Shown here one piece after another: positions 1 to 64,000 of a DNA stretch of 64,000 nucleotides. Position numbers and translations under genes: made by a program. The DNA comes from Desulfosarcina sp. BuS5 (GTDB lineage: Bacteria > Desulfobacterota > Desulfobacteria > Desulfobacterales > BuS5): the NCBI RefSeq assembly GCF_028752835.1, contig NZ_CP087952.1:1717041-1781040 (forward strand). The letters run 5' to 3'. Below the pieces are notes generated by a model. The model did no database searches, was not told where the DNA came from, and saw only the letters and a list, made by a program, of their open reading frames with translations. The first letter of the stretch is position 1. Each line of letters begins with the position of its first letter.

Positions 1-462
1 ATTGATTTTGTATTAAAGGATAAAATGACACCGGAACAAAGAAGGGATGTTATCAGAAAAAACCTTGAAATTGTAGGACTATGGGAGTACCGGGATTTTT
101 ATATTTCCAAATTAAGCGGCGGCATGAAACAAAGGGTTGCAATTGCGCGGGCATTTGCCTTTCCTGCCGGAATAATGTTGATGGATGAGCCTTTCAAGTC
201 CCTGGACCTTGATCTGAAAGCATCCCTGATTAAATCTTTTACCGCACTTTGGGGCATAAACCAGCGCTCTGTTTTTTTTGTAACCCATGACATCCACGCT
301 GCCTTGATACTGGGAGATGACATTTTTGTTTTAAGTGAAAAGCCGGCCCGGATTCAAAAATATATTCAAAACAGGGTGCCCCTCGGCGAACGTAATTTGC
401 GTAACCCCGATATCCTGGAAATAGAAAAACAATTATACGATCATTTTTCATACTTCAGGTAA
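1..462 (+). CDS. ABC transporter ATPase, C-terminal part (nitrate/sulfonate/taurine type)
   Basis: The frame is open from base 1, so the gene starts upstream of the window and only the last ~153 codons are visible. They hold the ABC signature LSGGMKQRVAIARA, a Walker B of the form IMLMDEP, a D-loop (SLDLD) and the switch histidine in FVTHDIHAA. Spacing and C-terminal tail fit the SsuB/TauB/NrtD branch, cytoplasmic ATPases that drive small-anion or small-organic importers with a periplasmic binding protein. Walker A lies outside the window. The substrate cannot be inferred. The gene is followed by a palindromic repeat pair and then an FmdE-domain gene on the same strand. Confidence 0.85.
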   Translation: MDFVLKDKMTPEQRRDVIRKNLEIVGLWEYRDFYISKLSGGMKQRVAIARAFAFPAGIMLMDEPFKSLDLDLKASLIKSFTALWGINQRSVFFVTHDIHAALILGDDIFVLSEKPARIQKYIQNRVPLGERNLRNPDILEIEKQLYDHFSYFR

Positions 463-495
463 TACTGAAAAATAGAAAAAATTGTTGATACTTGC

Positions 496-566
496 AGGGG
501 CAACCCTTGTGGTTGCCCCTTATCGCATGATTAATTTATAAAGGGCAACCACAAGGGTTGCCCCTA
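496..566. repeat. Pair of inverted GGGGCAACCC-type palindromes
   Basis: Two copies of a short palindrome (arms GGGGCAACC / GGTTGCCCC around CTTGT) face each other at 496-520 and 542-566, separated by about 20 bp. Related GTAGGGGC palindromes occur at 7010-7033, 25141-25164 and 63765-63820. They look like an intergenic REP/BIME-type family; the pair could also act as a bidirectional stop for the flanking genes. Confidence 0.7.
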
Positions 567-593
567 CTGACCATACAAGGTGGTAAATAAAAT

Positions 594-1583
594 ATGGATA
601 ATTTTATCAAGATGGCAAACAAATCAATTATGGAGGCTCTTGACAAACTGGGATCGAAAAAAGGCGATTCCGGAATGCTTGTTATTACCAATGCAGTATA
701 TGGACAGATTGATAATAATCGATCTGTTCCGTTAATAGATACAGTCTCGGAGTTAACCGGCTGCACCCCGGGCAGAGGCTCTCTGCTGGGGGCATTGACT
801 GACTGTGATACACCGGTCTGGTTTTCCATCCGAAAGAATACCGGCAACACGATTTTTATCAAATGGGAAAATACGGAATTCAAAAGCCAGATTTTTGATG
901 CCTCTCCGGCCGCACTTCTGGAGTACGAAAACTGGAAAAACATTGCCAAAGGACTGATCGGCCCCAAGACTTTAAACCAGGTCGGCAGCATTGGTTCTCT
1001 CTGGTTCCGGAAGGTGCCCTGGTATGTGCTGAAAGGAGCCGAACTGCACGGCGGCGCCTGTCCCGGAAATTTTGCAGGTTTTTTTGTTCATCAATATCTG
1101 GAACAAAATTTACCGCTGGGCAATAGTGATCATTACCTCTTTGTTTTTGCTCCTCCCACATGCGGGATGGATATCCTCCAACTGATCTATGCCTCATCTG
1201 CCGGACAAAAACAGATGTTTTCCATGCAGTTCGGGGCAGATAAACTTGCAGATTATATCTCTGAAGATGTTGTCACTTTTGCCACCGTAATTCGCGTTAA
1301 CCAGGTTCAGGATACCTGTGAAGGGGTCATTTTGGGATTTGATATAAAAAAAGCATCCAGGGATGCCGGGGTCGATTTTGAAACATTCTTTCCAATGGGA
1401 CTCAAATCCAGTCCTCTTTTCGGTTTTTCCAGAACCAAAGTTTCTCATTATCTGGCCGGCCTCGGTTTTGATGAACAGATGAGCTACATCTCGGAACTTA
1501 AAAAGTTTGCAGGCAAATCATCCATGGCGCAGCAAATTACAGGAGCGGGAAGTGATCCATACAAAGTGATATTTTCTATCTGA
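594..1583 (+). CDS. FmdE-domain protein
   Basis: A 329-residue soluble protein. The central block ELHGGACPGNFAGFF (about residues 150-164) matches the HGHxCPG motif of the FmdE family, named after subunit E of formylmethanofuran dehydrogenase, whose Cys/His residues bind metal in known structures. The following APPTCGMDILQ segment supplies another cysteine. No signal peptide or membrane segment is seen. The N-terminal ~140 residues are not recognised. It lies about 130 bp downstream of an importer ATPase and directly upstream of a TonB-energising operon, so a role in handling an imported metal or cofactor is plausible. That role is inferred from position only. Confidence 0.7.
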   Translation: MDNFIKMANKSIMEALDKLGSKKGDSGMLVITNAVYGQIDNNRSVPLIDTVSELTGCTPGRGSLLGALTDCDTPVWFSIRKNTGNTIFIKWENTEFKSQIFDASPAALLEYENWKNIAKGLIGPKTLNQVGSIGSLWFRKVPWYVLKGAELHGGACPGNFAGFFVHQYLEQNLPLGNSDHYLFVFAPPTCGMDILQLIYASSAGQKQMFSMQFGADKLADYISEDVVTFATVIRVNQVQDTCEGVILGFDIKKASRDAGVDFETFFPMGLKSSPLFGFSRTKVSHYLAGLGFDEQMSYISELKKFAGKSSMAQQITGAGSDPYKVIFSI

Positions 1584-1667
1584 TATATCAAAAGGATCAT
1601 GCCCCATTTCATCCCCTGTTTAAAATTTTATGGAGGCAGCCCCTATAGTAAGGGGCAGGGAGATTCA

Positions 1668-2444
1668 ATGAACAAAGACATCTTAATGGTCATTACTATA
1701 ATGTGCGGTTTTCTGTTGTCTGTTTTTGCACAGGATGTCGCGTGGGCAGGCATTGCTGACAAAATAGAAAAGCCGGTTAAAAAATCGATAGAGATAAGGC
1801 AGAAAACTCAAAAAAAAGAAGATCAATGGGCAGACAAAAAGGCGGAACTTATAACTGAATATAAAAATCTTTGCCTGGAAAACGAAAACCTGATTATTGA
1901 AAACGGAAACCTTAAAAAAGAGTTCAAGGCCTGCCAGGAGGATATCGCCTCCCTTAAAGCAAAGATAGCGGCTATAGAGGTAATCTCGAATGAACTTGAA
2001 CCATACCTGGCAAAGGCCCTGGAACGACTTGAAACATCAGTCCGGACCAGCCTCCCTTTTTTGGCGCAGGAGCGTAAAACACGGCTGCAAACGCTCAGAA
2101 AACTTATAGAAAAACATGATGCTTCGGGCGCCGAATTGTTCAGGCGCATAATGGAAGCAATACTGGTTGAAGCGGAGTACGGTAATACAGTGGAAGTATA
2201 CCGTGAAAAAATTGATATAAATGAAAAACAGATTATGGCCTGTATATTCAGGCTGGGCAGGGTGTCTCTTTTTTTCAAAACCCCCGATAACAGGCTGACA
2301 GGATATTTTGATCCCGGCGCAGGCAAATGGGTGGAACTTCCTGAAAAGTATAACCGGGAAATAGGCAATGCTATTGAGATTGCAGCCAGAAGAAGATCAA
2401 TAGAACTGGTAACATTGCCGGTTGGAAGGATTATAGCCAAATGA
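1668..2444 (+). CDS. DUF3450 family periplasmic coiled-coil protein
   Basis: A 258-residue protein with a cleavable N-terminal signal (hydrophobic stretch to about residue 25, ending near AWA) and then a long charged coiled coil. The start at 1668 is preferred over an upstream in-frame ATG at 1599 because AGGGAG precedes it and the signal peptide begins there. DUF3450 proteins accompany the TtpC-ExbB-ExbD-TonB systems described in Vibrio, where they are expected in the periplasm next to the energy-transducing complex. The stop overlaps the start of the next gene by 4 bp, so the two are translationally coupled. Confidence 0.8.
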   Translation: MNKDILMVITIMCGFLLSVFAQDVAWAGIADKIEKPVKKSIEIRQKTQKKEDQWADKKAELITEYKNLCLENENLIIENGNLKKEFKACQEDIASLKAKIAAIEVISNELEPYLAKALERLETSVRTSLPFLAQERKTRLQTLRKLIEKHDASGAELFRRIMEAILVEAEYGNTVEVYREKIDINEKQIMACIFRLGRVSLFFKTPDNRLTGYFDPGAGKWVELPEKYNREIGNAIEIAARRRSIELVTLPVGRIIAK

Positions 2445-3898
2445 AGATTTTTATCGGTATTATTAAATTCATATTAGTGGTTTTTGTACTATTCATTTAT
2501 GCAGCGCCGTCTTATGCAGAAGATTTACGTATTGATGTCATGGAGGCTGAAAAAAAAAGAGCGGAAGTGCTGCAAAAGGCAAAACTTGAGAAAGAAAACG
2601 CCGCCAAAGAGGCTGAGGAAAGCAGAAAAAAAATCCTGGCGGATAAAAATGAACTCCTGAAAAAAATTGCTGAAATTAAAGCCGCGAACAGAGCCCTGGA
2701 AAAGGATAATTCTGATTTTGAAAAAAAAAATACCAGACTTGAGCCAATCAGGGCTGATTTGAATGAAAAATTTTCCGGCATGGAAGCCATGATATATGAA
2801 CTTACAGGACAGACCCGTATTGCAGCCAAGGATCTGGATGACCTGTTGAGCCGGAGTCTGCATTCCGCTCTGACGCCCGGAATTTTTGAAAAAATAAAAC
2901 CTGTTCTGAATAAAACCATATTTCCGGGGATGAATGATATAAAAAACATGACGGATATTCTCTTTGATGAAATAAAACAATCAGGGGAAGTGAATATACA
3001 GGAAGGTACAATTATTAACAGATCCGGAGAAGAGGTCAAGGCGGATATCCTTACACTGGGAAACTTTACGGCCGCATACCGGCTTAAAGGGAAAGAAAAG
3101 GAAACCGGTTTTCTCATATTTTCAGACAAGAGCCGCCGCCTGTTTGCCCTTTCAAAACTCCCAGGTTTTTCCTTAACTTCAAAAATAAAAAAATATATGG
3201 AAGGAAAATCAGATGCGGTTCCCATAGACATGTCCCATGGAGCGGCCTTAAGGCAGTTGACCCACAAGGCAGACCTTAAACAGCAGATTATGAGCGGCGG
3301 TCCCATTGTCTGGCCTATATTGGGAATAGGGGTGTTGGCATTTATGATTATCATTGAGCGTTTTATCTTTTTAAAGCGAGTCCATATAAATGCCGACAAA
3401 ATGATGACAAAGGTCAACAACCTGGCAAGTCAAAAAAAATGGGACGAATGCATTAACCTGTGTGAAAAAGGACAAAACAGACCTGTGCCGAGAGTCCTTC
3501 TGGCCGGTATAAATTCAAGAGACGCAGGCCGTGAAGATATGGAAAATGTCTTGCAGGAAGCAATTTTGCGGGAGATACCGAGGATCGAAAAATTCATGTC
3601 GACCCTGGGTATGCTGGCGGCTATCGCGCCCCTTCTTGGATTATTAGGCACGGTAACCGGAATGATCAATACCTTTCACGCCATAACTTTTTACGGAACC
3701 GGGGATCCCAAAATGATGTCCGGCGGCATTTCAGAAGCCTTGACAACAACCATGCTGGGCCTGGGGGTTGCTATTCCGATTATGCTGTTTCATACTTTTT
3801 TAGGTCGCAATGCAGAGATCATAATCGGGCAGATGGAAGAAAAGGCGGTTGCGCTTACAAATATCGTTTGTAAGGGCCGGGTACAAACCAATTCCTGA
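2441..3898 (+). CDS. ttpC: TtpC-like large ExbB/TolQ protein
   Basis: A 485-residue protein with a signal peptide, a periplasmic coiled-coil half (roughly residues 28-270, very Lys/Glu rich) and a C-terminal MotA/TolQ/ExbB proton-channel domain with three membrane segments. The final block LLGLLGTVTGMINTFHAI is the conserved ExbB core. This fusion is the hallmark of TtpC, which acts with ExbB2-ExbD2-TonB2 in Vibrio to pass proton-motive force to outer-membrane receptors. It overlaps the DUF3450 gene by 4 bp and is followed directly by a second, short ExbB. Confidence 0.88.
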   Translation: MKIFIGIIKFILVVFVLFIYAAPSYAEDLRIDVMEAEKKRAEVLQKAKLEKENAAKEAEESRKKILADKNELLKKIAEIKAANRALEKDNSDFEKKNTRLEPIRADLNEKFSGMEAMIYELTGQTRIAAKDLDDLLSRSLHSALTPGIFEKIKPVLNKTIFPGMNDIKNMTDILFDEIKQSGEVNIQEGTIINRSGEEVKADILTLGNFTAAYRLKGKEKETGFLIFSDKSRRLFALSKLPGFSLTSKIKKYMEGKSDAVPIDMSHGAALRQLTHKADLKQQIMSGGPIVWPILGIGVLAFMIIIERFIFLKRVHINADKMMTKVNNLASQKKWDECINLCEKGQNRPVPRVLLAGINSRDAGREDMENVLQEAILREIPRIEKFMSTLGMLAAIAPLLGLLGTVTGMINTFHAITFYGTGDPKMMSGGISEALTTTMLGLGVAIPIMLFHTFLGRNAEIIIGQMEEKAVALTNIVCKGRVQTNS

Positions 3899-3908
3899 GG
3901 AGGATAGA

Positions 3909-4520
3909 TTGATACTGATTATCAGGGAACAATTGCTGGATACTCTGAATTATTTTCATGACGGCGGGATTGTAATGCTTCCACTGTTATTATCATCCGT
4001 AGTGATGTGGGCCATGATAATCAACAGGATGCTCTATCTTGGGGCTCTTGAAAAATACGATATCATACGTCATGAAGCCAAAGAGTACATCCTGCACGAC
4101 AGGCTGCCGGATACCGGGAAATACAGAGGATTAAGAGCGCGTTTTGTCTCAATGTTTTTAAAAAAGCGGTGCGGGAAATCCGAAATAGACCAATATATTC
4201 TTGATGAAACCGTCATGTCGGTAAATACAATGCTCGATCAATACCTTGCCTATATCGGTGTTCTGGCTGCCGTATCACCCTTTTTTGGTCTTTTGGGCAC
4301 AGTAACGGGAATGATGGCTACTTTTGACATAATTTCCGTGTTCGGCACAGGCAACGCCAAGGCCATGGCCGGCGGTATTTCCGAAGCCCTGATCTCAACC
4401 CAGACCGGCCTGCTTGTGGCTATCCCCGGGTTATATATGCATAACCTTCTTGTACGCAAGGCCGGCCGGCTAAAACAGAGGGCAGCTTCCACAGGTTATT
4501 ATTTAAGGAGATTTGTTTGA
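3909..4520 (+). CDS. exbB: ExbB proton channel subunit
   Basis: About 203 residues with the ExbB/TolQ core FFGLLGTVTGMMATFDIIS in the C-terminal half. An ATG at 3849 inside ttpC is open in the same frame, but the TTG at 3909 is preferred because GAGGAGG sits just before it and it falls right after the ttpC stop. The protein should form the pentameric inner-membrane channel around the ExbD dimer. It is shorter and more canonical than the TtpC paralogue upstream. The stop shares one base with the next start. Confidence 0.88.
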   Translation: MILIIREQLLDTLNYFHDGGIVMLPLLLSSVVMWAMIINRMLYLGALEKYDIIRHEAKEYILHDRLPDTGKYRGLRARFVSMFLKKRCGKSEIDQYILDETVMSVNTMLDQYLAYIGVLAAVSPFFGLLGTVTGMMATFDIISVFGTGNAKAMAGGISEALISTQTGLLVAIPGLYMHNLLVRKAGRLKQRAASTGYYLRRFV

Positions 4521-4936
4521 TGTTAAACATAAGCGCGGCAAGAAAAGGAAGAATTAAATCCGCGGAGCTTAACATGGCTCCATTAATAGATATGGTATTT
4601 ATTCTGCTGATATTTTTTCTGGTTACCACCAGCTTTGTAAAGGAAACCGGTGTCGATATTAACAGACCCACCGCCGGCTCCGCCGTCAGCAAGGAAAAAG
4701 CCGGCATCATGGTCGCTGTAACTGCCGACGGACGGGTTTATATTGATAAACACGAAATTGATGTGCGGGCTGTGCGGGCCAACGTGGAAAGAGCGCTTGC
4801 TGAAAATCCTGAAAGCCAGGTGCTGGTCATCGCAGATAAGGAGAGCCTGACAGGCACGGTTATAATGGTTATGGACGGGTGCCGGCTTGCCGGAGCTGAG
4901 AATGTAAGTTTGGCAGCAGCTCTGCCGGGGGACTGA
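4520..4936 (+). CDS. exbD: ExbD/TolR subunit
   Basis: About 138 residues: a short cytoplasmic N-terminus, one membrane helix containing the conserved proton-carrying Asp (NMAPLIDMVFILLIFF), and a periplasmic ExbD domain. The ATG at 4520 is preferred to the in-frame TTG three bases upstream because AAGGAG lies about 9 nt before it. ExbD couples proton flow through ExbB to movement of TonB. Start and stop overlap those of exbB and tonB, so subunit synthesis is coupled. Confidence 0.9.
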   Translation: MLNISAARKGRIKSAELNMAPLIDMVFILLIFFLVTTSFVKETGVDINRPTAGSAVSKEKAGIMVAVTADGRVYIDKHEIDVRAVRANVERALAENPESQVLVIADKESLTGTVIMVMDGCRLAGAENVSLAAALPGD

Positions 4937-5607
4937 TGGAGTATATTTTATCAAAAAAGAGATCGCTTTTTTTATGGTTTGCCGGGATTGCGGGATCTCT
5001 GGTTTTTAATATTTTTCTGTTTAGCATCATGCCTTCCCTGGTTGGTAAATCTTCATTGAAAAGGGTTCAGGATGATATGTATCTATCCGTAAACATGGTC
5101 AGGATAAAGCCGCCAAGGAAACCGCCTCCTGAAAAACAAAAGAAAAAAATTGAACCGAAAACAAAGCTTCTAAGCGTACAAAAGCCTTTATTTCACAAAA
5201 AAATAAAAATTGAAAAGATTCCTTTTGAAATTAATGCCAAAATTCCATCCGGTCCGGTAACATTAACCTCGCCGCCGGCTGTGCAGTTTGATTTTTCTGA
5301 CATAGGCCTGAAAGATTTTTATGAAATTGGAGAAATAGACGGAACCCTGGTGCCGATAGTTCAGGTTCAGCCGGTTTATCCCATGCGTGCCAAAAGTATG
5401 GGGATTGAAGGATGGGTTAAGGTAAAATTCCTGGTAAACCGGAAAGGCCTTGTCGAAAATATAAAAATAGTAAAAGCTGTGCCTGAAGGTGTTTTTGAAA
5501 AATGCGTTAAACGCTGCCTGGCCGCATGGCGTTTCTCTCCTGGAACGGTTGAAGGAGAAACTGTTAATACACAGGTTATTACTACTATCAGATTTAGTCT
5601 GGAATAA
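4936..5607 (+). CDS. tonB: TonB energy-transducing protein
   Basis: 223 residues: an N-terminal membrane anchor (about residues 12-33), a Pro/Lys-rich periplasmic spacer beginning RIKPPRKPPPEKQKKK, and a C-terminal TonB domain (about 140-223) with VQPVYPMRAKSMGIEGWVKV and the later AWRFSP block, both typical of the family. The anchor lies in the inner membrane and the C-terminal domain contacts TonB boxes of outer-membrane receptors. The gene overlaps exbD by one base. A candidate client receptor lies at 22869-25100. Confidence 0.92.
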   Translation: MEYILSKKRSLFLWFAGIAGSLVFNIFLFSIMPSLVGKSSLKRVQDDMYLSVNMVRIKPPRKPPPEKQKKKIEPKTKLLSVQKPLFHKKIKIEKIPFEINAKIPSGPVTLTSPPAVQFDFSDIGLKDFYEIGEIDGTLVPIVQVQPVYPMRAKSMGIEGWVKVKFLVNRKGLVENIKIVKAVPEGVFEKCVKRCLAAWRFSPGTVEGETVNTQVITTIRFSLE

Positions 5608-5613
5608 TAACAG

Positions 5614-6948
5614 ATGGTACGTTTTTTTAAACTTGCTTATATTATACTCTTTTACACTATATTCTTTTACATAACGCAGAGTATAACTGTATATGCCGGT
5701 AAAGATGCAGGTAAAATTCCGTATTCCGTAAGCAGTATTCTTTTTAAAACACAGCAGTTGCTGGCAAAGGATAAAACCTCCGAAGCGCTTAAACTGCTTG
5801 AGGATTTTCAGGCAAAACAGCCGGCTGATTTAAAACCGGGCGGCAAGGATCCAAAAGGTTACCAGCATTATTATATTAATTTTAACATCGGTAACTGCTG
5901 GCTCACTCTGGGTAATATAAAAAAAGCATCGACATTCTACAGGGCTGCTGTAATAAATAACCCGGAATTTACACCTGCCTGGCTGAACCTTGCAAAATGT
6001 TACTATGACCTGGAAGATTATAATGAGGCCGGAAATTGTTTTCTCAAAGGTTATGAAACAGCAGAAGATAAAACTCCTGAAGTACTCTATTACAGCGCTG
6101 TTTCATTTATGGCGGCCGGAAACAACAAAAAATCCCTGGAAATATTTGAAAACCTTTTTGCAACGTATAATGAGAAAATCAAGCTTGAATGGAAGCAGGC
6201 CCTGGCGCAGCTTTACCTGTCAACCGGCCAGGCACTCAAAGCCCTGCCGTATCTCGAAGAGATTGCCGCAGAAGTTTCCGGTAAAAGCAGGAAAGAGTGG
6301 CAGAAGATTCTTCTTTATCAGTATATATCATTAAACATGAAATCAAAATCCCTGAAGTATGCAACTTTCCTGATAAACGAAGACCCGGTAGAACCGGAGT
6401 GGTGGAAGATATTACTCCATATTCACCTGACGGATGAGCGCTACCGGGATGCGCTCTCCACATTAACAATTTTAAGTTATATCCGGGAATTGACAGTACA
6501 GGAAAAAAAGTTGCTGGCTGATCTTAATCTTAATCTCGGCATACCGGTAAAGGCTGTTAATTATTACGAAGAACTGATTGCAAAAAAAAAGGATTCCAAA
6601 ATATATGAAAAACTGATTTCAGCCTGCCTGGCGCTCCATAAACCCTACAAAGCCCTTGAAATAATTGATCATGCCCTGAAATATAAAAGAGAGAAAAAAA
6701 TATGCATGCTTAAAGGCCGGATTCTCTTTGAACAGGAAAAGTATAAAGAATCGTATCAGCTTTATCAAAGGGTAGCAAAAGAAATGCCGCACCCGGGCTA
6801 TCCCTGGTTAATGGCCGGTTATTCCGCATGGTATCTGGAAGATATGACCAAAGCCGCTTATGCCTTTAAATCTGCTGCCAAGTATCCAAAATATAAAAAA
6901 AAGGCCGAAAAAGTGATAAAAAGTATCGAGCACAGGGGCAAATTTTAA
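5614..6948 (+). CDS. TPR-repeat protein of the TonB operon
   Basis: 444 residues with an N-terminal hydrophobic signal or anchor and a series of tetratricopeptide repeats (for example near residues 85-150 and again 330-440: GNCWLTLGNIKKASTFYRAA, YPWLMAGYSAWYLEDMTKAA in part). TPR proteins commonly end TtpC-type TonB operons and are required for TonB2-dependent uptake in Vibrio, probably as periplasmic scaffolds. It starts six bases after tonB and closes the operon. No intrinsic terminator is obvious after it. Confidence 0.85.
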   Translation: MVRFFKLAYIILFYTIFFYITQSITVYAGKDAGKIPYSVSSILFKTQQLLAKDKTSEALKLLEDFQAKQPADLKPGGKDPKGYQHYYINFNIGNCWLTLGNIKKASTFYRAAVINNPEFTPAWLNLAKCYYDLEDYNEAGNCFLKGYETAEDKTPEVLYYSAVSFMAAGNNKKSLEIFENLFATYNEKIKLEWKQALAQLYLSTGQALKALPYLEEIAAEVSGKSRKEWQKILLYQYISLNMKSKSLKYATFLINEDPVEPEWWKILLHIHLTDERYRDALSTLTILSYIRELTVQEKKLLADLNLNLGIPVKAVNYYEELIAKKKDSKIYEKLISACLALHKPYKALEIIDHALKYKREKKICMLKGRILFEQEKYKESYQLYQRVAKEMPHPGYPWLMAGYSAWYLEDMTKAAYAFKSAAKYPKYKKKAEKVIKSIEHRGKF

Positions 6949-7432
6949 TTATAAAACATTTTTAGAGCTAATACCATAGCTAATCGCTCCGTTATCGTTC
7001 AAAACCTGCGTAGGGGCACGATGCATCGTGCCCATATCAGTACGCCTCCATCAGATTTTTTCCTATTACCCATTACACCCATTACACCCATTATACTATG
7101 CAGTTTACTATATAAAAAGATAATTTTTTTCATAATTTGGATAATAAACCTCACACTGCGCTTATTCTGTAAAAGATGATTATTTTTGTCATGGATATAA
7201 AAATACTATAAATACAATTAATTATATCTATTTACTAAAAAATAGTATGCTGGTGCTAAGATTCAAATAGTGTAACGCCTTACCCCCGAATCAATGACAA
7301 AATAATGTAACGCCTTGGCTGGATTTTATCCCGCCGCTTATCCAGCTGAAATTTAAAAAGTACCCAGCTTATCCCGCCGCATTACCCGGCTTTTGAAATT
7401 ATATTTGCAACGATCAAAATAACATGTTATAT
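6949..7432. other. Gene-free spacer with a palindromic repeat
   Basis: No convincing coding region. It contains a copy of the GTAGGGGC palindrome (GGGCACGATGCATCGTGCCC at 7014-7033), found again at 25145-25164, a short CCCATTACA tandem run near 7070-7097, and a GTAACGCCTTRSC motif repeated near 7271 and 7308. The region ends at a MITE. Confidence 0.6.
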
Positions 7433-7560
7433 AAGGGTGTTGCAAAGTAAAAAAACTTTTATAATAAAATCAATTAGTTAACCTAGAAAAACCCCATTTT
7501 TCCATTATGACATAACTATTTGTTTTAACTACCGATAATAACAATCTTTGCAACACCCTT
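7433..7560. mobile_element. 128-bp MITE, copy 1 (5-bp TSD)
   Basis: Perfect 15-bp terminal inverted repeats (AAGGGTGTTGCAAAG and its complement) bound a 128-bp non-coding element. It is flanked by direct repeats TATAT (7428-7432 and 7561-7565). A second copy with only a few differences lies at 63605-63732 and has its own 5-bp target duplication. The element encodes no protein, so it must be moved in trans by a transposase not seen here. Confidence 0.88.
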
Positions 7561-7664
7561 TATATGTCGAAAAAATTCGAAAAAGCTAAATTTACAGGAT
7601 TTGCACTTTGTCTCCAATTGGAGACATTTTCTTTTTGTAGCCGCATTAATTACGCCTAAGTATT

Positions 7665-9074
7665 TTATTTCAGATGATAGTCACTTTTTTTACTCTCAAA
7701 ATGATCATGGATATTTTTAAAATTACGATGGTCAATATCAGAAAGTTGTAAATTTTTATCCGCCAACAATTTACGTCCAACCAGCATGGAAATATAGTGG
7801 GATGCGTATGGAAGAAAAATCGGAGGATTGGCCATACTTGGGCGCTTTCGTTCGTTTTCAACATGTCTGAATATCATGGTTGCCAAAAGCGCCTGGGCAG
7901 CGTTTAGCTCATTGAAAATAACGTTGTAGAGCTTTCCAAAATGTTCTTTTCTGCGAAATTTTGCCTGCTGCGGCCTTTTTCGCCAGATGGCAAGCACCGA
8001 CTCGGCAACAATGGAACTGGTGATAACAGACGAACCGCCGCCACCTTCTTCGCGTTTGCGTTTGTAAGTGAATCCAAGGTCTTTGATGCCTATTTCAAGT
8101 TGTTTCTGAATTTCGTCATTAGACCGCAGATCCCGCAAATCCACAGGATTCTGGCTGTTGGTTGCGTAAGTGATATCACGAACAAAGTCTTGATCATCCT
8201 CTGACAGTTCATAAATATGAAGCAATACATATACATTTTCAAACGATTCATCAAACAACTGTTTCTGAGAAGGATAGAGCGTTTGTTGGATTGTTTTACA
8301 TGTTTGTCCACCATTAATAATCTGCATGCCTTCCAGTTTTAGTTGATAGTTTTCTCCTTGCAGCGCATTATGACGGAATTTTTTGCATATCATCGTAATT
8401 CCATTATTCAAAAAGTAAAAATTCCCCTTTTTTTCTTTATTAACAAGAGTTTCATGAATAGCCGAGTTGACGCGATTGGAATGTAACCCGAGATAACGTC
8501 GAACATTTCGTTCCAATAACAGATCGCTGTGTCGGTTAAAAAATTCAGCAATCTCAGTCACAGCTACTTTCCCAACCAGAACCCGACGGAAATTGAAGTC
8601 TTCAATAACAGCTTTACCCTGCAAATAAACAGAATCATCTACCGTTTTTTTGCGTTGCAGGACATCGACAATACTGTCATGATTGTAATGAATCCAAATT
8701 ACCTGATCATCAGCAAAGCCTGATTGATCAATCCAGTTTTGCGCCTGATCGTTCCACTTTGCACCATTATTGCAAAAAACAACGCGCACAGTTGGAATAT
8801 AACCGTCACGTACAAGAGAACGAATTTCTTCTACCCTGGGAGCTATTCTGTCATTCAACTCAATTTTTTTTGCCGGATCAAAAAGAGTTGCCACTGTGTT
8901 AACAGCCTTTTGGACTCCATTTTCCGGGAAATTAGCAACCCCTCTCAGGTCTTTGACCTTATATTTTCCCTGAAAAATTGTTACTGCAAATTCTCCGTCA
9001 TCAACTTCACTGATGTGAATACCATCTACTCCTGCGTCGTTTCCGCCTTCAGTGAGTAGTGTTAAGTTGCACAT
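7665..9074 (-). CDS. AIPR family phage-defence protein, probably N-terminally shortened
   Basis: 469 residues. The body matches the AIPR (abortive infection phage resistance) family, including the NNGITMICKK and GMQIINGGQTCKTIQ blocks near the middle. The N-terminus has a nuclease-like pattern GGNDAGVDGI followed by FQGKYK, resembling the D...QxK core of Mrr/PD-(D/E)XK endonucleases. Homologues usually carry more residues before this core, and an in-frame stop lies seven codons upstream of the ATG, so the first part of the nuclease domain may be lost. No partner gene is adjacent; an MITE lies downstream and transposase debris upstream. Likely role: nucleic-acid cleavage on infection. Confidence 0.75.
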   Translation of the reverse strand: MCNLTLLTEGGNDAGVDGIHISEVDDGEFAVTIFQGKYKVKDLRGVANFPENGVQKAVNTVATLFDPAKKIELNDRIAPRVEEIRSLVRDGYIPTVRVVFCNNGAKWNDQAQNWIDQSGFADDQVIWIHYNHDSIVDVLQRKKTVDDSVYLQGKAVIEDFNFRRVLVGKVAVTEIAEFFNRHSDLLLERNVRRYLGLHSNRVNSAIHETLVNKEKKGNFYFLNNGITMICKKFRHNALQGENYQLKLEGMQIINGGQTCKTIQQTLYPSQKQLFDESFENVYVLLHIYELSEDDQDFVRDITYATNSQNPVDLRDLRSNDEIQKQLEIGIKDLGFTYKRKREEGGGGSSVITSSIVAESVLAIWRKRPQQAKFRRKEHFGKLYNVIFNELNAAQALLATMIFRHVENERKRPSMANPPIFLPYASHYISMLVGRKLLADKNLQLSDIDHRNFKNIHDHFESKKSDYHLK

Positions 9075-9418
9075 TATTCTGGCATTAATTTCCTAATTAA
9101 ATTGACCAGACTTAGATTTTTCCATTTTATTTGAGATAAGTTTTGTTATATTTTTTACTGTTTTTAAAACTTTTTAAAAGACACACGCTCCCCCTTCCAA
9201 GGGGTAGAGGGGAAAGAGTCATAGATTTTGGAATTCTCACACTAATTGATATATTTAGGTTCAATTAAGTTTACATAATAATGCACTTTGCAGCAAAAAC
9301 GAACGGCATGCCAAAATATATTAAGCTTTTTTTCTTTCTTTTATCAGAGAATTCGGGGTTGAATTACTCCAAATTATGAGCCAAATAAAATGAAAAATTT
9401 TCAAACTGGTCAAATTAA
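9075..9418. other. Gene-free A/T-rich spacer
   Basis: No gene is supported. The only structure noted is an imperfect hairpin near 9391-9431 with AAAATTTTCAAA arms, which may mark the edge of the decayed transposase unit to the right. Confidence 0.5.
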
Positions 9419-10441
9419 TTTGAAAATTTTCCCCTTTTTCTGTTCAATTTATCGTGGAACTTAACAAAAGGTGTCAGACTCCTAAATGAAAGAGGATTTT
9501 CAAGTTTCTCCATTGATGATATTTTTCATGTTGTTGCCAATCTATTAAAAAAAGAATATACAAAACATCCTTCGTATGACTGTTTTATCTCTGCTTGCGG
9601 ACAAGCCTCAAAAAAATTTAAGCAAACAGTACTTGCATTTTTTGCACCCCCAAAGGTTTCGACAAAAGCTCGATTCATGAATATTCATCGAATGGTGAAA
9701 TGGGCTGAAATGGTTCTTAAGCACTCACCACGGGGGCGAGTTTCAAAGGGCTCTGTAGTTTCAAAACTTAGGAATTATCTTGGTAAACTTCCTGAATATA
9801 AACAGTTTATCAAGCGATTTCTTCGTGATGCATCTCCTCTTTTAAAAAGCCAGGAAATTCTTAAAGCTCAAGGCTTGAATATGAAAACCTACAAAGAGTG
9901 CAAAGAACTTTTAAAAAATATCCCTCAAAGCTCTCAAGTACGTATCGGTTTTATTACCTGGATGGAAAAACAATTAATAGTCGCTGAATCATTGGGCATG
10001 GGCAATACTGGAATGCCTATTTGTTCTGATAATATTGAATCCCTGTTTGGACTTGGTAAAACACATGGTACAGGAGAAGTAAAAGATGCAAACCGAATTG
10101 CACTTCGTTTACCGGCTTTTTGCGGATCTGTGAATAGAGAATCCGTTCGGATGGCAATGGGCGTTACAGTAAAGGAACAACAGGAAGTTGAAAATAAGTT
10201 GTTGTCTTTAACTCGGCAGCGCCGAAAAATTTTACCAACCCCCGGAAGCCTTACAGATAGTTTGTCAACTGAGTTTGACTGTGGTTTAACTCTTCTACCG
10301 GTGCCAAAAAATGATGAAAAATCAAAAGATGTAACTGATATTACAGCAAATTTTGAACAATTAGGTGGGCCCGTAAATAAGTTTACAAAACAACCTTATG
10401 CGCCCAATAATGCCGAATATAATAACCGTGCCGCAGCTTAA
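9419..10441 (+). pseudogene. Transposase remnant (N-terminus lost)
   Basis: An open frame runs from 9419 to the TAA at 10441, but the first in-frame ATG is at 9677, deep inside conserved-looking sequence (FSIDDIFHVVANLLKK lies upstream of it). The 5' end is therefore missing. The protein has the composition and C-terminal layout of a large-transposase tail, including an acidic CSDNIESLFGLGK segment that could hold a catalytic residue, and lies among other transposase debris. I could not assign an IS family. An IS1634-type fragment faces it at 10571-10969. Confidence 0.5.
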
Positions 10442-10570
10442 TAAGCATTTGTTTAACCACATTCAAATATAAATAATGGGTATTATCAACATGTTAATGC
10501 TTTGTTTATAAATGGAGCAAATTGACATACATAACTTATATTCTGAAGGGGGGGGCAAATCCTGAGCAAG

Positions 10571-10969
10571 CTAATTATGGGGATTTAGACACCCCAGTCC
10601 TAATTCTCTGTCATAACCATGCTGGATATCATCAATGAAAATTTCTGCTGTATTTTTGTCTTTTATTGCTTTTTTAAATTTACCTACCTGCTCTCTAACT
10701 GAACCCCATTTTCCTTCCGTCTGAATTTTTTTTTCAATTTTATCAGCATAAGCAATGAGTTGAGAATCATATTCAAACAAACTCTGTTGACCAAATAATC
10801 GTTCCTTTACTATACTGGCAACTTCCCGGCGTTTTTCTTTTGGAATTTTGAGATATGTTCCGAGAGATACAACAAGTCGTTGCCTGGGACCTTTTTCAGT
10901 ACGAATATTTTCGACTAATTGCAATACGGGTGATTTAGAATTTTTAGATTTTGCTTCTCTGAAAAACAT
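10571..10969 (-). pseudogene. IS1634-type transposase, N-terminal fragment
   Basis: 132 residues beginning MFFREAKSKNSKSPVLQLVE and continuing with a RTEKGPRQRLVVSLGTY block, typical of the start of IS1634/IS4-related transposases, which are normally above 500 residues. The catalytic DDE core is absent, so this is a relic. The last residues are unlike the family and probably come from the deletion junction. Confidence 0.7.
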
Positions 10970-11416
10970 TGCTCCACCTCTGATATTATTAATATCAGCT
11001 AACCATAGAGCAATAGATTATGTTAAGATATATTTTTATTTCGCAGCTTTTTATACAGGCACTACATTTGAAATCAAAATTTTTTTCCTTTATTATCAAT
11101 AGGTTATTTTTAAAGAAAAATATCGATTTTTCATAACTAATTGAAACTATTGCTAATCATAGCATTCTTGTTCCCTCCGGCTTCGAACCTCCATTGCTGG
11201 TTTTGCCCTCGGAGTTCACTACAAATCTGCCGGCTAAGCTTTGATTTGATGGGATTTGTTCTTAATTCCAACGCTAAGGCAAGCCTTGCAGGGGAAAGAT
11301 GTTCGCTGAAAACACGAACTACCCATTAGTGTAATAATCACCAATTTCAAAAGATCGTTGGATCTTTATCCCAAGGTCTCGAATTTATCTTGGCACGAGA
11401 ATGTAATTGCCCAGTT
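10970..11416. other. Gene-free spacer
   Basis: No gene is supported on either strand. The sequence is A/T rich up to about 11150, then more balanced (11150-11320), which may be decayed coding DNA, but no family was recognised. Confidence 0.45.
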
Positions 11417-11836
11417 TTAGGATAGTGATTCGAGCATACTTAAAAATTCTGTAGCAGTGTATGCTGGAATTTTGGATTTTTTAAAGTCCTTAATATTTCT
11501 TGTAATAATATACTCTGCTCCTGCATGTCTTGCTGACTCATGCAAAACAGAGTCTTCAAAGTCGGAAAATTTTGACTTTAATGCATTTTCAATAACTAAT
11601 CGATTGACTGAAGCTATTTCAAATAGTGCCATTATAGAATTAATGCTATCAATGGCTTTTTCTTTGTCGAGGTACTTTGACAAGAGGTAGTGAATTGTTG
11701 TTACCGTAGTGGCACAAAGAAATCCGTTAATTTCTGAGCGTTCTACTCTGGACATTAAATATGAAGCATGTTCAGAAAAAGGCTTACGATCAAGAAGAAC
11801 ATCTATGATGATATTGGTATCAAAAAGCACTTTCAT
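11417..11836 (-). CDS. PIN-domain toxin (VapC-like)
   Basis: 139 residues. It begins MKVLFDTNIIIDVLL, the first acidic motif of PIN-domain ribonucleases, and has the later acidic pair in FEDSVLHESARHAGAEYIITRN and the D of the final NIKDF motif. These residues coordinate Mg2+ in VapC-type RNases. The start overlaps the stop of the upstream antitoxin gene by 4 bp. Likely a toxin cleaving cellular RNA; its target is unknown. Confidence 0.85.
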   Translation of the reverse strand: MKVLFDTNIIIDVLLDRKPFSEHASYLMSRVERSEINGFLCATTVTTIHYLLSKYLDKEKAIDSINSIMALFEIASVNRLVIENALKSKFSDFEDSVLHESARHAGAEYIITRNIKDFKKSKIPAYTATEFLSMLESLS

Positions 11837-12075
11837 AAATATTTTTCTTCTAGATAGTTTTTGTAGTCTTTCTCTGAAAACTCAGAATGTTTCAAAACGC
11901 CTTTCAAAGATTGGACAGTTGGTGTGATTGAACAACTCTTTTTTAATTTTTCGTTTTTAATAATTACAAAAAAATCTGAGACAATTTTTGAGACTGATTT
12001 GCCAGTTTTTGCGGAATATTCTTTTGCTGATTCGATTAAATGATCATCAAGTCTTAATGTGAGTTTCGTATTCAT
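11833..12075 (-). CDS. Antitoxin partner of the PIN toxin (ribbon-helix-helix-like, DUF6364 type)
   Basis: 80 residues. The first ~40 (MNTKLTLRLDDHLIESAKEY, then SAKTGKSVSKIVSDFF) have the strand-helix-helix layout of RHH antitoxins of the DUF6364 type, which bind their own promoter. The C-terminal half, with a GVLKHSEFSEKDYKNYL tail, would wrap the toxin. It overlaps the toxin gene by 4 bp and is upstream of it, the usual antitoxin-first order. Confidence 0.82.
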   Translation of the reverse strand: MNTKLTLRLDDHLIESAKEYSAKTGKSVSKIVSDFFVIIKNEKLKKSCSITPTVQSLKGVLKHSEFSEKDYKNYLEEKYL

Positions 12076-12220
12076 TGCTTTCCTCCATTTTTACAGTGAC
12101 GGGTAATTTATTAAATATAATACGGCACGAGCGGGTTGGTGTCAAATTAATAATAGTGGGAAAATGTAGGAATCTTTATATCTATTTGATATGTCATGAA
12201 ATTTTTTTAGGGCTAATAAC

Positions 12221-12371
12221 GCGGCTGTTGAGCCGCGAGAATCGCAGGCACTGGCTGAAAAAGGCATTTTTTTTTCAGCCAGTGCTGAGAATCGCAGTCG
12301 GCTCCAACGTCCTTGATAGGTGGAGCGTGAGCGGGAACCTATCAAGGACGTTGGAGGAACTCGACAGCCGC
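12221..12371. repeat. Nested inverted repeats forming a three-way junction
   Basis: Outer arms GCGGCTGT (12221-12228) and ACAGCCGC (12364-12371) enclose two strong hairpins: GCACTGGCTGAAAAA paired across about 12248-12285, and a 19-bp perfect stem CTCCAACGTCCTTGATAGG at 12302-12320 with 12338-12356. A direct repeat GAGAATCGCAG occurs at about 12236 and 12287. No coding function is seen. It lies upstream of the toxin-antitoxin pair on the other strand. Confidence 0.8.
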
Positions 12372-12655
12372 GATAAGTGTAAAAAAGCACATGTTATTTT
12401 CGCATATAGGTCGCACTTTTTTACGCATATTGTTATATTAAATAATAAAATCTGTATAAAATATATATTTAGTACACATATAAGGCCGTCCTCAGCAAAA
12501 CCCATAGGGCCTTGCTGAAATAAGATTGAGTTGTCCCCATTTTTTTATTTATTATTTATTGTATGGTACTGGCAATACCATTTTGAATTGCGGGAACAAC
12601 TCAATTAAGAGATACATCCGGGCAGGTCATAATTACCCTGTTCAACATCCGCAGG

Positions 12656-12760
12656 TATAGACCGTCAGATAATAAATTTCACAAGGCCAGAGGGAGGAAG
12701 GCGTATTATAATATTCCGACGACCGATAACGCAGTGAAATTATTTATGTGACGGTCTATA
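12656..12760. mobile_element. 105-bp palindromic element, copy A
   Basis: Ends TATAGACCGTCA and TGACGGTCTATA are perfect inverted repeats, and further arm sequence (ATAAATTTCAC / GTGAAATTATTTAT) extends the pairing. A second copy lies in opposite orientation at 22341-22445, with near-identical core but arm bases changed in both partners (ACCGT to ATTGT). It carries no gene; a REP/MITE-like element selected for foldback structure is the best description. Confidence 0.85.
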
Positions 12761-13068
12761 GCTCTCATATCTCGTTTCCTCCGGTTATATTAACCCTCCG
12801 CTGACTTTTCCCCTGCGGTCAGAACAGGTCGCCCTGTCCTTAGCAGGGCTACTGCTTTCCGAAGTACCGTAACCGATATCCCATTGTAATACCGTTACAC
12901 ACTTAGCCTCTATATGGATAAGCCTAAGACTTGTCAAACGATTTACTAAATGATACGTTTGACTCACTTTGAAGAATATGTGCCGTGCCCGGCGCGTAAC
13001 AAGGCAAAATCAGCCAACCGTTAAAGAAGCGTCGGCTGATCAATGTTTGTTATAATGGAGGCCATAAC
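12761..13068. other. Gene-free spacer
   Basis: Nothing convincing is encoded. A 60-codon minus-strand frame at 12785-12967 has no recognisable family and no ribosome-binding context, so it is not called as a gene. Confidence 0.45.
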
Positions 13069-13300
13069 ATGCAACAGACAAACAAAAATCCTGATTACTA
13101 TATGCTAAAAGCGTCTGAAGCCTTTAGAAAAAAAATTATGATAATCTCCCCGGAATTTAAAATCCTTTCCGCGGGCGGAAAAGATTTTGATAAGCATGAA
13201 CCTGATCCTTAATGCTGCCGATGCGATGGATGGCCGGGGAAAACTTACTATTAATTCTTGCCGGGTATTTCAATCTCATGGAACCTGCCAGGTCCGCGGC
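13069..13300 (+). pseudogene. Sensor histidine kinase relic
   Basis: A 47-codon frame from 13069 (GGAGG upstream) encodes a PAS-like start (KKIMIISPEFKILSAGGKDF) and stops at 13212. In another frame the same region continues MNLILNAADAMDGRGKLTI (from 13196), which is the N-box of a histidine-kinase ATPase domain. Fusion of the N-terminal sensor to the ATP-binding box with a frame change indicates a large internal deletion. The kinase is not functional. Confidence 0.6.
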
Positions 13301-13353
13301 AGTGTAACCTCAGAAATTGCAGCAAAACGCTATAATTACAGGATCAAAACTAC

Positions 13354-14547
13354 TCATAAAACCCCCTCCAGCAAGGCTTCAACCTCGCACAATATTTGAT
13401 CGTCCTCGTACCAGTTTAATTCAATAGCCTTGGCCGGACATTCAGATGCACAAACGCCGCACCCGTGGTACAGGGCCTGATCTATTTCACTAACACCTTT
13501 ATCATTTATTACAGGCACACCGTACGGACAAGATCTGACGCAGACATGACAGGCTGCGCACTTTTCTTCTTCAACCTTGGCCGTTACAGCCGACAGGGTA
13601 AGGTGCGGTTGAGATAAAAATGTGGATGCCCTTGATGCGGCGGCAAATGCCTGGGATATCGATTCGGAAATTAACAAGGGGCTGTGTGCGGTTCCGCATA
13701 CAAAAAACACCTTCCGTAGGCATATCCACAGGTCTCAGCTTTACGTGAGCTTCAATGAAATGTCCTTCCGGATTACGGGCAAGTTTTATTATGGAAGCCA
13801 CTTCTTCTGTATCTTCAGCGCGCATTCCAGCACTGAGCGCCAGAAGGTCTGCGGAAACAAGAAGCCGTTTTCCAAGGAGATGATCTTTAAAAGTTACCTC
13901 AACCCCGTCCTCGGAAGATTTCACTTGCGGCGGGTCATCCAGCGTGTATCTAAAAAAGATAACTCCAAGACGTCTGGCCATGGTGTAGTATTCTTCCAAA
14001 AGACCGTACATTCTGACGTCGCTGTACAAAATATAAACATCTGTTTCAGGGTTATCCTCCTTTATATGTATTGCATTTTTAACCGCGCTCTGGCAGCAAA
14101 TTCTAGAGCAGTTCGGGTTATCATCATTTCTAGAGCCCACGCACTGAATCATGACAACCTGGTTAAGATCTTTTGTGTCATTATTTTCCAGATGCTCCGA
14201 GAGTTCTATCTGTGTCATAATACGGCTGTCCTGGCCGTATAAAAATTCATGGGGCTTATATTCATTTGCGCCTGTTGCCAGGATGATAACCCCATGCTCG
14301 ATCTTTCTTTCATACATCCCAGGCCCCACCAGCACTTCTGTGGTAAAATTACCCTTGAACCCTTCAAATCCGACGATAAGAGACTGAACCAGCATCTGGA
14401 TTTTTGGATGATTAGCAACTTTATGGGTCAGATCATCCAGGTATTCTCCGATATTGGCTCCTTCAATGGTAGTGGTCAGCCGGTTTGCAAGACCCCCGAG
14501 TCTGGTCTCTTTTTCCACCAGAACAACTTCAAACCCCTGGTCTCCTC
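13354..14547 (-). pseudogene. HdrA-type protein relic, 3' part (right of intron copy 1)
   Basis: Continues the gene cut by the intron at 14548-16811: DQGFEVVLVEKETRLGG resumes the FAD-binding Rossmann fold that breaks off at GGGVAGMNAALGLS on the other side. It then runs through the HdrA core to two 4Fe-4S motifs (CAACHVCVRSCP and CGVCASECP) and a normal C-terminus. A second lesion is a frameshift near 13700-13712 in a TTTTTT run, where GVFCMRN should read GVFFVCGTAHSP. It resembles the 3' half of the HdrA-GltD gene at 50579-53089. The frameshift alone could be a sequencing error, but with the intron and missing 5' end the gene is clearly dead. Confidence 0.85.
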
Positions 14548-16811
14548 GTGCCAAGATAAATCCGAATCGTTGGGATAAGACACAAGGTCTTTGAAACTCG
14601 ATATTGTTACCAAGTGGGTGCTCGGGAAACGGTTTGTTTCCTTCATCTCTGCAGGGCTTGCTCTGGCATTGATGTTAAGATAGTCCCATCTGACTAAAGA
14701 CTAACCAGCAGGTCAGTAGCGAAGTCCACAGGTAAACCCGGTAACGGGAGTCTGGAGCTGGACGGAGCAAGATTGCAGGCTCTGTATTGAGCCCCGAAAA
14801 ATGTATGGTTGTGGTCATTGTGATAATCCTGCTTGCAGGAAAAAGCCGACGCTTTGGAGACAGCGGAAGGCAGCAGTCCTGAATATGCTAAGGCAAGTAT
14901 TCAGGACACCACCGGGGTCTTAGACCAGGGCATGTACTCAAAGGGGTAGCTCGGGAACTTGGGAGACCCGGATGTTTCCTTGGGTAAAAAGAACGGTAAC
15001 AGGAAATCCAGCGCAAGCGAAATCCCGGCGTTGCATAGGAATGTCCCGCCTTGCAACGAGTCTGCCATTGGCAGAAACACAAACATTAAAAGATGGGCGA
15101 TACAAGGTATCAGGGGAGGATAGCGAAGAGCGAACGAACCTGAGATAAACATTCGGAAGTCTTAGCAGATCATAGTACCGATGATTAAGAATTGAACTAT
15201 CTTGATCGGAAAGGTGGGGAAGTGATGCCCAAGCGACCCACTGCAGGGAAGGTGAAGCAGGGTATAACGTTTTTTTGGCAGGAATTATGGGAGATACACA
15301 GATGTCACAAACCATATCAACAAAAAGCCGAGAAATTGCAAGAACGGTCGCTTGCAATTCCAGACCGATAGAATGGGGACAACCACCGGTGTTAACAGGT
15401 GGGTCATCCCTTATCAAAATCGAGCTGCTTGCTCAAAGTAATCCTGAACTGGTATTTACATCAGTAGTCCATCGGATAGACTTTGATTTACTGAAACAAT
15501 CCTTTCGTAAAATTCGGAAAAGCAAATCTGCAGGAGTGGACAAGGTTACGGCAAAGGAGTATGCCGAAAATCTTGATCAAAACCTCTATAATCTGTATGA
15601 ACGACTGCGGAGAGGACAGTACGTTGCGTCTCCTGTAAAGCGTATCTGGATAGACAAGGAAGGAGGGAAAAAGCGTCCAATTGGCATACCTGTACTTGAG
15701 GATAAAATTGTCCAGAAAGCAGCAGCAGCCATATTGAATGTCATATTTGACAGGAATTTTTACAATTTTTCCCATGCATTCAGAAAAGGTCGGAGCCAAC
15801 ACATGGCAATCAAAGATTTACGTGAGCAATGCTTGAAGCAGAATATCAGCTGGATAGTAAGCGCAGATATTACAGGACTATTTGACAATATTAATCACGA
15901 GTTACTTAAAGACATGATACGTCGGAGAGTAAGTGACGGCGGAATGATTCGCCTGATAGGGAAGTGGTTGAATGCAGGCGTAATGGAGGAAGGCAACCTG
16001 ACGTACTCTGAAACGGGCACTCCACAGGGAGGAGTAATTTCCCCTGTGCTCAGTAATATCTTTCTTCATTATGTTTTAGATGACTGGTACGTGAAAGAAG
16101 TGATCCCCCGGATGAAAGGGAGATGCTCCATCATACGCTGGGCGGATGATTTCATCCTCGGGTTCGAGTATGAAAAAGACGCATTGCGTGTCATGGATGT
16201 ATTACCCAGGCGGTTCGAACAGTTCGAGCTGTCACTTCACCCGGAAAAGACAAAACTGATTCGATTTTCCAAACGCATTAGCGGAAAGGGAAACGGGACG
16301 TTTGATTTTTTAGGGTTTACATTTTACTGGTCAAAATCATTAAAAGGGTACATGGTAATAAAGAAAAAGACGGCAAGAAAGCGTTCAAGCCGTTTTATGA
16401 AGAGAATATGGATATGGTGCAAGGATAACCGTCATAAGCCAATGGCCGAGCAGTATGAGATTCTTTGCAGTAAACTGCGAGGTTTTTACCAGTACTTTGG
16501 AGTAATAAGTAACTACAAAGTGCTGGAAGTTGTGTTTGAATATACTGAGAAAGCATGGCGTCGATGGTTAAGCCGAAGAAGTCACAAGGGCGAAGTAATG
16601 TTCGAGGACTTGCGCACAACATACCCACTGCCATTACCCAGAATAGTCCATAATATTTGATGCCGTAAGGGCTGCAAAGTTATACGCCAAACGGGGTGTC
16701 GCCTGTTTGGTTGATAATCCGGTAAAAAGGATTTGAACCGAGGAACCGTATGAGGGAAATCTTCACGTACGGGTCTGTAGGGGGGGCGTCGGGTAACCGA
16801 TGCTCCTACCT
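14548..16811 (+). mobile_element. Group II intron, copy 1
   Basis: A 2,264-bp element starting GTGCCAAG and ending near CTACC, with a reverse transcriptase gene inside and a domain V-like hairpin near 16738-16775 (ACCGTATGAGGG pairing with CTTCACGTACGGG) followed by a domain VI hairpin. Copies at 53090-55353 and 58871-61134 have the same length; one difference was noticed (T at about 14690, C in the other two). It lies on the strand opposite the interrupted HdrA gene, so it cannot splice from that mRNA. Confidence 0.93.
15275..16660 (+). CDS. ltrA: Group II intron reverse transcriptase/maturase, copy 1
   Basis: 461 residues with the ordered RT blocks: SAGVDKVTAKEY, RPIGIPVLEDKIVQKA, HAFRKGRSQHMAI, SADITGLFDNINH, TGTPQGGVISPVLSNIFL and the catalytic box RWADDFILGF, followed by the thumb/maturase X domain. 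The catalytic box has Trp where most group II RTs have Tyr (YADD). The protein ends soon after the X domain, so no HNH endonuclease domain is present. Such proteins help the intron fold and copy it into new DNA sites. The start may lie downstream at 15302 (MSQTISTKS). Confidence 0.93.
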   Translation: MAGIMGDTQMSQTISTKSREIARTVACNSRPIEWGQPPVLTGGSSLIKIELLAQSNPELVFTSVVHRIDFDLLKQSFRKIRKSKSAGVDKVTAKEYAENLDQNLYNLYERLRRGQYVASPVKRIWIDKEGGKKRPIGIPVLEDKIVQKAAAAILNVIFDRNFYNFSHAFRKGRSQHMAIKDLREQCLKQNISWIVSADITGLFDNINHELLKDMIRRRVSDGGMIRLIGKWLNAGVMEEGNLTYSETGTPQGGVISPVLSNIFLHYVLDDWYVKEVIPRMKGRCSIIRWADDFILGFEYEKDALRVMDVLPRRFEQFELSLHPEKTKLIRFSKRISGKGNGTFDFLGFTFYWSKSLKGYMVIKKKTARKRSSRFMKRIWIWCKDNRHKPMAEQYEILCSKLRGFYQYFGVISNYKVLEVVFEYTEKAWRRWLSRRSHKGEVMFEDLRTTYPLPLPRIVHNI

Positions 16812-17603
16812 GGAAAGACCAAGAGCGGCATTCATGCCTGCCACGCCGCCTCCCATAATCAAAGCCCGCCGGGTAACCGGAATTATCTTTTCATGGAGCG
16901 GATGGAGTGTGGCAACGCGTGCAACCGCCATCTTGACAAGACTTTTTGCTTTTTCAATGGCCTCTTCAGGCAGATCTGAATGAATCCATGCATTCTGGTT
17001 TCTGATATTGGCCATTTCAAAAAGGTATTTATTGAGCCCGCAAGCCTGGAGGGTATCCATAAAAATACCCTCATGGGTCTTGGGAGTACATGACGCGACC
17101 ACAATCCGGTTAAGCTTATGTTCGGCAATAACTTCTTTCATCTGCTCCTGGGTATCCTGGGAACATGTAAAAAGGTTTTGACCGACATACTCCACATTGG
17201 GTAATGTTTTTGTGTATTCTTCCACTGCTGCCGCATCCACAACCCCGGCAATATTAATCCCGCATTTACACACAAAAACTCCTATCCTCGGTTTTTGCCC
17301 GGCGATATCGATTTCTTCGGGAATTTCTACGCTTTTAGTAAGGGTATCACGTGCATCCGACAAAAAAGATCCGGCAGCTCCTGCCGCAGCGCTTGCTTCA
17401 ATCACCGAAGTCGGAATGTCTTTGGGTCCCTGAAATACTCCGCAGGCATAAACACCGGGGCGTGATGTCTTAACCGGCATAAACGGTTCTGAAACTGCAA
17501 ATTTGTATTTATCAAGATCCACATCAAGACGTCCGGCCAATTCGGCGGTATATTTCGAGATAGCAAGGCCCACGGAAAGAACCACCATATCGAAACAAAC
17601 AGC
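16812..17603 (-). pseudogene. HdrA-type protein relic, 5' part (left of intron copy 1 in gene order)
   Basis: Homology begins near 17600 with FDMVVLSVG, a mid-protein segment of HdrA-type proteins, so hundreds of N-terminal residues are missing. It continues through GVYACGVFQGPKDIPTSVIEA and RPRIGVFVCKCGINIAGVVD, where the second HdrA module starts, and breaks off at GVAGMNAALGLS in the second FAD site because of the intron. The best in-window relative is the HdrA-GltD fusion at 50579-57290. No start codon context exists at its 5' end. Genes of this family move electrons between ferredoxin, NAD(P)H and thiol/disulfide carriers. Confidence 0.85.
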
Positions 17604-17697
17604 CAGACTTTTGGATATAGGAATAAACACCCTTAGAAGAAAACTAAAAACTTACGGGGTAAAGTCTTTTTGATGCAATCGTCCTTGCATATTTCCC

Positions 17698-17769
17698 TTG
17701 AAACTTTAAAAAAGCGGGTATACTAATCAATATTAAAACAACCCCGTTTCTATTTTTCGGTAACGGGGT
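17698..17769 (+). promoter_or_regulatory. Possible promoter and hairpin before the NAS operon
   Basis: TTGAAA (17698-17703) and TATACT (17719-17724), 15 bp apart, give a weak sigma70-like promoter. Downstream, ACCCCGTT (17741-17748) pairs perfectly with AACGGGGT (17762-17769), and the word ACGGGGTAAA also occurs at about 17654. The first gene starts 24 bp later without a clear Shine-Dalgarno, so the hairpin could matter for translation or be an operator. Confidence 0.4.
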
Positions 17770-17792
17770 AAAAACAGCCGAATCGATACCTT

Positions 17793-18674
17793 ATGCACGA
17801 TATAAATTATTCACACAAGCATGAGCTGGGTGAACATGATTTTTCAGGCTGCTGCAAGGATTGCCATACAAGCGTGCTTATCATTAAACCGCATATCATG
17901 GCGTTTGCCGCCCGGATAAAGCGTTATACCAGGGAGATGCTTTCGGCCCTTCAACCGGATGAAGTTTACAGGCTTTATCAGATTTTAGATGATCTTGCTC
18001 ACATGGATACCGGGACCCATCTTGCCGGGCTAATTCTTGAAGAACCTGATATCAATAAAGCGCTTCCGATAATCCGTTCCTATTACAGCACGTTTTTCGA
18101 CATTCATGAGACGTACCTGGCACAAGAGCTGCTCAAGTCCGACAACCCGTGGGAAATCCTTAAAGCATTTCCGCTTTATCCACGCTATGAGACATTGATA
18201 AGAAACCAGGTAAAGGCCAGGCATATTACAAATAAAAGCAGACTGGTCTTCATCGGGTGCGGTGCTGTTCCCATGAGCCTGATCCTGTTGAGCCGTTTAT
18301 ACGGCATCCGCTCAATCGGTCTGGAGTCTTCTAAAGAAACAGCAAAACTGTCAACAAAGGTGATTCAAGCTCTTGGCCTGGAAAAAGAGGTTGAAATCAT
18401 ACACAGCGACGATTTGGATCTTGAAAAACTAGATTGGGACATAGCTCTTGTCGCTGCCCTGGCGGAACCTAAGGCGCGTATTTTTAAAAGCCTTGGCAGG
18501 GTCCTGGAAGAGAGGAAAGATGCTTTTGTTATTTTTCGAACTTATACAGGTATGCGCGCTGTTCTGTATGAGCCTGTGCAGCCCGCTGATATCAAAGGCT
18601 TTAAAATAGTCAAAGAGATTCTTCCCACCGGGCGGGTAAATAACACCACCGTTTTTGCGGAATTAGAGGGATGA
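17793..18674 (+). CDS. Nicotianamine synthase-like protein 1
   Basis: 293 residues of the nicotianamine synthase (NAS) family, which join aminobutyryl groups from S-adenosylmethionine to make metal chelators (nicotianamine in plants and archaea, staphylopine precursors via CntL). The SAM-binding block VFIGCGAVPMSLILLSRLYG and the acidic GLES follow an N-terminal helical domain. Glu106 (HETYL) and Tyr132 (YPRYE) sit where the archaeal NAS has its catalytic Glu and Tyr. The first 27 residues are unusually His/Cys rich (H2, H8, H10, H15, C20, C21, C24, H25), a possible metal site not typical of the family. The gene overlaps the next by 4 bp. The product cannot be named from sequence. Confidence 0.82.
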   Translation: MHDINYSHKHELGEHDFSGCCKDCHTSVLIIKPHIMAFAARIKRYTREMLSALQPDEVYRLYQILDDLAHMDTGTHLAGLILEEPDINKALPIIRSYYSTFFDIHETYLAQELLKSDNPWEILKAFPLYPRYETLIRNQVKARHITNKSRLVFIGCGAVPMSLILLSRLYGIRSIGLESSKETAKLSTKVIQALGLEKEVEIIHSDDLDLEKLDWDIALVAALAEPKARIFKSLGRVLEERKDAFVIFRTYTGMRAVLYEPVQPADIKGFKIVKEILPTGRVNNTTVFAELEG

Positions 18675-19507
18675 AAAAAAACAGTCTATATTACGTTAAA
18701 GATGAATTTTTAGATAGTTATTCTTCAATTTGTAATCTTACGGATGAAGAAATACTTTGCAAACCTGACGATGATTTCCGCTTGCATTTTGAAAGACTGA
18801 ACCGCCTGGCCGCGATGGATGTTGATGATCAGGATGTTGAAGAAATGCTTTACGATAAAAAACTTCAGCCGGTCATAAAACATATCTCCTATCTGAAAAA
18901 AATATACGGTCTTAAAATGGAGATTGAGTTCGCCCGATCGATTATTGACGCTCCGGATCCCTGGAGATTGCTTAAGCGTTTTAAGTTTTATCCCAATTAT
19001 CTTGAGCTGGCACGTATGGAATATCAGGGAGGGGATCTGAAACCGGACGACAAAGTCGTTTTTATAGGAAGCGGGCCTTTGCCGATGAGTCTTGTCTCTC
19101 TCTACAAACAATACGGGGTTAAAGGCATCGGCATTGAACAAGTTCCGGAATATGCAAATCTTTCCCAAAAACTTGTCAAAGCCCTTGAACTCACCGACTA
19201 TATTCGTATCATTTCAGGAAACCATTTATCTTTACCTGCGCACGAAAAGGTTCAACTGATCATGGTCGGCGCTGATGCCTGCCCAAAAGATGAAATTTTT
19301 AAACATCTCGCAAAAACCCTTGAGAATGGAACAAAGCTTTCCTACAGGATCTATGAAAAAGGCTTAAGACGCCTTCTGGATGACAAACCGGTTTTGGATA
19401 TTCCCCATGAATTGAGGGAATATGCACACATACGTCCTAAACCGCCGGTTAATAATACTCCTGTCTTTCTGGTCAAAGATATCGGCAGGCAAGATAAGGG
19501 AGATTAA
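18671..19507 (+). CDS. Nicotianamine synthase-like protein 2
   Basis: 278 residues, a second NAS homologue, clearly diverged from the upstream gene. It keeps the SAM pocket (VFIGSGPLPMSLVSLYKQYG, then GIGIEQ), a Glu pair at about 84/86 and Tyr110 in FYPNYLEL, close to the spacing of the archaeal enzyme. It lacks the His/Cys-rich N-terminus of its neighbour. Start overlaps the previous stop by 4 bp, and the next gene starts directly at its stop, so the three are one translational unit. Two unequal NAS proteins suggest sequential aminobutyryl transfers or a heterodimer; both are inferences. Confidence 0.82.
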   Translation: MKKNSLYYVKDEFLDSYSSICNLTDEEILCKPDDDFRLHFERLNRLAAMDVDDQDVEEMLYDKKLQPVIKHISYLKKIYGLKMEIEFARSIIDAPDPWRLLKRFKFYPNYLELARMEYQGGDLKPDDKVVFIGSGPLPMSLVSLYKQYGVKGIGIEQVPEYANLSQKLVKALELTDYIRIISGNHLSLPAHEKVQLIMVGADACPKDEIFKHLAKTLENGTKLSYRIYEKGLRRLLDDKPVLDIPHELREYAHIRPKPPVNNTPVFLVKDIGRQDKGD

Positions 19508-20620
19508 GTGACGGAAAAATTATTAGATAGCAGTAAATCGATTCCGACTCCTTTTCTCCTTGTAGAAGAAAAAATTATAAAAAAAAACATAAACCGCATT
19601 TATAATTATGCAAGACTGCATGGATTTGCGGTAAGACCCCACATTAAAACCCACAAATCCCTTTATCTTGCCCGCCTGCAGATTGATACGGGAGCTGTCG
19701 GCATTGCAGTCGCAAAAGTCGGGGAAGCAGAAAAAATGGCGGAACTTGGGTGGCTGGATATTACCATAGCCTACCCGGCCATAGGAAACGAACGTGCGCT
19801 GCGATTGGCCGGGCTTTCTTGTAAACAAAAAATAAGAGTTGCGGTCGATTCCGAATATGGAATCGACGAGCTTGCAAAAGCAGCGGCCATGCATAAGACT
19901 GTCATCGGCATTCATATAATGTTCGACGCCGGACTTCACAGGTGCGGAGTTTCCGATCAGGAACAAATTATAAGGCTTGCTCAACATATAGAAAAACATG
20001 CAGGACTTCGCTATGAAGGCATCCAGATCTACCTGGGACATTTGTACGGAGATGCTGCCGGGAATCCGCAAAGTTTCAAGCAGATTAATCGGTTATGGGA
20101 GCCGGTCTATGAAGCTTTGTGCTCTGCCGGATTCTGTCCGCAAACGGTTTCATCCGGTTCCACGCCTTCCCTGGAAAAGACCCATCTTGTCTCGCACGTT
20201 AATGAAATAAGGGTGGGAACAGCTTTTTTAAACGATTATTTTGTTGTAAAGTTTGGACACTGCGCCCTGGAAAATTGTGCCGCCAGGGTAGTGGCAACCG
20301 TTGTTTCTGATGTTACTCCAGGCCAGGTTATAATTGACGCCGGTTCAAAAGGGCTTTCTGCAAAACAGTTGCTGCGCCGGGATAACCTTGAAATGGGATA
20401 TATCCCGGCCTATCCCGAGGCCCGGATTTTTCGCCTTCATGAAGAACACGGCTGGCTTGATGTAAGTCATTGCAAGAATCCCCCCGGGATCGGACAGCGG
20501 CTGAGCATTATCCCTGTAAATGTAAGTCTTTGTTTTAACCTGTATGATTATTTTTATCTGCTGAGCAGCGACGGTACTTTGCAAAAAGAGCGCATTGACG
20601 CCAGGGGCTTATATATTTAA
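19508..20620 (+). CDS. Fold-type III PLP enzyme (D-threonine aldolase/D-serine dehydratase-like)
   Basis: 370 residues starting at GTG directly after the NAS-2 stop. The N-terminal TIM barrel has RPHIKTHKS, with Lys47 as the expected PLP-binding lysine, and the C-terminal beta domain has the LHEEHGW motif. In the aldolases and eukaryotic-type D-serine dehydratases the following PNHxC motif binds a divalent metal; here the aligned residues (336-340) read PVNVS, so both ligands are lost. The family includes amino-acid racemases, aldolases and dehydratases. Together with two NAS genes a role in supplying or modifying an amino acid for a metallophore is plausible. A damaged copy of its 3' half lies at 45775-46362. 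Confidence 0.78.
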   Translation: MTEKLLDSSKSIPTPFLLVEEKIIKKNINRIYNYARLHGFAVRPHIKTHKSLYLARLQIDTGAVGIAVAKVGEAEKMAELGWLDITIAYPAIGNERALRLAGLSCKQKIRVAVDSEYGIDELAKAAAMHKTVIGIHIMFDAGLHRCGVSDQEQIIRLAQHIEKHAGLRYEGIQIYLGHLYGDAAGNPQSFKQINRLWEPVYEALCSAGFCPQTVSSGSTPSLEKTHLVSHVNEIRVGTAFLNDYFVVKFGHCALENCAARVVATVVSDVTPGQVIIDAGSKGLSAKQLLRRDNLEMGYIPAYPEARIFRLHEEHGWLDVSHCKNPPGIGQRLSIIPVNVSLCFNLYDYFYLLSSDGTLQKERIDARGLYI

Positions 20621-20639
20621 CCGGTATTGCTTTGTCGAA

Positions 20640-20683
20640 ATATTCTTATTTACAAACAAGTATTAATATAATATATAAAGTTT
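20640..20683 (+). promoter_or_regulatory. Conserved promoter half of a duplicated leader (cut by IS4)
   Basis: TTTACA and TATATA about 17-18 bp apart match a better-preserved copy at 34995-35030 (TTGACA). The rest of the homologous leader resumes at 21992, after the IS element. The promoter would now fire into the insertion sequence. Confidence 0.5.
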
Positions 20684-21991
20684 CAGTAGTGTCCGGTTAG
20701 GTTTTTGCATGTTATATGGGATAAAAAAATTAGAAAAATGTTCATTTTTTACTTGACAAACCAAATAAAAATTTTTTATCGTTTTGTTATAAAATATAAT
20801 TATAACAAGGAGTTAAGACAAAAATGGACATATTCAATATCCCAAAAAAGAATTTTAATCCCCAATCTCATGCTCGATTTCTCAAACCTTTGCAAAAGAT
20901 TTTTCCTGACACGCCACAGCTTAAATCCCGAGGTCACAGGCCATTGAAAATGACTTTTGAAGATCAGCTTCACGCACTGATATTTTTCCATCTACAAGAA
21001 CATGAATCAGCTCGTGATCTTATTCAACACCTTAAAGAAGACGATTTTGCCAAAGAATGTGTCGCTCCAGATGGAGGGATCAGTCGTAGCAGTTTTTCCG
21101 AAATTATCAATTCTCGAGGGCTTGAACAGCTTGAATATGTTTTTCAAGCTCTTTGCAGCCAGGCACAAAATGCTTTACCATCAAATTATTCAGATCTCGG
21201 TGAACTCGTTTCCATTGATGGATCTTTAATTGATGCAGTTCTGTCCATGTACTGGGCTGATTACAGAAAAGGCGCTAAAAAAGCAAAAGGCCATTTCGGC
21301 TTTGATGTCAATCGCAAGATTCCTATAAAAATTCATCTGACAAATGGAAATGGCGCTGAACGCCCCTTTGTCAGGTCTATCCTTACAAAAGGCCAAACAG
21401 GAATCATGGATCGGGGGTATCAATCACATAAGGATTTTGATCTTCTTCAGGATGAAAAAAAACATTTTGTTTGCCGCATCAAAGCGAAAACAACAAGAAC
21501 TATTATCAAAGAGCAGCCTGTTGATCCCGACAGCTATATTTTTTATGATGCTGTGGTTCTTCTTGGCACTCCTGGGGTAAACCAGACCAGAAAGCCGGTT
21601 CGACTGGTTGGTTATAAAATTGCCGGTGTCAAATATTTTGTGGCAACTGATCGTTATGATCTTACAGCCGAGCAGGTTGCAACCGTTTATAAGCTTAGAT
21701 GGGATATCGAAACTTTTTTCAAATGGTGGAAGAAACATTTAAAAGTGTACCACTTGATTGCTCACAGTAGATATGGCCTGATGGTTCAAATCCTTGCGGG
21801 GTTAATAACCTACCTGCTTATGGCCATATACTGCCATGAACAGTTTAATGAACCTGTATCAATAAAGAGGATTCGTCAGCTTAGAAATACCATCCAGAAC
21901 GAATTACGTACTGACGAAAAAAACGTATGGTCTAATAATCTGATTATCAAAGAGCAAATGCTATATGCAAAAACTTAACCGGACACTACTG
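20684..21991 (+). mobile_element. Intact IS4-family insertion sequence
   Basis: Terminal inverted repeats beginning CAGTAGTGTCCGGTTA (left from 20684, right ending 21991) continue into AGTTTTTGCAT with one mismatch. A 9-bp direct repeat ATAAAGTTT flanks the element (20675-20683 and 21992-22000), which marks a clean transposition. The single transposase gene fills the interior. It inserted into a promoter-leader module duplicated at 34990-35310. Confidence 0.93.
20824..21978 (+). CDS. IS4-family transposase
   Basis: 384 residues with an N-terminal DUF4372-like segment (IPKKNFNPQSHARFLKPLQ) and a DDE catalytic domain: Asp in VSIDGSLID, Asp in GIMDRGYQSH, and the IS4 YREK-type signature in YKLRWDIETFFKWWKKHLK carrying the catalytic Glu. 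Full length with no stops. AAGGAG precedes the ATG by about 9 bp. With intact inverted repeats and a perfect target duplication the element may be active. Confidence 0.93.
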   Translation: MDIFNIPKKNFNPQSHARFLKPLQKIFPDTPQLKSRGHRPLKMTFEDQLHALIFFHLQEHESARDLIQHLKEDDFAKECVAPDGGISRSSFSEIINSRGLEQLEYVFQALCSQAQNALPSNYSDLGELVSIDGSLIDAVLSMYWADYRKGAKKAKGHFGFDVNRKIPIKIHLTNGNGAERPFVRSILTKGQTGIMDRGYQSHKDFDLLQDEKKHFVCRIKAKTTRTIIKEQPVDPDSYIFYDAVVLLGTPGVNQTRKPVRLVGYKIAGVKYFVATDRYDLTAEQVATVYKLRWDIETFFKWWKKHLKVYHLIAHSRYGLMVQILAGLITYLLMAIYCHEQFNEPVSIKRIRQLRNTIQNELRTDEKNVWSNNLIIKEQMLYAKT

Positions 21992-22285
21992 ATAAAGTTT
22001 GATATATAATACGAAATTATAGATGAAGCCACATGAAGTGGTGTATTTAATTTATTCAGCCGAAAATAATTTTTTTTTAACGGTCTCATATCAGTTTATA
22101 ATATATAAGCTGTAAAATATAAATAAATAAAAAAGCCAGGAAGGTTTTAAAGGGCAAAAATGCCTTGCAATCTTTCTGGCTTTTTTTTTGGAGGAGCGGG
22201 TAATATTCTGAAATAATCTTTTAACATACTGTTTTATTTATTTTTTTTGTCATTTATAATGATTGGCGGTTTATTTTTATCAGCA
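21992..22285 (+). promoter_or_regulatory. Duplicated leader region, copy 1 (right of IS4)
   Basis: Homologous to 35020-35310: shared blocks include CAGCCGAAAATAA, CAGTTTATAATATATAAGC, the terminator-like hairpin and GGAGGARCGGRTAATATT. It lies about 600 bp upstream of the TonB receptor gene. Function is unknown; it could be an attenuator leader or a small-RNA gene. Confidence 0.55.
22130..22189 (+). terminator. Two-stem intrinsic terminator-like hairpin, copy 1
   Basis: AAGCCAGGAAGGTT pairs with AATCTTTCTGGCTT, with an inner AGGGCA/TGCCTT stem, and ends in a run of nine T. A-rich sequence on the other side would let it work in both directions. The same structure recurs at 35155-35216. Confidence 0.75.
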
Positions 22286-22340
22286 GGAAGGTATCTCTAA
22301 GTGCCTCAAGTGAGCTAAGGAACGTGCCTGAAATTAATAT

Positions 22341-22445
22341 ATAGATTGTCACATAAATAATTTCACTGCGTTATCGGTCGTCGGAGTATTACAATACGTC
22401 TTCCTCCCTCTGGCCTTGTGAAATTTATTATCTGACAATCTATAG
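22341..22445. mobile_element. 105-bp palindromic element, copy B
   Basis: Reverse-oriented copy of the element at 12656-12760. Ends are TATAGATTGTCA and TGACAATCTATA. Relative to copy A the arm substitutions are paired, so the foldback is preserved while its sequence changed. Confidence 0.85.
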
Positions 22446-22470
22446 TTATAGCAATTTTATATCAAAAGGA

Positions 22471-22533
22471 TAGAGCGAAGCGATTCATTAACTTTAGACA
22501 CTTTAGCTCACTTTACGGACTTTAGGCACTTTT
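22471..22533. repeat. 9-bp tandem repeat array (ACTTTAGGC type)
   Basis: Units ACTTTAGAC, ACTTTAGCTC, ACTTTACGG and ACTTTAGGC follow one another, preceded by AGAGCGAAGCGATTCATTAA, which recurs inverted at about 32380-32401. Related arrays lie at 32360-32487, 32852-32925, 36332-36392 and 37361-37443. Confidence 0.75.
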
Positions 22534-22561
22534 TAAAAGGAGGTGATGTGATTTTAAAAAA

Positions 22562-22670
22562 CCGGAAGGAGGTTCCAGGCCATGGAGATATCCCCCTTCC
22601 GGCGGAGAACAGGTTCGGCATAAAACAAACCGGGCCTCCATTTTCTGTTTAACAGATATGGATGCCCGGT
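22562..22670 (+). promoter_or_regulatory. Candidate structured leader RNA (two hairpins)
   Basis: Hairpin 1 pairs CCGGAAGGAGG (22562-22572) with CCCCCTTCCGG (22592-22602). Hairpin 2 pairs ACCGGGCCTCCAT (22629-22641) with ATGGATGCCCGGT (22658-22670), extended by TCTGTT/AACAGA. No T-run follows, so these are not simple terminators. They lie about 200 bp before the TonB receptor start. No known riboswitch class was recognised. Confidence 0.4.
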
Positions 22671-22682
22671 GTCAAAGATAGT

Positions 22683-22827
22683 TAGTGCCCATCCATAAAT
22701 GGCTATTTTGCCCGATATCTGCGTTGCGCTAAAATTTTAATCCTCAAAATACTCAATGTATTCCTGTGGTTAAAATTTTAGAGCGCCTTGATCTCGAACA
22801 AACTATCCTATTTATGGATGGACACTA
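22683..22827. mobile_element. 145-bp foldback element, copy 1
   Basis: Ends TAGTGCCCATCCATAAA and TTTATGGATGGACACTA pair almost fully. The core (AAAATTTTAATCCTCAAAAT, then ACTCAATGTATTCCTGTGG) recurs in inverted orientation at 58649-58790, where the outer arms are unrelated but again self-complementary. No gene is encoded. Confidence 0.78.
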
Positions 22828-22868
22828 GTTAAAAAACAGCAAAATTTTCAAAAAAGGAAACAGATAAA

Positions 22869-25100
22869 ATGAAAAATTTTTTGTTATGGGCATTTATATT
22901 CGCTCTGTTTTTTACCCTCCACGGCCTTGCCATTGCGGAAGATAATAACGAAGGCGAGGTAATCAAGCTTGGCAAAGTGGTGGTCACGGCAACAAGAACA
23001 GAAAAGGATGTAGACAGCGCACCTGGCAGCATTACCGTAATCACAAGTGAGGATATTCAAAAACATAAGATTTATGCCCTGGATGAAGCTATAAAATATG
23101 AAGCCGGTGTTTTTGCCAAACGCGTCAAGGGACTTTCCGAATCGATGGCCAAGGTTCAACTCAGGGGGCTGCACGGACAGGATATGACCCTTGTTTTGCT
23201 GGACGGGCTGCCGCTGAATGATGGGTACAACGGAAGTGTTGACTGGAACACTATCAGCACGGAAAATGTGGAGCGGATCGAGATTATCAGGGGGCCTTCA
23301 TCCGCTCTTTACGGCGGCAACGCCATGGGCGGCGTAATTAACATTATTACCAAAACACCGGATAAGTTTTACGCAAATACAAAGCTGGGATACGGCCGTT
23401 CCGATACATACCATGATGACACATACCGGTACAGCATTAATATAGGCGACAGGTTCATGGACAAACTTAGCGTGGGCCTTGGTTTTGAACGTGAAGAGAC
23501 AAACGGTTATCCGACCTGTTTAATAACAAGCTCGATCAGTTCCGGAGCAGGAACCCTTACAGGCGGCTGGGAAACTGAAAACACCTCGGGAACCCGCAAA
23601 TGGGTGGTCGGCGACAGGGGTGATAATTCAGCCAAACGATGGAACTTGAATCTGAAAACAAAATACGATCTTACGGATACCGGAAGTCTTGCTTTTAATT
23701 TTCAGAGGGGACTCCACCGGTATGACTATGACAGTCCTCATACTTATTTGCGGGATGAAAACGGGAACCCGGCATTCACCGGAAGCGTTGATGTTGGCGG
23801 AGGCCAGTATGCCACTGTAACGCCGTTAATTTATGCCAACTATTCCGGAATAAGCGAAAAAGAGAATTCCAACTATTCCCTGGTATACAAAGAGATGTTT
23901 GGACCGTTTGCCTTTAACGGTAAAGCCGGATATCAAAAAAGGGAGAAATGGTACACCTCAGCCAAGCCATCATTAACACAAAGCTATGATAATGCCAGGG
24001 GCACATTATCCGAAAGCGATTCTGATTCCTGGTTTACTGATCTGCAGGCCAGCCTGCCTTTGGGAGCTGAACATCTTTTAACATTCGGTTTATATTTCCG
24101 GCATGATGATATTGAAACTGACAACTATAATATTTCTTTTTTTCGGGATGAGCACAGCAAAACGGAAAAAACCACAATCATCGAAGGGAACGACCGATTT
24201 TATGCGGTCTATCTTCAGGATGAATGGCAGATTATAGACAAGCTTACCCTTTTTACGGGTATCCGTCTTGATTACTGGGAGGCGTTTGACGGAGAATCGG
24301 GCAATGTCGGTGATGTGGAAAAATTCGATGAGCCGGAAGACTCCGCTTTCAGCCCCAAGGTTGCGCTTGTATTTAAACCTGTTGCCGACACCATAATTAA
24401 GGGATCTGTTGGCAAGGCTTTTCGCGCTCCTAATATCTATGATCTTTACAGCTCATGGTCGTCAGGCAGTAAAACCTATCATTTTAACCCTGATCTTGAT
24501 CCTGAAACCTTGTGGAATTATGAAATCGGCGTTGATCAGTATCTTTTTTCAAGGCGGATAAAACTCTTCGCCACCTATTTTCATACAGATATTGATGATC
24601 TGATTTACAAACATTCTGAGAAAATTGGTGGACACACTCATTACTACAAAGAGAACGCAAGCGAAGCTGAAATCGATGGAATTGAGCTGGGGATCAGCGC
24701 AAAACCTGTTAACTGGCTCAAGCTCTGGGGCAACTATACCTATAATGATTCTGAAATCAAAAAACACGATTATAAGCCAGAATTCGAGGGTAAAAAAATA
24801 GAAGATATGCCTTTAAGAACCGGTAATGTCGGCGTTGACATCACTTATAAATGGATTACCGCGAGCTTGGAAGGCCAGTATATGGGGAAGTTTTATAGCG
24901 GTGCGCTGAATGATGATGTAAAAGACGTGTACGGCGGCTATACTGAAAAATACTGGCTATGGGATACAAAGATCAGCATGGCGCCTGTTGATAATCTTGA
25001 ACTCTCCTTTTCCGTAGAGAACCTTTTTGACAGGGAATATTATGAATATTATGTGGGCAGCGAGCGTAGTTATTTTGTAGAGGTAAGCCTGAAGTGGTAA
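22869..25100 (+). CDS. TonB-dependent outer-membrane receptor (BtuB/haem-receptor type)
   Basis: 743 residues: signal peptide (cleavage near LAIA), TonB-box-like region before VVVTATRTEKD, plug domain (about 35-150, ending IEIIRGPSSALYGGNAMGGV) and a full 22-strand-type barrel ending in SLKW. At about 518-543 it has the FRAP box and a later NPDL motif with a histidine just before it (KTYHFNPDL), the arrangement that binds haem in HemR/HmuR-type receptors. The other well-known ligand of this branch is cobalamin. GGAAA precedes the start. It heads a run of importer and CobN genes and would be energised by a TonB system such as that at 1.7-6.9 kb. Confidence 0.9.
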   Translation: MKNFLLWAFIFALFFTLHGLAIAEDNNEGEVIKLGKVVVTATRTEKDVDSAPGSITVITSEDIQKHKIYALDEAIKYEAGVFAKRVKGLSESMAKVQLRGLHGQDMTLVLLDGLPLNDGYNGSVDWNTISTENVERIEIIRGPSSALYGGNAMGGVINIITKTPDKFYANTKLGYGRSDTYHDDTYRYSINIGDRFMDKLSVGLGFEREETNGYPTCLITSSISSGAGTLTGGWETENTSGTRKWVVGDRGDNSAKRWNLNLKTKYDLTDTGSLAFNFQRGLHRYDYDSPHTYLRDENGNPAFTGSVDVGGGQYATVTPLIYANYSGISEKENSNYSLVYKEMFGPFAFNGKAGYQKREKWYTSAKPSLTQSYDNARGTLSESDSDSWFTDLQASLPLGAEHLLTFGLYFRHDDIETDNYNISFFRDEHSKTEKTTIIEGNDRFYAVYLQDEWQIIDKLTLFTGIRLDYWEAFDGESGNVGDVEKFDEPEDSAFSPKVALVFKPVADTIIKGSVGKAFRAPNIYDLYSSWSSGSKTYHFNPDLDPETLWNYEIGVDQYLFSRRIKLFATYFHTDIDDLIYKHSEKIGGHTHYYKENASEAEIDGIELGISAKPVNWLKLWGNYTYNDSEIKKHDYKPEFEGKKIEDMPLRTGNVGVDITYKWITASLEGQYMGKFYSGALNDDVKDVYGGYTEKYWLWDTKISMAPVDNLELSFSVENLFDREYYEYYVGSERSYFVEVSLKW

Positions 25101-25144
25101 TTTCTATAATAAAATTTAACGTAACCGTTCACGGTTTATGGTAG

Positions 25145-25164
25145 GGGCACGATGCATCGTGCCC
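25145..25164. repeat. 20-bp perfect palindrome
   Basis: GGGCACGATGCATCGTGCCC, preceded by GTAG, is identical to the copy at 7014-7033. It sits 16 bp before the binding-protein start. Confidence 0.75.
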
Positions 25165-25179
25165 TAAAAGATAAATATC

Positions 25180-26082
25180 ATGGAAATAGTTTTAATAATG
25201 ATACGCACAAAATGCTTTAAATTATTTAAGTTCTTATTTGCCGTAATTTATATATTTTTAATAGCCGGTATTTTTGGTGGAACAGCAGCGATAGTAAGTG
25301 CGGGGGGAGAACCATCTCACCCGCGCCGGATTGTCTGCCTGGAGACCTATCCCGCGGAAATAATCTGTGATCTGGGAGAGATGGACAGAATTGCAGCTGT
25401 TTCAAAGTTCCAAAAACATAACTCATACTATACTTTTTTAAAAAATAAACCCGTTGTAGGGGGTGGTGTCGGCAGTAATATCAATCTGGAGATGATTCTG
25501 GGTGTCAATCCTGATCTGGTTTTTTGCTCGTACGGGCAGGCGGATATTTTAAAAACCAGAGGATTAAATGTATACTGCACAAAAACCTATAACATCGAAG
25601 GTATTATGGAACTTATAACGGATATAGGAAAGATAGCAGGGAAGGAGAAGGAAGCAAAAAAGATTGTCGCTGAAATGAAAGCCAGAATACAAAGGGTTGA
25701 AGTGAAAGTAAAAGAAGTGAAAAAAAGGCCTTTGGTATATTTTGAACAAAGCTCATTAGGGAAGACAAGGTCAAAAGGTTCTTTGACCCATGAGTTGATC
25801 ACCAGGGCCGGCGGGATAAATATAGCAAAAGACGAGCCGGTGCCTTTTCCTCTTCTTTCCCAGGAATTTATAATTAAAAAGAATCCTGACATCATCATTC
25901 TGGAAGAATGGGGCACCAAACCTTCCAGTGTTAAAGAAAGAGACGGCTGGAAAAATATTAAGGCCGTAAAATCAGGCAAGATATTTCAAAGCAAATCATA
26001 TTATACCGGATACACTCAGCGCTGCCTGGACGGACTGGAAGAGTATGCAAAATCCTTTTATCCGGAGTTGTTCAATAAATGA
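25180..26082 (+). CDS. Periplasmic binding protein (BtuF/HmuT/FepB family)
   Basis: 300 residues with an N-terminal signal and anchor. The true start may be 25198, as both fit. The mature part has the two-lobed class III layout: RRIVCLETYPAEIICDLGEMDRIAAVS at the start, LEMILGVNPDLVFCSYG in lobe one and the long linking helix after KEAKKIVAEMKAR. Such proteins deliver cobalamin, haem or ferric siderophores from the outer-membrane receptor to the permease. The stop overlaps the permease start by 4 bp. The ligand cannot be told from sequence. Confidence 0.87.
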   Translation: MEIVLIMIRTKCFKLFKFLFAVIYIFLIAGIFGGTAAIVSAGGEPSHPRRIVCLETYPAEIICDLGEMDRIAAVSKFQKHNSYYTFLKNKPVVGGGVGSNINLEMILGVNPDLVFCSYGQADILKTRGLNVYCTKTYNIEGIMELITDIGKIAGKEKEAKKIVAEMKARIQRVEVKVKEVKKRPLVYFEQSSLGKTRSKGSLTHELITRAGGINIAKDEPVPFPLLSQEFIIKKNPDIIILEEWGTKPSSVKERDGWKNIKAVKSGKIFQSKSYYTGYTQRCLDGLEEYAKSFYPELFNK

Positions 26083-27086
26083 AGAAAAAATTATTTTTAA
26101 TATTTCTCGGGCTTGGCCTTTTGCTGACACTGCTGATAACTTTAACCATAGGCCCGGTCCGGATAAATGTTCTGACAGTAGTAAAAATACTATGTTCCGG
26201 AATTATTGATATACATAGAACATGGCCGGATAATTTTCAGGAGATTATACTGAATGTAAGACTGCCGCGGATACTGCTGGGAATTCTTGTGGGGTGTGCA
26301 TTAAGCGTTTCAGGATGTTCCATGCAGGCGCTGTTTAAAAATCCGATGGCATCTCCGTATGTATGCGGCGTGGCTTCCGGCGGCGCATTCGGAGCTTCTT
26401 TAGTTATAGTTTTTAATGTTTCACAGAGCCTTATAATGCCGGTTGCGTTTTTCTTTTCCCTGCTTACGATATTTGTTGTTTATTATGTTGCAAAAACAGG
26501 CAGCAAGGTTTCAAGCGAAACGCTTTTACTGTCAGGCATCGCCCTGTCGCTTTTTTTCTCAGCGGCTACTTCATTTCTACAATATTTGGCGGAAGAAGGC
26601 GAACTGCGTCAGATAATATTCTGGCTTATGGGCGGATTGTGGGCAAGCAGCTGGAGTAAAGTGAAGATTGTTATCCCTGTAATCTTATTTGGAACAATAT
26701 GCCTGCTCTTTTTCTATAAAGAGATGAATATCCTTCTTCTCGGTGAAGAACAGGCGCAGGATGTAGGTGTGAATGTTGAGAAAACAAGAAAAATTATCCT
26801 TGTGCTTGCCGCCCTGGTAACCGCGGGCGCTGTTGCTGCCTGCGGAGTTATCGGGTTTATCGGATTAATTATTCCGCATATAATGAGAATAGTTGTAGGC
26901 CCTGATCACAGGATTCTTCTCCCTGCATCCTGTTTATGCGGCAGTATATTTCTTGTATGGATAGATACTTTTGCAAGAACACTTATCTCCCCCACTGAAC
27001 TGCCGGTGGGAATTATTACAGCTATGATCGGGGTGCCGTTTTTTCTGCTTTTGCTGCGCAAGAGAAAAAAGTTATCGGGATTTTAA
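26079..27086 (+). CDS. ABC importer permease (BtuC/HmuU/FecCD family)
   Basis: 335 residues with about ten membrane helices. The conserved RLPRILLGILVGCALSVSGC near residue 63 and GVIGFIGLIIPHIMRIVVGPDHR near 253 are diagnostic of FecCD permeases. It pairs with the binding protein (4-bp overlap upstream) and the ATPase (3-bp gap downstream) to form a complete importer with the TonB receptor. Confidence 0.92.
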   Translation: MKKKLFLIFLGLGLLLTLLITLTIGPVRINVLTVVKILCSGIIDIHRTWPDNFQEIILNVRLPRILLGILVGCALSVSGCSMQALFKNPMASPYVCGVASGGAFGASLVIVFNVSQSLIMPVAFFFSLLTIFVVYYVAKTGSKVSSETLLLSGIALSLFFSAATSFLQYLAEEGELRQIIFWLMGGLWASSWSKVKIVIPVILFGTICLLFFYKEMNILLLGEEQAQDVGVNVEKTRKIILVLAALVTAGAVAACGVIGFIGLIIPHIMRIVVGPDHRILLPASCLCGSIFLVWIDTFARTLISPTELPVGIITAMIGVPFFLLLLRKRKKLSGF

Positions 27087-27089
27087 ACA

Positions 27090-27881
27090 ATGGAACTGGA
27101 AATACTTGATTTAAGCTTTTCATATAACAGCGCAAAAACCCTGGATGGTATAGCCCTGAAAATTAAGGGAAGAGATATCCTGTGCATTATCGGACCAAAT
27201 GGTTCCGGGAAAACAACCCTTCTTAAATGCATGAACAAAAAATTGAAACCGACAACCGGCACCGTACTGGTCAATGATATGGATATTTTGCGGATGAACA
27301 GAAAAGAAGTGGCAAAAAACATAGGTGTTGTACCGCAGGTTTCAACTGTTTCTTTCCCCTTTACGGTTTATGACCTTGTTATGATGGGGAGGTATTCCCA
27401 CATGGGAAGATTTAACACAGAAAATGAAAATGACAGGGCTGTTGTGCATCAATGCCTTGCCCGTATCGGGCTTGCACACATGGCAGATAAACTTATAACC
27501 GAGATTTCGGGTGGTGAATACCAAAAAGCTATCATAGCCCGCGCTCTGGCTCAACAGCCAAAGATTCTTCTTTTAGATGAAGTGACTTTGCATCTTGATA
27601 TAAACCATCAAATCGAAATCCTGGAACTTGTTAAGACTTTGAGTGAGGAAGAGAATCTTGCAATAGTAATGGTGCTTCACGATCTGAGTCTTGCCGCAAG
27701 ATACAGCACAAAAACAATAATGCTTCAAAAAGGCAGGATTTTTGCCGGCGGCAGGCCGGAAGATGTGATCAGTATTGAAAATATCAGGGATATTTATGGT
27801 ATAGAAGTTGAGATAGGACGCAGCAGTAAAGGTAATTGTTTGAACGTTATTCCGCTTTCAATAATAAACAGAGAGCAGTAA
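27090..27881 (+). CDS. ABC importer ATPase (BtuD/HmuV/FecE family)
   Basis: 263 residues with Walker A (GPNGSGKTT, about 34-42), Q-loop, signature ISGGEYQKAIIARALAQ, Walker B ILLLDE and H-loop VLHDLSLAARY. Directly after Walker B the usual DEPTSHLD reads DEVTLHLD, a Pro-to-Val change that leaves the catalytic Glu. This is the last gene of the BtuFCD-type importer; CobN-1 follows after 48 bp on the same strand with its own Shine-Dalgarno. Confidence 0.92.
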   Translation: MELEILDLSFSYNSAKTLDGIALKIKGRDILCIIGPNGSGKTTLLKCMNKKLKPTTGTVLVNDMDILRMNRKEVAKNIGVVPQVSTVSFPFTVYDLVMMGRYSHMGRFNTENENDRAVVHQCLARIGLAHMADKLITEISGGEYQKAIIARALAQQPKILLLDEVTLHLDINHQIEILELVKTLSEEENLAIVMVLHDLSLAARYSTKTIMLQKGRIFAGGRPEDVISIENIRDIYGIEVEIGRSSKGNCLNVIPLSIINREQ

Positions 27882-27929
27882 ATATTCTCCTGAGAGATTA
27901 GGAACGAGGACGAAAGGAGTTATAAAATC

Positions 27930-30900
27930 ATGACCCGGGATTTGCCATATACAGGATTTTATCATCCGGACAGCAAGGTTATACATAAAGATATCGCCGG
28001 ATATATTGATTGGTACGAAAAAAATAAACTAAAAGACCCGGAAAAGAAAAAACGCCATAGAGCAGGTATCTTTTTTTCACGGCACCAGATTGAAAAAAAA
28101 AATTTATGCGGTATAGACGCCTTGATTAAAGAGGTTGAAAAATACAATATAATTCCGGTGCCGGTCTTTTCGCAGCAAAAGGAACATGCAAGCGAAGATT
28201 GTCTGGGGTATAATGTAGATTTAAACCAATTGAAAAACACCGACGTTATAATCAATTGTGTTTCATCTTTCCTGTTTCAAACAGACATGACAGCCGATAA
28301 CAACAAAACAGTGCTTGATTTAATTGACGCGCCGGTTTTTCAGGCGATCTCTTCAAGCGGCAGAAGTGAAGCGGAATGGCGTGGCAGTCCCCAGGGAATA
28401 ACTGCAATGAACCAGATTTACTGGGTTGCTCAGCCTGAATTTAACGGCACAATAGAGCCTACTGTTATCTTCGCAAAGGACAGGGAAAGCAAAGACAGAT
28501 ACGCCTCATTGTTGCCTGTAAAAGAGCGGATAGAGTTTTTTACGCGGCGTATAAAAAACTGGCTGAAATTGAAAGAACTGCCGAAAAATAAAAGAAAAAT
28601 TACTATTCTGCTTCATAACAACCCCTGTGCGGGAACCGAGGCTTCGCTTGGTGGAGCCAACGGGCTTGATTCGTTTGAAAGCGTGGTAAAACTAATGAAG
28701 CATCTCGCTGACCAGGGCTATCATATAGAAAATATGCCGGAAAACGGCAAAGCTTTGACAGATGAATTTTTAGACAAAAAAGCTGTCAGCGAATTCAGGT
28801 GGACTACAGTCGAAGAGATAGTTGATAAAGGCGGAGCCGCGTTTTTTATAGATCCTGATAAATATGCTTACTATTTCAATCAATTATCCGAAATAAACAG
28901 GAAAAAAATGATTGAAAACTGGGGAGAGCCGCCAGGCAAGGGTATGGTGTACGGTGATAGAATTGTAGTTACAGGTTTAACTTTCGGCAATATAAAAGTG
29001 ATGGCTGAACCCAAGCGCGGCTGCTACGGAGCGCGCTGTGACGGCGAAGTGTGCAAAATACTGCATAACCCCGAAATACCGCCTACGCACCAGTGTTACG
29101 CAGTGTTCAAATGGATACAGGAAAATTCGGATATTATTATTTCAACCGGTACACACGGGTATATAGAGTTTCTCCCGGGCAAGGCAAGCGGCATGAGTTC
29201 CGACTGTTTTCCCGAGATAATCACAGGGGATGTGCCGCACATATATATCTATACAAGCAAAAACCCCAACGAGGCGATCATAGCAAAGCGCCGCGCGTAC
29301 GCTGTTATAACAGACCACATTATCCCGTACATGCAGTCTGCAAAATTGTATGATGAACTCTGTGAAATGGATGACCTGCTTTTACAATATAATAATGCGG
29401 CCCTTTTAAATGAAAGCGGCAGGAAAAAGATATTATGCGACGATATACGCAATCTCGCGGTAAAATTAAAGCTGTTGACTGCCTCCGAAAAACACCCCCT
29501 CGAAAATATGAAGGACGACGAGGTGGTTGAGAAGGTTCATGATAAATTGTTTTTGCTGCGCGATTCAAGCATAAACGACGGGCTGCATATATTGAGCAAA
29601 ACCAATGATAATGAAAAAACAGCCAGGATGATAGTGGCGATACTCAAATATGATGGAAGCCTGCCGTCAATCAGGAGATGTATCCTTGATATCATGGATT
29701 TAAACTATGATGAGATTATCAAAAACCCCCGGGAAACACAGCTCCTTGATAAATGCGAAAAAATCGCGTTCTTGCTTGTGGAAAATCTATTAAGGAATAA
29801 CCGGGTTGATGAAGACTTTATTGCCCTTCAATTCAAAAATATTAAATTCAATCGATCAAAGATTAACAGGTTGCTTATTCTGCTGACATGGATAAAAGAT
29901 AAACTATATCCGGACTTGATGAAAACGGATCGAGAGATACCGCAGATAGAAAATGCCATGGACAAACGCTATATCAGTCCCGGCCCCGGCGGAACACTGA
30001 CGCACGGCAAAACAGATGTCCTGCCTACAGGTAGAAATATCTACAGTATTGACCCGAGAAAAATTCCTACAAAAGCAGCTTATAAAATCGGCGTAAAACT
30101 GGCGGATGAAATACTGAACAAGTACATCAAGGAAGAAAATAAATATCCGGAAAAGATAGGCATGGTATTGTGGAGTCTGGATGCATACATGGCGGATGGT
30201 GAGCAGTTAGCCCAGATACTGCATTTGATTGGCGCGCGGCCTCTCTGGAACGAAAGCGGCATAGTGACAGGGGTTGAACCCGTACCCTTGCAGGAGTTAA
30301 ACCGGCCGCGTATCGATGTTACCATCAGGACAAGCGAAATATTCAGGGACACATTGCCGAACCTGGTTGAACTGCTCGACAGCGCTGTTGTAATGATAGC
30401 AAATCTTAAAGAAGATGCTGCGAAAAATTATATTCTTAAAAATGCAAATGAATACAAAAAAATCGCAAAAAAAGAAAATAAGTCAAAACTGGCGAATGAA
30501 GCGCTGAACCGCGCTGCAACTTTCAGGATATTTGCTGCAAAGCCCGGCGCTTACGGCAACGGTATAAAACTAATGATAGCGGCAAGCGCGTGGAAAACGA
30601 TAAAAGATTTAGCCGAGACTTTTATAGATCACGGAGGATTTGCTTACGGCCAAGATCTGTTTGGTCAAAAGGCTCACGGCGAGTTCGCCCATAATCTAAA
30701 GACTATAACAACAGTATTTCATAAAACAGAAACCGATGAAACCGACCCTCTCGGCTGTTGTTACAACGATTTCCAGGGCGGTATGACAGCTGCTGTCAGA
30801 GCGCTTTCAAATTCAACACCAAAAGTGCTCTGGGGTGATACCAAAGATCCCGCTAACCCGAAAGTGCGTGAGTTAAGCGAGGAGATAGAACGGGTTATCA

Positions 30901-31340
30901 GGGTTAAACTGCTTAATCCCCAGTGGATCGACGGCATGAAAAAGCACGGCTACAAAGGCGCGCAGGACATGGCGCATAAGGCGGCAGCGGTTTACGGGTG
31001 GGATGCCACATCAGATGTCGTAGATGACTGGATTTTCGATGAGCTGACAAAAAAACATCTCCTTGATAAAGAGATGCGGGAGTTTTACGAGCAAAACAAT
31101 CCCTGGGCGCTTGAAGAGCTTGCACGCAGATTTTTGGAGGCGGAACAGCGTGGTCTGTGGAAAGCCGACCCGCAGGTGTTAAAGGATTTAAAGGAGATCT
31201 ATCTTGAAATTGAAGGCTGGATAGAAGAAAAAATGGGAGATGTTGAAGGCGATTTTCAGGGCGGCTCAGTCGATATTTTCACATCTGAGGACGTAAAGAA
31301 CTGGGGAGAAAAGATGAAAGAGGTGAGAAATGAAAAATAA
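27930..31340 (+). CDS. cobN: CobN/magnesium-chelatase H-type protein 1 (short form)
   Basis: 1136 residues of the CobN/BchH class I chelatase family. AAAGGAGTT precedes the ATG. Conserved blocks include [31 protein letters not shown] and the C-terminal [16 protein letters not shown] cysteine cluster [15 protein letters not shown] (about residue 365) replaces the plain segment of aerobic CobN and is shared with CobN-2. It lacks the first ~150 residues of CobN-2, starting directly at the GFYHPDS block. The enzyme would insert or remove a metal in a tetrapyrrole using ATP through ChlI/ChlD. Its place behind a haem- or B12-type importer raises the HmuS-like dechelatase option. It overlaps chlI by 11 bp. 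Confidence 0.87.
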
Positions 31341-32370
31341 AAATTTAACGTATCCTTTTACGGCCATTGTTGGTCAGGGAATAATGAAAAAGGCCCTTAT
31401 TTTAAACGCTGTCAATCCGAAACTCGGCGGGGTTTTAATCCGGGGTGAAAAGGGCACCGCAAAGTCAACCGCAGTGCGGGCGCTGGCAGCCCTTTTGCCG
31501 GAAATAGAGGTGGTGGCCGACTGCAAATTCGGATGCGATCCTCACAAGAAAGGAAGCATGTGCATGGAATGTATAACCCGGCAGGATGGCGGGGAAGAGC
31601 TTTCCGTAAAAAAGAGAAAAACACGGGTGGTCGAACTTCCTGTAGGTTCAACGGAAGACAGGGTTGTCGGTTCCCTTGATATAGAGCGCGCAATAAAAAA
31701 GGGGGAAAAACGGTTCGAGCCAGGGATCCTGGCGGAGGCAAACCGGGGAATCCTCTATGTGGATGAAGTGAATCTCCTTGACGACCATATCGTCGATGTT
31801 CTCCTCGATTCTGCTGCAATGGGTGTAAACACCATAGAAAGAGAAGGCGTTTCATACTCTCACCCTGCTGAATTTATCCTTATCGGGACAATGAACCCTG
31901 AAGAAGGGGAATTGCGGCCCCAGCTTCTTGACCGCTTTGGTTTGTGTGTTCATATTGAAGGGATAGCGGATATTGAGCAGAGAATGGAGGTTGTAAAAAG
32001 AAGAACATCTTATGAAAATGATCCTGCCGGATTTCAGGATGCCTGGAAAGAGGAGGAGGAAAAACTCAGAAATTCCGTTATCCGGGCCAAAGAACTTTTG
32101 GAAAAGACAGCCGTTTCCGATGATATGCTGCGTCTGATCGTACACATCGCCATTGAAATGAATGTGGACGGTCATCGTGCGGATATTATAATGATGAAGG
32201 CAGCCAGGACGCTGGCCGCATTAAATGGACGAAAAGATGTCCTAAAAGAGGATGTGCAGACAGCGGCGGACATGGCCCTTCAGCATAGGATGCGTAGAAA
32301 ACCGTTTCAAAAACAGGGCGTGGAAGAAGAAAAAATAGCTGGAATTATTTCTCATGAAAAAAGTGCCTAA
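31330..32370 (+). CDS. chlI: ChlI/BchI-type AAA+ ATPase subunit
   Basis: 346 residues: AAA+ domain with Walker [10 protein letters not shown] (about 37-45), Walker [14 protein letters not shown], sensor and arginine-finger block [19 protein letters not shown], and a C-terminal helical lid. A four-cysteine insert [17 protein letters not shown] after the first helix could bind Zn or Fe-S; the same insert occurs in the ChlD below. ChlI forms the hexameric motor that acts on the CobN/BchH subunit. The start lies inside the end of cobN-1, so expression is coupled. Confidence 0.9.
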
Positions 32371-32487
32371 AATGCCTAAAGTTAATGAATCGCTTCGCTC
32401 TATTTTTTTAAATAGGATTGGCAGAATACCTTAACTTCAGGCACGTTACGGACTTTAGCGCACTTATAACTTCAAAAAAGCCTAAAG
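32360..32487. repeat. 9-bp repeat array, upstream of the four-helix gene
   Basis: AAGTGCCTAAAATGCCTAAAG, then GTTAATGAATCGCTTCGCTC (inverted match to about 22471-22490), then GATTGGCAGAATAC and further ACTTTAG/GGCAC units. The GATTGGCAGAATAC block is repeated, with small changes, at about 37360. Confidence 0.65.
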
Positions 32488-32502
32488 TTGAAATGTCCAA
32501 AA

Positions 32503-32856
32503 ATGAAGAATAAGGAATTTGCGAAAGAACTGGAAAAACGGACACGAAAATTTGCGGTGAGTATCATACAGTTATCTTCACAGTCGCCGAATACCCCTGA
32601 GGGGAATGTGATACGCAATCAAATTACTAAATCGGGCACTTCTATTGGCGCTAATTATCGAGAGGCAAATCGTGCCTGAAGCAATGCTGACTTTAAAAAC
32701 AAAATTAAGATTTGTGAAAGTGAAGCCAGTGAAACCCAATACTGGCTTGAAGTAATTGTAGAATCCGAAATATTATTATGGGAGCAGGTAAAAGGAACCC
32801 ACGACGAATGTAGTCAGCTATTGGCTATCTTCACTTCCATTGCAAACAAACTTTAG
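32503..32856 (+). pseudogene. Four-helix-bundle (S23/rRNA intervening-sequence protein) gene with an in-frame stop
   Basis: The frame encodes KEFAKELEKRTRKFAVSIIQLS and then TKSGTSIGANYREANRA, the conserved core of S23-type four-helix-bundle proteins found in 23S rRNA intervening sequences and widely in bacteria. A TGA at 32677-32679 sits where the family usually has Arg (RARS), a simple CGA-to-TGA change. The frame then continues SNADFKNKIKICESEASETQYWLE to a TAG at 32856 with good family character. 117 codons in total. 9-bp repeat arrays flank it on both sides. Confidence 0.75.
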
Positions 32857-32925
32857 GCATTTTACGGACTTCACGGACTTCACGGACTTCACGGACTTTA
32901 GGCACTTTAGGCACTTTAAAAAGAG
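32852..32925. repeat. 9-bp repeat array, downstream of the four-helix gene
   Basis: CTTTAGGCA, TTTTACGGA, then three units of CTTCACGGA and two of CTTTAGGCA lead directly to the ribosome-binding region of chlD. Confidence 0.8.
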
Positions 32926-32933
32926 GTAATATC

Positions 32934-34961
32934 TTGGACTGGACAAAAAGAGAAATCTATCCATTTGCGGCCATTGTGGGTCAGGAAAAAATGACCCGGG
33001 CTCTTATTCTAAACGCGGTCTGCCCCTCTATCGGGGGACTGCTGATCAGGGGGGAAAAGGGAACTGCAAAATCAACCGCTGTCCGCGGCCTGGCTGCCAT
33101 TTTACCGGAGATTGAAATCGTTGCCGGATGTCCGTTTAATTGCGATCCCGATAAATATGAATACCTGTGCGCCGAATGCAGAAAAAAAGTGAAACAGGGC
33201 ATCAATCTTCCTGTAATGAAGAAAAAGATAAAGGTTGTCGATCTTCCCCTTGGCGCTACCGAGGACAGGGTATTGGGGAGTCTCGATTTTGAACATGCGG
33301 TAAAAAAGGGGGAAACGTTTTTTACACCCGGCCTGCTGGCGGCAGCCCATAGGGGAATTCTTTATATTGATGAAGTCAATCTGTTGGATGATCATATAGT
33401 GGATATTATTCTTGATGCCGCGGGTATGGGAATGAATATTGTCGAGCGGGAAGGCGTTTCCTGCATGCACAGGGCAGAGTTTATCCTGATCGGAACCATG
33501 AATCCCGAAGAGGGGGAACTGCGGCCGCAACTCCTTGACAGGTTCGGGATGTGCATTCAGGTTGAAGGAATAAAAGACCCGGTTGAAAGAATCCGGCTGA
33601 TCAAACAAAGAGACCGTTTTGATAAAAACAGCTCTGATTTTATAGCAGAGTATCAAAATTCTCAAGACAGGCTTTGTCAGAAAATTATACATGCAGGGAA
33701 ACGCTTTCCCCATGTAAAAATTTCAGAAGAAATGGTGAAGCTCTGCTCAAAACTTGCGCTGGATGCTTTTGTGGCCGGTCACCGGGCGGATATTATTATG
33801 AGAAAAACAGCCATCACCATAGCATCCTGTGAAAATAGAAAAGAGGTAACCGAAAAAGAGGTTAATGAAGCCGCTGATCTTGTGCTGCTTCATCGTGTAA
33901 GGATGCCGCCTTCTCCACCGCAGCATCAGCCTGAAGAAAAAAAAGAAGATCCGCCGGCTCCACCCGATGAAGAAAAAGAGGAAGAAAAAGAACCTGAAAA
34001 AGAAGAAGAAAAACCGGAAACCCAAAATCAGCAAAAGACTGAAGAAGGAAAGAAGGCAGATGAGGGGGAGGGAGAAAAAAAAGATAAAGAAAAACCGGAA
34101 AAAGGCCGGCCCCTTGAAATGGTCTTCCCTGTGGGGGAGATTTTTAAAACAAAAAGAATTCAGATGGAAAGGGACAGGGTACTCCGGAAAGGTTCGGGCA
34201 GAAGAAGCCGGACAAGGTCGTCCTCAAAGGCCGGCAGATATATCATGAGCAGAATGCAGCGCAAGACCAGTGATCTGGCCCTGGATGCCACTATAAGGGC
34301 CGCCGCCCCTTATCAGAAACAAAGAAGAAGAGAAGATGTAGCCATTGCCATTGAAGAAAGCGATATTCGTGAAAAGGTAAGAGAGAAAAGGATCGGAAAT
34401 TTTATTGTCTTTGTTGTGGATGCCAGCGGCTCCATGGGAGCCGGAAAACGGATGATTGAAACAAAAGGGGCTATTCTCTCTCTTCTTCTCGATGCTTATC
34501 AGAAAAGGGACAAGATATCAATGATAGCATTCAGGGGAGATCATGCCGAGGTTCTTCTTCCACCCACCGGCAGCGTGGAGCTTGCCCATAAACTTTTGGA
34601 AGAGCTCCCCACCGGGGGGAAGACCCCGCTCTGCCATGGGATATCCCTCGGCTATCAAATTATTCAAGGCCATTTCCGGAAAGACCCTGACACGTATCCA
34701 TTGCTGATACTTATCTCCGATGGAAAGGCCAATGTTAGTCAATATGGCGGAAAACCTTTTGCCGAGGCTATGGAAATGGCCGAGGAGGTGAAAAATGACA
34801 CCCGGGTCAATACAGTAGTGGTTGACGTTGAAAAACCCGGGCTGATCTCCTTTGGACTGTCTCATCAATTATCCGTCGGAATGGGGGCCGGATATTTCAA
34901 GATTGAAGATCTCAAGGCGGATACATTGGTAGAAGTTCTACGGGAAAATTTATTATGGTGA
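32934..34961 (+). CDS. chlD: ChlD/BchD-type subunit: AAA+ plus von Willebrand A domain
   Basis: 675 residues starting at TTG, 7 bp after AAGAGGT. N-terminal AAA+ domain (Walker [10 protein letters not shown] near 38-46; [13 protein letters not shown]) with the four-cysteine insert CPFNCDPDKYEYLCAEC, then a Pro/Glu/Lys-rich acidic linker (about 320-395), a basic patch (GSGRRSRTRSSSKAGR) and a VWA domain whose MIDAS motif DASGSMG is near residue 496. In Mg-chelatase the D subunit links the ChlI motor to the large chelatase subunit through this VWA domain. Unlike plant-type ChlD, its Walker A looks intact. It serves either or both CobN proteins. Confidence 0.9.
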   Translation: MDWTKREIYPFAAIVGQEKMTRALILNAVCPSIGGLLIRGEKGTAKSTAVRGLAAILPEIEIVAGCPFNCDPDKYEYLCAECRKKVKQGINLPVMKKKIKVVDLPLGATEDRVLGSLDFEHAVKKGETFFTPGLLAAAHRGILYIDEVNLLDDHIVDIILDAAGMGMNIVEREGVSCMHRAEFILIGTMNPEEGELRPQLLDRFGMCIQVEGIKDPVERIRLIKQRDRFDKNSSDFIAEYQNSQDRLCQKIIHAGKRFPHVKISEEMVKLCSKLALDAFVAGHRADIIMRKTAITIASCENRKEVTEKEVNEAADLVLLHRVRMPPSPPQHQPEEKKEDPPAPPDEEKEEEKEPEKEEEKPETQNQQKTEEGKKADEGEGEKKDKEKPEKGRPLEMVFPVGEIFKTKRIQMERDRVLRKGSGRRSRTRSSSKAGRYIMSRMQRKTSDLALDATIRAAAPYQKQRRREDVAIAIEESDIREKVREKRIGNFIVFVVDASGSMGAGKRMIETKGAILSLLLDAYQKRDKISMIAFRGDHAEVLLPPTGSVELAHKLLEELPTGGKTPLCHGISLGYQIIQGHFRKDPDTYPLLILISDGKANVSQYGGKPFAEAMEMAEEVKNDTRVNTVVVDVEKPGLISFGLSHQLSVGMGAGYFKIEDLKADTLVEVLRENLLW

Positions 34962-34989
34962 GCATGATTCATTCGGACTTCAAAAAACC

Positions 34990-35310
34990 AATTTCTTATT
35001 GACAATAACAACTATAATATAATATATAAATTCAAGTATATAATATGAAATTATATAAAAAATTAAGTTACACGTTTAAAGTTCAGTCAGCCGAAAATAA
35101 ATTTTTTTAGCGGTCTAATAACAGTTTATAATATATAAGCTGTAAAATATAAACAAAAAAGCCAGGAAGGTTTTAAAGGGCAAAAATGCCTTGTAATCTT
35201 TCTGGCTTTTTTTTTGGAGGAACGGATAATATTTTAAAACAAGCTTTTAATACACGGTTTTATTTATCTTTTTTTGTTTTTATCGTGATTGCTGGTTTCT
35301 TTTTATCAAC
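34990..35310 (+). promoter_or_regulatory. Duplicated promoter-leader module, copy 2 (uninterrupted)
   Basis: TTGACA (near 34999-35004) and TATATA 18 bp on form a promoter; the following ~150 bp to the terminator match copy 1 (20640-20683 plus 21992-22285). It ends about 30 bp before the Gate-domain gene. Conservation covers promoter, leader and hairpin, so it was duplicated as one unit. Confidence 0.55.
35155..35216 (+). terminator. Two-stem intrinsic terminator-like hairpin, copy 2
   Basis: Same structure as at 22130-22189: AAAGCCAGGAAGG pairing with CTTTCTGGCTTT, an inner GGGCA/TGCC stem and a run of nine T. It may end transcription from chlD or attenuate the downstream gene. Confidence 0.75.
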
Positions 35311-35339
35311 CGCCTTTTCGTGTAGCTTAGGCACATTCG

Positions 35340-36332
35340 ATGATTGATCTTTTTATACAAAGCCTGTTCGATACATGGCGGATTGTTCCGAGGGTATTAA
35401 TTATCATGTTTATATCCCTGTATGTTTCTCAGGTATTGATAGAATTGGGTCTGTTCAAAAAACTTGAATTTATCGGGAAGCCATTGGCAAGCCTTTCCAA
35501 TCTGCCCCGTGAGGCCGGCATAACGTTCGTGGCCTCATTCGGCTCTGTCCTTGCCGGAAATGCCATGATAGCAAAGCTTTATCAGGACAAAAAAATAGAC
35601 AGCAGCCAGACACTGCTGACCGCCCTCCTCAACACAACCCCTGTCTATCTGAAAGAGACTTTTACATATCAGATTCCGGTAATGATCCCCTTGCTCGGCA
35701 TCAGGGCAGGGCTCCTTTATTTTTTGACATTTATCGTATCAGGAATAGTCAAGGTTCTTTTTGTTATTATTTATGGAAGAATCAGGCTGCAAAGCAATAA
35801 CCCGGGGACAGATAGATTCGATCCTGATTGTGTAGATTCGGGTCGCGTAGATACGAATACTATAACACGAAGCAAGCTTGGCAAAACTCTTGTTTCATCT
35901 TTTGCACGGCAGAAAAAGATCTTTTTTAAGATAAGCATCATCTTTGTATCAACGACTTTTTTCATATTTCTGTTGATCAATAATGGCATTATAAAAGGAT
36001 TGGCAGATTATGTCCTGCCGTTAACGGAATTTTTTAAACTCCCCCCGGCCTCTGTTCTTCCTGTCGGAACTTATATGTTCAGCCCGCTGGTAGGCGCCGG
36101 CTTAATCGGAGCCATGATTAAAGACGGCATCCTGAGCGATTTGCAGGGGTTTACAGCCTGTCTTCTTGGAAGTCTGCTGATGCTCCCGATTTTTGCGGTC
36201 AGGTATTCCTTTGCCAAGTATGCATCGCTTTTCGGGTTTTTAATGGGATCGAAAATCCTGTTTGTTTCAACCGGTCTGGGAATGCTCAACCGTGTGGTTT
36301 TTCTTATGTTTCTTTTAATTATAATTGAATAG
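35340..36332 (+). CDS. Gate-domain (nucleoside recognition family) membrane protein
   Basis: 330 residues with about seven to eight membrane segments. Two Gate-type halves are visible: one around SNLPREAGITFVASFGSVLAGNAM (about 55-80) and one around PVGTYMFSPLVGAGLIGAMIKDG (about 240-263), separated by a charged loop (about 150-190). The Gate fold occurs in nucleoside transporters and in the C-terminal half of the FeoB iron permease. It lies between chlD and cobN-2, so transport of a metal or tetrapyrrole is a reasonable guess. A full promoter-leader module sits in front, suggesting separate control. Confidence 0.7.
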   Translation: MIDLFIQSLFDTWRIVPRVLIIMFISLYVSQVLIELGLFKKLEFIGKPLASLSNLPREAGITFVASFGSVLAGNAMIAKLYQDKKIDSSQTLLTALLNTTPVYLKETFTYQIPVMIPLLGIRAGLLYFLTFIVSGIVKVLFVIIYGRIRLQSNNPGTDRFDPDCVDSGRVDTNTITRSKLGKTLVSSFARQKKIFFKISIIFVSTTFFIFLLINNGIIKGLADYVLPLTEFFKLPPASVLPVGTYMFSPLVGAGLIGAMIKDGILSDLQGFTACLLGSLLMLPIFAVRYSFAKYASLFGFLMGSKILFVSTGLGMLNRVVFLMFLLIIIE

Positions 36333-36392
36333 AAAGTGCCTAAAGTGCCTAAAGTGCCTAAAGTGCCTAAAGTGCCTAAAGTTTAAAGTGCC
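36332..36392. repeat. 9-bp tandem repeat array (AAAGTGCCT)
   Basis: Five consecutive AAAGTGCCT units, a TTTAAAGTGCCTAAA remnant, and then the broken end of an IS110 gene. It starts at the stop codon of the Gate-domain gene. Confidence 0.85.
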
Positions 36393-36401
36393 TAAAATTA
36401 G

Positions 36402-36988
36402 AGCACCATCGCTTCCAGCTAATTGGAATGATGGAGACTATTAGCACATTTGAAAAACGTATAGATGAAATAAATGAGAGATTGGATTTACTTACAAAAG
36501 AACATCAGAGTTTATTGGATCGATTAGATGCAATTCCAGGAATAAATAAAAAATCAGCTCAAGCTATTTTAAGCGAAATTGGTGTTACACTGGATGAATT
36601 CATCTGCATGTCAGCTTTTGTGTCTTGGGCTGGCTTATGCCCTGGGAATAATGAAAGCGCAGGAAAGCGTAAAAATGGTAGAAATGGTGTCAGAAATCAT
36701 CCTTTGAAAACCATTTTAGTCCAAGTCGCATGGGCGGCGATAAAGACCAAGGGCTCCTACTACAAGGCCAAATACTATAAACTGAAAGCGAGACGTGGTG
36801 CAAAAAAGGCCATAGTGGCCATAGCGCATAAGATTGGAAAGGCAGTTTTTAACATTATAAAATATGGAGACACCTATCGAGATCTTGGCGAAGATTATCT
36901 AATAGCTCCAAACAAACAAAAAGTGTTGAGAAATTTAAACAAAAGAGCCAAAGAAATGGGACTTAAACTGGTTCCTTGTGAAATTTAA
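36402..36988 (+). pseudogene. IS110-family transposase, C-terminal part
   Basis: Homology starts upstream of the first ATG (36428), with EHHRFQLIG typical of the IS110 linker, directly against the 9-bp array. The C-terminal Transposase_20 domain is present: LDAIPGINKKSAQAILSEIG, then SWAGLCPGNNESAGKRKNGR with the conserved catalytic-serine motif. The N-terminal RuvC-like DEDD domain is absent. About 195 codons of the usual 330-400 remain, so the element is dead. Confidence 0.82.
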
Positions 36989-37360
36989 TTTTGCCATAAG
37001 CAATTTATAAAATCGTTTGAGTGGATTACAGTAATCTGATTTGCTTTGAATTGGAAAATGAAGTCGAGAGTACAACTGAAGCCTTTGAGCGCGAATATAA
37101 CATGACTGGTCGGCCTTTTGCACAACTAACTGTTAGTCCTTCAGAGAAGGAACTACGCATATAAAACTTTTTTGATATAGGCCGACATTTCTAAATTCAT
37201 TGAAAAGCTGATTACCGCAATCTTATTATTAACCAAGGAACTGATTTTATTTATACAACATTGATAACTTACTAATAATATTAATAATTTTAAGATTACC
37301 TTAAAATCAATGGTACCCCTACGCTTTTTTTAGGGGAGTGTGTTTCATATAAAAAATTGG
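36989..37360. other. Gene-free spacer after the IS110 relic
   Basis: No gene is supported. The first ~150 bp may be the IS110 right end. The stretch is A/T rich and leads into a 9-bp repeat array. Confidence 0.45.
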
Positions 37361-37443
37361 CAGAATACTTTAACTTTAGGCACTTTAGCTCACTTTAGGC
37401 ACTTTAGCTCACTTTAGCTCACTTTACGGACTTTAGGCACTTT
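37361..37443. repeat. 9-bp tandem repeat array upstream of cobN-2
   Basis: ATTGGCAGAATACTTTAACT (shared with about 32415), followed by alternating ACTTTAGGC, ACTTTAGCTC and ACTTTACGG units ending 5 bp before the Shine-Dalgarno region of cobN-2. Confidence 0.8.
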
Positions 37444-37462
37444 TTTAAAAAGGAGAATTATT

Positions 37463-40400
37463 ATGAAAATAGTTTCAATAATGTGGAGCTCTTATGCCAA
37501 CATGCTTGTCCGCGCGGCAAAAAATGTGGCCGATATTCTGGAGGTTTCGGCCTATTCTTCAAAGGTTCTTGAAGAAGACCCGGAAAAGGTTGACGCTGTA
37601 TTGAAAGAGGCTGCGGATGCGGACATCATCTTTCTTTACCGCTCATCCGAGGGATTCTGGGAGGTTATCGAAAATCAGCTAAAGGAACTGGGCAAAAATA
37701 TTCCTGTTATCTGCTGCGGGTATGATCCTTCATACTGGACGCTTTCCACTGTCCGGCCGGAGATAGTGGCGGAGGTCAACTCATACGTTGTCATCAACGG
37801 CGAGGAGAACTTTATCAACATGCTCCGCTACATTGCCAGCGAGGCCGGTGGACTCGATATAGAGGCAGAGGAACCCAGGCCCGTTCCCTGGGAAGGTCTT
37901 TATCATCCTGAAGCGCCGACCGGGTATTTTGCTACTGTGGATGAATATCTTGAATGGTACGAAGAATACAGAGGTCTGAGCTCGGAGGTCAGAGGTCAGA
38001 AGTCGGAGGTCGGAAGTCAGAGATCCACTGTGGGCATTCTTTTTACCCGGCATCAATGGGTAAATGACAATCTGGAGGTGGAAGATACCCTGATCCGTGA
38101 ACTGGAACGGCTTGGGCTGGATGTTATCCCTGTTTTTTCTTATTCGGTCAAGGATGAGGAGCGGGGATGCAAGGGGAGCGGGGAGGCGGTCTGCGAGACA
38201 TTTTTGCGGCCGGACGGAACTTCGCGCATAGATATTATGATAAAACTCCAGAACTTTCCTTTGCAAAGCAGCCGGGAAAAAGGCCACGACAATAAAGAGA
38301 TCGCGGCGGAAGGCATAGAGATTTTAAAAAAAATCGGCGTGCCTGTCATATCTCCTGTAACTTCATACTACAAGACCATAGATGAGTGGGAAAACGAGAT
38401 GGACGGAATAGGCAGCAGCGTAGGGTGGTCAATGGCCATGCCTGAATTTGAAGGGGTGATTGAGCCCTTTATTGTCGGGGCCGCGAATAAAACCGGAGAG
38501 GGGCTTCAAGTGCGGATGCCGATAGAAGAGAGATGCCGCAAGGTTGCCGGGCGGGTTGCAAAATGGGTGCAGTTAAAGAAGAAACCTCCGGCAGAGCGAA
38601 AGATCGCGTTTATCCTGCACAATAATCCCTGCGCCTCGGTTGAGGCCACGGTCGGCGGCGGCGCGCATCTTGACACCCTCGAGAGCGCTGCCATGATAAT
38701 GGGCCGGATGAAAGAAGCCGGTTATCGGGTTGATCCTCCTGAAAACGGCAAGGAACTTATCAATACGATTATGGAGAGAAAGGCTGTTTCTGAATTCAGG
38801 TGGACTACTGTAGATGAGATCGTCAAAAAAGGAGGCGTCTTAGCACATGTTTCGGTTGATGAGTACAGAAGATGGTTCGACACGTTTCCGGAAAAAGTAA
38901 GAGACAGGATATCCGGGGCATGGGGAAATCCTCCGGGCGAGGAAGTAAACGGAGTCCCCGCCGCCATGGTATATAATGGCAAAATTCTGGTTACAGGGGT
39001 TGAATACGGCAATGCAGTGGTCTGCGTCCAGCCCAAACGGGGCTGCGCCGGGCCGAGATGCGACGGCCGGGTATGCAAAATTCTTCATGATCCTGATGTG
39101 CCGCCGCCTCACCAGTATATAGCCACCTATCGTTATCTACAAGATATATGGGGAGCTGATGCCATTGTTCATATAGGAACACATGGCAACCTTGAGTTTT
39201 TGCCCGGTAAATCGACCGCTCTTTCCGAATCCTGTCTTCCTGATATAGCCATTGGAGATATGCCCCACCTCTATATCTATAATGCAGATAACCCGCCTGA
39301 AGGAACAATCGCCAAGCGCCGCAGTTATGCAACGCTTGTTGATCACATGCAGACCGTGATGACCCAGGGCGGGCTTTATGACGATCTGGAGGAACTTGAT
39401 CGATTCCTGGGTGAATATGAGCAGGTAAAAAATATTGATAAAGGCCGCGCCCATGCCCTGGAGCATCTGATCGACGATTCCTTGCAAAAGACCAACCTTC
39501 TCGAAGGGGCAAAGCTTTTACCTGATGCTCCCTTTGAAGAAAAGGCCAGGGCCGCGCACGATGTGCTGAGTCTGACAAGAAACACCAAAATACAGGATGG
39601 AATGCACATCTTCGGCGAGCTGCCGCAGGGTGAACGCCGGGTTGATTTTATCAACTCCATCCTCTCTTATGATGCAGGCGAAGAAATCTCTCTCCGTAAG
39701 CTTATTTGCAGGCTTATCGGTACGGAGTTAGGCGATCTTTTGAGCGACAGGGGAGCGTATTCCTGTTTCTACAAAAAAAGCCATGGTGAGCTGCTTGAGG
39801 AGATTGATATTTTGAGCAAAAAATTTATCAGCCAGGTTCTTGCCGGCGGCGATGATGATGCAGGCACAAAACTTAAAAATATTCTGGATGGCTTGCTGAA
39901 AGATGAGACTCATCTAAACAAAATTCATCTGATTGAAGACAAAATTTGGGATCTAAATACAAGGCTGAATGCCTCAAAGGAAGTTGAGGCCTTGCTTTCA
40001 GGTTTTGAAGCAAAATATATTCCGGCCGGACCCTCCGGCCTGATTACAAGAGGAAGGGATGATATACTGCCAACCGGAAGAAATTTCTACTCCCTTGACC
40101 CTCATCGGGTCCCGACCAAGGCTTCCTGGAAAGTGGGAATGAGACTGGCTGATGCCGTGATTGAGAAACATGAAAAAGAAGAAGGAAAAACTCCGGAAAA
40201 TGTGGCAATTTTCTGGATGTGCTCCGATATTATGTGGGCCGACGGCGAGGGTATGGCCCAGATCATGTACCTTATGGGAGTCAAACCGGTCTGGCTCTCC
40301 AATGGAAGGTTAAAAGGGTTTGAAATTATTCCTTTGGAGGCTCTTGGCAGGCCGCGCATCGACGTGACGATCCGGGTTTCCGGCATCACCAGGGATAACT

Positions 40401-41407
40401 TCCCAAACTGTATCGATGTCATAGACGAGGCTGTCCAGGCAGTAGCGGCTCTGGACGAACCTGATGAAATGAACTTTGTCAGAAAACATACCCTGGCCCA
40501 AATTGCGGAATCAGGTGCGGAATCGGGCAATGATCCGACCTCGGAAAAGACCTGGCGCGATGCCACGTTCCGTCTGTTTGCCTCAAAACCAGGCACTTAT
40601 CAGGCAGGCACAAATCTGGCGGTATATGCCTCGGCCTGGAAAGACGAAAAAGATCTCTCCGATATTTTTGTATACTGGAACGGCTATGCTTACGGCAAGG
40701 GGGTGTTCGGCGAAGAAAAACAGAGCCAGTTGGCCGGCAGTTTGAAAACAGTCGATGTTACTTACAACAAGGTGGTTTCGGATGAATACGACCTGTTCGG
40801 CTGCTGCTGTTATTTTGGTACCCACGGTGGAATGACCGCTGCAGCGAGAAGCATCTCCGGAAAAAAGGTAAAGACCTACTATGGAGATACACGGGAACCG
40901 GAGCATGTGGAAGTAAGGGATATGGCCGATGAGGTCAGGCGGGTCGTACGCACCAAGCTTTTAAATCCCAAATGGATCGAAGGGATGAAGCGTCATGGAT
41001 ATAAAGGAGCCGGGGATATATCAAAAAGGGTCGGCCGGGTTTACGGCTGGGAAGCAACCACCCAGGAGGTGGACGACTGGATATTCGACGATATAACCAG
41101 GACATTTGTTTTAAACGAGGAAAACCGCAAATTCTTTGAAGAGAATAATCCCTGGGCTCTTGAGGAGATCGGCCGCAGGCTGCTTGAAGCCGAAAGCAGA
41201 GGTCTCTGGGATGCAGACCCGCAGGTACTGGAAGGTCTCAAGGAACAGTATCTGGAGGTCGAAGGCTGGATAGAAAAAAAAATGGGAGATGTTGAAGGAG
41301 ACTTCCAGGGCGGCTCAGTCGATATCCTCACGTCTGAGGACGTGGAGAACTGGGGGGAGATGATGAAAGAGGTAAAGGCAAAAATTCAAGCTGCAAAGCC
41401 CGAATAA
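37463..41407 (+). CDS. cobN: CobN/magnesium-chelatase H-type protein 2 (full-length form)
   Basis: 1314 residues, AAAGGAG before the ATG. An N-terminal ~150-residue Rossmann-like domain (MKIVSIMWSSYANMLVRAAK onward) precedes the part shared with CobN-1. Shared marks are CAGPRCDGRVCKILHDP (about 530), HIGTHGNLEFLPGKS, IAKRRSYATLVDHM and the C-terminal [15 protein letters not shown]. Residues about 172-189 (LSSEVRGQKSEVGSQRST) are encoded by a run of GAGGTCAGA/GAAGTCGGA-type units, an intergenic-style repeat inserted in frame. ChlI and ChlD are encoded upstream. It could be the cobaltochelatase or a haem dechelatase-like enzyme; the sequence does not decide. Confidence 0.87.
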   Translation: MKIVSIMWSSYANMLVRAAKNVADILEVSAYSSKVLEEDPEKVDAVLKEAADADIIFLYRSSEGFWEVIENQLKELGKNIPVICCGYDPSYWTLSTVRPEIVAEVNSYVVINGEENFINMLRYIASEAGGLDIEAEEPRPVPWEGLYHPEAPTGYFATVDEYLEWYEEYRGLSSEVRGQKSEVGSQRSTVGILFTRHQWVNDNLEVEDTLIRELERLGLDVIPVFSYSVKDEERGCKGSGEAVCETFLRPDGTSRIDIMIKLQNFPLQSSREKGHDNKEIAAEGIEILKKIGVPVISPVTSYYKTIDEWENEMDGIGSSVGWSMAMPEFEGVIEPFIVGAANKTGEGLQVRMPIEERCRKVAGRVAKWVQLKKKPPAERKIAFILHNNPCASVEATVGGGAHLDTLESAAMIMGRMKEAGYRVDPPENGKELINTIMERKAVSEFRWTTVDEIVKKGGVLAHVSVDEYRRWFDTFPEKVRDRISGAWGNPPGEEVNGVPAAMVYNGKILVTGVEYGNAVVCVQPKRGCAGPRCDGRVCKILHDPDVPPPHQYIATYRYLQDIWGADAIVHIGTHGNLEFLPGKSTALSESCLPDIAIGDMPHLYIYNADNPPEGTIAKRRSYATLVDHMQTVMTQGGLYDDLEELDRFLGEYEQVKNIDKGRAHALEHLIDDSLQKTNLLEGAKLLPDAPFEEKARAAHDVLSLTRNTKIQDGMHIFGELPQGERRVDFINSILSYDAGEEISLRKLICRLIGTELGDLLSDRGAYSCFYKKSHGELLEEIDILSKKFISQVLAGGDDDAGTKLKNILDGLLKDETHLNKIHLIEDKIWDLNTRLNASKEVEALLSGFEAKYIPAGPSGLITRGRDDILPTGRNFYSLDPHRVPTKASWKVGMRLADAVIEKHEKEEGKTPENVAIFWMCSDIMWADGEGMAQIMYLMGVKPVWLSNGRLKGFEIIPLEALGRPRIDVTIRVSGITRDNFPNCIDVIDEAVQAVAALDEPDEMNFVRKHTLAQIAESGAESGNDPTSEKTWRDATFRLFASKPGTYQAGTNLAVYASAWKDEKDLSDIFVYWNGYAYGKGVFGEEKQSQLAGSLKTVDVTYNKVVSDEYDLFGCCCYFGTHGGMTAAARSISGKKVKTYYGDTREPEHVEVRDMADEVRRVVRTKLLNPKWIEGMKRHGYKGAGDISKRVGRVYGWEATTQEVDDWIFDDITRTFVLNEENRKFFEENNPWALEEIGRRLLEAESRGLWDADPQVLEGLKEQYLEVEGWIEKKMGDVEGDFQGGSVDILTSEDVENWGEMMKEVKAKIQAAKPE

Positions 41408-41448
41408 AAGAGCCCTAATCCGTGAAATCCGTGAAATCCGTGTCATAA

Positions 41449-42780
41449 ATAAATATAATAAAGAATTATAGGGATTTTTTCCTGAACGGTTCATTTTCAT
41501 ATTCCAAAGATGAAAAAGGGAGCGCCATCTGGAGCTATGACACGCCGGAAAAGACGCGCCCCGCAAAAAGCGATGATTATTATCCTGATCCGTCCAAACC
41601 CCGTTACAGAAAGAAGCGTGAATCGTATGGAGGGGTGATTAATTTTGGTCAAGGTGATTTTTATACTGAATTTTTCACCAATGACCACTGGAAGGAGAAC
41701 AAAGCTACAGGAATTCGCAGGGACAAAGAAGGGAACATTATTTATCAAAAGGACGACGCTGGAAATGTCAGCGCTATTCCATATCAAGGGCGCAACGAAG
41801 TGAATGTCAAAGAGTATGGAGGGAAAGTCGGGATCAAAAAGAAGGACTATGATTATGGACTCCGCTCTATTTTATATACCGCTGATTTCTCCAAAACCGG
41901 CAGTACGGGTGAAACCGTGAAAGGTGACGCGGATGAATATCTGCTGGATCTATTTAGCGGGTGGCGCCGGCGGGGTTTTGCCCTTTCCGCCAATATATTC
42001 TATCATGAAGAATACGGCTTTGATTTGTTTCCAAAGATAGCTTACAGTAAACAATTCAAGCCCTTTTTTTTCGATATATCCTTTACTTCCACAAAAAAAT
42101 ATCTGAGTTTTTTTCAAAAATATTTTTCTACAAGCTATAGCCGGGCCAACCCGGATCTTGATCCCCAGACCAACCTTTGCGTTACCTTGAAGATCGGCGG
42201 AGAACACCATCTGGGCTCAAATCGGTTCAACTGGCAGGTGGCCCCATTTTTCAATAAGGCCTATAATCGCTTTTATACCCACACCTGTTTTAAGCTTGAT
42301 TCTGATGGAAAGCCGATAGTCGATCCTGATACGAACAAAAAAAAGGTGGATTACACCCGGTACGAAAATCTGGACGAGGCTTATTGGGCCGGCGGCGATC
42401 TTATTTTCAAGTATATCTATGGCAGATGGACCGGCTTTGATGCGCGCTTTACAATCAAGTATACCCGCGATGAGGTGCATGACAGCTCTTTCGCCTACTT
42501 TGCGCCCTATAACTTTAAGGGCCGCTTTTTTTTAAAGCCTGTTGAATTTTTATATCTTCAACTATGGTATACCTACTACGCGGATCGGTATGCGGACCAG
42601 GCGGAAACGTATAAAATGTTATGGTACCATTATTGGGATCTCAAGGCGACATATCGCGCGAAAAAAAATGTCGATATACACCTGGAGGTGAAAAATCTAA
42701 CCGATTTTGATTATTATATCTACCGGGGTTATCCGGGCAATTGCCGGCGCTGGTGGCTCGGCATGGAAATCAGGTTTTAG
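41449..42780 (+). pseudogene. TonB-dependent receptor, barrel-only remnant
   Basis: An open frame runs from 41449, after an in-frame stop at 41446, to 42780. The earliest ATG is 41635, but barrel-like sequence (YRDFFLNGSFSYSKDEKG) starts before it. About 440 residues of strands and loops, including YSRANPDLDPQTN, and a C-terminus LGMEIRF with terminal aromatic residue as needed for barrel assembly. Signal peptide, TonB box and plug are all absent. It is therefore the 3' part of a second receptor, once probably in the same operon as cobN-2 and the ABC pair that follows. Confidence 0.75.
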
Positions 42781-42810
42781 ATAAAAATCCTGTTTAAAAA
42801 AGGTGAAGCA

Positions 42811-43653
42811 TTGATAAAAATAGATGGTCTCAAAAAAAATTACAAAAATATTCAGGCGCTGAAAGGGATCACCCTCCATATTCCTCGAGGCGAGTTGTTT
42901 GCTTATCTCGGCCCTAACGGCTCCGGCAAGACAACAACCATAAATATTCTAACGGGACTGTCAGGTTTTTCCGCAGGGAATGCATATTTGAACAATTTTC
43001 ATATACAAAAAAAACCTGTAAGGGCAAAAATGCAGGCCGGGCTTGTGCCCCAGAGGATAAACCTTGATAATGAGCTCACCATCAATGAAAACCTGGATAT
43101 CCACGGCAGGCTCTTTCACATGTCCGGGAAAAAGAGAAAAAAAAGGATTGACGAATTGCTCGATTATATCGAAATGAGAGACCGTAAAAATAGTCTTGTA
43201 AAACATCTGTCCGGAGGTTTGAAGAGGCGGGTCGTGATAGTAAGGGCCATGATGCATTTCCCCGGAATCCTTTTTCTTGACGAACCTACTGTGGGGCTCG
43301 ACCCGAATATAAGACGAAGGATATGGTCGTTGATCAAAAGAATCCGGCAGGATGGCGCAACTATTTTTTTAACCACCCACTATATAGAAGAGGCGGAGTT
43401 TTTAGCGGAGCGGGTCGCATTTCTTGATAACGGGGAGATCGTGAAAATTGATGCCCCGCAAAACTTTATGGATCAAACAGGAAAATGGGCGCTCGATGAT
43501 ATGGTGAACGATAAGATTAAAACTATCTATTTCAAAAACAGGGATGAAGCGGCTAATCATATTAGAAATCGGGAAGGAAATTTTACATTAAGAAGGGTTA
43601 ATCTGGAAGACGCCTTTCTTTCACTGACAGGTAAAAAGGTGGAAAATAAATGA
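42811..43653 (+). CDS. ABC-2 type exporter ATPase
   Basis: 280 residues from a TTG start, AAAGGTG upstream. Walker A GPNGSGKTTT (about 34-43), signature LSGGLKRRVVIVRAMMHFP, Walker B ILFLDEPTVGLDP and H-loop FLTTHYIEEAE are all canonical for the DrrA/NodI group. The C-terminal ~60 residues form the usual small accessory domain. The stop overlaps the permease gene by 4 bp. Cargo is unknown; with the neighbours it may export a metallophore or heavy metal, but drug- or lipid-type cargo is equally possible. Confidence 0.9.
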   Translation: MIKIDGLKKNYKNIQALKGITLHIPRGELFAYLGPNGSGKTTTINILTGLSGFSAGNAYLNNFHIQKKPVRAKMQAGLVPQRINLDNELTINENLDIHGRLFHMSGKKRKKRIDELLDYIEMRDRKNSLVKHLSGGLKRRVVIVRAMMHFPGILFLDEPTVGLDPNIRRRIWSLIKRIRQDGATIFLTTHYIEEAEFLAERVAFLDNGEIVKIDAPQNFMDQTGKWALDDMVNDKIKTIYFKNRDEAANHIRNREGNFTLRRVNLEDAFLSLTGKKVENK

Positions 43654-44387
43654 TAAAAGGCTGGTTTGCCGTCTATTACAGGGAACTTTTGATCTTGAGA
43701 CGGAAATTTTTCAGGCAGGCTGCCTCCATGTCGATTGCTCCCCTGCTTTATCTGATTGCGTTTGGGTTGGGTATGGGGCGGAACATTACTGTAGACGGTC
43801 ATTCTTACATGGAATTTCTGGTGCCGGGACTTGTGGCCATGACCAGCATGACCCAGGCGTTTGCCATCGGTGTTGAGATTAATGTGGCCAGGTTTTACTG
43901 GCACATCTTTGATGAGTTTCAATCGGCTCCTGTCTCCAATCTCGCTTATGTAATCGGTGAAACGCTGGCGGGCATTACGAGGGCATTGCTCTCTTCGGCC
44001 ATTATTCTGGTGATAGCAGCCCTGTTCGGAATAGTTCTGCATTACAGCCTGTTTTTCTGGTTAATCATAATTCTGAACAGTTTTATCTTCGCCTCCATTG
44101 CCATCTGTTCGGCGATGCTGGTTAAGTCTCATGCCGACCAGTCGCTGTTTTCAAATTTTATTATAACTCCCATGGCGTTTCTTGGGGGAACCTTTTTTCC
44201 TGTTGAAAATTTGCCTTTCCGGGCTCAAAAATTGTTAAATCTTTTGCCCCTTACGCATGCATCCCATGCCATAAGAGATGCTTCTTACGGCAATATGCCG
44301 AATATATTCCCTTATCTTCTTCTCTCAGGAATAGGGGTAATCTTTTTCATAGCAGGGGTCTTTTGCGTTAACAAAGCCAAAAGCTGA
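43650..44387 (+). CDS. ABC-2 type permease
   Basis: 245 residues with six membrane helices and the ABC2 signature PMAFLGGTFFPVENLP (about 171-186) before the last helices. It pairs with the ATPase directly upstream (4-bp overlap), giving a complete exporter of the DrrAB/NodIJ kind. It ends the acquisition locus; the next genes are a toxin-antitoxin pair. Confidence 0.9.
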   Translation: MIKGWFAVYYRELLILRRKFFRQAASMSIAPLLYLIAFGLGMGRNITVDGHSYMEFLVPGLVAMTSMTQAFAIGVEINVARFYWHIFDEFQSAPVSNLAYVIGETLAGITRALLSSAIILVIAALFGIVLHYSLFFWLIIILNSFIFASIAICSAMLVKSHADQSLFSNFIITPMAFLGGTFFPVENLPFRAQKLLNLLPLTHASHAIRDASYGNMPNIFPYLLLSGIGVIFFIAGVFCVNKAKS

Positions 44388-44598
44388 TTGGAAATATTGC
44401 CGGGAGCGATCCAAACTAACAGGAAATTTATTCAAAGCCATTTTTTGCTTCTTTCGCGGTTGTGGATTTAACTGTGTGGGTATAAATCATGATTCCCGGC
44501 GCTGACTTCGTCACCGCGATTAGCCCAATGAATAACATAGAAATATTAACGAAGAAAACAGCTTTACAATATTTTTTCTACCTGATAATAATAGTTAC

Positions 44599-44916
44599 AT
44601 GGTTAAGAAGAAAAGAAAGAAGATAAAATTTAAAAAAGTTGTTTCTGAGCAATTCCCCGTTAATCCCAAAAGAGGTGGCGGTCTCCTCAAAATTGAGGCC
44701 TGGGAGAATGAAAAAGGAAAAATTGTCAAATACAGCATGGCGTATATTAACCACCTCATATTTTCAGGAGATAATGGTCGGGTTCTTGGCTATGACAATA
44801 CCCATGATTTTCATCACAAACACTATTTTGGTGAAATATCAGAGGTCCTCGATTTCACAACCTATCAGGATTTAGTGGAACGTTTTGAAAATGAAGTAAA
44901 GGAGTTCATAAAATGA
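44599..44916 (+). CDS. TumE-like toxin (DUF6516)
   Basis: 105 residues. A basic N-terminus (KKKRKKIKFKK) leads into a beta-rich domain with YSMAYINHLIFSGDNGRVLGYDN and HDFHHKHYFGE, typical of DUF6516 proteins, which include the TumE toxins of TumE-TumA pairs. The stop overlaps the next gene by 4 bp. Mode of action is unknown to me. It sits between the exporter and duplicated gene debris, a typical accessory location. Confidence 0.7.
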   Translation: MVKKKRKKIKFKKVVSEQFPVNPKRGGGLLKIEAWENEKGKIVKYSMAYINHLIFSGDNGRVLGYDNTHDFHHKHYFGEISEVLDFTTYQDLVERFENEVKEFIK

Positions 44917-45287
44917 GTGTCGAACTAAAAGCAGGCTCACTTTCAGATTTTTTCTCTTCGGCTAAGGAAACGGCAAAAGAGATTGATGAGAAACGTAAAG
45001 TAACAAGAAAAAATATAATTTGGGTCGATCCTGTTGACTTAATGTCAATTCTCAAGCCGGAAAGAACAAAGCTTGTTCAATATTTACGCAAAAAAAGAAG
45101 GGTTGTTTTCTCTGAATTGATGTCCGATATGAATCGCACGCCTGTAAGTCTGAATAATGATCTAAAAATATTATCAAAATATCAATTGGTAAATATTTTT
45201 AAAGAGGCCAATCCTGGACATGGCGTACAGAAAGTGATTGAGCCAACATTTGGCAGCGAGAAGATAGAATTTAAAGCAGAAATATAA
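44913..45287 (+). CDS. Helix-turn-helix antitoxin partner (TumA-like)
   Basis: 124 residues. The C-terminal half is a winged-helix DNA-binding domain: LVQYLRKKRRVVFSELMSDMNRTPVSLNNDLKIL has the helix-turn-helix layout, with a wing near KYQLVNIFKEANPGHG. The N-terminal ~35 residues are helical and could contact the toxin. Directly coupled to the TumE-like gene; probably represses the pair's promoter. Confidence 0.7.
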   Translation: MSVELKAGSLSDFFSSAKETAKEIDEKRKVTRKNIIWVDPVDLMSILKPERTKLVQYLRKKRRVVFSELMSDMNRTPVSLNNDLKILSKYQLVNIFKEANPGHGVQKVIEPTFGSEKIEFKAEI

Positions 45288-45413
45288 GTTTTTTGTAGTT
45301 AGTTACGTCGTCAAGAGGAGCTACCAAATCACTTCATTGGAATTTTACTCCGCTGCGCTCCGTAAAAACCAGTGAGTTCAGTCATTATGGTGCATAAAAC
45401 AATAAGGAGATCA

Positions 45414-45665
45414 ATGAACCTGACAGATCAGTATTTTGACAGAGCTCATGAGATAATTGGTGAGCGAACCCCGGAAGAAAAAAAATATGACAACGAAGTC
45501 CTTCTTTGGCTCGAAAAGACAGGTAAGATAAGAAAAGCAATTAACACGGCAAATAAGAAACACCCAAATGAGATGCTGCAATACAACGAAGACAACATTG
45601 CCGACATCCAAGAACACTACGAGTATCTCGTTAAACCACATGAAGATCATAAGGAAATTGGGTAA
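45414..45665 (+). CDS. Small hypothetical protein
   Basis: 83 residues from the ATG at 45414 (AAGGAG 9 bp upstream); an earlier in-frame start at 45372 has no such site. Highly charged, mostly helical, no signal or membrane segment. No family recognised. It follows the toxin-antitoxin pair with a gap of 126 bp and is followed by a gene fragment. Confidence 0.5.
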   Translation: MNLTDQYFDRAHEIIGERTPEEKKYDNEVLLWLEKTGKIRKAINTANKKHPNEMLQYNEDNIADIQEHYEYLVKPHEDHKEIG

Positions 45666-45774
45666 TTAAGAAATTAACACCTATTCGGCGGTGTGGCAAA
45701 CGTCGCTATCTAAATTTTGGTTTTCAGAAACAAAGTGATGAATAAAGGATAAAAGTAAAAATGACAGGCTCTGC

Positions 45775-46362
45775 CTGGGACATTTGTACGGAGATGCTGC
45801 CGGGAATCCGCAAAGTTTCAAGCAGATTAATCGGTTATGGGAGCCGGTCTATGAAGCTCTGTACTCTGCCGGATTCTGTCCGCAAATTGTTTCATCCGGT
45901 TCCACGCCTTCCCTGGAAAAGACGCATCTTGTCTCGCACGTTAATGACATAAGGGTGGGAACAGCTTTTTTAAACGATTATTTTGTTGTAAAGTTTGGAC
46001 ACTGCGCCCTGGAAAATTGTGCCGCCAGGGTAGTAACAACCGTTGTTTCGGATGTGACTCCAGGTCAGGTTATCATTGACGTCGGTTCAAAAGGGTTTTC
46101 CGCAAAACAGTTGCTGCGCCGGGATAACCTTGAAATGGGATATATCCCGGCCTATTCCGAGGCCCGGATTTTTCGCCTTCACAAAGAATATGGCTGGCTT
46201 GATGTAAGTCATTGCAAGAATCCCCCCCGGGATCGGACAGCGGCTGAACATTATCCCTGTAAATGTAAGTCTTTGTTTTAACCTGTATGATTATTTTTAT
46301 CTGCTGAGCAGCGACGGTACTTTGCAAAAAGAGCGCATTGACGCCAAGGGCTTATATGTTTA
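45775..46362 (+). pseudogene. Duplicated 3' fragment of the fold-III PLP gene
   Basis: Nearly identical to 20033-20620. Homology begins abruptly at CCTGGGACATTTG and ends just after the stop codon. Compared with the intact gene it has a few substitutions and one extra C in the run before GGGATCGG (seven instead of six), which shifts the frame for the last ~60 codons. The first half, with the PLP lysine, is missing, so no active enzyme can be made. It abuts the Hdr cluster. Confidence 0.93.
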
Positions 46363-46455
46363 ACCGGCATGTAAAGGGTTATGTTGCGGGTTTTGAACTA
46401 TTTGATTTGATGATCTCAATTGGGTATGCTATTTTACTGGGTGAGTAAACTTAAA

Positions 46456-46878
46456 TTAAAAACTACGTCCCATTAAATATTTTGCAGGCCCGAGCTTCCC
46501 GATTTCCTGGATTACATTGTTTGCCACCTCGGCAAACTTTACACCTTCGGCAGATGATATCCATGAAAAATGGATTCTGCCTGGTTCCAGGCCTGTGTAT
46601 TCAAGCATATTTTTTAAAAGTATAAATTTTCTCCTTGCGTAATAATTGCCTGTCAAATAATGGCAGTCTCCTGGATGACACCCTGACACCCATACGCCGT
46701 CTATGCCGCGTCTAAAGGCTGCCAGTATCATCTTGGGAGTAATACGTCCTGAACAGGGCACACGGATTATCCTCATATTCGGCGGATACTGGAATCTGCT
46801 GACTCCGGCAAGATCCGCTGCTCCATAACTGCACCAGTTACACAAAAAAGTGATAATTTTAGGTTCAAAACTTTCCAT
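46456..46878 (-). CDS. MvhD-type iron-sulfur protein (hydrogenase/Hdr delta subunit)
   Basis: 140 residues. The family motifs FLCNWCSYGAADLAGVSR, RVPCSGRI and SGCHPGDCHYLTGN supply the cysteines that hold the 2Fe-2S cluster linking HdrA to its electron donor. All positions that are Sec in some homologues are Cys here. Start is 20 bp after the HdrA-MvhD fusion gene, whose C-terminus carries the same domain, so the operon has two MvhD modules. Confidence 0.9.
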   Translation of the reverse strand: MESFEPKIITFLCNWCSYGAADLAGVSRFQYPPNMRIIRVPCSGRITPKMILAAFRRGIDGVWVSGCHPGDCHYLTGNYYARRKFILLKNMLEYTGLEPGRIHFSWISSAEGVKFAEVANNVIQEIGKLGPAKYLMGRSF

Positions 46879-46897
46879 GGTTTTTCCTTTTTATTAA

Positions 46898-49330
46898 TTA
46901 TGCCATTATATATTTTTTATTCGAAAAAATATTACTTGCTTCTGAAAGCTCCTCTTGTGTCACGCTCCTGCGGATGGTTTCCATCCTTTTCATGGTCTCG
47001 GCAAAGAGCGTTCCTTCTGCGGCGCTGATCCATTCAAGTTGAAGCCGCTCCGGGTTGATGCTGAATTTCTCCATTTTTTTATGCATCTTTTTAACCCGTT
47101 TTTCCGTCCAGTGGTTTGCATTTATATAGTGGCAGTCTCCGATATGACACCCGCTTATAAGAACAACAGGGACTCTCCCGGCAAAGGCGCGCCAGACAAA
47201 TTTTTCATCCACCCGGCCCGAACACATCACCCTGATAAGCCGTGCATTGGGAGGATACTGAAGCCGGGATACACCGGCATAATCGGCTCCCGCATAAGAG
47301 CACCAGTTGCAGGCAAAAGCGAGAATTTTTTCCTCCGGCTTATCTTCCAGCAGAGCGTCGATCTGACTTGCGATCTGGATATCGGTGAAATGGTTCATGA
47401 TTATGGCTCCAAAAGGGCATTCGGCAGCGCATGTTCCGCATCCTGAACAAGCCGCCTTGTTTACAACCGCTGGAGTCTTTTTTTTAACATCTACTGTAAT
47501 TGCGTTATACGGGCAGACTTCCGCACATTTTCCGCATGCTTTGCAATGATCTGTCAAAATTTCAGCGGTAATCGGCTCTGTTGTAATTTCTCCCTTGTGC
47601 ATCAAACCGATAGCCCGCGCGGCAGCCGCCGAAGCCTGGGTTACACTCTCCTTGATATCTTTTGGTCCTTCCGCGCACCCTGCAAAATATATCCCCCTGG
47701 TAGCTGCATCCACAGGTTGAAGCTTTGGATGAGCTTCCAGAAAAAAACCGTCCGGGCTGAGCTGAAGCCCTAACATTTTTTGGAGCTTTCTGGTCGCCGG
47801 AGCAGGTTTGATCCCAATCGCGAGAACAAGCATATCCAGATGAAAAAACTCAAGCCCGCCGGAAACCGTGTTCTCAACGGCTGCCGTTATGCTCCCGTCA
47901 TCTTCCTGCTGAACGGTTCCGGGCAATCCTCTTATGTATCGGACTCCCATTTTTTTGCTTCGCATATACAGGTCTTCAAAACCTTTGCCGAACGCCCTGA
48001 TATCAATATAAAAGACTTTTATATCGATATCGGGATAATGTTCCTTAATCATGAAGGTGCTTTTCACCGTATTCATACAACAAATGTTGGAGCAGTATTT
48101 GCCCCCCTTGCCGGTCGAACGGGAGCCGACGCACTGTATAAAGCCTACGGATTCAGGCCGCCTTCTGTCTGAGGGACGTATCAGCTCCCCTTTTGTAGGC
48201 CCGCCGGCGTTCATTAAACGCTCAAATTCAATGCTGGTTAAAACATTTTCAAATCGTGTATATCCATACTCGTCCATTTCAGTCGGGTCATAGGCTTCAA
48301 GACCGGTGGCAACCACAATTGAACCTGCTTTTTCCACAAATTCTTCGTCAGACATATGAAAATCGATGCACCCTTTTTCGCAGGCATCAATACATTTGGC
48401 GCAGACCGCCGGGTTATGCCCAAGGCATTCGTTGATATTAACAAGATATGCAGAAGGAACAGACTGGGGAAAAGGGGTATAAATCGCCCTTCGCGATGAA
48501 AGCCCCTGATTAAACTCATCCGGCCGGATCACAGGACAAACTTTGGCGCATTCGCCGCAGGCAGTGCATTCGTTTTCATTCACATAACGGGCCTTTTTCA
48601 GAATTTTTACCTCAAAATTGCCCACATACCCTTTAACATCAACCACTTCGCTCATTGTGTAAAGCTTGATCATCGGATGCCTGTTTACATCAGACATTTT
48701 AGGGCCGAGTATGCAGATGGAACAGTCCATGGTGGGGAAGGTTTTGTCCAGTTGCGCCATGATGCCGCCTATGGAAGGTTCTTTTTCCACTAAAGCCACA
48801 CTTATACCGGCATTTGCCAGATCCATGGCTGTTTGTATGCCGGCTACCCCTCCTCCGATAACCAGTGTCCTTTTTGTAACCGGAATAGTCTCTTCTTCCA
48901 AAGGCCATATGAGCCGCGCCCGCGCTATCGACATTTTAACCAGATCTATTGCTTTTTCCGTTGCAGCGTCAGGCTCATTCATGTGAACCCAACTGCATTG
49001 CTCACGGAGATTGGCCATTTCCAGAAGATACGGGTTTAATCCCGCGTCCTTTAACATCTGCCGGAACGTCGGTTCATGCAGCCTGGGCGAACAGGAAGCA
49101 ATAACTATCCGGTTTAATCCGTTTTCAAGTATATCATCTTTAATCTGCTGCTGCCCCTGCTCGGAACAAACATAGATTAAATCTTTTGAAACAGTAACAT
49201 CATCAAGATTTGAAGCGTATAAAGCCACCTCACTGCAGTTTACGGTTTGCGCAATATTCAAACCGCAGTGGCATATATAAACACCGATGCGGGCATCTTC
49301 CCTGTGGTCCAGGTCTTTTATATCAATCAT
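46898..49330 (-). CDS. HdrA-MvhD fusion protein
   Basis: 810 residues. N-terminal HdrA region (RIGVYICHCGLNIAQTVN; FAD site LVIGGGVAGIQTAMDLANAG near 155-175), a first ferredoxin motif CTACGECAKVCP near 253, a central FAD/NAD-like core, then CKACGKCAEVCPYNAI and CSGCGTCAAECPFGAI near 600-640, and a C-terminal MvhD domain with CNWCSYAGADYAGVSR. Similar fusions occur as QmoB and in Hdr-linked complexes of sulfate reducers, which pass electrons among ferredoxin, quinone and thiol carriers. It looks intact, unlike its two interrupted relatives, and might cover part of their role. Confidence 0.92.
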   Translation of the reverse strand: MIDIKDLDHREDARIGVYICHCGLNIAQTVNCSEVALYASNLDDVTVSKDLIYVCSEQGQQQIKDDILENGLNRIVIASCSPRLHEPTFRQMLKDAGLNPYLLEMANLREQCSWVHMNEPDAATEKAIDLVKMSIARARLIWPLEEETIPVTKRTLVIGGGVAGIQTAMDLANAGISVALVEKEPSIGGIMAQLDKTFPTMDCSICILGPKMSDVNRHPMIKLYTMSEVVDVKGYVGNFEVKILKKARYVNENECTACGECAKVCPVIRPDEFNQGLSSRRAIYTPFPQSVPSAYLVNINECLGHNPAVCAKCIDACEKGCIDFHMSDEEFVEKAGSIVVATGLEAYDPTEMDEYGYTRFENVLTSIEFERLMNAGGPTKGELIRPSDRRRPESVGFIQCVGSRSTGKGGKYCSNICCMNTVKSTFMIKEHYPDIDIKVFYIDIRAFGKGFEDLYMRSKKMGVRYIRGLPGTVQQEDDGSITAAVENTVSGGLEFFHLDMLVLAIGIKPAPATRKLQKMLGLQLSPDGFFLEAHPKLQPVDAATRGIYFAGCAEGPKDIKESVTQASAAAARAIGLMHKGEITTEPITAEILTDHCKACGKCAEVCPYNAITVDVKKKTPAVVNKAACSGCGTCAAECPFGAIIMNHFTDIQIASQIDALLEDKPEEKILAFACNWCSYAGADYAGVSRLQYPPNARLIRVMCSGRVDEKFVWRAFAGRVPVVLISGCHIGDCHYINANHWTEKRVKKMHKKMEKFSINPERLQLEWISAAEGTLFAETMKRMETIRRSVTQEELSEASNIFSNKKYIMA

Positions 49331-49380
49331 TTTATTCTACTTTATGCTAAATTAAAATTAATTTTTAATTCATAAAAATT

Positions 49381-50124
49381 TTAGTTTGATTGCGCATGAA
49401 TTTTTTGCCTCATCTTTGCCTTGATATTGCCGTAAACACTGATTTTAATCTGCGGTTTGATTTTACTGTCGGTTTCCAGATAAATATAATCGTGGTACCG
49501 GCCTTTTTCTTTTTTCAGATTTTTAATTAAAAGCTTATATCCGGACCTGCCGGATTTTTTAATTTCCTTTAATTTGAAACTAAAGTTTTTCCCGTTTTTT
49601 GCGCCGGTTTCAACTATAGTAAACGGATATTTTTTTTCAGGAATAATGAAAACTTCCGCTTTTACAGATTCACCGGCAAATCCGGCCAGCATTACTCTTG
49701 GTGGTTCTATGACCGCAAATCTTTCAACCTTGCCGGAAATAGTTAAATTGATTTCCGGCCTGTTATTATCATTTGTATATAATGTAATATATTTATGGGC
49801 GCTTCTTCCGCCATAGCCTCTTGTATTAAACTTGACAGTAACTTTTCCAGCGCCGCCCGGCGGAATCGACTTTGAATATGAAGCGGTTGTGCATCCGCAT
49901 GAAGTTCTGATTTTTTTTATCTGTAAAGGCGCGCCGCCGTTATTTTGTATAACAAAATCATGTGTGACTGTAACGCCTTCCACAACAGGTGCAAATCTGC
50001 CGATGACCGACGGTAAAAAAATTGACGCAAATTTTTCGCTTTTATTTTCAACTGCCAAAGAAACATCCGCCAGAAAAATAATGTAAAAAAAAGATAAAAT
50101 CCAAATAGATATCCTGATTTTCAT
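49381..50124 (-). CDS. DUF1573 secreted protein
   Basis: 247 residues with a signal peptide ending near SLAVE and an Ig-like DUF1573 domain: FVIQNNGGAPLQIKKIRTSCGC, then IPPGGAGKVTVKFNTRG. The TSCGCTTA segment with two cysteines is the family hallmark. A second Ig-like region follows. Function of the family is unknown; expected in the periplasm. It lies within the Hdr cluster on the same strand. Confidence 0.82.
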   Translation of the reverse strand: MKIRISIWILSFFYIIFLADVSLAVENKSEKFASIFLPSVIGRFAPVVEGVTVTHDFVIQNNGGAPLQIKKIRTSCGCTTASYSKSIPPGGAGKVTVKFNTRGYGGRSAHKYITLYTNDNNRPEINLTISGKVERFAVIEPPRVMLAGFAGESVKAEVFIIPEKKYPFTIVETGAKNGKNFSFKLKEIKKSGRSGYKLLIKNLKKEKGRYHDYIYLETDSKIKPQIKISVYGNIKAKMRQKIHAQSN

Positions 50125-50208
50125 AACCGAACTCCTTCACACAGATTTTCAGACAATTAATTTCACAAGACCATATGTTTGTTCCTGAAAACCTTCAGCC
50201 TTTCACCT

Positions 50209-50523
50209 TCAACTACAGCATGAACCCTTCGTGCCGCAGGCTGAGCAGCCTCCGCCCAAATCCAGGTTTGACGTGATTGCAAAGCCTCCTTCTTTATAAT
50301 CTATCTCAATCGGCCTGGCATCTGACATAAGCTCTTTATTTACAATATACTTAACGCTCCCTATATCATAACAAATATCATTCTCTTTTAATTCATCTAC
50401 CGCCAGCCCTATTGAAGGCCCCCCACATCCCTGGTTTGCTAAAAAAATCCTGACCGGTTTAACCTCTTTTCCTTTAAAATAATCATCAAACTCTTTTTGT
50501 GCTGTTGCAGTTACTTTAAGCAT
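50209..50523 (-). CDS. HesB/IscA-like protein with Cys-rich tail
   Basis: 104 residues. The HesB-type block FLANQGCGGPSIGLAVDE is present, and the C-terminus ends GGGCSACGTKGSCCS. Related small HesB-like proteins in anaerobes are often selenoproteins; here every such position is Cys. Possible roles are Fe-S carrier or redox protein for the Hdr enzymes around it. AGGAGG lies before the start. Confidence 0.8.
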   Translation of the reverse strand: MLKVTATAQKEFDDYFKGKEVKPVRIFLANQGCGGPSIGLAVDELKENDICYDIGSVKYIVNKELMSDARPIEIDYKEGGFAITSNLDLGGGCSACGTKGSCCS

Positions 50524-50578
50524 TTTAACCTCCTGAAAAAAATATTGATATTGAAAATACGTTCAAGGACAACCGTGC

Positions 50579-53089
50579 CTATGCAGCGGCTATCATTGCC
50601 ATTATCTGTGATTCCTCAAAACCTTTAAGATGAAGCGCTCCTGATCTGCAGGATGCCACACAAGCACCGCATCCTTTGCATAAAACAGGATTGATCTCGG
50701 CTTTTTCTGCATTTACTCCCTCTGTTTTAATAAAAGGCGCATTATAAGGACAAACAGATACGCAAACACCGCAGCCGCTGCAAAAAGAAGTATCCACATA
50801 AGCAACAGTTCCTATGGTATTTATGGTTTTTTGGGCAAGCAGCCTTGTGGCGCTGGATGCTGCGGCCTGGGCCTGGGCAATTGCCTCGTCTATCGGTTTC
50901 GGATAATGCGCCAGGCCGCACAAAAAAACACCATCAACTGCAAAATCAGACGGAGCAAGTTTTACATGCGCTTCTGCAAAGAATCCTTCATCATTGACTG
51001 GAATTTTGAAAAACTGCGCAAGCTTATCGTCTTTATACGGCACAACCGCTGCTGCCAGATTTAAAATATCCGCTGTAATCGTTATCGGCATATTTAACAC
51101 ATGATCAATAACTTCGATCTCAAGGCCATGGTCATAAGCCGTCACCTTTGGCTTCTTCTCCATGTTGAACCTGATAAAAATTATACCTTTTTCGCGTGCT
51201 TTCGTGTAAAGTTCTTCACGCTCTCCATAGGTTCTTATATCCCTGTACAAAACAAAGATTTTCATTTCAGGATTAAGCTCCTTTAAATGCAGGGCTGAAA
51301 CAATGGAATGGGTACAGCAAATCCTTGAGCAATACGGCCTGTCAGGTTCACGCGATCCAACGCACTGGATAAACACGGCTGTTTTAATCTCTTTCAGCGA
51401 CGGTTCGTTATTAATAAACCTTTTATCGAGTTCAATGCCTGTCAATACTCTTGGATCCTTGCCGTACAGGTATTCGTCAGGTTTATGTTCACGGGCGCCG
51501 GTGGCAATAATCGTAATTCCGTGATGAATGGTTGTCGATTTTTCACCGGTTTTTACAACAGAGTCAAAATTGCCTACAAAACCGTCAACCGTTTCAAGCT
51601 CAGAGTTCAGATATATGGTGATATTATCATGATCCTGCACGGATTTTACCATGCGGGCAAGACCGTCCTGAACAGATTCTCCCTTTGAGGTTAAATACAA
51701 ATTGTTTGCATTGCCTCCGAGTTTCACATTCCTTTCAACCATACTAACTTTATATCCCTGATCTGCAAGCGACTTTGCCGCGGCCATTCCCGAAATGCCT
51801 CCGCCTATAACCAGTGCATTCTGATCCACCTCAAGCTGCGCTTCCCTGAGAGGTTCAAACAGAGCTACTTTGGCGACTGCCATTTTTATGAGATCTTTTG
51901 CCTTTTTCGTGGCCATTTCAGGATAATTTTTATGCACCCAGGAATCATGATTGCGTATGTTGACCATTTCAAAAAGATATTTATTTAAACCGGCATTCAT
52001 TAAAGTTTCCTGGAAAAGTGGATCGTGGGTGCGCGGGGTACAGGCTGCCACAACCACCCTGTTCAGGTTTTGCTCTTTGATAATGTTGGCAATGGCATCC
52101 TGTGTATCCTGTGAACAGGAATAAAGATTATCATCAGAAAATTCAACAAAAGGAAGATCTTTCGCAAAATCACGCACAGCAGGCACATCCACAACGCCGC
52201 CGATATTTATTCCGCAATGACATATAAAGACCCCTATCCTTGGTCTTTCACCGAAAACGTCGATTTCAGGAGGCATTATTAAAGCTTTGGTAAGACTGTT
52301 TCTGGCTTTAATAAGCGCAGAACCTGCGCAAAGAGCGGCTGAACCTGCTTCAATAACCGACTGTGGAATATCCTTTGGGCCCTGAAAAACTCCGCACACA
52401 TAAATTCCATCTCTTGATGTGGATACAGGGTTAAATGAACCGGTTTCGCAAAAGCCGCCGGGAGTAAGTCTTATTCCTGTTTTTTTTGCAAGGGCTTTTA
52501 CTTCATTATCTATCTCCATGCCCACTGACAGTACAACAATATCATATACTTCTCTGATTGTTTTACCTGTCTGTTCATCAAAATAATCGATAATCTGCCC
52601 TTTTTCTTCACCGGTTTGAGAGAAGACGGAATGTACCCTGCACCTGATAAATCTGATGCCATGTTTATCTTTTGCTTCATTATAGCAGCTTTCAAAACCT
52701 TTTCCGTGTGTGCGCATATCCATGTAAAAAATAGAACAGTCAAGGTCGGCGTCATGTTCTTTGGCTATTATAGCCTGTTTTATGGCATACATACAGCAGA
52801 CACCCGAGCAATATCCATGGCTGTCTTTATGCATATCACGCGATCCCACACACTGGAGCCAGGCAATTTTTCGTGGAGGCGATTTGTCCGAAAGACATTC
52901 TATATGTCCTTCGAAGGGACCGGAAGCGCTTAGAATCCTTTCAAACTCCAGGCTGGTAATAACATCAGGAAGATTTTTATATCCGTAGTTTTCAAGATTT
53001 TTCGGATCATAACTTTTAAAACCAGGAGCCAATATCAGAGCGCCCACATTAATTACAGGATGTTCTGTCTGCCAGGCGTGTGTCTCTTC
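50579..53089 (-). pseudogene. HdrA-GltD fusion gene, 3' part (cut by intron copy 2)
   Basis: 836 codons continuing the gene that begins at 57290. The native sequence resumes at THAWQTEHPVINVGALILAPG, the end of the first HdrA module. A second HdrA module follows (RPRIGVFICHCGINIGGVVD; FAD site ALVIGGGISGMAAAKSLADQG), ending with ferredoxin motifs CSGCGVCVSVCP and CKGCGACVASCR. The apparent start codon lies in intron sequence, so no normal start exists. With the 5' part the protein would be about 1,480 residues, a double HdrA with an inserted NAD(P)H-dehydrogenase module. Confidence 0.9.
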
Positions 53090-55353
53090 GTGCCAAGATA
53101 AATCCGAATCGTTGGGATAAGACACAAGGTCTTTGAAACTCGATATTGTTACCAAGTGGGTGCTCGGGAAACGGTTTGTTTCCTTCATCTCTGCAGGGCT
53201 TGCTCTGGCATTGATGTTAAGATAGTCCCACCTGACTAAAGACTAACCAGCAGGTCAGTAGCGAAGTCCACAGGTAAACCCGGTAACGGGAGTCTGGAGC
53301 TGGACGGAGCAAGATTGCAGGCTCTGTATTGAGCCCCGAAAAATGTATGGTTGTGGTCATTGTGATAATCCTGCTTGCAGGAAAAAGCCGACGCTTTGGA
53401 GACAGCGGAAGGCAGCAGTCCTGAATATGCTAAGGCAAGTATTCAGGACACCACCGGGGTCTTAGACCAGGGCATGTACTCAAAGGGGTAGCTCGGGAAC
53501 TTGGGAGACCCGGATGTTTCCTTGGGTAAAAAGAACGGTAACAGGAAATCCAGCGCAAGCGAAATCCCGGCGTTGCATAGGAATGTCCCGCCTTGCAACG
53601 AGTCTGCCATTGGCAGAAACACAAACATTAAAAGATGGGCGATACAAGGTATCAGGGGAGGATAGCGAAGAGCGAACGAACCTGAGATAAACATTCGGAA
53701 GTCTTAGCAGATCATAGTACCGATGATTAAGAATTGAACTATCTTGATCGGAAAGGTGGGGAAGTGATGCCCAAGCGACCCACTGCAGGGAAGGTGAAGC
53801 AGGGTATAACGTTTTTTTGGCAGGAATTATGGGAGATACACAGATGTCACAAACCATATCAACAAAAAGCCGAGAAATTGCAAGAACGGTCGCTTGCAAT
53901 TCCAGACCGATAGAATGGGGACAACCACCGGTGTTAACAGGTGGGTCATCCCTTATCAAAATCGAGCTGCTTGCTCAAAGTAATCCTGAACTGGTATTTA
54001 CATCAGTAGTCCATCGGATAGACTTTGATTTACTGAAACAATCCTTTCGTAAAATTCGGAAAAGCAAATCTGCAGGAGTGGACAAGGTTACGGCAAAGGA
54101 GTATGCCGAAAATCTTGATCAAAACCTCTATAATCTGTATGAACGACTGCGGAGAGGACAGTACGTTGCGTCTCCTGTAAAGCGTATCTGGATAGACAAG
54201 GAAGGAGGGAAAAAGCGTCCAATTGGCATACCTGTACTTGAGGATAAAATTGTCCAGAAAGCAGCAGCAGCCATATTGAATGTCATATTTGACAGGAATT
54301 TTTACAATTTTTCCCATGCATTCAGAAAAGGTCGGAGCCAACACATGGCAATCAAAGATTTACGTGAGCAATGCTTGAAGCAGAATATCAGCTGGATAGT
54401 AAGCGCAGATATTACAGGACTATTTGACAATATTAATCACGAGTTACTTAAAGACATGATACGTCGGAGAGTAAGTGACGGCGGAATGATTCGCCTGATA
54501 GGGAAGTGGTTGAATGCAGGCGTAATGGAGGAAGGCAACCTGACGTACTCTGAAACGGGCACTCCACAGGGAGGAGTAATTTCCCCTGTGCTCAGTAATA
54601 TCTTTCTTCATTATGTTTTAGATGACTGGTACGTGAAAGAAGTGATCCCCCGGATGAAAGGGAGATGCTCCATCATACGCTGGGCGGATGATTTCATCCT
54701 CGGGTTCGAGTATGAAAAAGACGCATTGCGTGTCATGGATGTATTACCCAGGCGGTTCGAACAGTTCGAGCTGTCACTTCACCCGGAAAAGACAAAACTG
54801 ATTCGATTTTCCAAACGCATTAGCGGAAAGGGAAACGGGACGTTTGATTTTTTAGGGTTTACATTTTACTGGTCAAAATCATTAAAAGGGTACATGGTAA
54901 TAAAGAAAAAGACGGCAAGAAAGCGTTCAAGCCGTTTTATGAAGAGAATATGGATATGGTGCAAGGATAACCGTCATAAGCCAATGGCCGAGCAGTATGA
55001 GATTCTTTGCAGTAAACTGCGAGGTTTTTACCAGTACTTTGGAGTAATAAGTAACTACAAAGTGCTGGAAGTTGTGTTTGAATATACTGAGAAAGCATGG
55101 CGTCGATGGTTAAGCCGAAGAAGTCACAAGGGCGAAGTAATGTTCGAGGACTTGCGCACAACATACCCACTGCCATTACCCAGAATAGTCCATAATATTT
55201 GATGCCGTAAGGGCTGCAAAGTTATACGCCAAACGGGGTGTCGCCTGTTTGGTTGATAATCCGGTAAAAAGGATTTGAACCGAGGAACCGTATGAGGGAA
55301 ATCTTCACGTACGGGTCTGTAGGGGGGGCGTCGGGTAACCGATGCTCCTACCT
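53090..55353 (+). mobile_element. Group II intron, copy 2
   Basis: 2,264 bp with the same ends as copy 1. It appears identical to copy 3; one base differs from copy 1. It cuts the HdrA-GltD gene in antisense orientation between ACKANAVTFP and THAWQTEHP. Confidence 0.93.
53817..55202 (+). CDS. ltrA: Group II intron reverse transcriptase/maturase, copy 2
   Basis: 461 residues, same protein sequence as the other two copies: RT blocks with RWADD catalytic box and maturase X domain, no endonuclease domain. Lack of decay among three copies indicates recent spread and probably current activity. Confidence 0.93.
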   Translation: MAGIMGDTQMSQTISTKSREIARTVACNSRPIEWGQPPVLTGGSSLIKIELLAQSNPELVFTSVVHRIDFDLLKQSFRKIRKSKSAGVDKVTAKEYAENLDQNLYNLYERLRRGQYVASPVKRIWIDKEGGKKRPIGIPVLEDKIVQKAAAAILNVIFDRNFYNFSHAFRKGRSQHMAIKDLREQCLKQNISWIVSADITGLFDNINHELLKDMIRRRVSDGGMIRLIGKWLNAGVMEEGNLTYSETGTPQGGVISPVLSNIFLHYVLDDWYVKEVIPRMKGRCSIIRWADDFILGFEYEKDALRVMDVLPRRFEQFELSLHPEKTKLIRFSKRISGKGNGTFDFLGFTFYWSKSLKGYMVIKKKTARKRSSRFMKRIWIWCKDNRHKPMAEQYEILCSKLRGFYQYFGVISNYKVLEVVFEYTEKAWRRWLSRRSHKGEVMFEDLRTTYPLPLPRIVHNI

Positions 55354-57290
55354 GGAAATGTGACTGCATTCGCCTTGCAGGCATCAACGCACTGATAACA
55401 TTCACAACAGCCTCCGCAGTCAAGACAGCGGGCTGCTTCAGCCTGAGCGTCCTTTTCATCTGAGCGGAGATTTACTTCATCAAATCCTGATAGTCTTTTT
55501 TCAAAACTCAGGGTCGATATATCAAGTCGGTTTTTGACAGGCTCATTGTCCGGTACCTGTGTCCAGTTTTTAGTAATCGGAAACTCATCTATCCACTTTT
55601 CGGGCAGCTTTTCACCCCGCAAATACCGGGCAATATATTTTGCCGAGCGTTTCCCGGCCTCAACCGCTTCTATAACTGTTGTCGGACCTGTAACTACATC
55701 TCCTCCTGCAAAAATTCCGGGTATGCTGGTTTGCAGTGTCTCTTTATTTACTTCGAGCAGGTTCCATTTCGACACTTTAATACCGGTATCAGTACCCAAA
55801 AAATCGAGTTCAGGTTCCTGGCCGATAGCCGGAATTACCCAATCGGTCTCAATAATAAAATTTGATCCTTTAATCGGGACAGGTTTTCTTCTTCCTGTTG
55901 AATCAGGCTGGGTCAGTTTGGTCTTAATGCATTCAATACCTGAAACCTTGCCGTTTTCAGCCAGGATATGAACAGGCGCTGCAAGAAAATGAATTTTAAC
56001 GCCTTCATTTTCAGCTTCCTGCACTTCTTCAGTTTCTGCCGGCATTTCATTGCCGGACCGCCTGTACACGATATGAGCCTCGCTCGCGCCAAGACGCAGA
56101 GCAACCCGCGCACCGTCCAAAGCAGAGTGCCCTCCACCGATAACAACAATCTTTCCTCTGATTTTTTTCAGGCTGCCAAGGTGAACTTTACGCAAAAATG
56201 AGGTAACATCCAGAACACCTTCAGATACATTTTCACCGGAAATTTCCAGTTTCAAGCTTTTCCACGCTCCTGCAGCCAGATAGACAGCCTTTGCGCCACT
56301 ATCCTGAAGTTCCTTTATCGTAATATCCTTGCCAATGGCTGTATTTGTATGGATTACAATTCCATACCGTTCAAGATTTTTAATTTCAGCGTTAAGCACC
56401 CGCCTTGGCAGGCGATGCTCAGGGATGCCGTATCTCATCATTCCGCCGGCTTCCGGCATTGATTCATATACATTTACCCTATATCCTTCCAGGGCAAGAA
56501 AGTATGCGCAGGTCAAACCCGAAGGACCGGAACCTATGACAGCAACAGTTTTATCTTTCCGTTTTATATCAGGAACGGAAATATCATTTAAATCTACCTG
56601 ATCTGCGGCAAAACGTTTTAACTCCCTAATGGAAATCGCTGAATCTACCTCAAGCCGGCGGCAGTTTTGCTCACAGCTATGAGGACAAATACGGCCGAGA
56701 ACGCCTGGAAACGGAAGGTCTTTCATGATGATTTCAATCGCTTCCCTGTATTTGCCCTGCTTTACCATGGCAACATAACCCTGAATGTTCAGGTTTGCCG
56801 GGCAAGCCATGCTGCAGGGCGCCCGATCAAGCTTTTCAATGGCAAAACCATTGGGAACTGCCTGGGCATACGATTTAAAAGCTGCCTTGCGAATTACAAG
56901 ATTCATATTATACTCATCCGGCCTTTCAACAGGACAGGCTTCAGCGCAATCACCGCATGCAGTGCATTTATCAGAATCAATATATCCCGGAGTCGTATTA
57001 AGGGTTACCTGGTAATTACCTTTTTCCCCTTCTATTTTTTCTATCTCCGAAGAGGTATGAAGCTTAATATTTATATTCCGGCCAACCTCAACCAGCTTTG
57101 GAGACATAATGCACATGGAGCAGTCGTTGGTAGGAAAGGTTTTATCGAGTTGAGCCATAACTCCGCCGATTGACGAGGTTTTTTCAACCATATGCACATA
57201 ATATCCCGAATTTGCCAGATCCAGGGCTGCCTGTATCCCTGCAATGCCGCCGCCTGCTACAATAACGGCCCCGATCACTTTATTTGTCAT
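55354..57290 (-). pseudogene. HdrA-GltD fusion gene, 5' part (cut by intron copy 2)
   Basis: 645 native codons from ATG 57290. First HdrA FAD site (VIVAGGGIAGIQAALDLANSG, residues 9-29), ferredoxin motif CTACGDCAEACP near 115, then an inserted glutamate-synthase small-subunit (GltD)-type domain: CPHSCEQNCRR, VIGSGPSGLTCAYFLALEG, VIGGGHSALDGARVALRLG and GIFAGGDVVTGPTTVIEA, which bind FAD and NAD(P)H. It ends in CLDCGGCCECYQCVDACKANA and breaks at the intron; 14-16 further codons are intron sequence. The start lies 17 bp after the HdrD-like gene, so the two were one operon. A truncated, NAD(P)H-type protein could still be made. Confidence 0.9.
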
Positions 57291-57307
57291 TTTTTATTCC
57301 TTGTTAC

Positions 57308-58618
57308 TTAATTTTCCGGCAAATTTACTTCCAAAAGATCTTCGCCAAGATATTCCCTTTCGTTTTCACCAAGAATTCCCAGCGAAAGACAAATCAGCGT
57401 CCACATATGAATTGTGTGATAGTCTGCCTTGTTATGTTCGGCCAGGTCATGAATTTGCGCATGGCAGTTATGGCATGGAGTAATACAATAATCGGCGCCT
57501 GTAGCAATAATCTGGTCATATTTAAGCTTTCCATACTGCCATCTTTCGTTGTTATAGCCGGACTGAAGATATCCTCCTCCTCCTCCACAGCAAAAATTAT
57601 TTGAATAGTTCGGAGTCATATCTATAAAATTTTCTTCGCCGACGCATGATTTTATTATAAAACGCAAATCATCGGCCAATGGATCTCCAAAACTTTTCCG
57701 CACCTGCTGGCACGGATCCTGAACTGTAAACTTTATCTTTAAATCCTTGTTCCAGTCTGAATTTACCTTAAGTTTGCCTTCTCTTATCCATTTTGCGTAA
57801 TATGGCACAATCGGAGCTATTTCAAGATCGGTTTTAATGCCGAATTTTTTTACTCCCTGCCATACCGCATAGGTAGCATGCCCGCATTCAGTGTTAAGAT
57901 AAACCTCGCAGCCGAGTTCTTCTGCTTTGCGGATTGAATACTCGGTGGTTTTCTTCCAGTTTTCATCATCAGCTAAAAACATGCAGTAGTTTTCTCCTCC
58001 CCAGCCTGTGCTTCCGTATGTCCAGTCGGCACCGACTATATTGAGAATTTTCCATAGAGGAATCATCTCGTCAGGCTCGGTAACAGGCTCCCTTGAATTC
58101 TGGGTCAGAAAAAAACGAGCGCCTTTTTTGTCCATTGGGGCATGGAGGTTTTCCCACCCGGGCTGTGTTTCGCGCACTTCTTCAGCCACGTCTTCAACAA
58201 CAAAAATAAAATCGTCAGGAGGCGCCCCCATCGCGCTGCAACTGTCGTTTCTCAAGGCCATGTCACAAGAACCGAGAATTCCTTTGGGTCTTTTATCCCT
58301 GGGCCAGAGTTTTCTCGCCTCATGAACCATTCCCGGAATATTGATTTCCATGGGGCAAACATGGATGCACCGCTGGCACAGAGAGCACATCCAGACCCAG
58401 GGATTGCCTGCGATTTTTTCATCCATCCCCAGGACAACCATGCGCAGAAATTTTCTCGGATCCATGTTTGCAAGACCTGTAGCCGGACAGCCTGAAGAGC
58501 AGGCTCCACAGGTCAGGCAGAGATTAAGGTTTCCGCCTTCGGGCAGCATTTTTTTTACTTTTTCAAAAAAAATGGATTTGTTTTTATCTGTAATTGTAAT
58601 CTTGAATGCTTCAGCCAT
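57308..58618 (-). CDS. HdrD-like iron-sulfur protein (CCG family)
   Basis: 436 residues. Two 4Fe-4S motifs (CLTCGACSSGCP near 34 and CSLCQRCIHVCP near 79) precede CCG-type segments: DPCQQVRKSFG, FCCGGGGGYLQSG and TPCHNCHAQ. The CCG cysteines hold the non-cubane cluster that reduces disulfides in HdrB/HdrD. Expected to be the catalytic partner of the HdrA proteins downstream, as in Hdr, Tmc- and Bam-type complexes. Its natural partner gene is broken by an intron. GGAG-type site precedes the ATG. Confidence 0.9.
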   Translation of the reverse strand: MAEAFKITITDKNKSIFFEKVKKMLPEGGNLNLCLTCGACSSGCPATGLANMDPRKFLRMVVLGMDEKIAGNPWVWMCSLCQRCIHVCPMEINIPGMVHEARKLWPRDKRPKGILGSCDMALRNDSCSAMGAPPDDFIFVVEDVAEEVRETQPGWENLHAPMDKKGARFFLTQNSREPVTEPDEMIPLWKILNIVGADWTYGSTGWGGENYCMFLADDENWKKTTEYSIRKAEELGCEVYLNTECGHATYAVWQGVKKFGIKTDLEIAPIVPYYAKWIREGKLKVNSDWNKDLKIKFTVQDPCQQVRKSFGDPLADDLRFIIKSCVGEENFIDMTPNYSNNFCCGGGGGYLQSGYNNERWQYGKLKYDQIIATGADYCITPCHNCHAQIHDLAEHNKADYHTIHMWTLICLSLGILGENEREYLGEDLLEVNLPEN

Positions 58619-58648
58619 AAAAAACTCCTTTCAAATATATTTATTTAT

Positions 58649-58790
58649 GAGCCGGTTTCAAAATGTTCAATTTTGTTCGAGGTCAAGAAAGGCAAAAATT
58701 TTAACCACAGGAATACATTAAGTATTTCGAGGATTAAAATTTTTGTCTGACGCAGAGATCGGACAAAAGGGGGCGTTTTGAAATTGGCTC
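58649..58790. mobile_element. 142-bp foldback element, copy 2
   Basis: Arms GAGCCGGTTTCAAAATG and CGTTTTGAAATTGGCTC enclose the core shared with 22683-22827 (inverted). The arms differ from those of copy 1 but again pair. The element overlaps the end of selB, adding the last ~25 codons to its frame. Confidence 0.75.
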
Positions 58791-58870
58791 TTATGCTTGA
58801 GGATACGCTTATTTCCCATGCGCATGGTAAATCCTGTATGGTCGAGATATTCAAAAACCGGCACCCCCTC
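58718..58870 (-). pseudogene. selB: selB, 3' end (cut off by intron copy 3)
   Basis: The frame continues SelB's last winged-helix domain: VPVFEYLDHTGFTMRMGNKRIL is the expected C-terminal block (family pattern IPLLEYLDRxGxTRRxGdxRxL). After RILKHK the sequence belongs to the foldback element. No start codon is available, since sequence to the right is intron DNA. Confidence 0.88.
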
Positions 58871-61134
58871 GTGCCAAGATAAATCCGAATCGTTGGGATA
58901 AGACACAAGGTCTTTGAAACTCGATATTGTTACCAAGTGGGTGCTCGGGAAACGGTTTGTTTCCTTCATCTCTGCAGGGCTTGCTCTGGCATTGATGTTA
59001 AGATAGTCCCACCTGACTAAAGACTAACCAGCAGGTCAGTAGCGAAGTCCACAGGTAAACCCGGTAACGGGAGTCTGGAGCTGGACGGAGCAAGATTGCA
59101 GGCTCTGTATTGAGCCCCGAAAAATGTATGGTTGTGGTCATTGTGATAATCCTGCTTGCAGGAAAAAGCCGACGCTTTGGAGACAGCGGAAGGCAGCAGT
59201 CCTGAATATGCTAAGGCAAGTATTCAGGACACCACCGGGGTCTTAGACCAGGGCATGTACTCAAAGGGGTAGCTCGGGAACTTGGGAGACCCGGATGTTT
59301 CCTTGGGTAAAAAGAACGGTAACAGGAAATCCAGCGCAAGCGAAATCCCGGCGTTGCATAGGAATGTCCCGCCTTGCAACGAGTCTGCCATTGGCAGAAA
59401 CACAAACATTAAAAGATGGGCGATACAAGGTATCAGGGGAGGATAGCGAAGAGCGAACGAACCTGAGATAAACATTCGGAAGTCTTAGCAGATCATAGTA
59501 CCGATGATTAAGAATTGAACTATCTTGATCGGAAAGGTGGGGAAGTGATGCCCAAGCGACCCACTGCAGGGAAGGTGAAGCAGGGTATAACGTTTTTTTG
59601 GCAGGAATTATGGGAGATACACAGATGTCACAAACCATATCAACAAAAAGCCGAGAAATTGCAAGAACGGTCGCTTGCAATTCCAGACCGATAGAATGGG
59701 GACAACCACCGGTGTTAACAGGTGGGTCATCCCTTATCAAAATCGAGCTGCTTGCTCAAAGTAATCCTGAACTGGTATTTACATCAGTAGTCCATCGGAT
59801 AGACTTTGATTTACTGAAACAATCCTTTCGTAAAATTCGGAAAAGCAAATCTGCAGGAGTGGACAAGGTTACGGCAAAGGAGTATGCCGAAAATCTTGAT
59901 CAAAACCTCTATAATCTGTATGAACGACTGCGGAGAGGACAGTACGTTGCGTCTCCTGTAAAGCGTATCTGGATAGACAAGGAAGGAGGGAAAAAGCGTC
60001 CAATTGGCATACCTGTACTTGAGGATAAAATTGTCCAGAAAGCAGCAGCAGCCATATTGAATGTCATATTTGACAGGAATTTTTACAATTTTTCCCATGC
60101 ATTCAGAAAAGGTCGGAGCCAACACATGGCAATCAAAGATTTACGTGAGCAATGCTTGAAGCAGAATATCAGCTGGATAGTAAGCGCAGATATTACAGGA
60201 CTATTTGACAATATTAATCACGAGTTACTTAAAGACATGATACGTCGGAGAGTAAGTGACGGCGGAATGATTCGCCTGATAGGGAAGTGGTTGAATGCAG
60301 GCGTAATGGAGGAAGGCAACCTGACGTACTCTGAAACGGGCACTCCACAGGGAGGAGTAATTTCCCCTGTGCTCAGTAATATCTTTCTTCATTATGTTTT
60401 AGATGACTGGTACGTGAAAGAAGTGATCCCCCGGATGAAAGGGAGATGCTCCATCATACGCTGGGCGGATGATTTCATCCTCGGGTTCGAGTATGAAAAA
60501 GACGCATTGCGTGTCATGGATGTATTACCCAGGCGGTTCGAACAGTTCGAGCTGTCACTTCACCCGGAAAAGACAAAACTGATTCGATTTTCCAAACGCA
60601 TTAGCGGAAAGGGAAACGGGACGTTTGATTTTTTAGGGTTTACATTTTACTGGTCAAAATCATTAAAAGGGTACATGGTAATAAAGAAAAAGACGGCAAG
60701 AAAGCGTTCAAGCCGTTTTATGAAGAGAATATGGATATGGTGCAAGGATAACCGTCATAAGCCAATGGCCGAGCAGTATGAGATTCTTTGCAGTAAACTG
60801 CGAGGTTTTTACCAGTACTTTGGAGTAATAAGTAACTACAAAGTGCTGGAAGTTGTGTTTGAATATACTGAGAAAGCATGGCGTCGATGGTTAAGCCGAA
60901 GAAGTCACAAGGGCGAAGTAATGTTCGAGGACTTGCGCACAACATACCCACTGCCATTACCCAGAATAGTCCATAATATTTGATGCCGTAAGGGCTGCAA
61001 AGTTATACGCCAAACGGGGTGTCGCCTGTTTGGTTGATAATCCGGTAAAAAGGATTTGAACCGAGGAACCGTATGAGGGAAATCTTCACGTACGGGTCTG
61101 TAGGGGGGGCGTCGGGTAACCGATGCTCCTACCT
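58871..61134 (+). mobile_element. Group II intron, copy 3
   Basis: 2,264 bp with the same ends as the other copies. It cuts selB in antisense orientation about 50 codons before the end of the frame. Both halves of selB flank it in correct order, which argues against misassembly through the repeat. Confidence 0.93.
59598..60983 (+). CDS. ltrA: Group II intron reverse transcriptase/maturase, copy 3
   Basis: 461 residues with the same sequence as copies 1 and 2, including the RWADD catalytic box and the absence of an endonuclease domain. Confidence 0.93.
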   Translation: MAGIMGDTQMSQTISTKSREIARTVACNSRPIEWGQPPVLTGGSSLIKIELLAQSNPELVFTSVVHRIDFDLLKQSFRKIRKSKSAGVDKVTAKEYAENLDQNLYNLYERLRRGQYVASPVKRIWIDKEGGKKRPIGIPVLEDKIVQKAAAAILNVIFDRNFYNFSHAFRKGRSQHMAIKDLREQCLKQNISWIVSADITGLFDNINHELLKDMIRRRVSDGGMIRLIGKWLNAGVMEEGNLTYSETGTPQGGVISPVLSNIFLHYVLDDWYVKEVIPRMKGRCSIIRWADDFILGFEYEKDALRVMDVLPRRFEQFELSLHPEKTKLIRFSKRISGKGNGTFDFLGFTFYWSKSLKGYMVIKKKTARKRSSRFMKRIWIWCKDNRHKPMAEQYEILCSKLRGFYQYFGVISNYKVLEVVFEYTEKAWRRWLSRRSHKGEVMFEDLRTTYPLPLPRIVHNI

Positions 61135-62972
61135 GGAACTGTTCTTCCATATCCCAGAATCTCCTTACAGTTTGCAATTGTAATGCTTCCGTTTTTTTTA
61201 ATTATTTGTTCAACCCTGTTTTTTATTTGCTCCATGGCCTGGGGAGTTAAAAAACGCCTGTTATTCAGGCAAATCAGCCTTTTCCTGATATGCAGGTAGT
61301 CAAGTAATCTTTGTATCTCATTTTTATTGAATTTTCTTTTATGGAGTTTCCAGAACGTATGCGCATTGAAAGGGACAAAATCCGATTCCCGTGCATAATC
61401 AAGCAACATGGTGATCAGTCTCTCACGCTCAGCAGAGAGTTTAACTGAAAAATTCCGGATTCGAAAGGCTCCGCCGGTCTTTATCAGCTTCCTTTCGTTA
61501 CAAAGTTCAGCAAGTATCTTTTGAAAAGGCGCTTCATCAAGAGATGGCGCCAACTGTTGTTTGATTTCTTCGGGAGTTGCAGTCATTTTTAATGGATTTT
61601 CAGTCAAAATTTTTTCAACAACTTCCGGCAACTTTCTTTTCAGGGTCTGATAGCGTGTTTTCCCAAAAAAACCATGGCCTTCAAAGGAAAGTATCTCTCT
61701 ATTTTCAACCATTGATCTGATTGCCGTCTCAACCTCTTCATCAGGTAAAGCGGTCAGTTGGGCGATTTCAGCTCCGGTTACCGGATGATTAAGGTTCATA
61801 TTGAAAAAATGATCAATGACTACCCTCATGTTACCCTCTTGCAGCGCCTGCAAATATTGAACAGTATTTTTCGCTTTGACTGTCCGATATTTTTCCAGGG
61901 GGATCTCCAGGATGGCGCCGCCACCGATTACGGCCGGTATGTTCAGAAGACAAATCACGAATGTATCTCCTGGAAGGGCCGGCGCATGCTTCAACAACCG
62001 GAACTGAACCAGACCATTTTCACCAGGCCCAAGTTGTTCTTTTTCCATTATAACCACCAGAGCGTTTACGATCGACGTTCCTATATAAAGCTTCACCCTC
62101 TGACGGTTTTTGATCGGTTTGTATGCGCTTTTGAGCAAATGCAGCTCTACATTGAGAAGCTTGGTGGGTCTGACCGATTCCGGCTTTGCCAGGGCCATTC
62201 CCCTTTGCACTTCATTCAGAGTGACCTTGTGGAGATTAATTCCGACCCTCTGACCTGCAACGGCCTGGGATACCTTTTGGTGGTGAACCTCTATAAATCG
62301 TGCCCTTGTCTCTTTTCCGGATGGCAGGAGATGAATAAGATCATTCTGCCTGATGATTCCCGAAAGAACTGTTCCGTTGACAACTGTTCCAAAACCGGTA
62401 ATACTCCTTACCTGATCAATCCATAACCGGAAAGAAGACTGAATCGCCTTGCCGGCAATTTTTTTCTCCTCCTCCTCCATGGTCAGACGGATTTCATTCA
62501 GGCCTCTCAGATCAATCGCTGAAAATGGAATAATCGGTTTGCCTTCGAAAAAGGTGCCGCTTATCATATCCTCAATTTCCAGTTCAGCCAGTTCCAGTGT
62601 TTCATCATCCACCAGGTCAGCCTTGCTCAACACAACAAATCCGTTTTTGACCTTATAAAAATTAAGTATTTCCAGATGTTCCAGGGTCTGTGGCATGATA
62701 CCGTCATCTGCCGCGACCACCAGGACAGCCATATCTATACTGCTTAAACCACGTATGGTGTTTTTGAAAAAATCAATATGACCCGGCACATCCACCAGGG
62801 CAATTTGTTTGCCGGAAGAGAGTTCCAGCGGCGCAATGCCCGGGACAATCGACAGGCCGCGGCGCTTTTCTTCCTGAAGCCGATCCGTATCAATACCTGT
62901 CAGAGAGAGCGACAGAGAGGTCTTCCCATGATCCACATGTCCGGCTATTCCGATAGTAATAAATTTTTTCAT
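61135..62972 (-). pseudogene. selB: selB, 5' part (selenocysteine elongation factor, C-terminus cut by intron)
   Basis: 612 native codons from ATG 62972. GTPase domain with AGHVDHGKTS (P-loop), DVPGHIDFF and SKADLVD, two beta-barrel domains, then winged-helix domains that read the SECIS hairpin of selenoprotein mRNAs. The frame breaks in the last winged helix at CKEILGYGRTVP and runs into intron sequence for about 14 codons. EF-Tu-like functions (GTP and Sec-tRNA binding) may remain, but the SECIS-binding domain is broken. tRNA-Sec lies 87 bp upstream on the same strand. Confidence 0.92.
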
Positions 62973-63059
62973 TACTTCATTGCCGGGTTAAGCTTTAAAG
63001 AAGCATTTTTAGTGTAAATCAAGGCCATTGGCTCCGATTGATCATTTTTTATTATAATT

Positions 63060-63151
63060 TGGAGGGGGCAAGGGGAATCGAACCTCCTCCCGGTTTTGCA
63101 GACCGGGCCAGTGGTTTTGAAGACCATGGGGCGCCCAGCGCCATTGCCCCC
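63060..63151 (-). tRNA. selC: tRNA-Sec (anticodon TCA)
   Basis: On the minus strand the sequence starts GGGGGCAATGGCGC and ends TTGCCCCC, giving an 8-bp acceptor stem, then U and an encoded CCA. The anticodon loop GTCTTCAAAAC carries TCA. A long variable arm (CCCGGTCTGCAAAACCGGG) and the T-loop GGTTCGATTCC are clear. About 92 nt, the length expected for bacterial selenocysteine tRNA. It appears intact although selB next to it is interrupted. Confidence 0.95.
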
Positions 63152-63604
63152 AATAAAAATAATTATGTACTGGAAAAATACGGGGAGGACTAAAAAAGAT
63201 ATAAAAACAAGGGAATGGAAACTATGAAGTATTTCAATTTCCAGGCCAAACCCCGTGCCTGCCAAATCCTGGCAGAACGTAGTAACTTTACTCATGTAAA
63301 GCCGAAAAATTGAAACATATTGTGAACCTTTAGATAGAATTTATTAAAAAATTATAAACTGACTTAATGATAAAAAATATTATTAACAAGGTATTTCCGA
63401 TTTGTCAATTAAAATTTTCCTATAGGAAGGAACAGGTCACTGTGAAAATGATAAAATTCGACATACCTTTTGATTTATCCGGGTCAGGCTATATATTTTT
63501 TATGTAAGATTTCCTTGTTTTGTTATCGTAATTTCCTGTTTGACATTAAAAAATATCCTATATAAAAATAAAATTTATAAGTTCATAATATAAAATCATT
63601 TGTA
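63152..63604. other. Gene-free spacer upstream of tRNA-Sec
   Basis: No gene is supported. It should hold the selC promoter on the minus strand, but I could not fix one. A/T rich. Confidence 0.4.
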
Positions 63605-63732
63605 AAGGGTGTTGCAAAGTAAAAAAACTTTGATAATAAAATCAATTGGTTAACCCAGAAAAACCCCATTTTTCCATTATGGCGTAACTATTTGTTTTAA
63701 CTACCGATAATAGCAATCTTTGCAACACCCTT
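63605..63732. mobile_element. 128-bp MITE, copy 2 (5-bp TSD)
   Basis: Same 15-bp terminal inverted repeats and length as 7433-7560, with a handful of substitutions. Flanked by direct repeats TTGTA (63600-63604 and 63733-63737). Confidence 0.9.
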
Positions 63733-63737
63733 TTGTA

Positions 63738-64000
63738 ATAGGGTTATTGTTTTATGGTCACAATGTAGTGGCGATCCTTGTGATCGCCCTGATTAGGGCA
63801 ATTACAAGATTCGCCCCTATGGAAAATAATATAATTACAGCCTGAAATTTAAAATATTTGTAACCGTTCACGGGCAATAATCGTTTTGAGTTTAAAATTT
63901 AATATCTAACCGCAAATTTTTTTAAGAAAAATTTTGCGTTCCAGTGCCTGATGGTTTATAGTGTCAGGAATGGAATCAGTCATAACATATCGGAGGCGAT
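63738..64000. other. Gene-free window end with palindromic repeat
   Basis: No gene is supported. A pair of GGCGATC/GATCGCC and GGGCAA.../TTCGCCC palindromes lies at 63765-63820, related to those at 496-566. GTAACCGTTCACGG at about 63859 also occurs near 25121. Confidence 0.5.

Follow-up and report, generated by a model that had tools for sequence, protein, structure and literature searches.

The window, by which we mean the whole stretch of 64,000 nucleotides of Desulfosarcina sp. BuS5 DNA that was analysed, carries a cassette of two genes coding for nicotianamine synthase (NAS) homologues, hereafter NAS1 and NAS2, followed by a gene for a PLP enzyme (Table 1). The ORF list bears out the coordinates given for the three genes in an earlier note on this DNA, which had also described them as fused by overlaps; this is true of the NAS1/NAS2 junction, a 4-nt ATGA overlap, but not of the NAS2/PLP junction, where the TAA stop codon simply abuts the GTG start codon (TAAGTG), with neither overlap nor gap. 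An HdrA-like gene precedes NAS1 on the opposite strand. Downstream, an IS transposase gene, which is no part of the NAS/PLP system, stands between the cassette and a block of genes for a TonB receptor, transport proteins and CobN-type proteins (the TonB/CobN block), and 0.9 kb of other sequence lies between the end of the transposase gene and the start of the receptor gene. An Rfam search of the window and of five loci returned group II introns and tRNAs only, and no metal riboswitch.

Table 1. Position and strand of the cassette and of other features in the window
Feature	Position	Strand	Remarks
Group II intron, copy 1	14680-16815	+	reverse transcriptase ORF identical in all copies
HdrA-like gene	16806-17630	-	precedes NAS1, opposite strand
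NAS1	17793..18674	+	293 aa; MtNAS-like aminobutyryl transferase, PF03059
NAS1 His/Cys-rich tail	17793-17864	+	N-terminal part of NAS1
NAS2	18671..19507	+	278 aa; diverged NAS paralogue, PF03059
PLP gene	19508..20620	+	370 aa; GTG start; PF01168 and PF14031
IS transposase (DDE_Tnp_1)	20824..21978	+	PF01609, 83 bits; between cassette and TonB/CobN block
TonB receptor, periplasmic binding protein, FecCD permease, ATPase, CobN, ChlI, ChlD, Gate protein	22869..36332	+	profile matches
Second CobN	37463-41407		after the TonB/CobN block
Degenerate 3' copy of PLP gene	45766..46360	+	residues 173-370, frameshifted, ~92% identical; tblastn and genome search
Group II intron, copy 2	53222-55357	+	as copy 1
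Group II intron, copy 3	59003-61138	+	as copy 1
selB	61086-63151	-	3' end of selB apparently replaced by group II intron; range includes the tRNA-Sec
tRNA-Sec	63064-63151		just beyond selB

Judged by sequence and, for NAS2, also by a structural model, both proteins are members of the NAS family and, within it, resemble the Methanothermobacter enzyme (MtNAS) and not CntL, the enzyme with which the earlier note had compared them. The Pfam NAS profile (PF03059; cut-off 27.1 bits) scores NAS1 at 85.6 bits and NAS2 at 101.1 bits. In a phmmer search of the PDB, MtNAS was the top match for NAS1 (E=1.5e-50) and for NAS2 (E=3e-29), CntL being weaker for both (1e-4 to 1e-5), and the CntL equivalog model NF033601, with a cut-off of 350 bits, gave only 36.9 and 36.2 bits for the two proteins. 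An AlphaFold model of NAS2 (pLDDT 85.6, pTM 0.82) found as its best PDB match 3fpe, the complex of MtNAS with thermonicotianamine (TM 0.84/0.88, 2.2 A), with CntL next. Thus, HMM searches and structure prediction, as proposed at the time, confirmed the assignment to NAS, and no other methyltransferase family gave a better match. The catalytic residues Glu81 and Tyr107 (MtNAS numbering), whose presence in both proteins had likewise been noted, are invariant in 16 NAS1 and 15 NAS2 proteins (E106/Y132 in NAS1 and E84/Y110 in NAS2 of the window), and their counterparts are essential in Arabidopsis NAS1 (PMC10248798). NAS1 and NAS2 are predicted to transfer aminobutyrate from SAM with release of MTA. 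Weak NAS matches in four other genomes (G023, G386, G514 and G434) were discarded, as the overlapping frames resemble CheR or generic SAM methyltransferases and not NAS.

The two paralogues have diverged considerably. Across 232 aligned columns, identity to MtNAS is 36-41% for NAS1 proteins and 26-34% for NAS2 proteins; in a separate comparison, mutual identity between NAS1 and NAS2 is ~30-35%. In an unrooted tree a long branch parts NAS1 from NAS2 and MtNAS falls on the NAS1 side, which makes the pair an old one; when a CntL fragment was included it drew a branch length of 8 and its placement was useless, so that the usable split is that of NAS1 plus MtNAS against NAS2, unrooted. Residues R70, Y73, R106, T222, T224 and Y231 of MtNAS are kept by NAS1, whereas in NAS2 these positions are mostly occupied by S, K, N, I, K and D; two specialised aminobutyryl transferases are thus likely and, as far as the alignments go, NAS1 and NAS2 may well use different acceptors. 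NAS1 further carries a nearly invariant N-terminal tail, MHDINxxHxHELxEHDFxGCCxDC, in which H2, H10, C20, C21 and C24 are invariant in 16 of 16 sequences; the His/Cys-rich tail is absent from NAS2 and is possibly a metal-binding element or a means of metal-dependent control of the enzyme.

That NAS2 lacks a number of residues which MtNAS and NAS1 have in common would also fit a non-catalytic, regulatory NAS2, with NAS1 alone making ordinary thermonicotianamine or nicotianamine, and the strict pairing and conserved overlap of the two genes suggest that their products form a complex. We consider a purely regulatory NAS2 improbable, however, as besides Glu81 and Tyr107 the NAS2 proteins retain the SAM-binding loop in the alignment and share R221, Y223, G225, R227, N255 and N256 (MtNAS numbering) with NAS1, R227 being missing in one NAS1 only, and as the dN/dS of NAS2 (0.13-0.20) is nearly as low as that of NAS1.

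The PLP protein matches Ala_racemase_N (PF01168) and D-ser_dehydrat (PF14031), in agreement with the fold III originally assigned to it, and both sequence and model searches point to D-threonine aldolase (4v15) as the nearest solved structure; the model itself is moderate (pLDDT 75, falling below 50 at residues 240-258 and 280-296 in the C-terminal half, which limits its use for locating a second catalytic base across the PLP ring, as racemases of the alanine-racemase type have). The beta-hydroxyl is activated in D-threonine aldolase by a metal held by His347 and Asp349, with His193 proposed as the base, and in serine dehydratase the metal ligands are His and Cys (PMC4401734). The NAS-linked orthologues share with these enzymes the two domains, the fold, the PLP lysine (Lys59) and Tyr187, but lack the rest of this apparatus: N/A and S/A occupy the metal-ligand positions in all 13 of the 13 orthologues reaching the region, and His193 is absent from all those examined. 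Among non-NAS homologues of the same class, in contrast, H-x-C or H-x-D is retained in 8 of 10. By these sequence comparisons, then, the PLP protein represents a subfamily, restricted to NAS loci, of the D-threonine-aldolase/D-serine-dehydratase fold in which both metal ligands have been lost. We reject a D-threonine aldolase or a D-serine dehydratase on the missing ligands, which, together with the missing His193, make beta-hydroxy chemistry unlikely; our best guess is that the enzyme would act at the alpha-carbon, as a racemase or epimerase.

The cassette was surveyed in samples of Desulfobacterota and in control genomes. Of the 389 genomes sampled from the class, ~27 matched the NAS2 profile, a number that rises to ~32 when the other families are added; about 32 Desulfobacterota genomes carry the NAS1-NAS2 pair, usually with the 4-nt ATGA overlap, which recurs across families, and searches with PF03059 in the order and phylum samples revealed further tandem pairs. 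Carriers with a name, from a contig scan in which the pattern was confined to close NAS2 relatives, include Desulfonema magnum 4be13, Desulfospira joergensenii DSM 10085 and MAGs of Desulfobacula and Desulfosarcina. Wherever the contig is long enough to tell, essentially every genome has NAS1 and NAS2 side by side; only G577 departs from this, its NAS1 being lost and its NAS2 frame interrupted by an internal TGA. The PLP gene lies directly 3' of NAS2 in at least 20 genomes. It is absent from at least 8 NAS-bearing genomes, seven of them without a match (G002, G051, G214, G369, G409, G499 and G574) and G415 with a distant homologue only, and hence the NAS1-NAS2 pair is the core of the cassette and the PLP gene an accessory. 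Strong PLP orthologues were nevertheless found in NAS genomes only, among the 389, apart from two fragments (G731 and G648), one of them broken. The gene order NAS-NAS-PLP was thus found by the neighbourhood survey to recur in many genomes, and its failure to co-occur elsewhere, which the earlier note had allowed for, was not seen. With dN/dS values of 0.11-0.22, all three genes are, by their sequences, under purifying selection, which together with the conserved order argues against a chance arrangement. Cassette genes are frequently present in a decayed or an additional copy, as in the window (Table 1) and in G001 (contig C192), G119 (C54), G612 (near C35:30630), G648 and G731; these copies include PLP fragments, split NAS1 and PLP genes and a second NAS1 gene, and suggest frequent duplication and loss of the cassette.

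The neighbour that recurs most tellingly was overlooked in the earlier note. Genes for a nickel-type ECF importer (NikKMLQO/CbiMQO) lie within 2 kb of the cassette at 8 of the 26 loci whose upstream flank is 2 kb or longer, and these eight span four families (f36, f30, f22 and f49). The Nik/Cbi genes are upstream and on the same strand in G574, G682, G577, G645, G723, G612 and G582, in the last of which an apparent transposase gene intervenes; in G051 a NikO-like gene is convergent to the cassette, at 68 bp. In D. joergensenii (G682) the order is nikK-cbiM/nikM-nikL-nikQ-nikO-NAS1-NAS2-PLP on one strand, with a gap of 61-64 bp between nikO and NAS1, and in G574, which lacks the PLP gene, a complete nik operon ends 45 bp upstream of NAS1-NAS2. 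A further genome, G530, has an importer 6.8 kb upstream of the cassette. Since CbiM loci are few, mostly one to four per genome (genome sizes 2.2-8 Mb), we estimate chance adjacency at ~0.2% per genome, or ~0.05 loci expected. The majority of NAS loci, that of the window included, have no adjacent nik operon (in the window's own genome the operon, L080, is ~60 kb from the cassette), and the link to nickel is therefore a statistical one. A search upstream of nik operons and within the loci for the NikR-type palindrome GTGTTAC-N13/14-GTAACAC (consensus from PMC545781) gave nothing convincing.

A ligand made by the same chemistry for another metal, that is, cobalt for cobamide supply, molybdenum/tungsten or zinc, has some neighbours in its favour. 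A CobN block adjoins the cassette in two genomes, an FmdE-family protein and/or a FecCD permease and ATPase are neighbours of NAS1-NAS2 in G369, G499 and G623 (L058, L061 and L117), a MoeA pair is found upstream of the cassette in D. magnum only, and the CbiM and CbiO models are named after cobalt. NikK and NikL, however, mark nickel systems (PMC2667541; PMC545781), although for a few bacteria the assignment of NikKMLQO systems has been changed to cobalt (PMC2667541). NikK (DUF4198) and NikL are encoded beside the cassette in G574, G577, G682 and G723, the other linked loci (G645, G612, G582 and G051) having other Nik/Cbi components, and NikL of G574 scores 191 bits against the NCBIfam model 'NikL family nickel/cobalt ECF transporter subunit' (cut-off 100). 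A metal other than nickel thus seems to us unlikely.

The earlier note had instead proposed a new metallophore operon, on the strength of a TonB receptor, importer, exporter and CobN-type chelatases following on the same strand. These genes are present in the window, where a secreted zincophore- or siderophore-like metallophore could make use of the TonB receptor, the BtuFCD-type (FecCD) importer and the ABC-2 exporter; G049 and G645 likewise have TonB receptors after the cassette, and in G612 the entire block adjoins it. Yet in the window the block stands behind the IS element, with 2.2 kb between it and the cassette, its adjacency is repeated, among the NAS loci examined, in a single other genome, G612, where it is convergent, and the near-cassette receptors of G000 and G049 are not orthologous (~35% identity over part of their length). 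In G001 and G214, the block genes and the receptor, respectively, are on contigs other than those with NAS genes; an intact NAS1 copy in G001 runs to a contig edge, so that linkage there is possible. Receptor and exporter are missing near most loci, and among the NAS loci compared neither a dedicated exporter nor an outer-membrane receptor is a recurrent neighbour, which makes a secreted metallophore doubtful; a ligand that stays inside the cell is likelier. The intervening IS element and the lone recurrence in G612 make the TonB/CobN block an occasional neighbour at best, and we set it aside as an essential partner. The block itself (and its counterpart at L122/L146 in G612) looks like a system of uptake proteins and chelatases for metal tetrapyrroles; the window's receptor is closest to heme receptor models, with a score below cut-off. 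The opine dehydrogenase reported missing was not found near the cassette: neither the window nor the flanks examined in its relatives have an ORF of the CntM type next to the cassette genes, and PF10100 gave no match in 10 NAS genomes, though none in the controls either.

On balance, we think it probable that the cassette makes, through the NAS1/NAS2 pair, a nicotianamine-like ligand, which probably handles nickel and is probably intracellular, not a secreted opine zincophore. That sulfate reducers make a nickel-binding molecule is suggested by the position of the pair directly behind nickel-uptake genes in several lineages. The family and fold of the NAS proteins, their catalytic residues, conservation and pairing, the loss of the PLP metal site and the clustering with importer genes are observed; from these we infer the chemistry of each step, the substrates, the product, the metal and the location, as follows. 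Nickel would enter through NikKMLQO. NAS1 and NAS2, translated together and probably partners, would act as SAM-dependent 3-amino-3-carboxypropyl transferases, one starting the chain on an amino acid and the other lengthening it. The PLP enzyme, where present, would act on the alpha-carbon of the amino-acid starter or of the product and set its stereochemistry, and the ligand would buffer nickel or carry it to nickel enzymes such as hydrogenases and CODH/ACS in sulfidic habitats. The fuller proposal, in which a hetero-NAS pair in a NikKMLQO operon and a metal-free fold-III PLP racemase that sets stereochemistry together provide sulfate reducers with a new nicotianamine-type intracellular nickel carrier, is put forward tentatively, with slightly less than even confidence.

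The nearest known enzyme, MtNAS (PDB 3fpe-3fpj and 3o31), shares with the cassette the family, the fold, Glu81/Tyr107 and, in NAS1, many other residues, but the cassette differs in having two diverged paralogues, the His/Cys tail of NAS1, a PLP enzyme and the link to a nickel importer. The CntKLM pathways for staphylopine, pseudopaline, yersinopine and bacillopaline also use a NAS-family aminobutyryl transferase and, in some cases, a racemase; here, in contrast, there are two NAS proteins of the MtNAS type, a fold-III PLP enzyme takes the place of CntK, a CntM-type opine dehydrogenase is lacking from the cassette, and there are no conserved Opp/EamA/MFS transporters. In bacteria, it is mainly through secreted zincophores that NAS-type chemistry is known (PMC7438024). 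The part of the literature covered by our search nowhere describes NAS pairs, cassettes of NAS and PLP genes or NAS genes with Nik importers, nor does it mention NAS genes accompanying NikKMLQO, and the claim that no pathway of such composition had been described stands to that extent. The recurrence of a nik importer in one operon with two NAS genes, not described in the literature searched, hints strongly from the genomic side at nickel handling by NAS products in anaerobes with a high nickel need and a sulfide-rich life, and this can be tested in cultured D. joergensenii DSM 10085 and D. magnum 4be13. The NAS-restricted PLP subfamily, in turn, points to an undescribed step of tailoring or starter supply.

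Elsewhere in the window, the three copies of one group II intron are inserted antisense beside or into HdrA-like genes and selB, which lie on the minus strand. Two ORFs, with ends at 55305 and 61086, look truncated, since both have in common an intron-derived tail (...PGRSIGYPTPPLQTRT).
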